Below, piece by piece: positions 1 to 64,000 of a DNA stretch of 64,000 bases. Positions within the stretch are counted from its first letter, which is position 1; every line of letters begins with the position of its first letter. This DNA is from Parelaphostrongylus tenuis (lineage: Eukaryota; Nematoda; Chromadorea; Rhabditida; Metastrongylidae): the NCBI GenBank assembly GCA_019055375.1, contig JAHQIW010007374.1, forward strand, positions 124,001-188,000, given 5' to 3'. The position numbers and the translations under genes are program-made. The notes beneath the pieces were generated by a model. It did not search any database. It saw nothing but the letters and a program-made list of their open reading frames with translations, and was not told the origin of the DNA.

Positions 1-185
1 CACGTGGAGCCGAGCACACTCGTCAACTCTCTCCAACAGTAATCAACAGCGCCTTATGGAACGCCACAGCCAGGTCATCCTTGAGATTACAAAGAGACGC
101 GCCCAGCCAGTATTCTACGACGTTCACGAATAAGACGAAAAGCAAACTGAATGCTAGAAGTACTGGGATCCGCATAGTGAAGAAA
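1..185 (+). repeat. R3 dispersed repeat, copy 1 (truncated by window edge)
   Basis: This stretch matches, with many substitutions, segments near 25905-26165 and, inverted, 26210-26445 and 33765-34005. Shared phrases include the run around 'cttatggaacg', 'gagattacaaagagac' and 'gtattctacgacgt'. No open frame is shared between copies. It looks like an old non-coding interspersed repeat and continues beyond the left edge. Confidence 0.55.
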
Positions 186-2592
186 GCACTGTGAAGACGG
201 ATCAGTAAAGTGTCAAAGTAAAGTGTGCAAAGTATTTAGACGTTTCAGCTTTTGGATGACACAGTGGTTATAAGGCCGTTCTATGAGCAGCACAGTGCTC
301 GTTCGACCTCGGTCCGCGCCGTTCAACTGTCTCATCCATTTGAAGGCGGAAATTGTTTCAAAGTTGTTCAGGTACAGCCAATCCCCGCAGTACGCGTGCA
401 AACGCCTTGCCAGTGTTATCCTAGCACTCGAGGGATATCGCCTTGACCAGCAACGGAGTTCTCAAAAATTGAAAATCGTCACCAGTAAACGAACTTACCT
501 CAAGACAATTCAGATGCCTCTTGTACGGGGTGGGAGAAGACCCATCGAATGCAAAAAGTTGTATTTGCACAGGTGTGAGGGCGGGCAAAGTACAAATAAA
601 TATCTATTATTTACTTTTTCTAATGACCCGTCATGGCATATATTGTGCGGACTCCGATGGCGTCGTATCTTATCCTTAATGCTTATGTGATCAGGTTCTC
701 CTGAAGAACTGGGATACAGGTGAACAAGCATTCTAGGTGCAAATCGTCGACTGGGAGCTTCACGAACTAAGTAGCATAGATAGATTTAAGAAAAGAGAAA
801 AGGGAGACCCACTTTACTGATCATTTTCTGACGCAAACACCTCAAATTGCCGAACTCTCAACATGGGGGTTGAGCATACTCACGAGTAGATTTCCCTTCT
901 TAATCAATGCAGACGTGGAGTATATCTGTTAAAGACGACTCTTAAAACGATGCACTCCGTGGATTCGATTCGTTTCCCTGCTTTCATCCTCCACAACTAG
1001 AAGATATTCTAAAAAAACAGGTTTCTTGTTGTAAGACGTCCTAAAAGGCTTCCCATTCCACAATATCTTTATAAGATGTACAAACAAAATGACAAGCGAA
1101 CAATGAAAGAATAGAACAGTGAAGAATGAATTCATGATCTTGGCGAGGTTTGTGATGCTGCCAATACATCATCAATACTGTAGTGTTCCGAACCAGAGAG
1201 ATGGATATAGGACGGCTTCTTTTGTTATAAAGCCAGATAGGAGTTCACTTCGTCTGGACCGGATTTTTCTTTTAGCAAGTGTGAACTCTTTGACAGAATG
1301 CCAGTGCAGCTCGATAGCTACAACTAGTTTGGTGACAGAATGTTGTGTAACACGCACATGTGCAAATATGTAAGTTCGTTGGTGAACACAAGCATCGTTC
1401 AGGTTTTCTGGACGTCAGCAAAAAAGGTATGGTCAAATCGGCCGAGCCGGTCATTTTCATAGCATGTTCCGTTACATGAACAGCGTTTTCCCCATAATTT
1501 TAAATCACTTCGGCTTAGCTCGTTACTTACAGTGGAAGGTCCATAGCATTAAGCATTCTATTCTATCATGAAAAACTAGAGACTCAGCTTAATATCTGTG
1601 TTTTATTAATCATTTCAAAGCCCAAGAGCTCTTCGATTAGTAAACATTTGAAGTATTTGTAACCTTTTTTGAATCCATCGGGACGAGTCGAATATTTGTA
1701 GAGGTAGCCGCCTTAGAAGTATCACCGTTTCTTACACGTTCAGCAAACATCAACCAGCTAGAGAAACACCTGAGACGAAGTCGGAAATTGTTTCGAATGC
1801 TGACGTTAATGATAAGCAAATTTACAGGGGGAATTCTAATGAAAACCCTCAGTAGGAAACTCTTCTCTTCACCTTCATGAAACATCCAACCTTCAGCCAT
1901 TCGATGCTTTTTGTCGATCCTGTCAAATGCAGTAATCTTTGCAGTTAGCGACAACTATGCGCTGTTGACGGGTCGAATGGCGAAGCTGGAGGATCATGAC
2001 GTTCCGTCACAACTGAATATCATAGACAGGTAAGGCGATAATCATGAGTGACGATCACGGTGGTATTGCTACGTGGTACTATTTCCCAGGACTCATTGTC
2101 CATAAGCTGCTATGTACCCACATAATTTTCTATTTTGGCAAAAATTTGTAGTACGCGACTATCAAACGCGATCGCTCAAAAGAAGCACGCTTGACGCTTT
2201 CCACAAAATAATTCAACAATTTGGTTTTGCTACGTTTGAGTTCTCAAACGACTCCTATGGCAACAAAACAAAACACTTTATTTGTCACCGTTAATAACTA
2301 TCGTGAAGCAAGAAATATGTGAGATTACTTCGATATGGAAGAGAAACTTTTTATTCTTTTGATCCACTATTCTTTTCTATCTTCGCGGTTTCTCATAAAC
2401 GTTTGGCTCCTTTGACAACTAACGCCCGGGTAGTACTATAATTGACACATTTTTACTAGACAATGTCTTTTGAGTTCCAAAAGTGTCCTAATGGAAGAAT
2501 CACTGATACAAGGTCTGCCACAGGTCACAACTAAACTTATTCCCCATATGAGATCGTGATCCTAAAGATTATGGTACTTATTTCTTCAATCT
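186..2592. other. Intergenic, no supported gene
   Basis: Short frames occur on both strands, the longest being about 135 codons at 283-690 (+) and 105 codons at 1637-1954 (-). None shows a recognisable family motif or a chain of phase-compatible exons. I see no RNA gene here. Confidence 0.5.
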
Positions 2593-2975
2593 TATACCGT
2601 TTCTGTTTTCTTAAGAAAACACTCAGAATCAAATATATCTCATAACTGTCATTTGAGCCAACACGTCATGTGGGCTATTATGAGCCATCTGTGTTTCGGC
2701 CTTGCAACCTCTATGTATATCGGGCTGTGCAAAAGCCCATAACAGATCAGATGACATGTTGGCTCAACTAATAAATATGAGATATATTTAATTTTGAGCG
2801 CGGTCTTAAGAAAACACTCGAAATAAACGGTATGATATATTGGAAAAACAAGCCGAGAGCAATCGAGTGTCAAACACTGCCGATCCAGTGATTTCTCACT
2901 TGACGGCAATTGTGTAGATCCTTCGTCGTCGCCTACCTTTTCACAGGAGATGTAGGAGTTCCCGAAAGGATTCTT
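2593..2975 (+). repeat. Hammerhead-type repeat, copy A (foldback, degenerate)
   Basis: The right part (about 2735-2975) is collinear with the bodies of the copies near 13.1, 39.6 and 54.7 kb: 'gttggctcaa', then 'gcggtcttaagaaaacactcg', then 'cttgacggcaatt'. The left part (2593-2720) is an inverted copy of the same sequence, so the two arms can fold back. Read on the minus strand, 2685-2712 keeps half of the ribozyme: a GGUU-GCAA-GGCC hairpin followed by GAAACAC. The CUGANGA half is missing, so this copy should not cleave. Confidence 0.65.
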
Positions 2976-4701
2976 GCATTCCGTTGTTTCAAATTTGAAG
3001 CTCACAGCACTAGAGCTAATGGAATTTCGTTTAGCATGCAATGATAATGTTACGCAATGTAATTTTCTCTTTAATTTTGCAGCTCTCCCATTGTAAATTG
3101 AATGAACATCAAAAGGCATTGAACTCGATTCTTTGCATTCATTATTCTAAAGCTCTTCGAGCATTTTGTGTGTCATTTTGACTGCTTCATGAGAAGTTGC
3201 TCTTATCATGAATGTCGTATGCTAAGTGAATGCTGCGTGAGTCAATTTTTTTTGAGCATTGGAAACAGTTGAGCTAAGACGTTTCTACGTGAATTGTAGA
3301 AGACAGTTTGGAAGGAACCAACATCTTCCTTCTTCATGGACCGAAAGTATTCATCCTCTGCAAAAGTTTGCGAACATTTACAAATACTGTCGTGATCTTG
3401 CACAATTAGCAGCCTTGAATGTTTAGTATTAGAAAAGTGAATCAAATTACGGCTAATCCTAGGCAATTAAAGTGAACAAATTGAGCGGCACATATCTAAA
3501 ATGCTGCAATCATTATCAACGGGGTCTACTTGTTTCAGTATTCTCCTAAACCTCTCAAACAATTCCCTTTGGTAGACGTGTTTACCCTTCTAGAATGGGC
3601 AACATAAAGCAAAACCTTCAGAACAAACGCATTTACGCGAGGTCAAACATTGGTCTATGTGGTCGGCGAACGACTGCTGAAAATGAAGCCAAAGGGATCG
3701 AACGGATCCAACTGTGCGAATGGAAGAAAACAATATTTTGGTGTGGAGATTGCCTCAATTTGAGCACCTAACCAAATCAGCTTTTCTTCTCAGTGAAATC
3801 TGAATCTGTCCCCTTTCCAGCCACGTCACCAAGCGTGCATGCTTGCAAGATTCAAAAATGGGTAAAAGAACTGAGTCAAGAAGTTTTTGAAGCGCTCTAG
3901 TATGGGTGAAACGCGGGTTCCACTCCTGCCTCGGGTCAAATTTTTTGCACGTCACTCAAATGCATTGGATAAGCGTTAAAAAGTCATTGCCATTATTTCA
4001 TTGCAGCCTCTTTTTTGTTCTTGATATAAGAAACAATGGGAGAGCTTCCACACCATAAATGTTTCTAATATTTTTTTTTTGATAGTAGACGCAAAAGTTT
4101 GGGTTTTCAATTGCAATGGAGAGACGCATAGCTTTTTTCAAAGAAGATTGAGTTCGGGTGTGTTTTCGAATAATTAGTGTTATGGCAAATTTAGCTACCA
4201 TGGTCGATTAGGTGGTTCTTTTTTTCAACGCAGATCAATCTTGAGAAAGTTCCTTACACAAAAAAGCAATTATCATAATAGCCTCTTGGTGAGCATGCCA
4301 AATTTTGTAGCCTTTTTGTGCTGCCAAAATTAGGATTTAGTTTCGAAGAAAACATTATAGCGACTCTTTACAATCTCCCTTACTCCTATTTGACTCGCTC
4401 ACGTGTCCTATCGAATCACCTTGATTCATGTTCGTGGCCAAATTTTCCAGGTTGCAAAAGTCCAAAAGAGCTTCTTGCAGGCGAGACAGTGAATTCGAAC
4501 ACGCCCACCTGTCGGACACTCGAACTGCCCCTTTCGTCTAAGCAACCAATAATCTGCTGTTCAGCTTCACCATTCCAGGAAAATTGAACCTTATTTAATT
4601 AAGTGGCGACTTGTTACTAATTATTCTGGAGCTTGCCTGGTATTTTCCACAAAGAAATGCGAACTGAATAATTCGGGTGTGCACATCCTGTGGCTTCATG
4701 G
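2976..4701. other. Intergenic upstream region of the chitin synthase gene
   Basis: No coding exon could be tied to a neighbour. The region holds the upstream sequence of the gene starting at 4702. No clear trans-splice acceptor lies directly before that ATG; the nearest pyrimidine-rich AG is 'caccattccag' ending near 4579. The start could therefore be preceded by an untranslated exon. Confidence 0.4.
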
Positions 4702-7700
4702 ATGGAGATAATTAAAACGGAACCATTACCGACAAGAAACAGCTATTATTTCGTAACGGAAGAAAGCCAACAATGTCAGCCATTGGATGTCGAAAAGATC
4801 GCCCCCAATCCCAGCGACTCTGCTCAGAACTCTGCGGTGCAAAATCAGGAAAAGTATTTGAGAATAGAACAATCGTATGTTATAACTCATTTGTCACTTT
4901 TGTCATTCTATTGTATACACTATACCTTTTCCTCAACTCTTTCATTTTCACTTCGATTCCGGTTTTAACAATTGTCTTGAAACGTTCTTTTTTTTTTGCA
5001 ACAAAAGAATTTGTCAGTAACTTTTAGATACTTTCGAATTTTTTAGAGAAAAAAGTGCTCAATACAATATTAAAAAAATTATCGACGGTAAACCACATGG
5101 TTCTACATAGTGGACTTTTCAACAGGTTCCAAGAACTTGTGATTACTATCATTGTACCCTATCCTACATTTCTCAATCATGAGTGCGGCAAAGCGAGACG
5201 ATAGTCGAACATCTCAGAAGTGCAGACCGTTGGAGTGACAACCCCAATCATTGTTTTTTTCTCAACCGTAAGATGTTCTAGTCAAGAGAATCGCTACCGT
5301 TGAATACATTTCACGCTTTTTGTGCATCGTTGTAGTCGGAGCACTGTTGACTCAGGAGATTAGACTTTTCCGAACAGTGGTTCTGTACATGAGCCAGCAA
5401 TGGACTTGCTCACCCTCCACATAAATTCAAATATCTCTAGCTTGTCCTTTCTTACAAAACCGATTCATCATTTAGGAACGTCGCTGATCACAAAGCATGG
5501 GATATCTTCCGCCTCCTGCCACCGAAGCCCGATAAAATTGGTTACGGTAATTTGATTCGATTTTTGTTCTTGCAGGATTATGAAATAGATTTCCCATAAA
5601 GTATTATTTTTTTATTATATCATTGAACTGGTTTATCTGACTTAGAAAACTTTCACATGACTGTATTGGAGGCAGCGCAATGTGTTGTTACCAAATTTGC
5701 ATTGATCGCAGAAGCTGTCAGTTGAGACTATTGACATTACGCGATCGAGTCTTCCACTCGAAAAAAGACATTTTCTTTCAGTAGCTAGACAGCATTGTGT
5801 AGATACTGATCAGACTAGTTGGTGGTTTCCGGCTGACGACCACAAATTTCAAAAGTAGTAAGCCCAAGGACACGAAGCCAAGGTGCCCCTGAGGGCACCA
5901 TCACCCGTGAACTGATGACGTGGTCCAATCGAGTCTTTGAATTGAAAAATCAAAAACTGCGTCTTATTTCAAGGGCTCTAAGCTCCTGTAAAAGTAACGG
6001 TTAACATGTTATGGCGCATTCTGGAGACCTATTAGTAATAAAAATTCAGTGTAACTGAGTCAGATCTTGTAAAAGTATCCTTGATGATAAGAAACATCTC
6101 ATGAAAAGAGTGGAAATTTCAAGAATTTACAATATCCAATGAGGTGGTAATGCATTAGAAGGCTGAATTGTCAAAATTTAATAAGATTTTCGTAATTTTG
6201 AGTTGTTATGATACGTTATCACGGTATCTTCCCATTTTTCCAATATTTTTCAAGAAAGGTACAAACCAGTTTAGGAAGAAGAAGAATTTTTCCATTATCA
6301 TCTCAGAATTATACGATTCGACTTTACATAAATGTCGGTCTCCATTGCAGGATTTTGGTATGACGCCAGTCTACAGATCCTCAAACTCTGTACATTTGTT
6401 GTACTTTTTCTACTCACACTGTGCTCTGCAGTTGTTGCAAAGGTAGACCTTGTCACTTAGGGCTGAGCAAGAAGATGTGGGAAATTTTGAAAGTTTCATT
6501 TTTATGCGAAAATTAACAACAAAAACAACAACACCTATTCTTGGAAATACAGACTGTCTTTTTGCCATCTTTCTGCGAGATTTCTGATCTGCTCGAAGTA
6601 CCATCTCGGTTCCCTCAAATCGAAAAACTCTTGCTATTCGCCTTCAACTTCATTAAATAATTCGAATCGACGACCACTAAGAAAGTGTACCATACTCTTC
6701 ATAGGCGCTTTGGAGGTGAAATTAGTGAACTAGATAAACATATGCAAATCTATCAGTAAAAAACGACGCAAGGGTGTCAAAAAATGAAACTTTCAAAAAT
6801 TTTCCGGAACTTTTTGCTTAATCTAATGCTTGTTTCGGATTCATTTAACCGACTGAAAGCTTTCTAGAGCTCGTTCCTTTTGATGACGTCGGCTATCGGA
6901 TGGGGTGGCATGAACATGACCATTTGTCGTGACAAAATACCAGGTGATCAAATGAATCGAAATGTGACGTTTACAACAATATAACTCGAGGAAAAATCTG
7001 AAAAATTCGTCTTTCGATAACAATATTATTCTTCAATATCTCTTGTAAAGACAAGAATTGAAGAATGCTTTGGCTATAATACATAATTGGACTTACTATT
7101 GCGTTGTAGGTAAACAGCTTGTGATCAATCTGTAATCCGCATTGTAAAAAGTAGCTATAGACTAAACTCTTCCGTTAGGCATAGGTATACGATGATATTT
7201 GATTAATGTATTGAAAAAACGAAGCATTCCTGAACTTTCGACTGACGTCGAGTTAATATTTTGCTCTAGAGATATTGGAAATTCAAAATCTTTTTTACTT
7301 TCGAAAACACGGATGGCACACTGGTAATGATGCGATCAGTAATCCACGCAAAGTCATAGCTTGTAGCCATCCGAGCTAGCCAATTTTCCATTGCTCCTGA
7401 CTCGTAAAAATGGACTAAAGCTGTACAGTAAGCTCTTACGGTCTACAATAAAGTAGACCAACCTGTCAAGAAGTAGCCAAATTACTACACGTAAATCTCT
7501 TTGGATCTTTTGCTAATGAACTCATAAATTAAGTGCATCTAAATAAACTCTTGCTTTCCAAAGCTCTCTGAAGGACAATTTTTTTACATCTTACTAAGCA
7601 TGGATTTCTTAATCAAATAAGCATCGTCATACATTGATATTTCGAAATGAAAGAACGATAACCGAATGGTTTTTTCAGAATCGCAGTGGAATACAGTGCA

Positions 7701-9053
7701 TATCACTAATAGGTTGGTCGTCAAATGGGTTTGGGCTACGTTTTTCGCTCTTTCGGCTCCCGAAGCGTTCTGCTTCTTCCGATCTCTTCATCGAACTCTT
7801 TTCAAAAACGTGAAGCGACCTACAATCACGCAGTTCGTTATCGTAAGTATCACTATCCACTTGAAACATGTTTATCCTTTCCATAATATCACCTGATTCT
7901 CGGTACTTTTTTTCAAAACAAATTGCTAAAGGCAAGTTTTTGAAGTCAAATGTCAGTCCGTTGATAAGAGAAAACTGAGCAGATCAAGGGCCTTTATAGT
8001 GCCTTGGTTAGCATAAGCGTCAGACAGAGTTGAAACGAGATCCAACTCCCTTCTGAGGTTTCAAGTTTTCATGTCACCAAACATTCTTTAATGCAATCTG
8101 ATAAATCGAAAATGATATTCTAGCATTATAAATGAAAAATTTTTCAGGTGCTGCTCATTGAAACCCTGCATGCAATAGGAGTTGGAGTACTTGTGTTTCA
8201 AATCTTTCCCGACTTGGATGCCATAACAGGCAAGTGACACTTCTAATCCTAGGGAAACAATTTTTTCCTATTCTTTGTGTTCAAACCCCTATGGAAAACA
8301 CTGATTACAGCAACGCAGTTAACGAGCGCAGTGGGTTTTGTACCGGCGTTATTGTCTCTGTTGAGTCGCCGGCCAAGGCGAGTTGCCATTGTTCTTGTCG
8401 CCATCGACGCTCTTGCCTTGATCGTTCAAAGTTCCGGATTTTGGTTGTTTCCGGTTTGTGAGCCTCTTCGAATTTTTTACGCTTTGTCAATGTTTATGAT
8501 TGAGAATTCCTATACTGTGAACAAGTCCGATGCGCAACACATGGCATGCTAACGTGGATTAACATTGCAAATCTGTGTCAACTTTCCAACGTTAAATTTT
8601 TTATCAGTTTAGTAATCAATTCTCCAATAAACTTTTATGTCTGATATTCCAGTCAGTTGCAGCCGCATCAAAATCACCATTCCTTTATCATTTATTAATC
8701 ATTCAAAACCGCAGTGATTCAATTTCTCGGGAGTACTGTTCAATCATTAGCTTCAGAAAGTCAAAACAATTTGAAAGGGTCTTGGAGACGTTGAAAATAG
8801 TCTCAAAGGGCTATACGTAAAGTATCTATAGAAACTTGTGTCGGTATTCTTCGTTAAGTATTGAACATTTGGAATTGCTTAGCTCAATCTTGTGGGAACA
8901 CTTCGAGAGGGCGTTCACATTACAGGCTTTCCCGCCAACTCTGCAGAAGCACTCGGTGACAATAACGTGCTGTCTGGTAGTCATCTCCCTACCGTGGTGG
9001 CAGAACTTTGTCCATGTCGACTCCGCTTTCACATCAATTCAGGCTATGGCTAG
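4702..9053 (+). CDS. chs-2: Chitin synthase exons 1-9: N-terminal membrane region
   Basis: Exons: 4702-4874, 5476-5546, 5646-5720, 6351-6442, 6868-6943, 7679-7842, 8148-8229, 8311-8453, 8926-9053 (residues 1-335). Exon 1 begins MEIIKTEP and is hydrophilic. Exon 2 carries [18 protein letters not shown], a conserved N-terminal block. Exon 4 encodes a hydrophobic helix ending [10 protein letters not shown]. Exon 6 has [20 protein letters not shown], equivalent to the conserved 'VPE' membrane region. Exons 7-9 add further helices, ending near LPWWQNFV. Every junction keeps the frame. Exon 9 could alternatively start 21 nt later, at 8947, which is also in frame. Confidence 0.88.
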
Positions 9054-12000
9054 GTATGAGAGTGTTTTCTTCGGCCCAACCTTGGTGAATATTGAGATTT
9101 TCACCTCTTTAGTCACATCAACAGTTTTGTGCCATGTAAACACTTTGGACACGACATGGCGCTAGCTCGCCTTCCCGCCGCCATGCGCGGCTGCGAGCAG
9201 TCCTCACTGGCGAGGAAAAAGTTCGATAGTGCGATCCCCATCACAAAGCTTCACAGTAAATTTTTAGGTGTTTTTGGTGCCGCTTAGCATCGAATGTTCG
9301 GTACTCTGTAATTAAAAGGAGTTAAATGAAAATACAACCTCATTCGCCGGAGAGAAATTTTAATACAAGTGTTAGTAAACATTCAAAAAAAAAAGCTGAG
9401 ACTTCAGGTCACAGCCCCAAGTTTTCAGTTTTTCAAAACTCCCCTTTATAACGCTGCATAATCCCATAATTAAACTAGCGTCAGACGCGCGTATTTCTAA
9501 CCGGACCGAGCTCTTTCTTTGAACTATTAGCAGCTATTCGATAGCATAATGGTAAGTGATTTCAACGCTGTCCTCAAATCCTGGAAAGACCATTTTTCTG
9601 CAGCACAGCACATAAAATTATTTGAATTCGCACGTGCAACCAAGGAGGTCTTTGGCCAATTCACATGCGGCTGGCTGAACAGCCACATGTGCTGGCGCGA
9701 TGTCTTAAGACCGGTGCAGGGTCTATCAATGATCGCACCAGCGCACGTGGCCGCTTCAGCTAGCCTCACGTGAATTGGCCAAAAACTTCTTTGGGCCCAC
9801 ATGCGAATTCAATTTACTTTACCTGCTGCGTTTTAAAGAAAGGTCTTTTCAGGATATAAGCGTAGCGTTGAAATACAATTATGCTAATGAATGATTACTA
9901 GTAGTCCAAAGGAAGAGCTCTGTCCGCCTAGAATTATTCGCGTCTGCAACGCAGGAAATCTACTTCTGTTGCAGTGTCAAAAAGGGCTTCTCCCAAAGCC
10001 CGTAATGTGAACTGTAGCCTAAAGTCTCAGCTTTCAAATGATCATCCTCTCCAGCGGATGATATCGGTTTTTCATTTGCTGCCTCATAACAACGAAGAAC
10101 TGAAGGTTCTTGTATAACGTTAATATTGTAGCAAAAAGAAACGCTCAGTTGTTGAACACTTCATTATTTTTTGATGCAAAACGTAGGTATGTGTAGTAAC
10201 AACGCATACTTAATTTTTCCCTTTTTTCCAAAGATGTTATAAAAGTCACATGTGAAAGCATTTTTTAGAGTGTATGTTATATACGGAAGTGTATTAGTAC
10301 CACGTTGATTTCTCACGCAAAATTCGGCACAATCATTTATGTTACAGTGTTACGATATGAGAAATAGAGGGTTATGGTGTGTTACTGATATGTGCATATT
10401 GAATTGGAGGGAAAAAAGCACCAGAAAAGTGAAATGAGGTGTCATGAGTAGGGATCGAACCCGCAACTTTCTTCCCATTGGTCTGCGTCACTAACCACTC
10501 CGCCAAACGAATCCATCGCGGACCACATATGGCGGTGGGACAGGTTGGCAAGCAGGTCTGTCGTATTCAAAGTGTATTTACTGGTGCCCATATGTGACAA
10601 AATTCAAACAAGAATAAGTCACGAACGTGTTTGTAGCGAAAAAGTTATCGATTAATCTAAAACTTGCCAGAAAAGGTTGTACATCTTTTCTCGTTGTTTT
10701 CCAGTAGGAAAGATTCCATTTCCCTTAGGCTCTCTAGTCAACGAATTTTTTTAAAGCGGAAACCTCTGGAAGATTTATGTAGAATCACTTAGTATTTCAC
10801 TCAGAAAATTAACATACTTATCTATTATAATATCGGTCACTCTACTTGCAGATTTGCGTCTCTTCTTTCTGAAAGGAGATCGAAGACATATGTAATTGTC
10901 TCCTTGTGGAAAATCTGCATCTACCTTCTATGTATGACTACTTTCACAACTTCGCGGTCAGTTCGAACCTTCCAAGTCCTAAAGATTGTAGAGATGTGAG
11001 CAAGAATAGAACTTGAAGTGGGCTTCAACCCATCGAGTTCGCAACAACCCCATCGAAAGTCTTCAAGTTTTCTACAAAGGCTTTGCTTTATCTTTCCGTT
11101 TCTTTGATCCGTGTAGGTGTTATTATCAATCAACGCTACGATCTGAGAGCACAAATGAGACTAGATATTTCAGATGGGCTTTGAACCTGCGATTTCGTTT
11201 TCCCAACATTTTGGGCAAAGGAGCGTTCTTAATGGTGTAGTGGACATCATAAGAGTCTCGAAAAGGTGATCGCGGGTTGAAAACCCAATTGAAATTTGCA
11301 GTCATGCTCGTAATAGGTTGGAAAGAAAGTCCTAAAGCACTTGTAAAAAGTTGAACTATATGTCCTTATTTTCACTTTGTTTTAAGCCTTCGCCATGTCC
11401 AACGTTACATTGAAGTTCGCGTTTTGTTACGTCATCGCTGATAAAAAGGTCTTTCACAGCAAGCTGCAGTCGAGTAAATCAACGGAGTTGAAGAGGAAGG
11501 TACAACATGCAAATATACTGCTGGACGCTCGTTTCAACGCTTCTCAATCCGGCAAATCTTGACTTCGGAGACAAGCCTCATCTAGGGCGTCCAACAAAGT
11601 TGAGCAGCGACGTTTAATTGCTGCTTTGGAAGATGAACCTTCATCAAGCTTGATCACTTAAATGGAGTTAAGGTTCTGCTCATCCCGCCTACAGTCCAGA
11701 TTGCGCTCCATTCGACTTTGACCTTTTCCGTGGAAGAGGATATGGGTAGTTTATGACACTTCTAACTACTGTTTTACACACGCTCAAATGCTAGAACATT
11801 ATGGAAAAACGACACAGTCATTGTTGTCTACCAGATGTCGAGCATATGTTGGGGAATTGGTCTGCATAAGAAAAGCTGTTGTTTCTCGATTTGGCTACAA
11901 TGAAAAGTACTGATGTCTCTAAAATCTTGTGAAGTGGTAAGGTCTCTACAAAAAGACGTATTCCAGCAGCGTACAAAGTTCCAGTAGCGCGTTCAGCGCG

Positions 12001-15000
12001 TGAAACTCCCTGTTTGGAATCATGCGCTTGCTAGAACAATACATGTGGGCTAAAAATCTGCTATCGATGTACACAGCTTTCGTGTAGTGGCACAATAATC
12101 TCAAGCCGCCATCACGTCTTTATCGATTGCAAAAAACCTATAATCAAATCAATCCGAAAGCACATCAGTTTATGTTTGCTCTCATTGGGGTTTCCAAACG
12201 AAGATATCGGAAGCTTTCATTAAGGACGGTCCTAAGTCGAAAAAATGTGATTTTCAACCTGATCTTTTGAGAAGGAAAAGAAGAAGATACGACTGTTTCT
12301 GTCCTTTGTTTTTCACTCCAAATCTGCACATCATTTACTTGATGCACAAGAGATATTTTGTAGATACGGACCATTAGTATTGATTGCGCTTCGGGAATTA
12401 GTGTTCTGAAGATACATTTATGTTCTAATACTTCATTAAAGCACGTCTTCAATGTCAATGATTTGTCGGGCATATACGAAGAAGAGATCGTAGATGGTCG
12501 AGAATGATACAAAATTACTCCACCACAAAAGCAAAGTAACGGCGGCGAAAACCATTAGAAATGCCACGGTTGGAACGGAAGTTGTGGGGTAGTTCAATGA
12601 GCATGAGATAACTCCCATACATATCATGAGAATATCACAGTTTTTGTGTGGGGATGTTCCCACTGAAGGGCTAAATAATATTCGTCTTTATTTTCACTTT
12701 GTTTTAAGCCTCTACTATAACCAACGAACGGTCAACCGAAAGCGCGTTTTGACGCAGCAAAGACAAGCTTGATGAATTGGAAGGAATCGAAGTTCTGTCG
12801 CATCCCGCCTGCAGTCCAGATGGCGCTCCATTCGAGTTTGACCTTTTCCGATCAATGCAGCGCTTTTTTGAGGGGTCGTCGATTTGAATCGTACTGTGAA
12901 GTTGAAGAAGCATGTCAAGAATTCTGTGATGCAAGGTCGAAGGAATGATGCTCCTACCAGATGCGAAACTTGTCGGACCGATGGAGAAAGTCGTAGAAAA
13001 TGGTGGCTCTTATTTTGAAGAACAGTTATTGCCGTTGTTTGGAATTCATGCGCAAATTATCAATTTTAATAAGTGCTATAATAAAGCAAGTATAATAAGG
13101 GCTTCAAATGACAATGAAAGGATCTATTGAAATTGAGCGTAGTCTAAAAGAAGCACTCGAAATAAAGGTATAATTATGATAAAAGTACCAGCCTAAGAGC
13201 AATCGAGTGCGCAACACTTTGTGTTGGGTGAAGGTTTCACTTGACACGGAGTGTAAAGCCTTCGTCTTCGTTGACTCTCTATAAGGAGTGTGAAGCTCCC
13301 GAGAGAACTAACTTCAAAAGACTGAAGGACGACGGGTTCTGCTCGACTGACGAGTCTGTAAGGACGAAACACGTGTATCGGGCTGTACAAGAGCCCTTAC
13401 CAGATCACATGACAAGTTGGCTCAAATAATAATGAAAAGATTCAATAAGTGCCCCTAAAACTTTCCCCCCAACCTAATATTGTACAAATGTTGAAACCTT
13501 GCAGTCCTAGTTTTTAGTAAACTCCACCTATCAAATCGCACTACCAGCGATCTAAGAGGCAGAATCGGAACATTTGAAAAGATGAGTCGACCTCACGCTC
13601 AGATGTAAACTGCGATCATAAGAACAAACTGTTTGTGAATTAGATAGTTTGTTAAATTATGCCAACCTTTGTTCACATTTCAATGTGATGTGAGTATCTC
13701 AGCACTTCTAACATTCAAATTGCTCCCTTGCATTCATCCTCCACAAACTTCTTCATAATTTTCGTGCATTGTTTTGGCTTATTCAATGGAAACTTCGCCT
13801 TCTTCTCCAATGTCACGGAATGTTGTTTGAGTCGAATCTTCCTGCAATCTTGGAGACAGCGCAGTTAATGCGTTGTACACGTGGATTGCAGCAGAGCGTT
13901 GTGCCGAGGTGGTGGAAACAACATTTTGCTTCTTGTAGGACTGCACCATTAACCACTTTGCTATCTTCCATCCAAAAAACGATAAACCAAGGATCTAACT
14001 TATATTTTTAACGGACGCTGTATTTCACAGTGTTCCAAATTTCTACACACATGTTCGGGTACGTTGTGCTTAATATGACCAATGTCGTCTCAAAAAAAAG
14101 GAAAATTTGATGAGCTGTGATCTATGAACCTACTATCAAAAGAGCTGTTTATGAAAAAGCTCGTATAGGTTCATTTTTAGCACATCTTAAGCTTCTTCAG
14201 CGTCAGAGCGTTCATCTGGTCTTAGTCATCTCCCTGTATGATTGTGGTTTTCAGGATGCGGCTCAACGATCTACTTCAGCGTGATCCATTCGGGGAAAAG
14301 CTCATCACTATCACCGGTCATAACCTCAACAAAACACAAATCGATAAATTTCTTATCAGAATGAGCAAATACACTGCAGCAGGTGTAAACGACTTAATGC
14401 TAATTTCAACTCAGAACGACTTTCGTGTTCATACTATTCTTCCCTTGCTAAAACTGTTCATAATAAAGATCATTTACGCCTTTTCGATTAGCAAAATTTT
14501 TTTTCTGAGAACACTGCTCATTCCCATATCTCATGAGCTGTAAACAAAGTCGGAATCAAAAACAGCCGGATAGTAAGAGCTATTTGCCACATTTTCAAGC
14601 GTGTTTATTGACATTCTTTGGAACAAATTTGAAAATTACGATCTGAGCTGACGATTTTGATTTAGTTTCAGTGGAGACTGGTATTCCAGAATGTGCTTCT
14701 AAAACTAGAACAGAATTAATATTTACACCTGGGATCACAGACGAACATTATGAAATAGTAGTACTGTTTTTAGATTATGATGAAGTCACCACACGACCAC
14801 CGATGACGACGCCATGGATAACGAAGAAGGTAAGCGCTTCGGGACGGCTTGCAGCTGCAACTTGTCCATTATGGCACTACACTCAGTAGAGCTTCTAGTT
14901 CTCGATTTCTTACTGTATTGCTTCTTTCTACTTTGTGTTTGCGATGGGCTCTATACTAATTCGTTTCTTTTTCACGCCTTGTTTTACTGCATAGTTGTGA

Positions 15001-18000
15001 TGATTTAGATCAGAAATGAAAGGAAATTGCACTTGTAAACTTGAGATGAAATCTCTTTCTTGAATCTCCATTTTATTCTGGCCTCCAATTTCTATTGGCT
15101 GATGGTATGAGACTGGATTAAGATAAAAGTAAAATCATGAGTGCTTCCAGAGACCGCAAGAAGTCGACACCGGCGAGTACAGAATGAACCGAACGAAGAG
15201 ACAAGTGGACGATGACGATGAAATGCCGTCAGCTTTTACTGTCAGTTGATGGTTCGATGTTTGTTATCGATATGATCACCTGTCCCTTGTTCTTTGTTAT
15301 TTTGCCAGATTACCTGTTCATAGGTAATGAGATATTCGTTTGATTTCTTAATTCCTATCTGTTTTCTCCGTAGCAGGGTACGACATGAAACACAGGAATG
15401 CGAGATACTAGCAAAAGTTTGATCGTGTGTCCACATCGTTGTGGTTGATAAGAAAGCTATTTGATCTTGTCTGCAGCTGTCTCACTACCCTCAATTTACG
15501 TAAGGGTTTGCTGGCGCGGATATCCCAGAAGTAGGCGAATTGGCTCCATCAGCATTCAACGACTTTTACAACGGAAGCGAAATTCCTTGAGCATCCCCGA
15601 TGTTATATGAATAGAATACGGGAATGCTGGAAATTAAACAACATGTGATGTCGTGTTTCTGTTCATAGAATATTAGAAGTAGTCGAGATTCCAGAAATGA
15701 GTGCCAAATACATACCTTTATTTAGCTTAAATGTGATAAAGAAGCTCAAGTGCAATAGTGCAGATGAGTAATTCGACTTAATCAGAATTCTTTTTATTTG
15801 ATCGCCTTTTGCCGGACAGAGTGAGACTGGGTCGCATCCCAGCTGACGCAAACGCTTTTGTACACCACTCCACATCATTGGGTATATTGCAACATCATAA
15901 AACCGCAAGAGCCACTAAATAAAAAGAACTCTGATCGATTATTGATACCGAATATCTGGCAACGCAAGTGGGTTCAGTGTCGATAGCGGTTGCCCACGTC
16001 AGACCATTGATGGTTGGCTGTAGACAGATAACGCGTTGTAGCGTAAAAAGAGTAGTGGCAAAACTGGCGCCGGTAGTGCAGTGGTTCGGCGCGCACCGGA
16101 GAGAGTGAGATCTGGGTTTGAGTTCTAGCTACGCAAACGCTCTTGCACACCAGTCTACATTATTGGGTTATATTTGGACTTAGTTTACTTGTAGAGCAAT
16201 GCACACTGTTAAAAACGGTAACAAACTCAGATTTTCGATTTCTGAACAGCTAAATAAATTCATGCATGTCTAAAGAATCTTTAAAAAGCTAAAAGTCTGA
16301 AAGGGATTGAAAATGCTAGTTTAAGGTATATGAAACGCATGTCGAGCTGAATCAGTTCACCTCGCCGTATGACGCTCTTTGGATCGTACTCGTGCAGGTG
16401 TCGGCTGTTTTCCTCTGCTACCAGAGCAGTTTGTTTGCGTGCAAGGTGAGCTTATGGTTGAGTGCTTAGTTTTAACTGCAATGTCTGAGCAGAATAACGC
16501 ATTAATGCCTCTCGTAAAGGGGAAAATCATTATTTGATTTTTTTAGCGTGTCATGCTGAATAAAAGAACTTTGGGATTCCATTGATTAGTGGAACGATAT
16601 GGCAGCAGTTTCTTATGGTATGTTAAACTGCTGAACCATAAGTCACTGACACGAAAACAACCCACGTTAGACGGTTATGAAAATAGATGGTGCACGATTC
16701 TACAGCACACAAAAGCCTCTCAGAAGCTGTGATACTCTGTGTTCATTGGAGAGTACCCAGTTGAAAAAGGCTAGTTAACCAACCATACTAAGATAGGAAG
16801 CGGCCTTTTGTCGCCTGTTTGGCTTCTATTAGACAAATTTATGAAGAAGCTCCTGAGGGAGCACATTGCGGAGGATGTGATGCCTAGCTAGAGGCTATCT
16901 CTACTCGAGAACGGATAGGCACCATTGCCTTTACAAATCGACATTGACGAGTGGCCACGAATACACTTTAGGAGAGCCCATGGTTGTTTCCTTTACGAGA
17001 ATACTCGATTCCAACTGACCATGGTTGATCTTGATCATCATGGCATCTAAAAATCATCATCTAATTTCGCTGATCTCCTATCTTCAAAATTTACTCCTGA
17101 AATCCTCACCATGATCTTAAAGTCTTTTCGCGAACCACATTTTTGAAGAAATGAGGTCTCTTTGTAAGCTCACTTGATCATTAAATTGACAGGACACAAT
17201 TTTCGTTAAATATTAACTGGCATTGATTTTTAACACGTTGGGAACCACTTGATTTTGTGCGCGGCGGCGCGGCGAGCGAAGTTTCTTCACTTTGCTAAAA
17301 GTCGGGGAAATGAAGGCCATCAAGTGAAGCTTTCTCCTCTGGTACCTTTGAGGCTGTTCGCATACACAAACGCATTGCTCTCAATGGATAACTATAGTGC
17401 GATGAGGAAACCTAGAAGAACTATTGGCTAAGTCATTCGTTGGGCAACGGAAATGTAAAAGACACAGGTTAATGAAGAAAATTCAATAAAGATGGACGAA
17501 AATAAAAATGGATAATGTAGTGGAAACAGACTGTATCAAAGCATGAAGTTATTTTATTGCGAATGTATTTAGTTCATGACATTTTTAACAAGTGAAAAAA
17601 CAGGATCTGTAAAGTTTTCACACACAAAAACTAAGGACGTGAGAAATTAAAAACAACAGTTCGAATGTTGGTTGTGATGAAATCATCCATACAATGATGT
17701 GAGTACTAAAACAAGGATTTTCAGGTGATGATGCAACGTCTAGGCTTCGCATTACCAATGGCACTGGCCGTTCCGACCACCGTATTAGTGCTTTCCACTA
17801 CTTGTACATTCAGAGCGGAAGACTCCTGCCACTTGACCAACACCCTCACCAAGGTCTGAGTTTGGGCTTTGCCTTGGAAATAATCGGTCTTCTAATTACT
17901 TTATTTCGCAAGAATATGCTTCTTACGCATTATGGGAGAAGTTCTGAGATCTCATTATAAGATGAATTTGAGACATCTCATTATAAAATGAATTTAAGAC

Positions 18001-21000
18001 TATTGAGCCTAATAGCTACATATTTAATAGCGATAAATGGCAGTATAACATATCATTATTATCTACGAAGTTATAAAAAGTGGCGATAGACATGTCGTTC
18101 TGGCAATGGAAAAGGTATCTTAGTCACTTTACTTGACTGCCGAATGGCGATTTGTCGAAACTCTCCCTTTTCAAACTCAGGAACTCTTCTGGAAGTGTTT
18201 TACGTCGTATTCTTCATTACCTGTCTTAATCTCTTCGCCGCAAACATGGATTTGGGTGAGCTGGTTCATCAGTCAGTGCTGGATCACCGTGCATTTGTGG
18301 ACTCCTAAACATGAAAGGCTGGCGAAAAGTGAGAAGTGAGGTTTCAACTACTTTTTACTGCCACCTGAATAAAGAGTGGATAGAATCACTCGCACAAGTT
18401 ATCTACAAGCAACTGCCATAAACACGCAAGCTATATTATATTGGTGTGATTTAGGCTATTTATACTTCCTTACTTTGTTGGTGCTTTTGTCGACCAATCG
18501 CTGTCGTTCAATCGACGACGAGACGACAAAGCTAAAATTAGACCAGAGGTTTGAGAGCTTAAACTTTGTTTATCCAAGTATTTTGTAAACTGACTATTAT
18601 TGGAATAATGGACTTGGAAAATATAAAAATGATGAATATCGTGACACTAATAGTTAGCTCTGCTGTTCCGATATTCCTGCACTTTCTTCACAACCACTTG
18701 TGTACGTAATTATAGGACTTAGAGTTCGATCAGGAAATTACCTCACTGTCATACGAGACAATGTTTGGAACAGGACGTCATGGACTAAAACCACCTCCGT
18801 CGCTAAGCAGTTTGAGCAGCAGCAAGCTGGAAAGCGGCTTGATCAGGTGCATAATCCGACAGAGAGCAGCTTGAGACAAAGCTCACACGGCTGATAACTA
18901 AGTGTGTCTTTGCAGAGACTCGGCAAGCAGTACGGACGCGATCACGAAGATCTACGCATGCGCGACAATGTGGCACGAGACAACGCACGAAATGACGTGC
19001 ATGTTGAAGAGCATTTTTCGTATGGATGAAGATCAGTGCGCTCGTCGCAATGCTCAAAAATATCTCAAGGTATTCGTTCGCACCGTATAAGTTCCATTCA
19101 ATAGATTCTGAAAGCATAGCGCTCTAGAAATCCTCTAAAATGAACACTGATTCCAAAAGATTGCTATATAGGACAAAATAAATTGGTTTTGCCAAATAAG
19201 TGCACTTTCGCAAATTTCTCCTTTTTCAATTTTTTCCCTTGTTTTTTCCGTCCTCAGGGCAAAAATCAGTATCTTATAATCTTTCAAAAATTTGAGCAGA
19301 GTTGATTTCTATAAGATTAATAGTATGTCCTCAACGGGATTATGAGAAGTTCATATTTATGAAGAAACCTGGAACGTCTGGAACGATGCCGCTTTATTCT
19401 ACGCAGTTAGCTTGAAAGTGAAGAAAATTGCTACTTCATCGTGCAAAGAGAGTAATTAACCACCATTCCTTCTTGTTTCTAATTCTTTCCAAGTCCTCAA
19501 GGATCGAACTCTATCCTCCGTCAATAGCATTTTTTTTATGATTAAGCTAACCCCATGTCGCTGAAACTTCATTTGGCCAAGGTTTAGGTGTCTCCGTCTT
19601 TTCCAAAGCCGGTGATGAGAGTCGATTTTTACAGTAATTTATTTTGCTGTGAGTCTTCGTTGTCTTTGGGTCAAATTTTTTTAGTGGAGCAAAGCTCGGA
19701 TGTAGTACACTCATTCGGCTATCCCTTTTATACAGGATGGTCTACGTTAAATGGCTATTGACTGTGGGAAATCAATTCAGATCACTGGCCTCCATCATAA
19801 CAAAGACGGTGAAGCCTTGCCAATTAAAGTTTTATGGTTTTTTCGGTTATCCGAGAATACATGTATATTTGACCTCATTCAGTGGGCAAGAGATTTTCAG
19901 AGAAGTGCTAGTAAGAAATAGAAATCTTAAATCTCTGGCTACAGCGCTATCTATCCGGTTTTCGAAAAAAACCATTTTGCAATTCTGTACCATACAAAAT
20001 AAAGTTGTATTTCACAGCCGCCGTGCGCTTTCATTTTTATTACGAGTGCAATTTCTTGAAAGCACGAAAAGCATATGAACGTGTAGAGAAAATCTCATAG
20101 TATCTGAGTCATTTGTTTCATCTGTAGTTTCTTTCAAAGCAGAGAAGAGGTTACCAATTGAATAACAAGTTACACCTTACATATCTAACGCGGCAGATTA
20201 TCGATCGATCGCCCTGTCCGTCGGTTAGCCAGTAAGCAAGCCGCCAGATACGTGAAACTCGATCTTTTTTCCCTAATACATTGCAATGGAGTGGTCTTTT
20301 CAAAATGTAAGCACAACGTTGGAATCATGAAATTTATGCTATTGAATGATTCCCAATAGTCTAAAGAAAGAACTCCGCCCGGCGAACTATAAAGCACAAA
20401 TATTTTCTTCCTCCTACAGCGCTATCAAAGCAGCATTTCCAAAAAAACAAACACATTTTTGAGTTTTTCGAGACCAGTGTTGTCGAAAGAGTACTAAAAC
20501 TCTTAGGAAGGAGTTTTGTCCAGTGAAATATAAGCGCGATAAAAAGAGAATCGCGTAGTGCATGTGAAACATAATTTCATTCTAGATGCTGCAGCTCTAA
20601 AAGAAAGACTTTTTCAAAAGATGCCCAGATAGTGCGCTAGCCAAAGAGAAAGATGTCGAATGATTACTGACATTCCTGTGAAAATTTGTTGCCCGGAGAA
20701 TGAGGTCAAATATTTGTCTCGAATAACCAAAAAGATCCGCTTTTAATTAACGTTAAGGTATTAGCTCAATCATCGAGGGAAATGTTTCTAAATGTTAATG
20801 TCGGGGTAAGAGACAAGCCGGATTCTAAAATATTACGCTCTGCCTTCTAAGTGGAATTAACAACTTTGCGATTTTGTGTGTGATAGGTTCATCATCCGCG
20901 TCTTACATTGTACTGTTTCATCGACAAATTAGAGGATTTTATCCAAACAAGATTGTCTTTTCCATCGAATCATCATTTATTTGGAATTTTGTTTAACGCT

Positions 21001-24000
21001 ACTCGAACGTTTACAATCATCAAGCGTCGAAAGATCGTTTCACTACATAGGTGATTGATCCGGATTACTACGAGTTTGAAGCACATATCTTCCTTGACGA
21101 TGCATTTGATGTTGACGAGTCCGGTGACGCAAAGATTAACAAATTCGTACTTCAGCTCATCGGTGTGGTCGATCAAGCAGCCAGGTTTGTGCCAAAACTG
21201 TTTGATGTTGAACTTGGTCCCAGATTCTGTAGTTCCTAGGAAAGGTTACCAGATATAACCACATGATTGCTGAGATATAAGCAGAACTTAGAGCCTGATG
21301 TAGCTTCAAACCCGAAATTACCTCTTCCGCCTAGGCTTTACCTGCTACACCTACAAAAACGTTTCCCTTCATTTGCCTCATGCCGTGTTCCAAACTCAGC
21401 GGTGCTGTCAGCACGACGAATAGACAGGGACAAGAGTCAAAATTGCGACTGCAATCGCAGCTTCAGCTCAGTAGGGTTAAACTCCGTTATGTGTTCTTCA
21501 TATCTTGCCAGTTGACAGCTGGTTGTTGATAGCACCGCTGCGGTTAAGATGTGGGTGAGAAAAATTCGAAAGACTTTAAAGATGTCGTGGATAATACATG
21601 AACCCTGAGAAGAATAATCGAGGATTCAAAGCCATTCCATTTTCTGAGTTTTGCTGGTATCTCAGCATTTTTGTACATGCAGTTTACCTTATACTGTGCT
21701 ATAGAAACGAAGAAAGTGCAAATAAAAATTCAGAGTGCTTTTAAAAACTTATGACGCAAATTTCACTGTATAAGAAAATGCCTTCTGTGAATGATGTTTT
21801 TATTAATCATATACTGAGCCCTATACAATAATACTCATTTTCAAAATGATAAAACATGTTTCAGTGCAGTCCATCAAACACAGATGAGACTGAGACCACC
21901 GAAAAAACTGAGCACTCCATATGGCGGTAGACTGCAATACATACTGCCGGGAAAGAACAAATTAACTATTCATCTCAAGAATAAGAATAAGATTCGACAT
22001 AGAAAACGCTGGAGCCAGGTAGGTTAGTTTTTCCAGGGATGGTTTAATGTAGTGTTACAGGACAATTTCAGGTGATGTACCTTTACTACCTGCTGGGTTA
22101 CAGATTAATGATGAAGGTCGACGAGCAGTCCAGAAAGGTTAGTTTTGCAGATCTTCTGCTCAGCTTTTCTCCGAAGCTACATACTCAACCAACAAGCACT
22201 ATGTATAAAATTTATACTTCTTTCTGACACACGGAATAAATCGCACAATAACTTGCAATTCCATCGTGAGCGGCGCGAGTTGTGGAGTATCTAACTTCGA
22301 TGCGTTTAACACTTTCACAGAGAAAACAAGACAGACTGTTGTCATATTGCAAATAAAACTTCAGATGGTATTTATTTGAACAGAATAACTGGTCATGAAT
22401 ATGGTACAAATACTCATCACGACTTCACACACATACACACACACACACACGCCACATCACACACACAGACAAACACACATACACACACACATACACACAT
22501 ACATACATATGCACACACTACATCCATCCAGCGACGCACACACACACACATATATATGCACATACACACATACACACATACACACACACACGTACAGACA
22601 CGCACACGCACGCACACACACTCAGACGCACACACAGCGGCTTATCGGAAACACCAATCCATTGGCTTATTTACAGCAAGCAATTTTTTTTAGGAGGTGA
22701 TTTCCGAAAACACGTTCATTTTGACACTTGATGGTGACGTTGACTTTACACCACACTGTGTACATCTCCTTGTCGATTTGATGAAGAAGAATCGTCGACT
22801 CGGTGCTGCTTGCGGTCGAATTCACCCAAGGGGATCCGGCATTATGGTACAGTATTCGTATCATTAATCTGGAAACTCATTGAATCAGATGTGCTATGAA
22901 AACATACTTCAATTGTGCTATGAGGCGTTGTAGAGAAGTTTTGTGAATTTTTCTTACGTTTCTTAACCAGTGTATCGAAAAGTGTCGCGAAAATTTAGCC
23001 CCTAATTAGAGCGTTTGACGCTGCCAATTGCCATTGGGGTTCGACTTTACTCGACACAAACAGTTTCGACTCTTGCCGCACAGCTATTCAAGCGCCGACA
23101 AAGTATTGGATTCCAAGTAGGAAACGAACATGCCAATTTGTTACAGATATGGTACCAGAAATTTGAATACGCAGTTGGTCACTGGCTTCAAAAGGCTACC
23201 GAACACATGATTGGCTGCGTGATGTGCTCGCCCGGTTGCTTTTCGTTATTCAGAAGTTATGCTCTAATGGATGATAACGTGACCAGAAAGTGAGTGCGCT
23301 AGCGAATCGTCTCACCTTCCGTGATCAGTTAAATCAATTTCAGATATGCATGCAAATCCGAGGAGGCAATAGATTATATTCAATACGATCAAGGCGAGGA
23401 CAGATGGTTGTGTACACTTCTTCTTCAGAGAGGCTACAGGTACAATAATAATGTCACAAATGCAGCTGGGATACTAATTCTATTCTTTACAGCGTTATAA
23501 AATAGCAAAATCAATATATGACATTCATCTCTAAAATCCAAATTCATTGAATTATCAGATTTGAAATTATTCTGTGTATTTGATTTCGATATGCAAGCTA
23601 AGCTATGGCACTTTACGTGAAATTGCGAGATTAGCCCGTTCGGGACGGCATATATCCCCCAAAGTACACGATTATCTGGAGACTTCTTTCGCTAGCAAAG
23701 CCATTACCCTAAACTAAAATAATTATAGAGCATAAATCTCGACGACTTCATAATTGCACATGTTTTATGAAAGGGCCTCACTGCGCTGCAGCAGCGGAAA
23801 TATGATTATTTTTCACCCACCTGGAGCGCATTGTTCTCGGTTGGGACCTGTATAAGTCTGTTTAATAAAAGTTCAGAAAGTGTTTGATAGCATAAATCCT
23901 GATAACTCTGTAATCAACTTTGATTTTCAAAAAAGCTTCCCTATAGAGCCGTTAGAGTGAAAAGAAGATTACGTTTCACCTTTGAATTTTTCTTTGTTTT

Positions 24001-27000
24001 TGAGATTATAAATGGATCAAACATTTGAGCATCTAGAGGAAATCATACAGTACAGTGTGATACTAAAAACTCAGAGTTTTTTTTCGTAGTGGAGAAAGAA
24101 ACTCTAAATAGTAACGAAGGTCGCGCGCAGCTTGTTAATGCATTGGTGATCTATCAACTGCCGTCCCAGCCGGGTTAAGTCAGGAATTTCTGGCATCTGG
24201 GCTAATTGATGTTACTTGAAATTTCTCATCGTGGAAAACCTTAGTTACTAGGTTATATAGGAAACACCGGTGTAAAAGAAAATCAGTTGATGAAGACATC
24301 TAGAAAAATAATGGAACAAAGTAGAGATGAGTGCTGGATTTTGGATTACTTATATACATAAGCTTCTAACCTTGAATTCTTGGTATTTTGGAATGTCTTT
24401 CAACACCGGCTTTTACCCAATTATTCGATTTTCTTGCCGTTTCGATTAAAGTTGTTTTCAACAGGGTAGAATACTGTGCTGCATCGGATGCTCTAACTTT
24501 TGCTCCAGAAGGTTTCAACGAATTCTTCAACCAACGAAGACGGTGGATTCCATCCACTATTGCGAACATCATCGACCTCTTAAGAGACTATAAAAATGTT
24601 GTGCGTGTGAATGAGAGCATTTCTATATGGTGAGTGTTACGTATAATATTAGATGTTTGTTAGTGACTCTTTGAAAGCGTCAAGAATATTTTGCTGGCCT
24701 TGTTTTAGCAAAAAATCCGGGCACATGTTTTCTTTCTAGCTTAGACAACTAGCTACTCTTGTCCACTTGCTTTTGACACCTTCCGCATCCGAAACCGTAG
24801 CATTTCAAATGATTGGTCAACTCATGTAATTTTGTATATCGAATTCCCACTGTCAGTGCCTTGGACTTAGTAGGAATCCACATGAAGATTCAATAGTTGC
24901 AACTATATCGCTGTCATCTAAAACTATGATTATTACCATATTGATTAAGACCAAATTTCGGTGATACAAGTCGTTGTCTGGGTAAAAGTAACTGTACAAA
25001 TCCCTCCAACATCACCCACAAAAGTTTATGCTGGTTCACCTCTTCATCACTATATTCCACGATCAAAAATGAATGAAAAAGTGCATGCCCTTTTCTGACA
25101 CCCACATGACTCATTTTCTGCAGCAGAGTTTTTGGTGATACATTAGTACCCGATTTTCTGCATGTTAATAAACTGTGTTGCGATGGATGCACCTATTCTT
25201 GCAATTCTATTACCAAGGCGAAGTCACATTTAGTTTTTTCATATTTTTATCTGATTTTACATGTTCCTGAGGGACAGATAAAATTTTACAATGTGCGAAA
25301 ATTGTGCTGTGTTGCAAATCAGACGTACGCAATCATCGGAGATGGAAATATCACGGAATGATTTACCACTTGTACTAGGAATGTACAAGTGAATGCCTCC
25401 AGAGCCCACGAATAGTTCAGTTATTATTAGACACTATTTCGGGCTCAACAAGTCTCTCATGAATTAGGGTAGAGGAAATGCTACCGAGTTTGTCTGAGTA
25501 AAGTCCACTCTTTGCAGTTCAAGTGAAAACGCTTTTGCCCTACTATCACAAGACTTCGAAGAGACTTAATCAATGAAGAAATATCATAGAATGGTTATGC
25601 CATGATCGAAAAAAAGTTGGTTCACAATATATTACGGCACTCCGGGAAGAAACGATTAACCAGAATTCAAAGACATTGATAGCAAAAATCGGATGAACTA
25701 AATGTCTAATGGACGAGGGAAAACGAATCGAACGCAAGTTTTGGGATCCACAAGATGGCGGGTTCATGTCAATAATTGTAGAAGTGTTTGCAAAATTGTT
25801 GGTTCTTTCTGTTGACTTCGAGATTAGCTGAAAGGCAATGCTTAAGAGACGCTCTCTATCAGCATAAACCGTCTTTTGAAATTGATGTCATGGTTATTAT
25901 ATCTCAAAAAGGGGTGGGGAGAGGGAAGGAGGCCAAGTGGGTGTGATGCTCGTTGCGGTGCGTGAGACGCTTATCCCCACACCCCAACACTCTGCGGCAG
26001 TCAACAACGAACGCATTATGGAACGACACGGTTAGGCTATCTTCGAGATTGCAAGGAGACACGCTCAACAGTATTCTAGGACGTCCATGAAGAACACAAT
26101 TCAATACGAAATGAATTCTAGAAATTCTGGATCTTACGCGATAAAAAGAGTGCAGTATGCGTCAAATAGAGCGTTGATCAATGAACAGGCACTTTAGCCA
26201 CTTTATTGATTCGTCTTCACAGTGGTTTTTCACTGTGCCGATCCCAGTATTTTCAGCATTTAGCTCGCTGTTCGCCTTCTTCTTGAACGTTGGAGAACAC
26301 TGGTTGAGCGCATCTCCTTGCAATCTCGAGGATGGCCTGGCTGTGGCGGTCCATAGGGCGTTGCTGATGACTGCCGAAGAGATTTGGATTTGGAATTATG
26401 CTCCACGCGCGCCGCGACGAACCTCATAATCACTCGGCCACGGCATCCCTATAAACAGTATTGAAGGTTTAAATCCAAAACTAGAACTGTTTTTCTGAAT
26501 ACTGAGTTCCCTGGATACTGGAGTGTTCGCAGTCTGCAGCTCAACAACGCCGAGTCCGTCTCATTCATTCTCTTTTACTCACATGTGATGAACCCTGAGA
26601 TAAAAGAAAGCAACTCTGTAACGTCCTGTTCTTGTAGGAGCTAATTTAGCACTTCGTACATTGAGAAATTTCTTTCAAATATATATTTTTTTGAAGACGA
26701 CTATCTCGACTTCCATAACTATATGCCGATCATCTCGATGATTGCCAAAATGTTGTCTAGCTAGAGTTTGAGTGAATCATATTATTGACTCAGTGCAAAT
26801 ACACGTCATATGAACTGAGAAGATAGGTATTTACGTTGTGCCAAGCAGCTTCACTTAAACATGATGAGGGGAATATTGTTCCTCATTTTTTACAGTGGGT
26901 ACCACTTTAGGTATATTATATATCAAACAGTGATGTTGATGTCATCGGTTCTTGGGCCGGGAACCATATTTCTCATGGTGGTAGGTGCCATCTCGATCTC

Positions 27001-30000
27001 GTTGAACATCGACACAATTTGGAGCCTACTCATCGTCATCCTTCCAGTCGCCATGTTCTGTATTGTTTGTCTTACAGCCAAGGTCGAAAAGCAGGTGGGT
27101 ATGCTCGGACATCTCTGCTCAATTATTGTTCAAGACGGATAACTATAAAATTCCATTATAGTAATATGAGTCCCTCACGAAATCGGTCAACAATGCCCTC
27201 TAATCATATTTTTCAGCTAACTTTGACTTAACCTTCTTTTAACTTTTAGACTCAAAGTCCAAAGTAAAATGAAAAACCAATTAGTTAATTATGTCATCAA
27301 TCCATATTAGTAAAAGACTGTAAATAAAATTTGTTTTGGTTTAGTTGCTAATGGCACAGATCGTAGGAGCGTTGTTTGCTATGCTGATGACTGCTGTGTT
27401 CGTAGGCACGTCGTTACAGATTCAGAAGGACGGAATTCTTTCACCACATTCCATTTTCCTTTTCTCTGTTATCGGAAGGTTTGCTCCAGTTCTTTTCAAA
27501 CATGTATATATATATATGTGAATATTATTACATGTATGTTTGTATATTTATGTATATACTATCTACCAGATATGTACAGATAAGAGGTGATTGATTGCAT
27601 ATTTTACTCATTGCGATACAGAGAGTATCACACTTTTAGTACAAGCATTTCTGTTTGTGCAATTTATTCTGGTGAAGTAACCACTGGTATTTTACTAATC
27701 TTATATCGTTACCTTTCTTGATTAAGTGATTTTCTTTTAATTAGGCTTCCAGATAGAAATCTCATATCTATCCGGTGGGAGGAAGAGGGATAACATGTCG
27801 CTAGCGACACAAGGCAATAGTAAGCAAAGTGATAGTTTGGCCACCTTCCTAGCATTCACTTGTAATCTAAGGAAGAGCGCTTTAACTCGACTATTTCCAA
27901 AATTGGCTGCTGGTAGATAGATGCGTTGTAGAGTAGAAAGAGTAGTGTCAAAACGGGCGTTGGTACTGGAGTTCTAGCAAAATCTTCATGCCGCTGATGA
28001 AAGAACACGTAAAATGTTTGGAGATTGTTGTGAACGATGTGCACGAGAAAACGAATCGACGGAGGAATTACCGGTACTCGCGAAGTAGATATGACGTTGA
28101 AAATAGATAGACGATATCATAGACTTACGTCTTTGTGAATCTCCATTTTTAATTGCCCTTATTTATTTCTTCTTTCATCAGCTACCTTTCAGTTTTCTGA
28201 CGGCGGCTATCCTGCATCCACTCGAGTTCACATGCGTCATTCCTGGCATATTGTATTTCTTGGCGATTCCTTGTATGTACATGCTCCTGCCGATATACTC
28301 CATCTGCAACTTGAACACGGTTTGATCAATATTTCTAAAAGTTTTCTTATAAATCACGGATGTCCTCGCCTTTGAAGGTGTCCTGGGGAACGCGTGAGGA
28401 TCCACGACCGCAAGAGAAGAATGATCTGGCTAAAGTCCGAAAAAGACAACACCTAGATTTAGTGGAGAATGGCACAGAAACAGAGGTATCTTGTCTTGAA
28501 TTGAGTAAACATTTTCTAAGAGGGTGCATAAGTGAAAATTTGGTCATTCATTTATTCGAAAAATGATTTTGGTTCTCACAATAGCTCCATAAACATGACT
28601 AAGCGACCCATATTTCGATGTTTGTTGCTTTTTGGTCCTCCATTTTTTCTGAAGTTGGGAAAAGTAAAAACTCTATCACTTTCCGCTTAAGAACAAATAA
28701 TTAATTTCTAACCTTGGCTAGTTTAAACTCAAATTTAGAAAAGTCTCATGCTCCGTTCAGGTTGACGGCGACTGGTCCATTGGGTGTGGAAGCGCATGCC
28801 GATTACTATGCTGTCTTAAACCTGACAAACTTGAATCTTCTCCACAAGTTGGTATTATCTAAATATTTGCACATCTGAAGAATCTTAACACTGAGATATT
28901 ACGTGTTCGTTCAAATCAAACAATATTAACTTCTGTGTATGCTATAATGGGAGACGAGGTGAGCAGATCAGAGATGCTTAGCGCTAGACATAAGTATCTT
29001 GGCATACCCAAAGCCACGTTCTCATCATAGCCTTTAATTCTCGAGTGTTTCAAAGAAGATAGATTTGGGTGACAAAAGATGGTGACATGACACATCGGTC
29101 AGTCAAAACAAAGAGCTGCTTATGCTAAATATGCAAAGTATAAATCCACGGCGCCTTTTTCAAGATTACTTAGTGCGTGATTTGTAATATGCCTACTATG
29201 CTGAACTTGTAAATTTATTGTAGCATCACGAGGCCGCAAACTTAGACAATTGAACCTTCAAACGTGTTTTGGGCCGCTTCTGTCAGACAGCGCATACACT
29301 CTGTTTGCCGTCTTTTCCTCCAGACTCATCTTTTTTACTAGACTTCTTGTAGTTAATCAGTATTTTCAACTCCTATAACAACATGGTCAATTTTCTTTTA
29401 TGGTAACGATGTAGGAAAGAGCTATTTGGCAGCCTTTAACTGTGGGAAAGAACAACCTGTCATTACGCATGTTGCCTCAACTAAAAGTTCTTTTGGTGCT
29501 TGTGGAATTTTTGATAGGAGCGATGCAATGCTTTTTTAAAATTTGATCGAAGCATAATGCGTGTTGTGTAGCGGATCAAATATAAAAAAGACAATTGGAG
29601 ACTTATTTAGATTTGGCGAATCAATGAGAAACTGAGCGAAATCAACAGGAAGTTGGAACGAATTGAGCGGAAACAACAACATGGACTAGTACGTAGGTGA
29701 GCGCAACAACACTGATGTTTGCGAGAGCTTATGATCAATCCATTTTGGCCCGTCTATTGGAGAGCCGGTATCTAAGTATTCGCTTCAGTCAATGTTTTCC
29801 CTACTGTCTGAGAAAGGTAGGGGGTTACTAGTTTTTTTAGATTTTCGGTCCACTGTTTAGTCTCCAAAAAGGATGGAAGGAAAATCAAAGGCTTTTGGGT
29901 CAGAAGGGGTGGATTGATTGGAACATTCAAAGCAGTGTTCATTTGTGTATGAATGCTATGATACCCATACGATTCAAAATGGCTAGAATGTCCTATAGTG

Positions 30001-33000
30001 TGGCGAATTCTACCAAGGTATTTTGCTGTTTTCTTGGAAAATGGTTGCGTACTAATGATAATTGGAATTTTTTGAGCTCACAATCTCATTTGACGTTACA
30101 GTGCTACCATTCTCATTTTGATGAAATGGTCTGACAACGCTCCAGCTTTCTGGCATAAGCTGACTCCTATCTTTTGATAGTTGCAATTAAGCAGGCTTTC
30201 CAATTAGGAAAATTGGCACCACATAAAGGATAAAGGATAAAGCTCTCGGCGTTGATCAATCCCTGAGGTATGTGCCATTCATTCCTTTTCAATTTTCAAC
30301 TTCTTCTGATGTTATTGACCGCATATCTAGCCTTCAGTCCTCCCAGACAAGCCTGAGACCAGTCTGGTACGAATTTATAGACCCCGTAGAGATGGATGTA
30401 CTGGTGAGTCATGAAGGCGAGATCGAACCGTTGACCTCGTGCGCGACGCAGAGCGCTTATTACTACTGCCCCACATGCGCTTTTGGCATTACATAAAGCA
30501 CGGAATAAGTCATTCAAATGTAAGCGTGACAATAAACTGATTTAGTTATAATCACTCAATTTTTGTTCTACCTACATTTACGACGTGCTATAACTTTGGA
30601 TAGAGCGCATGTGGCGCAGTGGTTAGAGGTGCCCTGCGTCGCACACGAGATCACTGGTTCGATCTCGCGCTCATGGCACACCAAGCCATCCATCCCTCCG
30701 GGGTCGGTAAATTGGTACCAGGCAGGTCTCAGACTTGTCTGGGAGGATAAGCAGCACTGACTCGGTTCAGCGGGAGGCCACCGCGAGTCATTGTAAAAGC
30801 CAGATATGCATTCAATCACCTCAAACGAAGTTAAAAATTGAAGTCGAATGCATGGCACATCCTTCAGAGATTGATTAAGGCCGAGAGCTTTATCCATTAT
30901 CCTTTATAACTTTGGATCTCTTTGCCTACAATATCGTTTTCAGGCCATCGGTTCTCTCCACAGGAGGCGGTAGCGTGGATATGCACAAGGAAATGGAAGA
31001 TGACGAACAAGTATGAGATGAATCTTTGCGGAATCAAAATAAGAAAATTGAGGAGTCATTTTCAGGCAACATTCGAGTGTGATGGCAAATTGATGCTACC
31101 ACGGCAATTAATGATGAAATGCGTAACTCGTCGCAGTTGGTTAGACGACAAGGCACTGAGAAGGTTCGAAAACAGACTCAGGACAATCCAGGAAAAAATG
31201 ATGTTTCGTTGGGCGGGCGTATATACAGCACGAATTTTGGCGCTAGCCCTCGTAGTTGATGAAAAAAACTTTTGTAGAAGCTCATAGAAATTTATTCCTT
31301 CTATCGGAACTAGTTTAGAAATAAGTATTAGTTAGTTGCTTGACAGAAACTCTACTCATCTTTCCAGTCGTGTTTCAAAGGCGGTGTACAGAGACCAACA
31401 GCGTTAGAAGAAATTTTCCACGCAAAATATTAGATTGAGTAGAGAAGAGATTATTTTCTTGTACTTGAGAATATCATTCCAAAAGGCTAACTCATTGTAG
31501 TAGAATTGAGTTCTAAAATATTCTGCAGCATTTGTGTAAACCTAAAACGAAAAGCAAAGCGCTCATCTTACTTGAAATTGCTAGGTACTCTCGGAAATTT
31601 TCCTTACAAAATAAAATTATGAGAAAATGTTCCAAATAATGTAGTATTAGCTGAAGAAAAATTCAATAAAACTTATCTACTTTAGTCACATCATTTGTAT
31701 TATAATTTCCAGAGCGGACCCAGAAGTGTTAGATCCGGATGAGGAGCATTTCTGGCTGGATGTCATCGAGAAGTACTTATCACCGCTGACCCTCGATCCC
31801 AAAGAACAGGAGCGTGTTCGAGCCGCCCTTATCGAACTCAGAAATAAGGTTACTTTTTCTGGTCACCTTTCAGGGCTCTGGATCGTTTCATGTTGATTCC
31901 ATTGCCACTTTAGGTGGTTTCAACGTTCCTCATGGTGAACATCGTCTTTATCATCATTATACTTGTGTTACAACTACAGAAAGACTGCCTCCACATCGAA
32001 TGGCCAATCGGACCCAAGTTCAATCATTCCGTACGCCTCTGTAACGGCGACAACAAGAAAGTGATTTTTGACTGTCTGATTTCAAAACGCAGCGCGACTC
32101 CTTGCATTAATGTTTCAAATGAACCACCGATCAAGAAAATGCCTAAGTTTGACATGTGCGGCACTCATGTGGTTATGGCTACGTGTTGAGCAAAATAACC
32201 CCGAAAGGCCGCAGAAAACCCTAAGTTTCTTAGATCCCGAGAGATAGGTTCTTTTAGGAAGTATGGATAGTGACACGATTGCAGTTAGAACCGCTCGGCT
32301 TGGTTTTTCTCATCTTCTTCATGAGCATTCTTATCATACAGGTGAAACGTCTTCACGATATATCTGCATTGAACAGTTTTTGTGACCCTTCTGCATGCAT
32401 GTACATAGACTGCGATCAGAAAAAAGTTCAATTTACAGTTTATTGCAATGCTCTGCCATCGTTTTGGCACTTTGGCACACATTATCGCCTCCACTGAATT
32501 GTTTTGCTGTCGGAAAACAGTTGGCAAACTCAGCGAGGACGAACTCGTTGTGCAGAATGCTGTAGAAATTGCAAGAGAATTGCAAGCGATTCGAGGTGTG
32601 GACGAAGGAAACCACGAAGATAGGGTAGTTTTGAGTTAGTCACTTTTTCTGAAAATGGAGCTACTGATCTTCTTTACTAGCGCTACACGGTAGTTAGGGA
32701 TGCTTGAAATACACGGATGGTCGTTGCTTCGATCCCGTGCCCCACGCGGCTCACCGAACTCTTCTGTAACTCTGGAATCGGGAAAATTTGCCTCATAGAT
32801 GTAGGGAAAATAGCAGTGTTCACGTGGTTCGGTAGAGCACCGAAACTTCCGACAGACAATATTTTGATTTAATCACCTTTGGGCCTTAATATAACCGAAT
32901 GCATAATCCATTCCTTCGAAATATCAACGTCGAATGTATTGTCCCTTATCCTTTGTTTTTATTCGCTCAACTGCAAACATGCCAGCTGACAAAATATCAC

Positions 33001-36000
33001 CTCATCTCGACTACCTGTAACAGCGTTAGTCAATATGTATTTGAAGAAGCGCCAATGGAGTCTGGATTGATTTTTACATTGCACTATAACTGCCACTGGT
33101 CTTTACTCTTTTCAAAGACAACGGACACCACGAAATGACTTCCTAATCCTATTTTCAACTCCAAATTCATTTTTTCTTTATTTCACAGATCGCTCACTTA
33201 CTGAGACTTTTCCGGCTGTTTATACTTGTAGATTACCTATCGGACTTCCTCATAGTAATCGAGGAGTGCATTTGTTCAAGACGATCCGTAGTCGCCTTCT
33301 ATCTACATCCTAGTTGTTTCTTGCAGGCATCTGGGCTAATCGACAGCCAATGAATTCCTAATAGGGGCGCACCCACCGAACATCTTCAAATATGGTTTTG
33401 TCCATTTAGACGATACGACTCAGACCGTTATAACTGGTGGGGAGAAAAGTTATCCCATAAATTTACCCTCTTTTTAAAACGAATAATAGGTCTCTTAGAT
33501 TTGGATCTGAATTCCCACTTGCTTTCTTGAATTACGCCTCACCTTTATTGATAGTAACGTTTGATTTCTCTCTAAAAGCAGCGTGACTGTCATTGCATGG
33601 GAAGTGTGGTTGTAGGGAATACTGTGGACTTAGTTTAAGGTTCTGTTAAAATTGCCGCTGTTTTTTGTCTTTGAGGATAAGTTAATTATAGAATTGTCAC
33701 TCTCATCTAATCTTCACATTTCTCATATCATCACTTACGTGGGCCATCCTCCAGTTTTTTTTTTCATTATGTGGATCCCAATACTTCTAGCAGTTTGTTT
33801 CATGTCTTCTTTTTGAACACCGTAGAATACTGATTTAGCAGGACTCTTTGCAATCTTGGGATAGCCTGGCTGTGGCGTTCCACAGGGTGCTCATTGCAGG
33901 CTGCCGGAGAGTGTTGAGGTTGGGAGGAGGGGATGGGCGGAGATCGGCCCCACGTGCATCGCGACGAACATCACAATCACTTGGCTACGTCCCCCTATCT
34001 CTTCTTCAAGCTCAATAAACAATTCCATAACAAGCTTGTGGTTTCTTAAGAACCATCATGTCAACGTAAATATACCAATAGCACCCATAATTTTGTAGGG
34101 AGAGCAGATCGGTCATCGTCGAGTAGTGCACAACCTCGAGTCATTTCGTCTTTCCCTCATGAAGCGCAGAACAGAAACTCTTGATGCAGCATTTAAGAAG
34201 AGGTAAGTCAAGAAAAGCTTTATCTACTTGGTATGAGGTAATTCTTACGCTGAATATGCATGAATTAATGTGGATTCAAAAATAGCAGCAAAGAGGGATC
34301 ACGTGCGCCAATTGTCGTCCCACTGATCGTCGAGTGATTCAAGCGGGCACCAGCAGCGCTTTCATTTTTTTCTATCGCGTGCAAGAGTAACCCACTGGGT
34401 CCTCCTCGCTCTGGGATTCGCTGAACATCATATGTTTCCTCTAGTCTTTTGGTGAACTAATCGGACTAACGGGTCGGTGGTCTTCCTGTAGAGCGCTGAT
34501 TTCTCGAGGAATCCAATCTGTAACAGCTCTCGTCTACCGGTTGTCGTTGAAGCGCATCACGTGTCCGGCCCGCCTTATTTTCGTTATCCTGGCGCGGCGT
34601 GTAGAACGGCGTCTCCGATCTTCGATCGTTGACATAGGTCGGGACCTCGGATCCTTTCTCTCATTGGCGAGATGCGGAATACTCCTAGCATCGACCTTTC
34701 GACTGTGCATTTGATATCACCAAGGGATTTTCATCCTGCTCACGTAGCGACCAGGTTTCTGCTGCATACGTTAGGGCGGGGATAATCGTCGAGTCGAAAA
34801 GGTGGGTACGGAGTCACATGTTCTTTGTCCTCTTCACTACATCGTCGATGCTCTTAAACGTTCCCCAAGCAGCTCGTTTCCTCCTGCTCAACTCTGGAGC
34901 TAGGTCGTTCATCATGTTGACTTCACGACTTAGATAGACGTAACAGGAACATTCGGAAATGTTCGTAACGTTGAGTATAAATGGAGCATTCAAAACCATC
35001 CATTACTCATAAACATCGTTTTCGTTAAATTTAGTTAAAGACCAATCCTTCCACAGGCTTTGTCGAAATTGGAAAACATTCGTTCCGCTTGGCTGATTCT
35101 TGGTGTTATGAGAACGATATCGTCAGCAAAGCGAAGATGGTTTAATTGTCGACCGTCAATTTTCACTCCCATTTCGTCCCATTCTAATGTTCGCATGACG
35201 TTTTGTAGGGTGGCAGTGAATAGTTTTGGCGATATTGTATCGCCTTGTCGAACCGCTCTTCTTACGTCAATGGTGATATTGTTGTAGAATGGAGATATTC
35301 TGGTCGTGAAATCTTTATAAAGCTCACGAAGGATCTTATGTACCGAGTAGGGACGCCCTGATTATCCAGAGCCTTTATAACCGCTTCTGTTTCCACTGAA
35401 TCAAAGGCTTTCATCAAATCGATGGAAGTTAGACAGAGTGGTTGTTTGTACTCTCGCGAAACTTCAATGAGTCTTGTGATCGTTTGGATGTGGTCTATGG
35501 TACTAAATCCTTTTCTGAACCCTGCTTGTTCGCATGGCTGTCCTTCGTCCAGTGTTCTGTCAATCCTGTTTAGGATGACTCGAGTAAAGAGATAGACAAC
35601 GGACAGCAAGCAGATTGGGCGATAATTGCCAATGTAGTGAAGGTCTCCCTTTTTAACAACAATACGGTCTTGCTGGTTTTCCATTGAATAGTGACCTTGC
35701 ATTCTAATAGGTAGCGAGTGAAGAGCCGAGCCAGGGTGTTGATGAGAACTGGCGGCAGACTCTTCAGGTGTTCTGGTCTAATCCCGTCTGGACCGGGTGT
35801 TGTTCTGTTCTTCAATGACAATATAGCATGTCGAATTTCAGAAGAAAGGACCGCAGGAACGACACATTCATCCTCTTTAAATTTTTATGACGGTAAGAGG
35901 AGGTGGCTAGCGAAGAGATTCAAGTAGTACGATTGACTATTTTTCACATTACCCTTCTAGAAGCTGTAAGTGTTCCGTCAAGGCATCGAAGTGCAATCAT

Positions 36001-39000
36001 CTTGGTTTTTTAGATGGCGAAGCCTCGCTGGGCTTTGCGAATGCCCTTCCCAGCTTTTGCAGCTTCTGCCATGATTGCTGCTCGTCTCTCATTTAGGTCT
36101 TCTTTTATTGCTTTTCTGCAGCGTTTCGCAAGTTCGGACGTAAAGTTTCGGTTGCCTGTAGCTCGTGCAATTCCACATTGACGTATCAGCTCGAGTGTCT
36201 GCGGAGAAAAGCGTCTCTTCGTGGCTTTAGGACTCTCGGCTTTTATAGCGCTAACGTGAAAATCTCCCCAAGAGCCGGCTGTTGACTTGAAAAAAATCCC
36301 AATTTATAGTTGTTCTGGGACTTCGTAGTTTGATTTTAGTGGCTATTTCTCCTTTGAGCGAAAAACGGAACGTTGCTCCAAGGAGGCGAAGGTCTGATCC
36401 CGTTAAGAACTTAGGAACAACAGCGACAACGGTGAGGCAAACCTTCGATTTGCTAAGATGTGGTCTATTTCGTTATGACACTCTCCATTGGCAGACCCCC
36501 ACGTCCATTGCTGAGAGTGAGGCCTTTGGAATTGTGAGTTACCATGGATGGTTTGCATCGTCATGATAAACTCAGGAAGCCTTTCACCCTAATCATTACG
36601 TTCTAGCTCATGGGTCCCAATGTGTTCTTCAGACGTTCTCCTAAATCCAATTTTTGCGTTAAAATCTCCAACAATGACCTTGAAGAAGGCATGGTCTCCT
36701 CTGCAGAATCTTTCAAGGTTCATATAGAACGCTTCGACTTTGTCTCCATCATAGTTTGATGTTGATGCGTAAGCAGCGAAGATGGTCGAATTTGGCATTG
36801 AACCACATCGTTTCAACCGTAATCGCCCAATACGGGGTGTTAGTTGTTCAAACAAATCGATGTTCACGGTCAAATCCGATCTGTCGAGGCCGTCAACCCC
36901 ACTGACACCTATCTGCCTCCGCTATGACAAACACCGTAAAAAGAATGACGTCTTATCGTCTCAGCCAGGCCAATGACGTCGTACCTTATCCTTCCTGCTT
37001 GAATCAATAGATCTTCTACATTCGTGAACAAGTGTTCGTGCATTAAAGGTATAGGTCGTCATTTTATTCCGTTTCCATTTTGGCAGCCTAGTTTGGTCCT
37101 GAAATTTTAGCAGCCTCTAAGTACTCGTCCTACCTAACGCTGCCGTACCGACGAATCTTTCGTGGTCGGGGCAATGAGGTTCATATTTACTGCTGCTTTT
37201 GGCGTTTTGATATCCAACGTATAGCACGTTTAGCTTGCTACGCTCTAAACGTGTAGGCTGGGTACTCACGGGTAGCCTGTCAGTCTCTCTCGGGGGAGCC
37301 GGAGGAGCTCATTTGTTGGAGGCGACTCTTGACCGCCTCCCATGTACTTCCCAGCCACTAATTGGCAGGCTTTTGGCCTACTTAACTCGTAACAATAGAG
37401 TTCCGTCAAATCGGAGCTGCATAAGCACGGACTCGTCCCCTGAATCCACGTGCGTCTCTGAGTCGCTTTTGGTTCGTGTCTATTCCCCTGTCCACCACCT
37501 GAAGACGCGCCACGTGCCCTCGCCACTAACCGGGCGGGATCTCTCAGAGAGGGAGATCCTTGGATAGAAGAGTGACAGTGTGTCTTAATTCTGCGGTGCA
37601 GGTCATTCCATACATCATATTCAAGTTTTGTACGAATTGCTATTCTTTGAACCCAGCAACCATGAAATCTTACGAATCTCTTGGGAACATTCCGTGGTCA
37701 TAACGACAATGAGCTGATAATGCTGCCGGCATATGTTGCTGGGTACAATCTTATGATATTTTTTAGATTTTTTGCGCTCTCTAGTGAAAAGAATGAAGAT
37801 AGCTTTATTCCACGAGACAGTCGGCGCAGGCTAACTTTAACCAAAGGAACGATCAAAGCTCTGGAAAATCGTCGCGATTCGTTGTATGGCGCGTTTGAAA
37901 AGATGAACCACGTGAGTAACATTTGATTTTGAGAGCAACAATTGTAATAAGACCCAGCAGTGATGCTTAAGCCATGATGCCTCAGAAACAATTTTTGACC
38001 AGCAACACTTCCATTTTTCCCTGTCGTATGCAAGAGTAGCTCAATGGGTCTTTCTCGCTCGGAGATTCGTTAAACATTATATCTTTCTTCTAGGCTTTTC
38101 ATAAAGAAATCGGACCATCGGATCGATGGCCTTCGTGTAGAGCGTTTAATATTCCGAGGTTTTCGATAGCCTGGCGTGTAGAACGGCGTCTTTGGTCCCC
38201 GATCGTTGACATAGGTCGGAACTTCGGATCCTTTCTCTCATTTGCGAGAACGGGATACTCCTAGCATCGACCTTTCGACTGCGCGTTCAATAACGCCAAA
38301 GATTTTATAATAAAGACTATTCCATTATCAGTGAAATGTAATAACATAGGACAGATTATAAGATATTGAGATAAGACTGATTCAGTGTACCCAAAGGTAT
38401 AAAATTCTGGTAGCCTTTGAAATTAATAAAAGAATAAAACATCGGACTTGAGTAACCTTTGTGGTAAGCACCTTTGATCTGACTCCACCAGTCATCGCCG
38501 AATTGATTAAATGCATATCTGGCCTATTCATTAATTTACTGTTACTAGTTCAATTTCTTTACTATGGAATAGTTTTTTGCAAGCATGGTGTTATCAAATT
38601 TTCATTTTCTATTGCATCTATAAATCACTAGTTACGCGTATTTTATATATGTTAGGTCTTCAACAAAGTTTCCGAACTTAATCCGAAATCAAAAAATTTA
38701 TTTCTACAAGTATTCCAAAATATCAAATATTATTAATAGAAGTATTCTCAATCTCAATTCGTCGTAACTAATTTATCGTAAACATTGGAGATCATCGGCC
38801 AAGTCACCGTTTGACAAAGTCGTATCCTCTTCAATCACTTTAATGATTGCTTCTCGATTGATTCCACGCAGTCTTCCAGATCTTGGTTGATCGGCCAAAT
38901 CAGTAATTGCATTGTGAAACTTTGTGAATCATTCATACGCCGTAGTTCTACCCACAACTTGGCATCCTTTTGCACGATTGATGCTGTCAAATGCAGTTTG

Positions 39001-42000
39001 AAAATTGTGCCCCAACTGAAACTCGTAAAGCAGTAAGTTGCAAATGACTTTCCGTAGCGCTACATTGTTGGACATGTATGTATAGAAATATACCAAACGA
39101 TGCTGAAGAAAATTCTGCACAAAATAGGTAAAAGAGAAATTTGTTTTTATGGGAAAACTTTGGTTCATGGATCAGGTTCGAAAACATAGCTGGAAACACA
39201 TATATATACATATATATATATATATACATATATATATATGTTTGTATACATGTGTATATGTATATATGGTACTTTTCCGTTAACTCCATCCTCTTTGAAG
39301 TCTTCGGTGAAAACGCATTTTGCTGTAAACGTTTCAAAAGTCATTCGACAGCTGGGATCAGGTAAATCTAAACAGTATATTATATTTCTCAAATGGCCTG
39401 ATTTCAGGTTGTGGAAATGAAATTTTGTTCCACATTCAAGCAAGTCTCGCCGGATAAAGTTTTTTTCATAAGCAATCAGTAACAGAGCGAATCTTACAAT
39501 TTCAGCGATGTACATGGTTATCAAAAAGTACTCTTTGAAGCGATGTAACAAAGTAAAAAATCTTTATTTCGTAGGTTTTATTAAGATCACGCTCAACTTT
39601 CAGTAGATCCTTTCATTATTATTTGAGCCACCACGCCAGTGGCCTGGTAAATGGACTCTTGTACTTGGCTCAAATAATAATGAAAAGATCTATTGAAATT
39701 TGAGCGTGGTCTTAATAAAACACTCGAAATAAAGATATAATATGATAAAAATACCAGCCAAAAACCAACAGAGTGTACAATACTCTGGGTTCGGTGACAT
39801 ATCACTTGACATACAGTGTAAATCGTACGTCTTCGATACCTCTCTGTAGGGAGAGCAGGCTCCCGAGAGGACTAGCTCATAAAAGGATTGAAAGACAACG
39901 GGTTCTGCCCGACTGACGAGACTGTGAGGTCCAAAGACGTGTATCCGGATATACAAGAGCCCATTTACCAGACCACATGACATATTAGCTCAAATAATAA
40001 TGAAAAGTTAAAAGATTATTAGGTTTTGCAAGTTTCGATCACTTTTGAAGTCCGCATAATTTTTGACCTTTTGCAAAGGTCGAGTTTTTCTATATTTTCA
40101 AGAGGTCTAACATCTTTTCAATAGATAAAATCTCGACAATTTTGGAGATATACTTTATTACTTGAAGAGCATCATTAATGCACTATAACAGTAAAAATAA
40201 AAATATCTCTCACATTCAAGCATTTCTCGCTGAACAAAGCTTTTCCGCTTAACTGTTGATAATCATTCGATGCTACAAATCTCAACGATTTTAAAAATAA
40301 AGTTCGTCTTCAGAATGCACTTTTACGAGCGCAGTGGCAATCAGAAGAGATTTACTTTTAGCACAAAGTCAATATGCTGCGAAAAGCTCGGGGACTTGTA
40401 ACCAGTGATGCGAGATTTCATCCTTTGGAGACAAAACCCAGTAATCTTTTTACTGCTACAACGCTCTTGAGGAGTTCGTTCCGAAAACAAACTACGATTC
40501 TAAAATCGATAAGATCTGCGCTGTCGAATGATTGTCGGCTCCTTATAGAAAACTTAATCCGACGAGAAATGCTTGAATGTGAAACAAAATTTTATTTGGA
40601 CTATTAGAGAGCAAAAAGCAATCCATGTGAGGAGTAAATTATACCGTTCAAATTCATTTAATTTTCGCTATAGAATGACTACTTACATTCGATATAAAAG
40701 CAAAAAATGCACTTTCGCCAAAAGTATTAGAGAGGGTGGAGAAAACGGAAAAGTGCCGTTTAGATATCTCGTTGCGGACTGCAGGGGTCAGTGTGACCCT
40801 TAGCTGGGCGCGTCGTTCGAACGGGCTACGAAATGTGGTGCGTATTCCAATAAAAATTCGGGTTATTCCAAAAATTAATACGTTTCTGGAATCGATGTGA
40901 TTTTCGCTGTCGAATGGTTTCGATTCTTAAAGAGTCTTGATGATATTTCACTGATAAGACTCCTGTATACATGATTCTGGAGGATCAACGCCAATACAGC
41001 TCAAAACCTTTCCTTTTTCAAAAGAAAAAAGCCTTACAATTGCGAAAAGGATTAAACTCTCAACTGTTGCTGGGCATTTCCTCATATGTTCTTGATGTCT
41101 TTGTAGTCAATAGATAGCTTGAGAACTTCTGACTCTATCACTTAGCTTGTTAATTGAAAATATTCCCACAGTAGGTTCTAATCAGAAATGAAAGATGACG
41201 CTTTCCAATCGTAATCCAATTCTTCTAATTGAAAGCGGATTTTTGGGATTATATAGTTTCATTTCGGTTTTTATAGATGCTTATGCTACAAATAACTTAG
41301 ATTATCGTTGAAAAAGCTTTTGTAAACGTGTTCATGAGAAGAATAACGCTCAATTGTCTTGAAAATCTTTACTTTTGGAAAACTTTTGTCGCATGCAACC
41401 GTATTTCAACCGGATTACGCTCGTGATCTTTGGCTTTTTCTACGAAAGACCTAGACCACTAGATTATCAGTATTCATTTGATAGACGATATAAAGTGAAC
41501 TCGAACGGTTTTTTTGTTTCTCAAATGGCTTTTTTTTTTGCTCTTTAACAATTGAAACAAAATCTTGTTCAACATCTGAGGATTTCTCACTGAATAAAGT
41601 CTTTTCCACTGACACTCAAAAGCCGTTAATAGTGCTAATTTTATCGATTTCAAGAACGAAGTTTAATTTTAGAGAGGACTCCTTACAAAGCTGTGACAGT
41701 CGAAAGATGATTGTTTTGCGCTCTTGAAAGGGTGGGATTTCGCGAAATTGGCCCTCAGTCATCGTGTCTTTAGCATCAACTAACTGAAACGTATTCTTCT
41801 TCTAATAGCTAAAGCACAATAAGGAGTTATTTTCAAAACAAATTTGTATGGAAATCGTCGCGATTTAGAATATCGAAGAGTTATTGGAAGCTCAGTGGAA
41901 AAGCTTTCCTCAATGGGTAATGCCTGAATGTGACAGATATTTTGATTTTCACTGTTAGAGCGCATTGAAAAAGCCATTCCAAAAATGAAGTGCACCATCA

Positions 42001-44070
42001 ATTCTCGAGATTTTAACTATCGAATGGCTATTATGACTTTCAAAAAAAATCAGAAAACTCGCTTTTCACCAGAGGTCAAACCAAGATGCTGAAATCGAAA
42101 ATGATCCAAATTTCCGAAATGTAATCTTCTGTTGACTGTTACCGCACTCCGAGAAGTCCTTTTCAAAAACAATTACATCGTAAAAGCTACTAAGATTCGC
42201 CCAATCTAATAACTATCAATTGCTTATGAAAAAACCTTTACCCGGCGAGAAATGAGTGAATGTGGAACAAAATTTTTTTGACTGCTACAACGAAAAAAAA
42301 ACGCCATTTGAAGAATAAAATATATCAGTCAGTGATTTTAGCTATCGAATGACTACCAAAACGCTTACCAAAGTGCAATAATACGTATTTACCAAAGGGT
42401 TCAAGCACAACGAAGATAACGGGAAAAAACCGTTATACGTCCATCTCTTCTTCACCTACCACAGCTATGAATAAAGAATTCGAATGAAATTACGCATTGA
42501 TGTGGGAAATGGGAATCTGAACTGCACTAATAATTGAAAAAAACGGATAATAATCCATGAAGTGGGATCGCATGCAATAAACAGCACAATTTTTGGCGAA
42601 CTATTTACTAATTTCCAATTTTCAGTCAGAATGATGAATATTATACACTTTCTGCAATAAAGTATACGAAAACTAAAAGAAACAGATGATGAAATTGATT
42701 TAGTTATAGGTGAGTATAAATAAATTATTATGAAAATGTTCGGTAAAGCTTCTAAATATAATCTTTTCATGAATTCTTCGTTTTTTCTTTGAAAGTGTGG
42801 ACTGCGAATGGAGCAATTACATTATTTCTAGCAACAATAAAGTTATTGATGTTTGTTCTATCATGTTGACCAGTTCCTGACACAGAAATCCGATTAATTG
42901 ACAAAAAAAAGTGTAAAAACCATTGGAAAACGACCACATTAGCCTTGGAGCAGGCGCTGGCAATCTCTCTGCGTCGTCGTACGATGTGCCCACCAGCCGA
43001 AAATGACGTAGTCCGCAAAATGATATATACCATATTATAAATAGATATATTTGTATATATATGTATTTGTATATATATGCCTTCATCTCTCCCGCTTTCC
43101 ATTTTTCTTTTCATTTTTATACGTTCATATCTGCAACATTTGAACTTTTGTTCACTCATTGTCTTCCCATCGTCTTCCCATCAAGGATACAACGTCGTAC
43201 AATCACAAAAAAATGCTGAGATACAAGCAAAACTTATAAGTTGGGATGTCCTGAGAGCTGCAGCTACCCTTTATGGTGGCTCGTAGCTTATCCTTTACAT
43301 CACCATTACCTTACCTTGCTGTCTGATATGTTCCCTTTCTTTTACCATTCTTTCTGTATTTCGCATCGTATTCTGCCATGAAAAAGACCAAGTAACAAAT
43401 GAAATGTTCGTTTACAGCAATACAATGTCACTTGTTCTTCACACGTTGTACCCGATAATTAGTGAGTGTTGATAATACCAGAAGGGTTAAATCATGTGTT
43501 ACGGGAAAGGCAAAATAAACGCCTCGGTGATGTAGTGAATAACATGTGAGTTCTGGTAAGTGTAACAACGCATTCGAAGCCCAACCGCGATTCCCAGTTT
43601 TGCTCGCATCTCGGCATTTTTGCCAGTGGTATTTAACTAATATAACTCCGTTTATGCTATAAATAAATGGTTTTGGACGATGCTTTTTGTTCTACACACA
43701 TATAATATCACAGTCGACCCTCTAGCTGCAAAATTTTCTAGTTTTTTTATTTTTATATATTCTCCCTGCCAATCAGATTTGGTGTTGAAATTTCCAATAT
43801 TCTTTTTTGTCTTCTTTAGCCTCCTGAGGTTATCATACGTGGGTCCCCAATTGCCATCAACAGAGGCCCAGCTCAACGAAGATTGGAGAAGATTTTCAAC
43901 AATCCAGCTGATGCTCGTGAAATCGAGAAACCATGGTAAATTTCACTCGCTAGTCATTTGTTTTTAAGCCTTTGAGATGTGCATAAAACATTTCTCATGC
44001 ATAATCGTGTGATTATAGGCCGGTACAGCACGTTTGGGAAAAGCCGGATCTGGACTTGCGACGGTTTTAA
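4702..44070 (+). CDS. chs-2: Chitin synthase, complete 42-exon gene (chs-2-like)
   Basis: This encodes a processive family-2 glycosyltransferase of the plasma membrane that polymerises N-acetylglucosamine from UDP-GlcNAc into chitin. All 42 exons join in phase, summing to 5049 nt (1682 residues plus stop). Family hallmarks are in order: WDIFRLLPP near the N-terminus; a membrane-rich N-terminal half; [11 protein letters not shown] (about 770); LDGDVDF (about 890); [10 protein letters not shown]; the catalytic EDR (994-996); QRRRW (1031-1035); a membrane cluster; WGTRE (1214-1218); a coiled-coil segment (about 1277-1304); and two late membrane segments (about 1412-1432 and 1476-1488). From memory C. 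elegans CHS-2 is about this long and CHS-1 is clearly shorter. Together with linkage to a Wnt gene, this favours chs-2. Exon coordinates are given in the block entries below. The ATG at 4702 is chosen because it opens the first exon of the chain; a non-coding upstream exon remains possible. No broken catalytic residue was seen. Confidence 0.9.
8230..8310 (+). other. chs-2: GC-AG intron (chitin synthase intron 7)
   Basis: The exon ends ATAACAG and the intron begins GCAAGT. The acceptor GATTACAG is followed by CAACGCAG. This junction restores [12 protein letters not shown], which fits the family. A GT donor a few bases later would not give the phase needed. GC donors with an otherwise perfect consensus are a known minority class in nematodes. 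Confidence 0.75.
9535..9895. repeat. Foldback (long inverted repeat) element in intron 9
   Basis: The left arm (about 9545-9705: gcataatg, then ttcaacgct, gaattcgcacgtg, ttggccaattcac, cacatgtgctgg) is repeated in inverse order in the right arm (about 9735-9895: ccagcgcacgtgg, cacgtgaattggcc, cacatgcgaattc, agcgttgaa, attatgc). The arms are about 150 nt with mismatches and have a short centre. A related sequence recurs near 20270-20420. No transposase frame is present, so it is a non-autonomous foldback element. Confidence 0.65.
10437..10515 (-). repeat. tRNA-like pol III repeat (SINE head or tRNA pseudogene)
   Basis: Read on the minus strand it has an A-box-like 'tggcggagtggtta' and a B-box-like 'gggttcgatccc' at normal tRNA spacing. 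The flanks do not form a 7-bp acceptor stem, so I do not call a functional tRNA. It sits in intron 9 of the chitin synthase gene. Confidence 0.5.
10852..19069 (+). CDS. chs-2: Chitin synthase exons 10-19: central region before the catalytic core
   Basis: Exons: 10852-10995, 14255-14382, 14672-14829, 15151-15240, 16356-16445, 17725-17853, 18181-18335, 18455-18548, 18716-18846, 18916-19069 (residues 335-759). Exon 10 carries a membrane helix ([15 protein letters not shown]). Exons 11-13 are hydrophilic ([11 protein letters not shown]; then an acidic run [11 protein letters not shown]). Exons 14 and 15 are membrane helices. Exon 16 has [20 protein letters not shown] and [13 protein letters not shown], and exon 17 has [13 protein letters not shown], both strongly conserved blocks. 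Exon 18 is a serine-rich linker. Exon 19 contains [13 protein letters not shown], the start of the catalytic region. Exon 18 was chosen over a hydrophobic frame at 18595-18714 because only 18716 gives the right phase. Confidence 0.88.
12436..12663 (-). CDS. Unexplained hydrophobic reading frame between mariner pieces
   Basis: This is a 75-codon minus-strand frame with two strongly hydrophobic stretches ([15 protein letters not shown]; then [17 protein letters not shown]). An acceptor-like 'tattatttag' lies just upstream and a GT follows 'attgaagac' at the end, so it could be an exon. I recognise no family, found no partner exon, and it lies inside transposon debris. It is probably a chance frame. 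Confidence 0.2.
   Translation of the reverse strand: MGTSPHKNCDILMICMGVISCSLNYPTTSVPTVAFLMVFAAVTLLLWWSNFVSFSTIYDLFFVYARQIIDIEDVL
13113..13440 (+). repeat. Hammerhead-type repeat, copy B (full unit)
   Basis: One full unit of about 318 nt is bounded by near-identical direct repeats, AATGAAAGGAT at 13113 and AATGAAAAGAT at 13431. The body is shared with copies at 2.6, 39.6, 50.5 and 54.6 kb: 'gagcgtagtctaa', 'cactcgaaata', 'cttgacacggagtgtaaa', 'ctcccgagag', then the ribozyme, then 'ttggctcaaataat'. It is inserted into the 3' end of the mariner element, so it is younger than that insertion. There is no coding capacity. Confidence 0.75.
13334..13396 (+). ncRNA. Type I hammerhead ribozyme (complete motif)
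   Basis: Predicted self-cleaving RNA. Outer stem I is GGGUUCU (13334-13340) with AGAGCCC (13390-13396). Inner stem I is CUCGA (13342-13346) with UCGGG (13378-13382). The core is CUGACGA (13347-13353). Stem II is GUCU (13354-13357) with GGAC (13362-13365), closed by the GNRA loop GUAA. Then comes GAAA (13366-13369). Minimal stem III is ACAC (13369-13372) with GUGU (13373-13376), and the expected cleavage is after A13377. Every nucleotide invariant in hammerheads is present (C3, U4, G5, A6, G8, A9, G12, A13, A14, A15.1-U16.1, H17). The very short stem III is typical of hammerheads in Penelope-like elements and retrozymes, which often act as dimers. The motif comes from reading the sequence; no covariance-model score was computed. 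Confidence 0.82.
15785..15905 (+). repeat. SINE-B, 3' half copy
   Basis: It shares 'acagagtgagactggg', 'gacgcaaacgctttt', 'acaccactccacat' and 'attgggtatatt' with the element immediately downstream. It lies in intron 13 of the chitin synthase gene. Confidence 0.5.
15945..16175 (+). repeat. SINE-B, near-complete tRNA-like copy
   Basis: A leader ('tggcaacgcaagtggg', then 'gatggttggctgtagacag') is followed by a tRNA-like head ('ggcgccggtagtgcagtggttcgg' as A box region, 'gggtttgagttcta' as B box) and a tail ending 'cattattgggttat'. The same order is seen inverted at 63665-63905, and the leader alone recurs near 27880-27975. Confidence 0.6.
21051..24629 (+). CDS. chs-2: Chitin synthase exons 20-26: catalytic core
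   Basis: Exons: 21051-21184, 21865-22018, 22072-22137, 22694-22846, 23147-23289, 23344-23439, 24465-24629 (residues 760-1063). This is the UDP-GlcNAc-binding and polymerising domain facing the cytosol. Visible motifs are [11 protein letters not shown] (exon 20), KHRKRW-like '[19 protein letters not shown]' spanning exons 21-22, LTLDGDVDF with an Asp pair for metal/UDP (exon 23), the acceptor-site region [10 protein letters not shown] (exon 24), [10 protein letters not shown] with the catalytic Asp (exon 25) and [11 protein letters not shown] (exon 26). All key residues are intact. Intron 22, just before exon 23, carries a CA-repeat microsatellite. Confidence 0.93.
22422..22634 (+). repeat. 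(CA)n-rich microsatellite
   Basis: This is a run of CACA and CATA dinucleotides with interruptions, about 210 nt, in chitin synthase intron 22. It creates long open frames of His/Thr or Cys/Val on the two strands that have no coding meaning. Confidence 0.9.
25905..26165 (+). repeat. R3 dispersed repeat, copy 2
   Basis: It is similar to 1-185, including 'cattatggaacgacac', 'gagattgcaaggagacacgctcaa' and 'gtattctaggacgt'. An inverted copy follows at once, so 25905-26445 can form a large hairpin. It lies in chitin synthase intron 26. Confidence 0.6.
26210..26445 (-). repeat. R3 dispersed repeat, copy 3 (inverted)
   Basis: This is the inverse of the preceding copy: 'cttgcaatctcgaggatggcctggctgtggcg', 'ccatagggcgttgctgatgactgcc', 'cgcgacgaacctcataatcact'. 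The second part matches 33840-34000 closely. Confidence 0.6.
26911..28847 (+). CDS. chs-2: Chitin synthase exons 27-31: post-catalytic membrane cluster and WGTRE
   Basis: Exons: 26911-27094, 27345-27478, 28193-28319, 28378-28485, 28761-28847 (residues 1063-1276). Exons 27-29 encode successive membrane helices ([57 protein letters not shown]) thought to form the chitin-translocating channel. Exon 30 starts VSWGTREDP, the conserved WGTRE block, then a charged cytosolic stretch. Exon 31 is cysteine-rich ([16 protein letters not shown]), as in other metazoan enzymes. Exon 27 has two in-frame acceptors 15 nt apart (26896 and 26911). The distal one gives IWYIIYQ, which fits the family, although the proximal 'ttttttacag' is the stronger signal. 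Confidence 0.88.
27880..27975 (+). repeat. SINE-B fragment
   Basis: The segment 'gatgcgttgtagagtagaaagagtagtgtcaaaacgggcg' in interrupted form matches the leader of the SINE-B copy at 15945. The tRNA-like head is largely lost. Confidence 0.45.
29611..31848 (+). CDS. chs-2: Chitin synthase exons 32-35: coiled coil and linker
   Basis: Exons: 29611-29696, 30944-31010, 31137-31254, 31715-31848 (residues 1277-1411). Exon 32 is a short amphipathic coiled coil ([17 protein letters not shown]), a feature of the metazoan enzymes that keep it after WGTRE. Exon 33 ([23 protein letters not shown], split here for length) and exon 34 are hydrophilic linkers. Exon 35 holds [18 protein letters not shown], matching the conserved FWxDLIEKYL block. 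The exon 33/34 junction is the least certain in the gene: acceptor TCGCAG at 31136 keeps the frame, while the stronger TTTTCAG at 31065 leads to another frame and a stop at 31285. Exon 35 has tandem acceptors 2 nt apart; only 31715 keeps the frame. Confidence 0.72.
30215..30490 (-). repeat. SINE-A copy (inverted)
   Basis: This is the inverse of the element at 30600-30905: tail 'ataaagctctcggcgttgatcaatccctgagg', body 'cctcccagacaagcctgagaccagtctggtac', head with B-box-like 'gagatcgaaccgttgacc' and A-box complement 'cactgcgcca'-like sequence, degraded here. The pair lies head to head in chitin synthase intron 32. Confidence 0.65.
30600..30905 (+). repeat. SINE-A, complete tRNA-derived copy
   Basis: The tRNA-like head has the A box 'tggcgcagtgg' (30612-30622) and B box 'ggttcgatctc' (30656-30666). 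A shared body follows ('ggtaccaggcaggtctcagacttgtctggg') and then the tail 'gccgagagctttatccattatcc'. Other copies are at 30215-30490, 58061-58350 and, partially, 48403-48520. It has no coding capacity and would have been mobilised in trans, plausibly by an RTE-type LINE. Confidence 0.72.
31914..44070 (+). CDS. chs-2: Chitin synthase exons 36-42: C-terminal membrane segments and cytosolic tail
   Basis: Exons: 31914-32060, 32258-32341, 32439-32624, 34099-34202, 37785-37911, 43820-43935, 44019-44070 (residues 1412-1682). Exon 36 opens with a membrane helix ([20 protein letters not shown]). Exon 37 has [21 protein letters not shown]. Exon 38 contains [15 protein letters not shown], the conserved end of the metazoan core. 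Exons 39-42 form a basic nematode-type tail ([33 protein letters not shown]) ending KPDLDLRRF. Exon 36 ends at a GTGATT donor inside a longer open frame; this joins NGDNKK to [15 protein letters not shown]. The tail is split by two very large introns, one holding an RTE retrotransposon. No canonical AATAAA was seen soon after the stop. Confidence 0.82.
33765..34005 (-). repeat. R3 dispersed repeat, copy 4
   Basis: It aligns with 26210-26445: 'caatcttgggatagcctggctgtggcgttcc', 'cagggtgctcattgcaggctgcc', 'gcgacgaacatcacaatcact'. It lies in chitin synthase intron 38, just before exon 39. Confidence 0.6.
35060..35830 (-). pseudogene. Reverse transcriptase domain of the RTE element (frameshifted)
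   Basis: The minus-strand reading contains [16 protein letters not shown], the tract [20 protein letters not shown] (RT motif region 1-2), [15 protein letters not shown], and [12 protein letters not shown] with the first catalytic Asp. Further on, RFADDIVL carries the FADD catalytic pair near 35119-35132. The pieces fall in at least three frames. They are typical of RTE/BovB-like elements of hookworms. Confidence 0.82.
36589..37060 (-). pseudogene. Endonuclease domain of the RTE element (frameshifted)
   Basis: The minus-strand frame reads [24 protein letters not shown], quoted in pieces: 'AYASTSNYD', '[11 protein letters not shown]', then '[14 protein letters not shown]', which carries the GDFNA motif of exonuclease-endonuclease-phosphatase enzymes. 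Upstream near 37020-37060 a [11 protein letters not shown] start is visible, followed by a frame break. This is the strand-nicking domain used for target-primed insertion. Confidence 0.78.
38020..38300 (-). mobile_element. RTE 3' fragment
   Basis: It matches 34375-34710 with internal deletions: 'tgcaagagtagctcaatgggtctttctcgctc', 'gtgtagaacggcgtctttggtc', 'cctagcatcgacctttcgactg'. It is a dead 5'-truncated insertion in chitin synthase intron 40. Confidence 0.65.
39196..39268. repeat. (TA)n/(CATA)n microsatellite
   Basis: Alternating TATA and CATATATA make up about 70 nt in chitin synthase intron 40. Smaller AT-rich runs of the same kind lie at 27507-27560 and 43023-43078. Confidence 0.85.
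39598..40007 (+). repeat. Hammerhead-type repeat, copy D (more than one unit)
   Basis: A left inverted piece (39598-39655) is followed by a full unit. The phrase 'gctcaaataataatgaaaag' occurs at 39668 and again at 39988, a period of 320 nt. The body is nearly collinear with copy B. It sits sense-oriented in chitin synthase intron 40. The excess over one unit length suggests origin from a multimeric or circular template. Confidence 0.72.
39900..39962 (+). ncRNA. Degenerate hammerhead ribozyme (copy D)
   Basis: Stem I outer strands GGGUUCU and AGAGCCC and the core CUGACGA (39913-39919) are intact. Stem II is GACU-GUGA-GGUC, with one pair changed on both sides relative to copy B. The essential G12 is now C (39932) and stem III has a mismatch, so it should be inactive. 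Confidence 0.65.
40020..42430. repeat. Tract of diverged repeats, no coding exon found
   Basis: Short related phrases recur in both orientations, for example 'gagaaatgcttgaatgtg' at 40563, 'gagaaatgagtgaatgtgg' near 42246, and the inverse 'cacattcaagca' at 39430 and 40212. Similar phrases appear around 52960. They look like the debris of an old repeat family. None of the frames here fits between chitin synthase exons 40 and 41. Confidence 0.4.
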
Positions 44071-44930
44071 CCTTCATCGATGACGCAAGGTCCCCTCACG
44101 GTCACTCACATAGTCAACGGTGTTGTTGTCGTCTTTCATTCCCAGACACCAACTGCCGTCTATCATTGTTGTAGTCTGTAGTTGTTTCCTATCTCTTTCA
44201 GTATTCTGATAATTTACTTTTGATAATTTTCTCCGCTTCGATTTGTACACTGTAATATATTTGTTGAGTAATGGTTGTAACATTTTTCTCAAATATTAGC
44301 GCCGTGACTTCGTGTCGTAGCGATTCTAGCCTCTAAGAGGGATTAAACTAATCTTCTAGGGTTTTTCTCACATCCTGAAACTCTTCGTGAGTCATACTGC
44401 AGCGGTCGAATAGTTAAGTTCCCCAATAAGCGATTTCTTGAGTAACACTCATTTTGACCTCCTATGGCAACGCGGAATAGTCGAAATGTATTTGACGTAT
44501 GCAGTGATTCCTAGTTCTCTTGACGTTCTTCTCACATTTTGACTTCGTAACAACATGGTAAGCTCACATAAGCAGAGGTTAAGAAAAGTTGAGTTCCCCA
44601 CTCTACGATTTCTGGAATAGTTCTCGTTTCGACTATTCGATGGCTACGCCGAAGAGTACAATCTTCATTCAACCAATTCTATACCAACCAATCGCAGCGC
44701 TGTATTTGAATTAGTATCAGTTTAGTTGTCATTGATCAGTAAAGACTCTATGAACTAGTTCGTTTGATCACCTTTCTATTCCTCGGTTTAGAAAACAGGA
44801 AAAAAGCTTAGAAAGGGTTTTAGAGGCTCAAAATGGTTTTACAAATACAATATCTGCGGTATATGCATGCTAAGGTTCACTTACGGTGCAGATTAAGTTG
44901 ATCTATCAACTGACTTGTCTTTGTACTACG

Positions 44931-45329
44931 GTTGGAATTAAAGTTCTGGGTCATTTTAATAAGCATGAGGTATTTTCCATGCATTTCATTGGAATATTAC
45001 ATTTTCTAACGTGGGATTTTCCCACCAAACATCCAGATATTATTCGTCTTTAATTTTACTATGTTACAAACTTCCGCCATGTCTAACGATACAATCGAGC
45101 TCGAGTTTTATTGCGTCATTATTGGAGAAAGGGTCTGTCGCATGGCGTTCTTTGATTCGAAATTGATGGAATTTAATTTCGACTAGATCTGAAACTTGGC
45201 GGATCGATGACAGAATGTCGCAGATAACAATGGTCTCTATTTCTTAGAGTAGTTAGCATTGTTTTGTTTGGAATTTATGCATAATTTTCGATTTTTTACA
45301 AATGCCCCAGAACTTTCTTTCCAACCTAC
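44931..45329 (+). mobile_element. Mariner-derived deletion element (MITE-like, about 400 nt)
   Basis: Inverted termini 'ggttggaattaaagttctggg' and 'ccccagaactttctttccaacc' are flanked by TA. It keeps only the start of the transposase (MSNDTIELEFYCVIIGERV) and its extreme C-terminal region ('cggatcgatgacagaatgtcgcag'), with the catalytic middle deleted. It is the same family as 11315-13474. Confidence 0.72.
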
Positions 45330-47808
45330 TAGTTTGCTCGAGCTTCTAAAGGAATTTTTCGTATAATCGAAGTCGTAGCGAAGTCAAAGATACATGTGTT
45401 TGATTTCTGATAGATTGCTAAAGTATTTAGTTGTTTACGAAACTTTGACTATCTTTCTAATGAATCTGTTTTGAATTTGTGAACGCTAAGACGGACTGTG
45501 CTAACGTTTCTATCAGACAAGAATCTCTCGCACATGATAGATGAGATAATCCGGGCGCGACGTCAGCTGAATGATTCAAGCGTCGACCAGTGCTCCCATA
45601 TGTGAAACACGGCTGAAACGAACGAGTGAATCGAGAAAATAATGAATTGATTTGAGACCAGCGATTACATATTGCTAGATAATTTAGTAAAAAATGTTGG
45701 ATTGATTATTCAAAGGGGTGGCAGACCTAGCGAATCCAGTTCTATAAGTGGACAAGTTCCCCACATGGGTTGGTGACTGGTCTGTCTGTTCTATGGGTGT
45801 ATTGGTTGACATATGACCTGATGATTTGCACTGGGGCGAGTTTCGAAACAAAGGGTACGCTTGTAAACGTCGCAGCCGTAAATCAGCCAAGGGCTATCGA
45901 GCCGAGGGACCATTTATTGCCCTCACAGCCTCTAGAGGATCCAAAGGAACAGTAGACGCCAACAACCACGCACGCCCAATACATGCATTTCCACCGTTCG
46001 TCTTCATTGTTCTCATCAACTCTGCTTCATATTTTTAGTTTTTTTTTTAACTTCCAGAATTCCAGTTGATTCTGTTCTAGTTGGAATTCTAAATGAACTA
46101 CTTAAATCACAAATTTGATTCAAAAGATGGATAAATTCGTATAGTTGCAGGTAAGGAGGAAGAGAATGCTATGAAAGGAAAACCTCAAGCTTGCGCGTTC
46201 GACTAGTCATTGAAACTGTTTTGTAATGACTGAAAATGTTTATAACATATTTATGAAAATTCCATCTTGATGGTTGTTTTGGTATGCTGAAAAACTTTCT
46301 TAAAAGCTTCCTCACGTTCTGATTTCAAATAGTTTGAGATTTATGCCTTCGATGGGATCTTTAAGTCGAACAAGCGCCCGTTGAAGTGACAAGTAGATCC
46401 AGTCTGCCGATGTGGAGACTAGTCTTTTACCTCTCAGAAATTCTCTTTTGAATTAGAAAAGCGATTTCGAGAGTTGACAAAATTCTAGATATAAAACTTA
46501 CGTTTTAAATATCGTGTGTTGAAGTTGTCATCACTCCTTGACGAGATATTCACATGTCTTACGTCTTTGCTATTCACACGAACACTACGAAATTATGGGA
46601 GAAGTTATGGACACTTAGATCTTTTCAAGGGATAAGAACGAATTTTAGCGCTTGGACTGGTAACACTTTTATCTATTTTCTTTACTACATCTCAAAAGAT
46701 TCGATAAATAGTCCATAAAGAAGATGCACACAATAAACATAAAAATTAATCAAGAAAGCCTAGCTCCCCTCCTAGCATACACTGAAACTCCACCTAAATC
46801 CACCGTCTCTCATTGTCGACTCAGTTGACGATGTCAAATCTCCACCAAACTCTTGTTAACTTCGATCTTCGGTGTAGGCCAGTTCGTCGTCGTTGGGCGC
46901 TCAAGTCGATTTGACTCGGACATCGCCGAGTGATAAATTACTGTAGTCGTGCGAGCGCGTGCTGCTGCGTTTTTCCCACTCATATACTCGTCAGCCACCA
47001 CTAACTACCGTATCGGTTCAACGAACTCACTACAAAATCAGTACTGGCATCGATGGTTTAGAACTTTCACTTCCCCTCAAAGGTAATTCTTACTCGACAT
47101 TTTATCCGAGTAAATTTGACTATTTGATGTGAGATTATACATGTGGCATGCACATCAAGCCTAAGAATACGCATAATGAAGGAGGAAAAGAACTAGGAGG
47201 TTGTTAAGTTGACGATTTCTTCGGTAAAGATGAACACTGCAATAATCGTGCCGAATAATTCGTCAGCTCAACAATCTCGTACTTGCTGAATAAGTAAATC
47301 AAGGAGTTATTCAATGAATGCTGGGAATAAAGCTAGTTTTATTTCGATTGAGTTCCGCACAAAATGAAAAAAAGTGGGAATTGTAGTTGAGTAGAACCTT
47401 TAATATTCTATTTAAGCAGATTCGTGGTCTTAGCCATATCTGTGTACTTTGAATATGATGATAAAGTCCAAAGAAGCACTTCACCAAATGTTCGATGTAG
47501 TGATGATGAACCAAGACCAAGTGATTATTCTTGGAGGTGTTATTGATTTTCTCAGGAAATAGAAAAAAAGAGAAAAAAACGAATGCGATTTGTAAAAATA
47601 AGATAATGATGTTTATTAGGTTGATACTGCTAGAAGATTTTATCGTTTCTATCGATTTTTCACTGAAGCCATCAGTCATTGAGTTCACTGTATTAACTTC
47701 AACGACATATACCTTCTTTACTTATTCAGAGATTTCTGAGCGACTTGCACTTTCTCCAACTGGTATTCTTGTTTGAAATCCACTAACGATTCACAGGTCG
47801 TCATCATT

Positions 47809-47839
47809 GCCGAGCGGTTGCCGAGCGGTCGCCGAGCGA
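47809..47839 (+). promoter_or_regulatory. Triple GCCGAGCGG direct repeat in the Wnt 5' leader
   Basis: Three copies of GCCGAGCGG/A lie at 47809, 47820 and 47831, spaced exactly 11 nt, 58 nt before the start codon. A possible trans-splice acceptor ('gattcacag', ending 47796) lies just upstream. If it is used, these repeats are in the mature leader. Their function is unknown. Confidence 0.4.
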
Positions 47840-47896
47840 AGCTCCACAGAAGTACTGAGTGCCAGATGCCGAGATCAACGACGATGACTTTGTGAC

Positions 47897-50800
47897 ATGA
47901 GTGAAATGCGATTCTGGAGCACTTTTTTCTTTTGCTTTCTGTTCGTCTACCAATGCGTCGGTATCCACTGGCTGTGAGTTTTACAGTATTTAATAGTATT
48001 TTTTATACACTAAGCCAACAGTAGATTTCCAATATTTTCACTGAGGTAATATCTAAAGATCGTCTAGGGCCAGGTTAGTTTTATAACTAATCGCCAAAAA
48101 CGGCGGCTCACGACTTGAATTTTGTGGTGAGTATTAGTTGGAGTTCTATTTCACAGAGGTTCACTAGGAGTCAGGGAAAACAGAGTTTAGGAAGAAACAA
48201 GCTTTCTTAGAATTATTCACCATTGATGCAACAATGGGAATGCCAGTGAGTTACATACAGCCACACAGTCGTGACGGCGACAGCGATGAGTTGTTCATTT
48301 TCCCGAGTGTTTTAGTGTGTCGAACCACATTTTCTCCGGCAATTTCGGTGTATTAATGTGCCACGTTTGCTTCAAAAGATAGCATCATGAACTGTTACAT
48401 CGGTAGGCCACCAAGAGTCATCGTAAAGGCCGATTATGCGTTCAAATACTCAAACGATGTTTGATGAAATTGAATAATGGCGTATTCGCTAAGGATACAG
48501 CAACGCCGAGAGCTTTGGGAGAACATTTGCCGCGCGAAGTGTAGTCACTTCTTTTTTTTCTTCCCCTCCCGTGGAAATACTTGTAACTCATTAGTACATG
48601 TTTCCCAAAAGCTCTAGCCTTAGCCTATTTGGCATGGGAACAGAGGTGGTATGCTTTTATCGCTTGCGTTTCGAAACAATTTCGTGATGCTGCCACTTTC
48701 GCCGCGGTGTATTAAAGCATTCAGGAACTACCGGCCAGTTCTCCTCAGGAACTTTTGTTAGCGCTGTGCCGAGTGATGCAGCGTATCACCAAGCAAGGTG
48801 ATATGTAAGACTTTAGTGCAACTCCTTATCCCAGTACTTCTTCGAAATCAGTCAACTGACATCTCCTTAGCGCATTGACATAGAGGTTTTTACCTAGAGC
48901 CTAGAGAAATTTTCTAAAATCGTGTGCTTAAGTCATCTAGGTCCTAAGCACACAATTTTAGAAGATTTCAATGAGAATAGTTGCGGCTTGTGATCTTTGA
49001 CATTTATGAGGAGATGAATTTCTCACAGCAAGCAGAGCAGCACATGAAACATTCGATGACTTTCAAGAAGGATTATTGTGAGAACACAAGTCGAATGCAA
49101 ACGCTGAGATCCTCAAAGCAACTTATTATGAAGAGTCGTTCAAAAATAAAGCAGTGACTTATACTTGACTGACCCGTTTCTGGTTCCAGGGCTCTTGGAC
49201 TCAGTGGAAACCGTCTCGACCGGTCCAGAATTGCCTACTCATGCAAGAATATGAAAGGATTAACAAAAAAGCAAATAAGGTGAGGTTCCGTAGAAAATCA
49301 CACGGTAGTTAATCATCAGTGTAATCCATATTGTTCTCGATTCGTGTGATTATAATATCACTTGAGCACATAAAGTAGCAAACTCACCTTCCATCTCGAT
49401 ACGCATACAGCTGCTCACTGAGCTCCACTAGTCTAGGGGCACGAGGACCATAACTCAGCCATTCGAAGCCCTTTATTTTAACCTTTTCTACCGCTAAGCT
49501 GTCGACAAATGCGTTGCCTAGTTTTACTTGGTTTTGATCGATTTGATGCCCATAATATAATAAAAGTGCAAGCATATTTACCTACACAGGTGTGGGAGGT
49601 TACAAGATGATTGAACGCAATAAAATTTGAAGCCTCTCCCTTGAATTAGTAAAGCTCTCAGATGAATCACAAGCCGTTGTGAGCCTGTCTCGTCAATTAC
49701 ATATAAACCCCGTGGGGTACGTGCAACTAATCAAATTCAGATCTTCACATGATCGACTCACAGAGCACCTTGATGCTTTCTTAATGTTAGTTGAAGATAC
49801 TCATACTTGGTCTAAACACCAAAAGCAAGGCAAACTAAACCGGCTATTATGCTGAAGACGTTACAGATTTTGTCGAAAAAATCCCGACATGATGGAAAGT
49901 GTGCGGTACGGAGCCCAGAACGCCTACGCCGAGTGTCAGTACCAGTTCAACAAGCGAAGGTGGGCAACAAAGATCACTTCACGCGCAGGTTACATCTTTG
50001 ATGAGGAGAATCTGCGACGTGACCATGTTCTAGTCAAGCAGGGCGACATGGTTGTCTGACGACATTGTGACCCAGGCGGACTGCAACCTCATCCACATCG
50101 TAAGTCTTCACTAATGGCAATATGTCCCAGATGGAACTGCACTCTGATCGATCCGGTGACTCTGCAGCTGATCAGCGACGTGATGATGCGAGAAGGAACC
50201 CGAGAATCGGCATTCGTTCACGCCGTCTCTGCAGCAGGTGTCGCATACAGGTTTGCTTTCATCGTGTGATCTGTGTTATGCAGTGCTATGCATCACATAG
50301 AATCTTTCACAAGTTTATCTTTTACAACCATTTATCAATTGAAGGGTAACGCGAGATTGCGCTCGAGGTTTGAACGAGCGTTGCGGATGCGATCAATCTA
50401 GCGTCACTACCAATCCGCAGGTGAGTACCGCTCAGCAACTAACTGTATATCAATATGCCAGGTAATGACTTTTTGAGCCACGCACGTGGTCTGTTATACT
50501 CATAGAGCCCGATACACGTGTTTCTATATTGACAGCCTCCTCAGTCGAGGGGTATCCTTTCTTATATATTTGTGTATATTCGAAACACGTGTATCGGGCT
50601 CTATAACTCTGCCCTATTTAACAGACCATATGAGTGGCTCAAAAAGTGATTATCTGGCATGTTAAAATTTGAGCGTGGTCTTGAAAAAACACTCGAAACT
50701 AAGGGTAAAACCGTGCTTCGTCCTACTATTATATTAATAGTTTACTTGCGTGACGATTGGCATAAAAAATTTGTCAAAATTTTGTTTTAAGCGCAAACTT

Positions 50801-53800
50801 CATTCATTAGATTAGAATACAAGTTTTTTTTTATCTATTTACCACAAACTGATAGATTCTTTCAAACGGGAGAAGGCTACAAAATTCAAAAATCGGAATT
50901 CACGTCGCGTGGATTATTCTATGGGCCTTAATGCGGCCGGGATGATTTGATTGTGCTGCATTTCGTCTGATCAGTATATGGGAAGCAGTAATCGGACCCA
51001 TGCCTTGCGCTTGTCTGCAAGTCATCGTTGATACATGATATCAAAACGCTCATTGAACAATGTAGTCCTTTGTGAATGTCATATGAATCGATGCTGCCTG
51101 CACGGCTCTCCTGTGCCCAATTTTACTATGGAATATCCAGAGCATTACTTAACTATTTGACCTATTGTTTTTTGATATGACCCGACCTCACATTCACCAC
51201 ACTGTACCTGTTCATGTACTTTCTGAATTTTATTTGATTCCTAAACGCATTATCAACGAACGTACTTCAGCTTTATTGAATCTCATATCTCTAAAGATTT
51301 TTTCGCCCTCATAACGAATGTCGCTCAGTGATGGCTAAGTCAATGTTCCCTGAAGTTCTTAACTAGTTGTACTAGAGCGTTCTCACTTGGAATGCAGAGA
51401 GTAAATTTCCCCAGACCAGCTTGGCACCAACTTTTCGACTGTGGGGTAATGAGAAGCTTGGTGGTTCAGATTGTAGGCTAAAGAGACGTCTGGGCAAGCT
51501 GCACCGTTCTCGTCATGGACGGGATCACAATTCTAGCGCTATCCGCTCTCCTATTTCAACCATAATTTGGCTGCATACCAATAGGTATTTGTATAAAAAA
51601 GGATCATGAACGGGAATTTCCGAGGGTTTACACCCAAAAGTAGTAGTAACGATCTGAGATAAATTTGTTTTCTGGACTTTTCGAGATGTGTGGACGACTG
51701 ATTTTTTCTTGCAAATTCCTTCCAGGTTCATTGCTGTGACGAACACAGTACGAGTCGATTTCCAATGAATACTTATGGCGCTTTTTGCCTTCTAAGAGCT
51801 TCCTCAAGTTTTTTATCTGAAAAGATTTCTAATTAATCAAAAGAGTGGTCTGCAGCGAAGAAGAGTTGCCGACTTGATGGTTTTTCAACAAAACTGCTTC
51901 TGGGCGACTCTGTTTACCAGGTACAGTATGGTATATGACTCAGCCATAGCTCACTGCCAACAGATGTGCGCAGCCTGGGATAGTAGAACGAACTGAAAAA
52001 GTGACGATAACAAAAAAAAAAAAACGAGCTCAGCGCTCGTAGTACGATTGATGGTGAGGCGTAATCGTGTCACCATACATCCATCACCATCGCCAACCCG
52101 TATCCGCCTTCATTTAACGATTTAGGTGCGGAACTATGATTACCAAGGATGCTCGGACAACGTGCAGTACGGGATTGCGATATCACGTGAGTTCGTTGAT
52201 GCTGCCGAGAGAGGCAAGAACGCCACCCAACGAACCATTCTTAATCTGCACAACAACAGAGCTGGGCGACAAGTATGCGTTCTGCTTTACTCTTATGTGA
52301 ACGTTTTCTCCACTCTCTTTTGTGTTAGCGTGTCAGAAAATAGAATCGCTTTTCAAAATGCATGCTAATCGGAATAAGAAAAATGTTGGAGTTTTTTTTC
52401 TAATCCCCTTCATGTAGACATTTCAGCATCCGTAGTGCTCTGAAAGTTTATTTCCGTTAAGGCGACACGGAAAGCAGAAACGACCCATTTCGCTGAGTAA
52501 GAACTTTGAATGAGAGTAGTAGTAGTCAGTCAAAAGCTTAAATTTCGGGCTATAACTCTGAGTACTTGTTTCATAGAAGGCTTTTTCATAGATCCGTGGC
52601 GTTCAATACAAGATTGTGTTTCACAAGCGCCGCTCGCTTTTATCATTATCACGTCTATACTTCACAAGGAGCACAATAGAGAAAATCTTGTAGTATGAAT
52701 ATCATAAGTTTTATCCGCAACTTCTTAAAGCGGGGAAAAATACAAGTCAATTCAGCAACAAGAATCGCACTCCACATGCGAATCGCACGCTATCGATCCA
52801 CAGCCACCACAGTCCTTGCCAAGAAGCAATGCGCGACGTATGTAAAACTCAATCTTACTTTTTTGCTTTAGTAGAGCGATACGGTTTTTTTGGAAAAAAA
52901 CCATAGCGTTGAAATCGTCGACCCTTCGAATGGTTACCCATAACTCGGAAAAGGAGCTCTATCCTGCGAGAAATACGCGTTTGTGAAGCATAAACGTTTC
53001 CTTTTGCTACAGCACCTTCGGGAAGGCAAACAAAGTTTTTGAAATCTTCAGAAATTCATGCTACCGAACAATTATCACCACTCTGAGGAAGGAGTGTTAT
53101 GCAGCGAAATATAAGCGTAATAATGATGAAAGGATAGCCGCGTGTGAAACATACTTTTATCTTTGACACTGTAGCGCTAGAAATTTTTTTCTAAAAGGCA
53201 AACACCAGTACAGTAGCACATAATTTAAGCTCTCGATTGATTACAGACACTCTCATGGGGTGTCCTTGTCTAGCGAAAAGTGGCCATTTCTTTCTTACAT
53301 GTCGTTCAGCGAAAAAGAACCCTCTGGAAACTACACAACTATGTGTACAACTTTCAATGCATTCGCCAACTGGGTAGACTGAAATTTCGTGAGAAAATCT
53401 GCCTTTTTGATCTAAGATATCCAAAAAAGACGAGCCGCTCAAAATAATTATCATCCAGGAAAAACCCATTTTTGGCGCCTTTAGTGGATATGCATTCTCA
53501 TTTTGGATTAAGCAGTGATTTCGATATGCAAACCACGTTTGAAGCATGCGATTTGAATATAAGCCAGCCACGCTGATCAGGCGTCACGGAATGGGATGGA
53601 AATGGCCACCCTGAGTAAAATGGCCTTGCCTAATTACGTCATGACATAGAGTAGTTGTGGAAAGCAATCGCAATCTCCGTCAAAGAATGGTTCATTGAAA
53701 TTTTCAGACGGCGCTCGTTAAATTTAGTCCTTCTCATTTGAATCACTGAGTGCATGGAATAATTCGTTCTTGCCTAATTACGTCATGACATAGAGCGATA

Positions 53801-56800
53801 TTCTTTTTGCTATGTCCTTCGAAATTCGCTTGCTTTTTCTCCTTCAAACTTTTGTCATCTGTATTTGTCTGCTACAGGCCATGTGCTGAACTTATTTTGA
53901 AACCTTGACAATTTCTCTTTGCCATCCCAACCTATCATTTTGATTTTCAGTAGGATACAGATTTTTGTAGCTCTCACCAATGCGTTTGTCACGAGATGTC
54001 CAACTTCGTTGCTTAAATGCAGCGATCTAAAAGTCAGTGTGCTATGAAAGGAAGGCAAAATGTCTATTCTTTTCAGAATGTTCGCACTTTAGCTAATGGA
54101 CCTAGAAGATTATAGTAAGTAAAAAGTAACTCTTCTATTCACTTGTCCCGGAAATTTATCAGCTGAGTAGAACTACATAAATTTTTGTTCAAATCGCTTC
54201 CGAACCTATGCTTATGTTCAATGCAGCACCTCAAAAACACAGCAAGCAGCTTCGATAGCTGTCATGTCAACATTTTTTTGTGAAGGTAAGGGGATTCCGA
54301 TCTGCCCTATGGAAGTTTGCCACCTCCACCTTGTGAAATTTCTCCTTTACGTAAGTATAAGTACAAGTACAAGGTTTGTGGAACCATCACTAAAGATTTG
54401 AACGTATATTGTTCTAACTTTCATTTACTGCCTATTCTGTTTCATTGGTATTCATTGTACACAATGTCAAGTATAATCACAAGGATTAAGTCATAATCAC
54501 AAAATATTGCCATTTGTTTTGAGGGTTATTTAGGATTACGCTTAAATTTCAATATATCTCACAATTATTATTTAGGCCAACATGCCATGTAATCTGTTAA
54601 TGGGCTGTTGTGCAGCCCGATACACGTGCTTCGGCCTCGTTAGTTGGGCAGGCCTTTCGTCTTTAGCCAATCCTTTTAGCTCAAATGATAATTATGAGAT
54701 ATATCGGAATTTGAGCGTGGTCTTAAGAAAACACTCGAAATAAGCGACATAATATATGGAAAATACCAGCCAAGAACAATCGAGTGTACAACACTGCCGA
54801 TCTAGTGATTTTCACTTGACGGCAATTTTGTAAATCGTTCGTTGTCGCCTACACTATATGGGGCATGTAGGGGTCTCTGAGAGGATTGGCTAAAGACGAA
54901 GAGCCTGCTCGACTATCGAGGTTGCTCAAAGCCAAAACAAGTGTATCGGGCTGTACAAGAGCCCATTAACAAATCACAAGAGTGTTGAGATATGAGCAAA
55001 ACTTAGAGCCTCAAGTGGACCGCAAATCCACTTAGCTGTTTTCGCGTGAAATCCACCAAACTTTTAGGAGATTTTGCTTTGTCTTTTTGTTAACCATGTT
55101 TATAATATAGCATCGTAAAATGGTATTTTGCATTTTGTTGTCGTGAAGTGCCGGAAATTCAAGGCGAACAAGCAGTTTCAGTAGGCGCTGTTCGTCCAAA
55201 TGATAACAAGAACGAATAGAGAAAGGAATTTGATATGTCGTGCTCATGTGACACATGAAAGACTGAGGAAACGTCCAATGGTCTCGGCAGTCATCTCGCT
55301 ATCTGTCCTCTTATTGGCAGTGTATGACACCGACAAAAGCGCGTCATAAGAGGATTAACATCCACGACACAACGTTATTTAGCGCTCAAAAAAATGCTTA
55401 CAATACGTGGCTACTTAAAAATAGTCGCATACTGCTTAATGGCACCCGTATCAAAACTGACAGAGCGGAATATTTCGATATGACTTTTAAGCGATTCAGA
55501 GTGGATCTGCAGTAGTACTAGCGACGTCAACATGTTTTTTAAACACTGTGTAATCCTGCTAGTGATTACCACATTAGCATCCTTTGAAGTTTCTGGAGTT
55601 GTCGAAATTTATTCGTCTCTTTTCAGTGGTCCACTGCGCTAAATTGGTCAGTGAGCCAAATATTAAAAAAAATTCTTCATTTGGTCATGGCTTCTTTTAT
55701 CTGAATGGTCATTACATAGTGCAATCCTATCAAAAATGAGAAAAAAATGTGAAAAAAGACCTACCACTCTTTTAACGGTATTGTAATCAGCTAAGTCTTT
55801 AGAAAGAAACAGATGTAAATTGAAGTTTTTCAAGTGGACCAAAGTACAGTGGCAAAACCCGGCTTAGTAGATATGTCAGCTTAGCTTGCCTTCAAGAACG
55901 AAATGGTGGATAGTAAATGGAAGCAAGATGATTCGCCTACGCTTCTGTACGAAGGGTCGCTTCACACAGAATTAGAACACAGCATGACTGGTTCATAATT
56001 ACCCTGTTGAGTTCGCTTTCTGCAGTTGAAACGCAATAAGTCATCCTCTTGATTTTTGAGCGAACAACACGCCGTTAAAAAAAGAGTCGTAAAGCGCTCT
56101 CATTATTGAAGGGCGATCCACGTATTTGATGTTCGTGTCCGTATCTATACCATTGCGATCTACGTACAGCATTCCGTTCTACTCTGTTATCACTGGCTGT
56201 CATCGATGTCTCGTGCTTATGCAAGCGGTGCTTATCTCTATCTTAGAACACCAAAAAATGGGGCTGGTGGTTGGCTTAAAACACCAAAAACCTTAATTTC
56301 GCTGGAAACGATCCATTTTCATGTGTATCGCTCTAAGACGAGCGCTGAGCCACCTTAATCATCTAAGCCCAGTGAGGAGTTTAGGTGCTAGAGAAAAGTC
56401 TCCGACGAGAATGTAAATGTCATGGAATGAGCGGATCCTGTGAAATAAAGACGTGCTGGAACACGCTGCCTACGTTCAGGTCAGCACGTTTTGGTCAAGT
56501 TTGAAAATGTTCATGGACTAGAACACAATAAAATCGGATTAAAATGACTTCAGAAGAAGAATGTTTTTCAGAATCCATCATAAGTAAAGCAAACCGAATG
56601 TTTGATAGAGAAATATTACCAAACTTGAATTCTTTCAGAGAGATCGGTGTTATTATCAAGGACAAGTTTGATGGTGCATCAGAAGTGACGATTGAGGAAG
56701 AGGACGAGCAACCGCGCATTGTTATGAAGAACTCACAGTTCAAACGACACACTAACGCTGATCTGGTGAGTACAGGAAAGATTGACCCTTGAGGGACGTC

Positions 56801-58580
56801 GTCGACGATTATTTGAAGGCCTTGCTCGCTGGGCAAAACTTTTCTTTCAAACACTCGGTAGTCATTCAAAGCTTAAATTTCTGTAATTTCAGCAATACGT
56901 TTGATTTTTGAAAGAGCCTTTTTGTTAGTTCGTATCAGCGAAAACAGATTACGTTTCGTACCTCAAGATTTTGCCGCATAGAAAACTTATATATGCACGA
57001 AAAACATATGACCATGTGAAGCAAATCATGGAGTATTAGAGTAACACAAAAAACTTAAGGTTCTACTTTCCAATTAGAAGAGAAACGCAGATTTAATAAC
57101 GAAAATCGCGCGCCTCTTGCAAGTTACTTTGTGCCATCGATCAACTGCCGGCACCAAAGAGTTAACAAACGTATAACTGATGGAACGAGATCAACAACTC
57201 GATCTTGTGGTTAGCTGAAATCACAGTAGATTCTAGATTGCGAATGCTTTATCTGTGCAGAAATCCAACTTTCGTAGTGGTGTGCAGTAGATTAGTCTCC
57301 AAGAGACTTTCGAAAGTCTCTTTCATGGTCCGAAAAAAAAACGAAATTTTATGTTTAGACGACAAAGAACACAAATCGATTTTGGTTGATAAAAGAGTAC
57401 TTTGTTAAAAAGACGGGAATCTTTGATTTTGCTGTGATGCTTGGTTTACAAAATCGCTTCGAAGTTTTGCTTTCTGCAGAGGCTTTCAATTCGTGCACAT
57501 ACTGTATACCACTTTTTCATGAGAGAACAAAGTCTAGATACACTGTAAGAGAATCGAATTTAAGAGTTCATATAGATCTACATGAGTCCGTCACCCGACT
57601 TCTGTGAAGCGGATCCTGAGCGTGGCATTTTCGGCACAAAAGGGCGTGAATGCAATATCACCTCACAAGGAGTGGATGGTTGCCAGCTAGTGAGTATCTT
57701 TGATAACCGAATCCTTACAGTTTATAATCATCATTGTAAAGTCCTGTTAATAGAATGCTGCCCACTTTACCAAGTGTTCGGGAAGTTTAGGAATTTTGGA
57801 AACCAAAGAAATACTGGAAATCGCCTCCAGGTTGAAAATGTCGAAGTTTAAGGCATTGACCTCTATTCAGACACTTGGATAAAATCCTTATCAACAAATT
57901 GAGCAGAAACGTCTGATGTGCGAAACTCGTTTCTATCAAAGCCATATCACTTGCCCCAATATAGCCATTTTAACATCAACCGGATTACTTTTTTTCAAGC
58001 TCTTTTTATCTCAAACCGTTCAAGTTCATGTTGTTTTGTAAACATCATATTTTCCAAACATAAAGTATAAAGAGTACAGCTTTCGGCGATGTTCAGTTCT
58101 TGAGGAATGCGCAGTACATTCGTATTTAAGTTATAGTACCGTTGGAGGTGTCTGAATGCATATTTGGCCTTTACAATCACTCGTGGTGGCCTACCAATTT
58201 ACCGAATTAGTGCTGCTATCCACCCAGAGAAGTCTGGTACCAATGCATGCATTGATTTCGCAGTTTTGGAAGGACTGATGAGCCATGAGCGCCAGATTGA
58301 ACCATCGACTACATGTGCCATGCTCTAACCACTGCGCCGCATGCGCTCTTTTTCAAATATGCCACTCTTTATAGTTTTAGTATCACACTATCTCAGCATT
58401 CATGGCCAAAAAAATGTTGTCACTACGTTTTCCAACATAAAATTTCAGTTATGCTGTAATCGTGGTTTCGAGCAACGAGTATTTTTCGAGCCCGATCAGT
58501 GTAACTGTAAGTTCTACTACTGTTGTCGAGTCGAATGTGAGCCGTGCCAACGACGTATTGAGAAGCATTTTTGCCTCTGA
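47897..58580 (+). CDS. cwn-1: Wnt ligand, complete 10-exon gene (cwn-1-like)
   Basis: This is a secreted, lipid-modified signalling protein acting on Frizzled receptors. Exons: 47897-47973, 49190-49279, 49867-49959, 50131-50250, 50345-50420, 52126-52272, 56385-56479, 56639-56765, 57576-57689, 58449-58580; 1071 nt, 356 residues. All phases agree. The N-terminus is a signal peptide ([13 protein letters not shown]). Wnt landmarks are [20 protein letters not shown] (residues 86-90), [43 protein letters not shown] with the palmitoleoylated Ser at about 217, [31 protein letters not shown] and a cysteine-rich C-terminus. Possible N-glycosylation sites are NCT, NAT and NIT. The Wnt4-like motif region and the neighbouring chs-2-like gene favour cwn-1, but other Wnt paralogues are not strictly excluded. 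Met4 (47906) is an alternative start. Length is normal and no cysteine appears lost. Confidence 0.93.
48403..48520 (+). repeat. SINE-A 3' fragment in Wnt intron 1
   Basis: 'taggccaccaagagtcatcgtaaaggcc', 'gcgttcaaatactcaaacgatg' and 'acgccgagagctttgg' match the 3' half of the complete copy at 30600-30905. The tRNA-like head is absent. Confidence 0.6.
48912..48963. repeat. Near-perfect inverted repeat (19-bp stem) in Wnt intron 1
   Basis: TTCTAAAATCGTGTGCTTA at 48912 is mirrored by TAAGCACACAATTTTAGAA at 48945, with one mismatch and a 14-nt loop. It could be a short foldback or a hairpin in the pre-mRNA. No arm-length repeat was seen elsewhere. Confidence 0.7.
50470..50700 (-). repeat. Hammerhead-type repeat, copy C (hairpin form)
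   Basis: Two arms (50473-50521 and 50582-50656) mirror each other through GAAACACGUGUAUCGGGCU-like sequence and 'gagccac'/'gtggctc' ends. The body then continues to 50700. On the minus strand at about 50502-50550 the ribozyme core CUGAGGA, GAAAC, stem III ACAC/GUGU and inner stem I CUCGA/UCGGG are present, but stem II no longer pairs. It lies in Wnt intron 5. Confidence 0.6.
53625..53795 (+). repeat. Identical 27-nt direct repeats, 144 bp apart
   Basis: The same 27-nt word, starting CTTGCCTAATTACGTCATG and ending CATAGAG, occurs at 53625-53651 and 53769-53795. The sequence between is unrelated. It contains a TACGTCA core like a CRE/bZIP site. It lies in Wnt intron 6. Confidence 0.6.
54545..54980 (+). 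repeat. Hammerhead-type repeat, copy E (inverted dimer)
   Basis: The left arm (54545-54670) is an inverted partial unit carrying a ribozyme relic on the minus strand. The right part (54675-54980) is a plus-strand unit: 'ggtcttaagaaaacactcg', 'cttgacggcaatt', then a relic at 54901-54964. In that relic the core reads CUAUCGA, so G5 and A6 are lost. Stem I CUCGA/UCGGG and a re-paired stem II (GGUU with AGCC) persist. It lies in Wnt intron 6. Confidence 0.65.
58061..58350 (-). repeat. SINE-A copy in Wnt intron 9
   Basis: Read on the minus strand, 'gcgcatgcggcgcagtggttagagc' forms the A-box region and 'gatggttcaatctggcg' the B-box region. The body with 'ggtaccagacttctctggg' and the tail 'cgccgaaagctgtactcttt' follow. 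It ends about 100 nt before the last Wnt exon. Confidence 0.65.
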
Positions 58581-58871
58581 CTCACTCCGTCGGCATCAGC
58601 GCTAGGAAGATAATCATTCAGGACGAATTTACACACTTCAGTTGTCTCGCTTTAATCTTATTGGTCGATGTGTATTTCACCTTTTTGCTACTTTGATTGT
58701 TTGTCGTCTACCACCTCATGCATCACCTTGAAGTTCACCAACATCTCATGCCGTGTTTCTTCGTTTTATGCTACTTCTTCCTTAAATGAATGCTCCACTC
58801 AATTTCATTAATATTGTGTTAATTATCTGACTTTTAATGGTCTCATTTTGTATAAGTACTTCGTGTCGATT

Positions 58872-58877
58872 AATAAA
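58872..58877 (+). terminator. Candidate polyadenylation signal of the Wnt gene
   Basis: AATAAA lies about 290 nt after the Wnt stop codon, within an AT-rich stretch. It is the first canonical hexamer seen downstream. Confidence 0.45.
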
Positions 58878-59756
58878 TTTTATGCATATAAATAGAATTG
58901 GTATATAAAATTACAATGAACCTGTATTTTGAATGGGCATGACTGAGAGCGATGCATGCCACTTAGAAGATCAGACCATGTTAAAGTGAAACGGTCGGTA
59001 GTCAAGATAGAAACATCAACACTCTCGTACAAATGATATGATATGAGCTGACTACCGAAGCAAAAAGGAACGAAGAAAGTGGCCGATAAAATTATTTACA
59101 AACGACCATTTCTAGCCGCTATACACAGATAGAAGCTGATTAGCCGATTATCGATCAAATAAAATATGATAAAAATTGATCACAAGAAAAAGACAAAAGT
59201 CGTTACAACCGATCAAATACGGCTTGATCCTGAGATGAAAAGGTACCTGAGAGAGCAAAAAACATCTACACCATGGCACCGAGTGGAGCTGCAACATCAC
59301 CTATCAGTGCGTGCATGTGGTCAATTCGGCACTAAATGCTGAACGCGGCTGATTTTCTGGTATCATTCCAGGTCACCTTTTTGCCGGCTTGCATGGCAAC
59401 GTCCGAGATCGAAATCGAGCGCTCTGATCTTGTGTAGGTCGCCTCTGAGAAGTTTTCATTTGTAATCTGCTACTAGATTTTAGTTAGCTATAGTTTTTTT
59501 ACCAAAATTTCTACACTGTGAGGAATGCGCGTTTTTTCCGTTTACTTGTAGCGCGTTATTTATATGTAACGAGTCAGTATATTTCTCTTTGAAACAGGAA
59601 ACGGTAGGATTCCAGAAGAAAAGAAATTTTAAGCCAGAGAAAAGCAGCTCAGCGAAGGTGAACTTTGAGGAACTGCTCAATTATAAATGGACACTATCGC
59701 CTCCGTATTGCTCGGAATGTGTCAAATGTGGTTACAACCAGGAAAATCATTTTTTC

Positions 59757-61277
59757 TTAAGCACATTTTTCATGTGACTTCTTAGCACATTTTGCGTCTA
59801 AATCTAAAAAATCTACCTCATTAATTCCCATTATGTGATTCGCTAGTACTGCAAAATCTTTAGCTTCCTGAGTGGTTTCGTCAGTTTCAAGAAGCACTAT
59901 GAACAGCATTGGCTCTAGAATCGGAATCCGATGATGTACATCACGAAGTACCTAAAGATTTTGGTGGCTACATTCTATTGCCAATCATAATTCTGACGAT
60001 TACGGGCTTTCAAACAAACCTTGCGCAGCACCTTATCGCGGAATATTGTGATAATTGTGCGGCGAATATTGAAATCTGGGCGTGTACGCTAAAAGAAGTT
60101 CGTCTCGAGATAGTTTGATGAAAGAATATTGACTCTGAAGTATTTATGTAGTGAGTATATACCTGCAACGGATAGAAGATGCTTTGTAGTACCGGCAGAG
60201 TGTGCTGGTAAAGTTGCTCCCATATTATAACCAAATTCTAAACGACCAAAATAAGAAAAAATGATGCTTGGAAATCATGGCGATTAAGAGTATCTGATTC
60301 TACGTAGCCTTTTCTATCATTCTGATCTTGCGCTTCGAATTTTTTCAAGTCGCTGCTCATATTTTAGCAAAATCTCGTGCTATTCTAATATCGCTAGGGA
60401 TACATTAGAGAAACGTATTCTGTCGTCTATTGCCCACCTGTGGATCCTTGAAATCCAGAACGGAACAAAGATCTGATGTGTTGCAAACGAACTGCTTACA
60501 AGCGTTGTTCTCCAAAGTCCATGGTGCAATACCGGTCTGTAAACGCCACAGCAACTATTATAGAAAATTACGGTGAACTTTCCAGCATTATACTTCGATA
60601 TAATAAGCCACTTTCTGCTACTAAAATGCAGCTTTTTTCATTTGATATTATTGCCGTCAAAAGCTTGAAATTGTTTGACTACTGACCAGAATAAATAATA
60701 AAGACTAAGGATTAATTGAAAAAGGGTACTGCAATTCAGCCCCTCACTGAATTCTTCATTCAGATTTGTAAGCAAAATTCATAAAAAGCGTTCGATTAGC
60801 AGCATTTGCTATTGTATTTATTCATAAGAGATTTGATTGATAAATCGATAATCACCTCAAGAAATTCGAGGAACAGTTCTTGCTCGTCGAATGTCATCTG
60901 TTCAATGTCAGTCACTAGTTTTCGTCTCTCATCGCTGGTGATCGTGTGGCCTTGGAGAACCGATACCAACCAGAGACCCCATCTAAATTTGATGGTCGTC
61001 AAGCTATCAAATAAGAGTTCACTTGGAGAATCGGTTTCCGAAAAATATGCAAAACCTTGCCGCATTTTACTTTTAAATTTGTTTAGTTCTGATCTAGACG
61101 TCATTAGGAGAGTCTACTAAAGGGATATGAAGAAGGAAATATGAGAAATGCAAAAGACGAATAACGATGACAAGTTTCGAACTTACGATGGTGACAACGG
61201 TGTTGATGAAGACGGTGAGGAGGGAGGCGACTGATTACGAACTATGCCTGATAGTTTACGAAATGCTTTCAGATAGT
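59757..61277 (-). CDS. PRR5/Protor (HbrB-domain) like protein, 5' end incomplete
   Basis: Five minus-strand exons join in phase: 61277-61187, 61093-60856, 60237-60163, 60088-60020, 59951-59757 (222 codons including stop, plus two leading bases). The protein starts with a Ser/Pro-rich tract (NQSPPSSPSSSTPLSPS). Helical sequence follows, and then IIWEQLYQHTLPVLQSIFYPLQ (quoted as 'WEQLYQHTLPVLQSIFYPLQ'). That matches the family pattern LP-LQAIFYPVQ. The next exon has IRRTIITIFRDKVL (family IRQ-LL-FRDxVLLK) and then RIPILEPMLFIVLLE (family xxPxxIxQMLLVLQ). This places it with the TORC2 subunits PRR5/Protor. The last exon may end at TAA 59757 or be spliced at GAG|GTAGAT (59813). The N-terminal exon(s) and the spacing of exon 2 against the family are uncertain. 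It converges with the Wnt gene. Confidence 0.6.
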
Positions 61278-63189
61278 CTGCAATTCATTGTAATTAAACA
61301 ATTCAAGTGTGCACTAACCTCAAATTTCCAGTGAAGGCTTCACCTAAGGCACCTTTTCGGGATAAGTTGTTAAATTTGGAAATGAAACTAATTCTTTAAT
61401 AAATAACCTGCACGTGTGGAGACGGGTGAGAACAGCATGAAGGCAGAAGTGTTGAAGTGGCAAAAGACAGCTCAACTGAGAACGTTATTCTTCGAAAAAC
61501 GCTGGAATGATAGAGTTCACATGAGCGCTAATAAAGTTCTCAATAAACGAAAGAGGAGCTTTTAAGAGTGGTAATGAAATTGAGGCACTTATGGAGGGAA
61601 CAAAAATAAGGGTTAACGTAGCGATTGAGGTGAAAATGCTGAGACTATACTCAAGTGCTTCGGTAAAGAATGGAATTTTTCATGAAATATTCAGATAGAC
61701 AACTTCCAATAGATTGCAATGCGGGTAGTTGATAAGACACTAGATTATTGCTACAATATGAACCAACCATTATGGGAATATTCGAAACTGTTTTGAAACT
61801 GCTCAGAGCACAACACTCCGCGATAAGACAGTGTATGTGCGAAACAGATGTGCTCGAAAAAAAATGAAAGGAGAGGGAAGCAACGTTTATATATCAGATA
61901 TCAGTTGGACGTTATCGGAGCGAAAGATGACAAGGTCAAATAATTGAGTGAAAATGAATGAATGAGATGTTGAAGGTGTTATTGAGATGGAAACTTGAAA
62001 AGAACCATAGTCGGTTTCTGAATGAACAAGATGAAGAAGCAAAGACTAATGTGCATCATGAAATAATACGATAGACAGTAAATTTCGAAAATCAGCAGGA
62101 AGAACGCAGAAACGGCTTCGCATCTGCGAAACTATCTCGCTAATCTAAATAAAGGTTACAGCTCATAACGAAAGAGATCAAGGGAAAGTAGGAAGCCTCT
62201 AAGAAGTCTACAAAGTCTTGCTAAAAAGCACTATCGTCATTAAACCTTTTAAAATTATAACTTCTGCATCGATTACAATGATCAGTGCGAATGAGGACCT
62301 TTCAAAGACTTTCAGGTCACTACAGACACTTTTATATCGTAACGTGACCCAGTGCGCCCTATTTGTCTTCATCAATCTCGTGTGACATTCTTTTTTTAGG
62401 AACAGAAACCAGTTAAGGTTCTGAATAGAAACCTTTCACATCGCTGAGAATGCTGTTTGAACTTTTGCTCTCAAAGTAAAACTCAACATCACTCTCTAGA
62501 TTCTGAAAAACTTCAAAGCAAAAACCGATTCTTGCTCTTCAGCGTGTTGTGGCTGTTTACTGACAAATAAATAAAAATTGTGTACTTTTGTGTGATTCCT
62601 ATTCGAGTAAACAAGTATGATAATTCAATCCCATATCCCCATATGAATACTGAAGTAGTAAAAGCTGAAGATCTATTATGATAATCTGAATAGATAGCTA
62701 ATTCGTGAGAAGGTTTCAACACACTCAAACGTAATTTCAGAATTTAGTGAAATTTCTCAGAACCATAGTAAGAGGAAATCAAACTTGGGGAATTGTGGCG
62801 TACTTAAAATTGCTGAAACACATACGAGGCACGTTGATGAACAAATTGCGAACAATGATCAATGATAGTAGTGGAAGTGAATCATAAGAAGCGGAAACGA
62901 AAAACCAATTTAGCGGAGATAAACAAAGAGTTTTTATGAAAGTGCAATTGATCAGACCCTTCCTTTTTATGGGAAGCCATGTGATTGTTTTTTATAACAA
63001 AGTCACTCTGTTAAGCTGCGTGAGCTCTTCCCGAGTAGATTTCTCGAAGAAATGCTGTCAATCAGCCAGTCACAATCTTCTCGAAGATCGGTTTATCAAA
63101 GACTAACTTTTTCTAAACGATAGAATGAATTGATGAGGTCCTATAGTCCTCTCGTTTAAGTTACGATAATCTCTCGATTCTCTAGAGAC
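61278..63189. other. Probable intron or upstream region of the PRR5-like gene; no exon found
   Basis: It is AT-rich with short frames only. No phase-compatible exon with family similarity was recognised on either strand. Confidence 0.4.
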
Positions 63190-63235
63190 GATATCGGCCA
63201 GTTGACCAGTCGATTGACGATCCGTTGACGTTCAT
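63190..63235 (-). CDS. Possible first exon of the PRR5-like gene
   Basis: The minus-strand ATG at 63235 opens MNVNGSSIDWSTGRY. It could end at a weak donor (GATATC|GTCTCT) in phase 1, the phase required by the exon at 61277. A 'gggttacag' acceptor-like site lies upstream. Phase agreement alone is weak evidence. Confidence 0.18.
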
Positions 63236-63524
63236 TAGTTTGTGTAAAACCGTACTTTGCTGCTGTAACCCGTGTGTGAGAGAACAGCGCAGCCGAATAA
63301 CTGATCTTTGTAGTTGTAGCGTTAGTCGATGATGATGTTGAAAACATATGGTCATACGCTTTCCATATTCGCTTAATGTTGTTTTTAATGATGATTGAAT
63401 GCCTTTAAGAGATTACAATGGAATGTCCACACCTAGAATAATTACTTTACTTACCGTTCACTTGTTTTTTCATAAAGAGCAGGGAGGAATCCATCCACAA
63501 CAGTGATGGGATAGGAGGAAATCT

Positions 63525-63625
63525 GAAACCTCAGCTGGGCCTCGAAGCCTTAACTACCCTTTCTTAGGGCTCACGGGGCTCGCAAGTTAACCACTCCAAC
63601 ACCAGGCCTCTTGCTTTGCTTTTCC
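63525..63625 (-). repeat. tRNA-like repeat
   Basis: Read on the minus strand, an A-box-like 'ttggagtggttaactt' and a B-box-like 'ggcttcgaggccc' are separated by a long variable-arm-like hairpin. No proper acceptor stem is seen, so it is a SINE head or tRNA pseudogene. Confidence 0.4.
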
Positions 63626-63664
63626 TCTCGGTCATGTTTTGAACTTATATGTGCTATAAGCGAA

Positions 63665-63905
63665 CAGTTTATTCCCATTGATGCAGAGTGATGTGCAAAA
63701 CTTTCGCGTCAGTTAGGACTTGGAACCACATTTCACCTAATCGAGAGGCGCGTGCTCTATCCCTTTAACCACTGACACCTTCTTTGACACCACTCTTTCT
63801 AGGCTAAAACGCATTTACTGTCAGCAACCAACCATCAACGGTGTTGCCTTATAGTCCATATGGATATTGAATTCCAGTTACGCTGACAGATATCGGGTAT
63901 TAGAT
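63665..63905 (-). repeat. SINE-B copy (inverted)
   Basis: Read on the minus strand it gives the leader 'cgttgatggttggttgctgacag', then 'tagcctagaaagagtggtgtcaaag', then the tRNA-like head 'ggtgtcagtggttaaagggatagagc' with B box 'ggttccaagtcct'. The order is the same as the copy at 15945-16175. Confidence 0.6.
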
Positions 63906-64000
63906 GATCAATCAATTTATTTCGAGTAATATTATCCAGGTTCCAGCGATGATAGGTTACAAAAAATTAGAAATTCGTCCGTAATATTGAAAATGAAAGT

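What the first reader, a model, noticed from the sequence alone, without database searches (positions are those of the whole stretch)
13334..13396. Complete type I hammerhead ribozyme in a nematode intron
All invariant hammerhead nucleotides are present in the right order. Stem I pairs 7 bp outside and 5 bp inside, stem II (GUCU/GGAC) is capped by a GUAA tetraloop, and stem III is the minimal ACAC/GUGU. The internal loop of stem I (G opposite CUGUACA) is positioned for the usual loop-loop contact with loop II. Short-stem-III hammerheads are known from Penelope-like elements and retrozymes (de la Peña and colleagues). I do not know of this one being described in this gene or family.
Basis: partly seen in the sequence, partly recalled or inferred. 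Interest (0 to 1): 0.88.

Follow-up and report, generated by a model that had tools for sequence, protein, structure and literature searches.

The report
Self-cleaving nematode retroelement moved by Penelope
The short self-cleaving RNA in this worm genome is one copy of a small non-coding jumping element present in thousands of copies, and the way the copies examined sit in the chromosomes suggests that they are carried around by the worm's Penelope-type retrotransposons, something so far only proposed for such elements.

Summary
The hammerhead is real: all invariant residues sit at 13334-13396, Rfam Hammerhead_1 scores 27.8 bits (E 0.012 for the window, below the gathering score 34), and stem II covaries between copies. 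Two corrections. Stem III (ACACGUGU) is a palindrome: only 2 bp plus a tetraloop in cis, 8 bp between two copies, so a double hammerhead is the likelier active form. No gene or intron was found around it (8001-23000 only).

It is not a lone ribozyme but part of a ~318-nt non-coding unit of the metazoan retrozyme kind, with 4,529 pattern matches in this 481-Mb strongylid-like nematode genome. Of 48 loci examined, 39 are two head-to-head, 5'-truncated arms; 33 of these have one arm ending at site P (~65 nt past the cut) and the other at site D (~117 nt), none has two alike. Target-site duplications, where detectable, are most often 12 bp. The genome's autonomous Penelope-like elements show the same layout, P/D asymmetry (12 of 14) and 12-bp duplications. 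This is structural evidence for a published but untested proposal: that Penelope machinery moves animal retrozymes.

The parts
13334..13396 (+). type I hammerhead ribozyme: stem I 7 bp outer + 6 bp inner, stem II 4 bp with GUAA loop, stem III palindrome
   Evidence: sequence; Rfam RF00163 27.8 bits; covariation of stem II across copies
13354..13365 (+). stem-loop II GUCU-GUAA-GGAC
   Evidence: second pair is U-A, A-U or G-C in different copies (7, 6 and 1 of 14 hand-picked rows; 61, 6 and 2 of 73 rows, with 3 U-G and 1 gap)
13369..13376 (+). palindrome ACACGTGT: 2-bp stem III in cis, 8-bp stem III between two copies
   Evidence: sequence; energies (cis; double hammerhead -46.7 against -36.3 kcal/mol for two single ones with stem III left open, with a 20-nt A linker)
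13377..13378 (+). predicted cleavage between A13377 and U13378
   Evidence: position of H17 in the hammerhead alignment; cleavage itself not tested
13100..13440 (+). retrozyme copy, one arm: one unit plus the first ~20 nt of the next unit, ending at site P
   Evidence: local 500-841 of WIN13 = 13100-13441; boundary q 21
13065..13076 (.). left 12-bp target-site duplication TTTAATAAGTGC
   Evidence: 11 of 12 identical to the right one
13441..13452 (.). right 12-bp target-site duplication TTCAATAAGTGC
   Evidence: 7 of 5000 random 60-nt stretches of the window match it as well (the sites themselves were not excluded)
13077..13099 (.). short stretch of unknown origin between left duplication and the arm
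   Evidence: reading
39562..40005 (.). older copy, head-to-head: (-) arm 39562-39664 ending at D, (+) arm 39665-40005 ending at P; decayed hammerhead 39900-39962 with A-U in stem II but GAA changed to CAA; no clear duplication (5 nt)
54538..54981 (.). old head-to-head copy: (-) arm 54538-54637, (+) arm 54681-54981 (outer end unassignable), decayed hammerhead
2604..2931 (.). old copy: inverted piece 2604-2685 (self-repeat I4), direct piece 2715-2931; only the direct arm was found by the arm search
50447..50704 (.). old copy: inverted pieces including two inverted hammerhead 3' halves around the centre; only the (+) arm was found by the arm search
   Evidence: (I9)

Best explanation
The motif is the hammerhead of a non-autonomous, non-coding retroelement (a metazoan-type retrozyme) of a strongylid-like nematode. 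Multimeric transcripts cleave after A13377, most likely as double hammerheads, since stem III is an 8-nt palindrome that pairs well only between two copies. The multimeric or circularised RNA is then used as template by the reverse transcriptase/GIY-YIG endonuclease of a Penelope-like element. The enzyme cuts the two target strands about 12 bp apart. Each 3' end primes cDNA inside the template: one at site P, ~65 nt past the hammerhead cut, and the other at site D, ~50 nt further on. Each cDNA runs to a variable, usually truncated 5' end, sometimes several times round the unit, and the two are joined head to head. Shown here in the loci examined: the hammerhead and its covariation, the copy number, the head-to-head partial tandems, one P and one D end per assignable insertion, 12-bp duplications, and the same features in the autonomous Penelope-like elements of the same genome. 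Inferred: cleavage, circularity of the template, and the identity of the enzyme.
For: Copies: 1,106 exact 30-mers and 4,529 pattern matches, reversed-pattern control 0 in both; 4,902 first-look candidates, 40 scored. Tandem spacing is ~316-321 nt. Close neighbours among the 100 places listed per pattern (the two lists overlap): head-to-head -+ 9 of 10 (of) and 13 of 20 (of); tail-to-tail 0 and 1. Outer ends: 33 of 39 two-armed loci are P/D, 0 P/P, 0 D/D, 6 unassignable. Flanking identities of at least 9 nt: 17 of 39, against 3 of 1,482 cross-paired flanks; exactly 12 nt in 9. Arms of 1,162 and 1,025 nt (L010, L011) need a multimeric or circular template. Penelope-like elements of the genome: RVT_1 + GIY-YIG in each of 3 ORFs tested, inverted -+ order in 15 of 18 close neighbours of the listed motif places, P/D in 12 of 14 two-armed loci, none alike, flanking identities of at least 8 nt in 12 of 12 of these against 1 of 132 cross pairs. 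Distance from the (putative) hammerhead cut to P and D: about 55-70 and 101-120 nt in the Penelope-like elements, 66 and 117 in the retrozyme. Published Penelope hallmarks are the same: inverted pLTR, 31-bp tail on one of the inverted pLTRs, 8-10 bp duplications, head-to-head (PMC3846280 passages); in the Anolis element, two internal RT start sites and cutting of both strands (PMC11167929 main text).
Against: The tail sequence of the retrozyme is not that of the Penelope family examined; matches to it in Penelope loci were retrozyme copies by my reading, or were not followed up, so the partner element is not identified. 5' ends of arms are only loosely enriched around the hammerhead (25 of 92 in 257-294, 10.9 expected) and not at the cut itself (4 of 92 at 274-280, 2.0 expected); there is a second, unexplained excess at unit positions 1-20 (12 of 92). 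Within the family the hammerhead is hardly more conserved than the rest (0.049 against 0.063, p 0.07; core residues p 0.27), in a sample partly chosen by its hammerhead. 19 of 39 two-armed loci show fewer than 7 nt of flanking identity. The window copy is one-armed. No expression or cleavage data. In vitro the Anolis enzyme showed no strand difference in start site and did not need the hammerhead. Many of the loci were chosen by me because they had several matches or inverted pairs.
Confidence: 0.82

Rival explanations
1. The element is a deletion derivative of a Penelope-like element (an internally emptied pLTR) that moves by Penelope machinery; the hammerhead is an inherited relic and cleavage plays no part in its spread. 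(It agrees with the best explanation on the mover, so the odds overlap.)
For: Same order and similar spacing hammerhead - P - D as in the Penelope-like elements; in vitro the Anolis hammerhead is dispensable for insertion; 5' ends of arms are not focused on the cut; hammerhead not clearly more conserved within the family.
Against: The hammerhead is of the fuller type with an extended stem I and a GUAA loop, unlike the minimal motif of the Penelope-like elements here, which Rfam does not call at E 1 in the six loci scanned. Stem II is kept by compensatory change between subfamilies (86 of 100 listed places keep the first three pairs; 35 of 48 distinct stem-loops against a mean of 17.7 after shuffling). 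No primary-sequence kinship with the Penelope pLTR was found (hits lie in retrozyme or retrozyme-like copies by my reading).
Confidence: 0.2
2. The retrozyme is moved by a LINE, for example the RTE-like element seen at 34.6-38.3 kb.
For: LINE-type fragments are present in the window (RVT_1, 5e-13); LINEs move many non-autonomous elements and can make inverted 5' pieces (recalled).
Against: Two preferred ends ~50 nt apart with one of each per assignable insertion, both arms with 3' ends outward, and 12-bp duplications shared with the Penelope-like elements are Penelope hallmarks. The duplication length of the LINE was not measured.
Confidence: 0.05
3. A single functional ribozyme in an intron that takes part in processing of its host mRNA.
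For: Intact core at 13334-13396.
Against: Thousands of copies, inside a mobile unit flanked by a near-perfect 12-bp duplication; no gene found around it within 8001-23000.
Confidence: 0.02
4. Chance resemblance to a hammerhead.
For: Rfam score below gathering; modest folding z-score.
Against: 1 descriptor hit against 0 in 100 random sequences; covariation; two sister copies score 33.1 and 31.6 bits.
Confidence: 0.01

Closest known systems
Metazoan non-LTR retrozymes (Cervera and de la Pena 2020, PMC7229834; passages and sections 14 and 17 read)
   Same: Type I hammerhead, ~320-nt non-coding unit of 44% GC in tandem, thousands of copies, weak stem III suited to dimer action, coexisting Penelope-like elements.
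   Different: Nematodes are not among the phyla named in the parts read, and the word does not occur in the main text. Most copies examined here are short head-to-head partial tandems with one P and one D end and ~12-bp duplications; that paper proposes Penelope-like elements as movers from shared hammerheads, tandem copies and coexistence. Absence of a primer site was not tested here.
Endonuclease-containing Penelope-like elements (Adineta vaga, PMC3846280, passages read; Anolis Poseidon PAc, PMC11167929, main text read)
   Same: Inverted head-to-head layout, tail on one inverted pLTR, ~10-bp duplications, internal RT start downstream of a hammerhead.
   Different: The element here has no long ORF; its hammerhead is of the fuller type; one-P-one-D pairing is counted here over 39 loci (33 P/D, 6 unassignable).
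Rfam RF00163 Hammerhead_1
   Same: Full-length alignment with all core positions matched.
   Different: 27.8 bits, below the gathering score of 34.
Plant LTR retrozymes (PMC4918200, seen in search listings only)
   Same: Non-autonomous retroelement with hammerheads, RNA circles proposed.
   Different: Type III hammerheads in LTRs, 4-bp duplications (as stated in PMC7229834).

Membership tests
hammerhead ribozyme, type I | all core residues in order and three helices, stem I open | tested here: met
   stem III only 2 bp in cis
hammerhead ribozyme, type I | compensatory base changes in helices | tested here: met
   strongest in stem II; in the 73-row alignment the count of doubly changed pairs alone is not above the slid controls
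hammerhead ribozyme, type I | self-cleavage at H17 | not testable with these tools
   needs in vitro transcription
Rfam RF00163 Hammerhead_1 | score at or above gathering (34 bits) | tested here: not met
   27.8 bits; two sister copies 33.1 and 31.6
metazoan retrozyme | type I hammerhead once per 150-450 bp tandem unit | tested here: met
   unit spacing ~316-321 nt
metazoan retrozyme | many copies | tested here: met
   4,529 pattern matches
metazoan retrozyme | GC below ~45-50% and no protein-coding region | tested here: met
   GC 0.44, longest stop-free stretch 67 codons in a dimer of the unit
metazoan retrozyme | no LTR, primer-binding site or polypurine tract | not tested
   not searched for
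metazoan retrozyme | duplications longer than 4 bp, when present | tested here: met
   9 nt or more in 17 of 39 loci, 12 nt commonest
metazoan retrozyme | expressed as circular RNA | not testable with these tools
   no transcript data
Penelope-like element (as mover) | inverted head-to-head pLTR layout | tested here: met
Penelope-like element (as mover) | optional tail on one of the inverted ends | tested here: met
   33 of 39 P/D, 0 alike, 6 unassignable
Penelope-like element (as mover) | same duplication length as the autonomous element of the genome | tested here: met
   12 nt commonest in both: 9 of 39 retrozyme and 7 of 12 Penelope loci
Penelope-like element (as mover) | shared tail sequence with an autonomous partner | tested here: inconclusive
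   not shared with the one family examined; other families not surveyed
Penelope-like element (as member) | RT + GIY-YIG open reading frame | tested here: not met
   longest stop-free stretch in a dimer of the unit is 67 codons

The most novel reading that the evidence does not exclude
Animal retrozymes are satellites of Penelope-like elements, and Penelope integration is an obligatorily asymmetric two-site reaction: in each insertion one target strand starts cDNA at the proximal site P and the other at the distal site D of the template, giving two head-to-head arms, one with and one without the tail. Circular or multimeric RNA made by the palindromic double hammerhead would be the natural template.
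Probability: 0.5. Interest if true: 0.78.

Novelty: new variant of a known kind. Interest (0 to 1): 0.62.

Why it matters
What moves animal retrozymes is an open question: the 2020 papers name Penelope-like elements as candidates because of shared hammerheads, tandem copies and coexistence. Here 33 assignable copies of a family with thousands of members carry the Penelope integration signature itself, in a genome whose autonomous Penelope-like elements show the same signature. The one-P-one-D pairing also gives a concrete, testable model of how Penelope enzymes make both cDNA strands. It adds nematodes to the hosts named in the texts that I read.

Tried and rejected
Rejected: lone intronic ribozyme (copy number); chance motif (controls and covariation); LINE as mover (insertion signature; the LINE's own duplications were not measured). 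Led nowhere: Rfam at gathering threshold; Rfam miRNA hits in the window, which I read as simple repeats or inverted hammerhead halves; finding a gene around the motif (only 8001-23000 was covered in six frames); a Penelope family with the retrozyme's tail; a sharp peak of 5' ends at the cleavage site; extra conservation of the hammerhead within the family (sample biased because L070-L087 were chosen by an exact hammerhead 30-mer). Searches for print: 'hammerhead ribozyme + Penelope-like + retrozyme' (13 of 13 listed), 'hammerhead ribozyme + nematode + retrotransposon' (15 of 16 listed), 'hammerhead ribozyme + Penelope + dimer' (13 of 13), 'Penelope-like + nematode + GIY-YIG' (6 of 6), (15 of 29), 'retrozyme + Penelope' from 2021 (7 of 7), 'hammerhead ribozyme + nematode + genome' (12 of 55), 'retrozyme + hookworm' (none), (12 of 21). 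In the listings, abstract beginnings and passages that I saw I found no report of a nematode retrozyme or of a Penelope integration signature on retrozymes; the word nematode does not occur in the main texts of PMC7229834, PMC7761336 and PMC3088659. Subscription papers, preprints and supplements were not searched, and the 2014 paper of Cervera and de la Pena (recalled) was not held under the DOI tried.

Full report
The observation. The 63 bases at 13334-13396 (+) hold every invariant hammerhead residue in order. Rfam Hammerhead_1 aligns over its full length at 27.8 bits, E 1.3e-4 for 701 nt and 0.012 for the whole window, but below the gathering score, so nothing is reported at that threshold. 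A core-and-stems descriptor finds this one site and none in 100 random sequences of the same dinucleotide make-up; a pattern written after seeing the motif was also unique, with 0 of 100 shuffles matching. In cis only A-U and C-G close around ACGU; the hammerhead fold is not the minimum-energy fold (-16.6 against -20.2) and stem III adds nothing (-17.2 without it). Two copies can share an 8-bp stem III; a double hammerhead is predicted at -46.7 against -36.3 kcal/mol for two separate ones with stem III open. The PMC7761336 passages describe weak helix III and dimer action as common in metazoan type I hammerheads.

It is a repeat. The unit around it recurs at four more places in the window. The whole genome is held (G000, 481.5 Mb, 5,105 contigs). 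An exact 30-mer of the hammerhead occurs 1,106 times and a pattern allowing other stem-loops II 4,529 times; the reversed-pattern control is 0 in both. After the hammerhead the unit begins again, and direct neighbours are ~316-321 nt apart. The unit is 44% GC with no stop-free stretch over 67 codons even as a dimer. The best relative of the genome's Penelope protein is an unnamed 73% match; the named ones are led by Necator (59% identity), Ancylostoma and Haemonchus, with Nippostrongylus further down (8,000 candidates scored), so the host is a strongylid-like nematode; its species was not established.

Covariation. In 14 divergent copies picked by hand from 73, the named structure pairs in 91.5% of cells; the covariation score is 0.189 against 0.116 shuffled (0 of 500) and at most 0.067 when slid. 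In all 73 distinct copies the figures are 93.5% and 0.112 against 0.091 shuffled (0 of 500) and at most 0.047 slid. There the pairs with a change on both sides number 6, which 18 of 500 shuffles reach and some slid versions equal or exceed, so the signal rests on stem II and on the overall score. In the 100 listed places of the broad pattern the first three pairs of stem II are standard in 86; among 48 distinct stem-loops in 35, against a mean of 17.7 and a maximum of 26 after shuffling (letters copied by hand; the first G is fixed by the pattern).

Insertion architecture. 43 genomic retrozyme loci were analysed together with the five window copies (48 in all). 25 come: 7 given by the tool and 18 from 20 regions that I chose among its matches, two of the 20 being duplicates. 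8 were chosen as head-to-head pairs from the list. 10 were taken in list order from the isolated places of that list, skipping one (C8). 39 loci have two arms, head to head, each arm a 5'-truncated stretch or partial tandem with its 3' end outwards. The outer ends fall mainly at two places of the unit: P (at or below 40, mostly ~20) and D (46-82, mostly ~72); these bounds were set after seeing the ends. 33 of 39 are one P and one D; none is P/P or D/D; 6 could not be assigned. In the ten taken in list order, 6 are P/D, 2 unassigned and 2 one-armed. If ends were independent and equally frequent, 33 of 33 unlike pairs would have a chance of about 1 in 10^10 (arithmetic). Short identical sequences flank the whole structure: at least 9 nt in 17 of 39 loci, against 3 of 1,482 cross-paired flanks; 12 nt is commonest (9 loci). 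19 of 39 show fewer than 7 nt, so the duplication is not detectable everywhere. The window copy is one-armed, ends at P, and has a 12-bp duplication with one mismatch (13065-13076, 13441-13452).

The Penelope-like elements. GIY-YIG domains give 1,723 first-look candidates; 150 were scored and all 150 exceed the cut-off, many in inverted pairs. I fetched 20 loci chosen for pairs and long frames; the longest ORF has 902 codons, and the three ORFs tested carry RVT_1 and GIY-YIG. Downstream of the ORF, 19 of these 20 loci carry a minimal hammerhead-like motif (CTGAAGAAGGCGAACTGCCGAAACGTC and close variants; L069 differs more); the exact motif occurs 1,200 times in the genome. Rfam does not call it at E 1 in the six loci scanned; that it is a hammerhead is my reading. 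In one search, 40 loci (L030-L069) were scanned: 31 gave 47 outer ends (two further motifs ran on into a tandem), of which 41 fall at 82-97 or 128-147 nt from the motif start and 6 elsewhere. Of 14 two-armed loci, 12 are P/D, none alike, and 2 are unassignable (L041, L065). In those 12, flanking identities of at least 8 nt occur in 12 of 12, against 1 of 132 cross pairs, and 12 nt is commonest (7). In the Penelope copies P and D therefore lie about 55-70 and 101-120 nt past the motif's cut, and in the retrozyme 66 and 117 nt past its cut. Inverted -+ order holds for 15 of 18 close neighbours of the 100 listed Penelope motifs.

How it compares. Passages of PMC3846280 give, as the typical Penelope structure, an ORF between pLTRs plus an inverted pLTR, a 31-bp tail optionally at the 3' end of one inverted pLTR, 8-10 bp duplications and head-to-head as the most frequent inverted layout, and report a host gene moved in trans between pLTRs. 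The main text of PMC11167929 shows an Anolis Penelope protein that cuts both strands and starts cDNA at two adjacent internal sites past a hammerhead, which explains the tail; there the start sites did not differ between strands and the hammerhead was dispensable. Sections 14 and 17 of PMC7229834 describe metazoan retrozymes in rotifers, platyhelminths, annelids, crustaceans and insects, among others, and propose Penelope-like elements as movers because both have type I hammerheads, occur in tandem and coexist; the word nematode does not occur in its main text.

Mechanism and its limits. Long arms (1,162 and 1,025 nt) that begin at an internal start site need a multimeric or circular template. 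The 5' ends of arms are enriched broadly over 257-294 (25 of 92, 10.9 expected) but not at the cut (4 of 92, 2.0 expected); positions 1-20 also hold 12 of 92, unexplained. Uncleaved or circular RNA thus fits better than cleaved linear monomers. Not shown: cleavage, circles, transcription, and which Penelope family acts. The retrozyme tail does not match the Penelope family examined, and within the family the hammerhead is hardly more conserved than the rest.

Verdict. The element fits the metazoan retrozymes on every defining feature that was tested here; what is new is the Penelope integration signature on its copies and the one-P-one-D pairing in both element types.

Noticed in passing
L009:552-575 (-), viral contig IMGVR_UViG_3300013125_000012: The exact 24-mer CTGACGAGTCTGTAAGGACGAAAC lies in a contig of the viral collection and, by reading, belongs to another hammerhead-like fold with different stems I and III; the core alone is no sign of kinship.
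   Followed up: partly
L057:292 (-), L062:2868 (+), L062:2549 (-): A second hammerhead-like family (such as CTGACGAGGAGGCCGAAACCTCCGAAACACCGGTGT in L057), there also with a palindromic stem III (ACACCGGTGT); the two in L062 are head to head.
   Followed up: no
L056:5711 (-), L067:727 (+), L041:41-104 (-), L041:289-352 (+): Further hammerhead-like variants in the same genome; the two in L041 are head to head and have A-U where the window copy has U-A in stem II.
   Followed up: partly
19 of the 20 Penelope-like loci L050-L069 (L069 has a more different form): A conserved minimal hammerhead-like motif with an extra A before stem II and palindrome ACGT as stem III, 1,200 exact copies in the genome, not called by Rfam at E 1 in the six loci scanned.
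   Followed up: partly
50500-50606: Rfam lists this as a below-threshold mir-3149 match (42.1 bits, gathering 100), but by reading it spans two inverted hammerhead 3' halves; head-to-head retrozymes can mimic miRNA precursors.
   Followed up: partly
34596-38306, ORFs 35262-35777 (-) and 36589-36921 (-): Fragments of a LINE with RVT_1 (5e-13) and a weak endonuclease match; it looks RTE-like (recalled); two similar pieces repeat 3.6 kb apart.
   Followed up: partly
11681-11730 / 12801-12850 and 11357-11404 / 12679-12726: Repeated pieces just upstream of the retrozyme; the first pair looks like mariner transposase remnants by eye (recalled); no Pfam match in six frames.
   Followed up: partly
L022, L023, L024: Three different contigs have nearly the same inner junction (arms starting at about 4-8 and 129-134), which may point to a preferred joint or common descent.
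   Followed up: no
22426-22636 and 39200-39267: CA and AT microsatellites.
   Followed up: no
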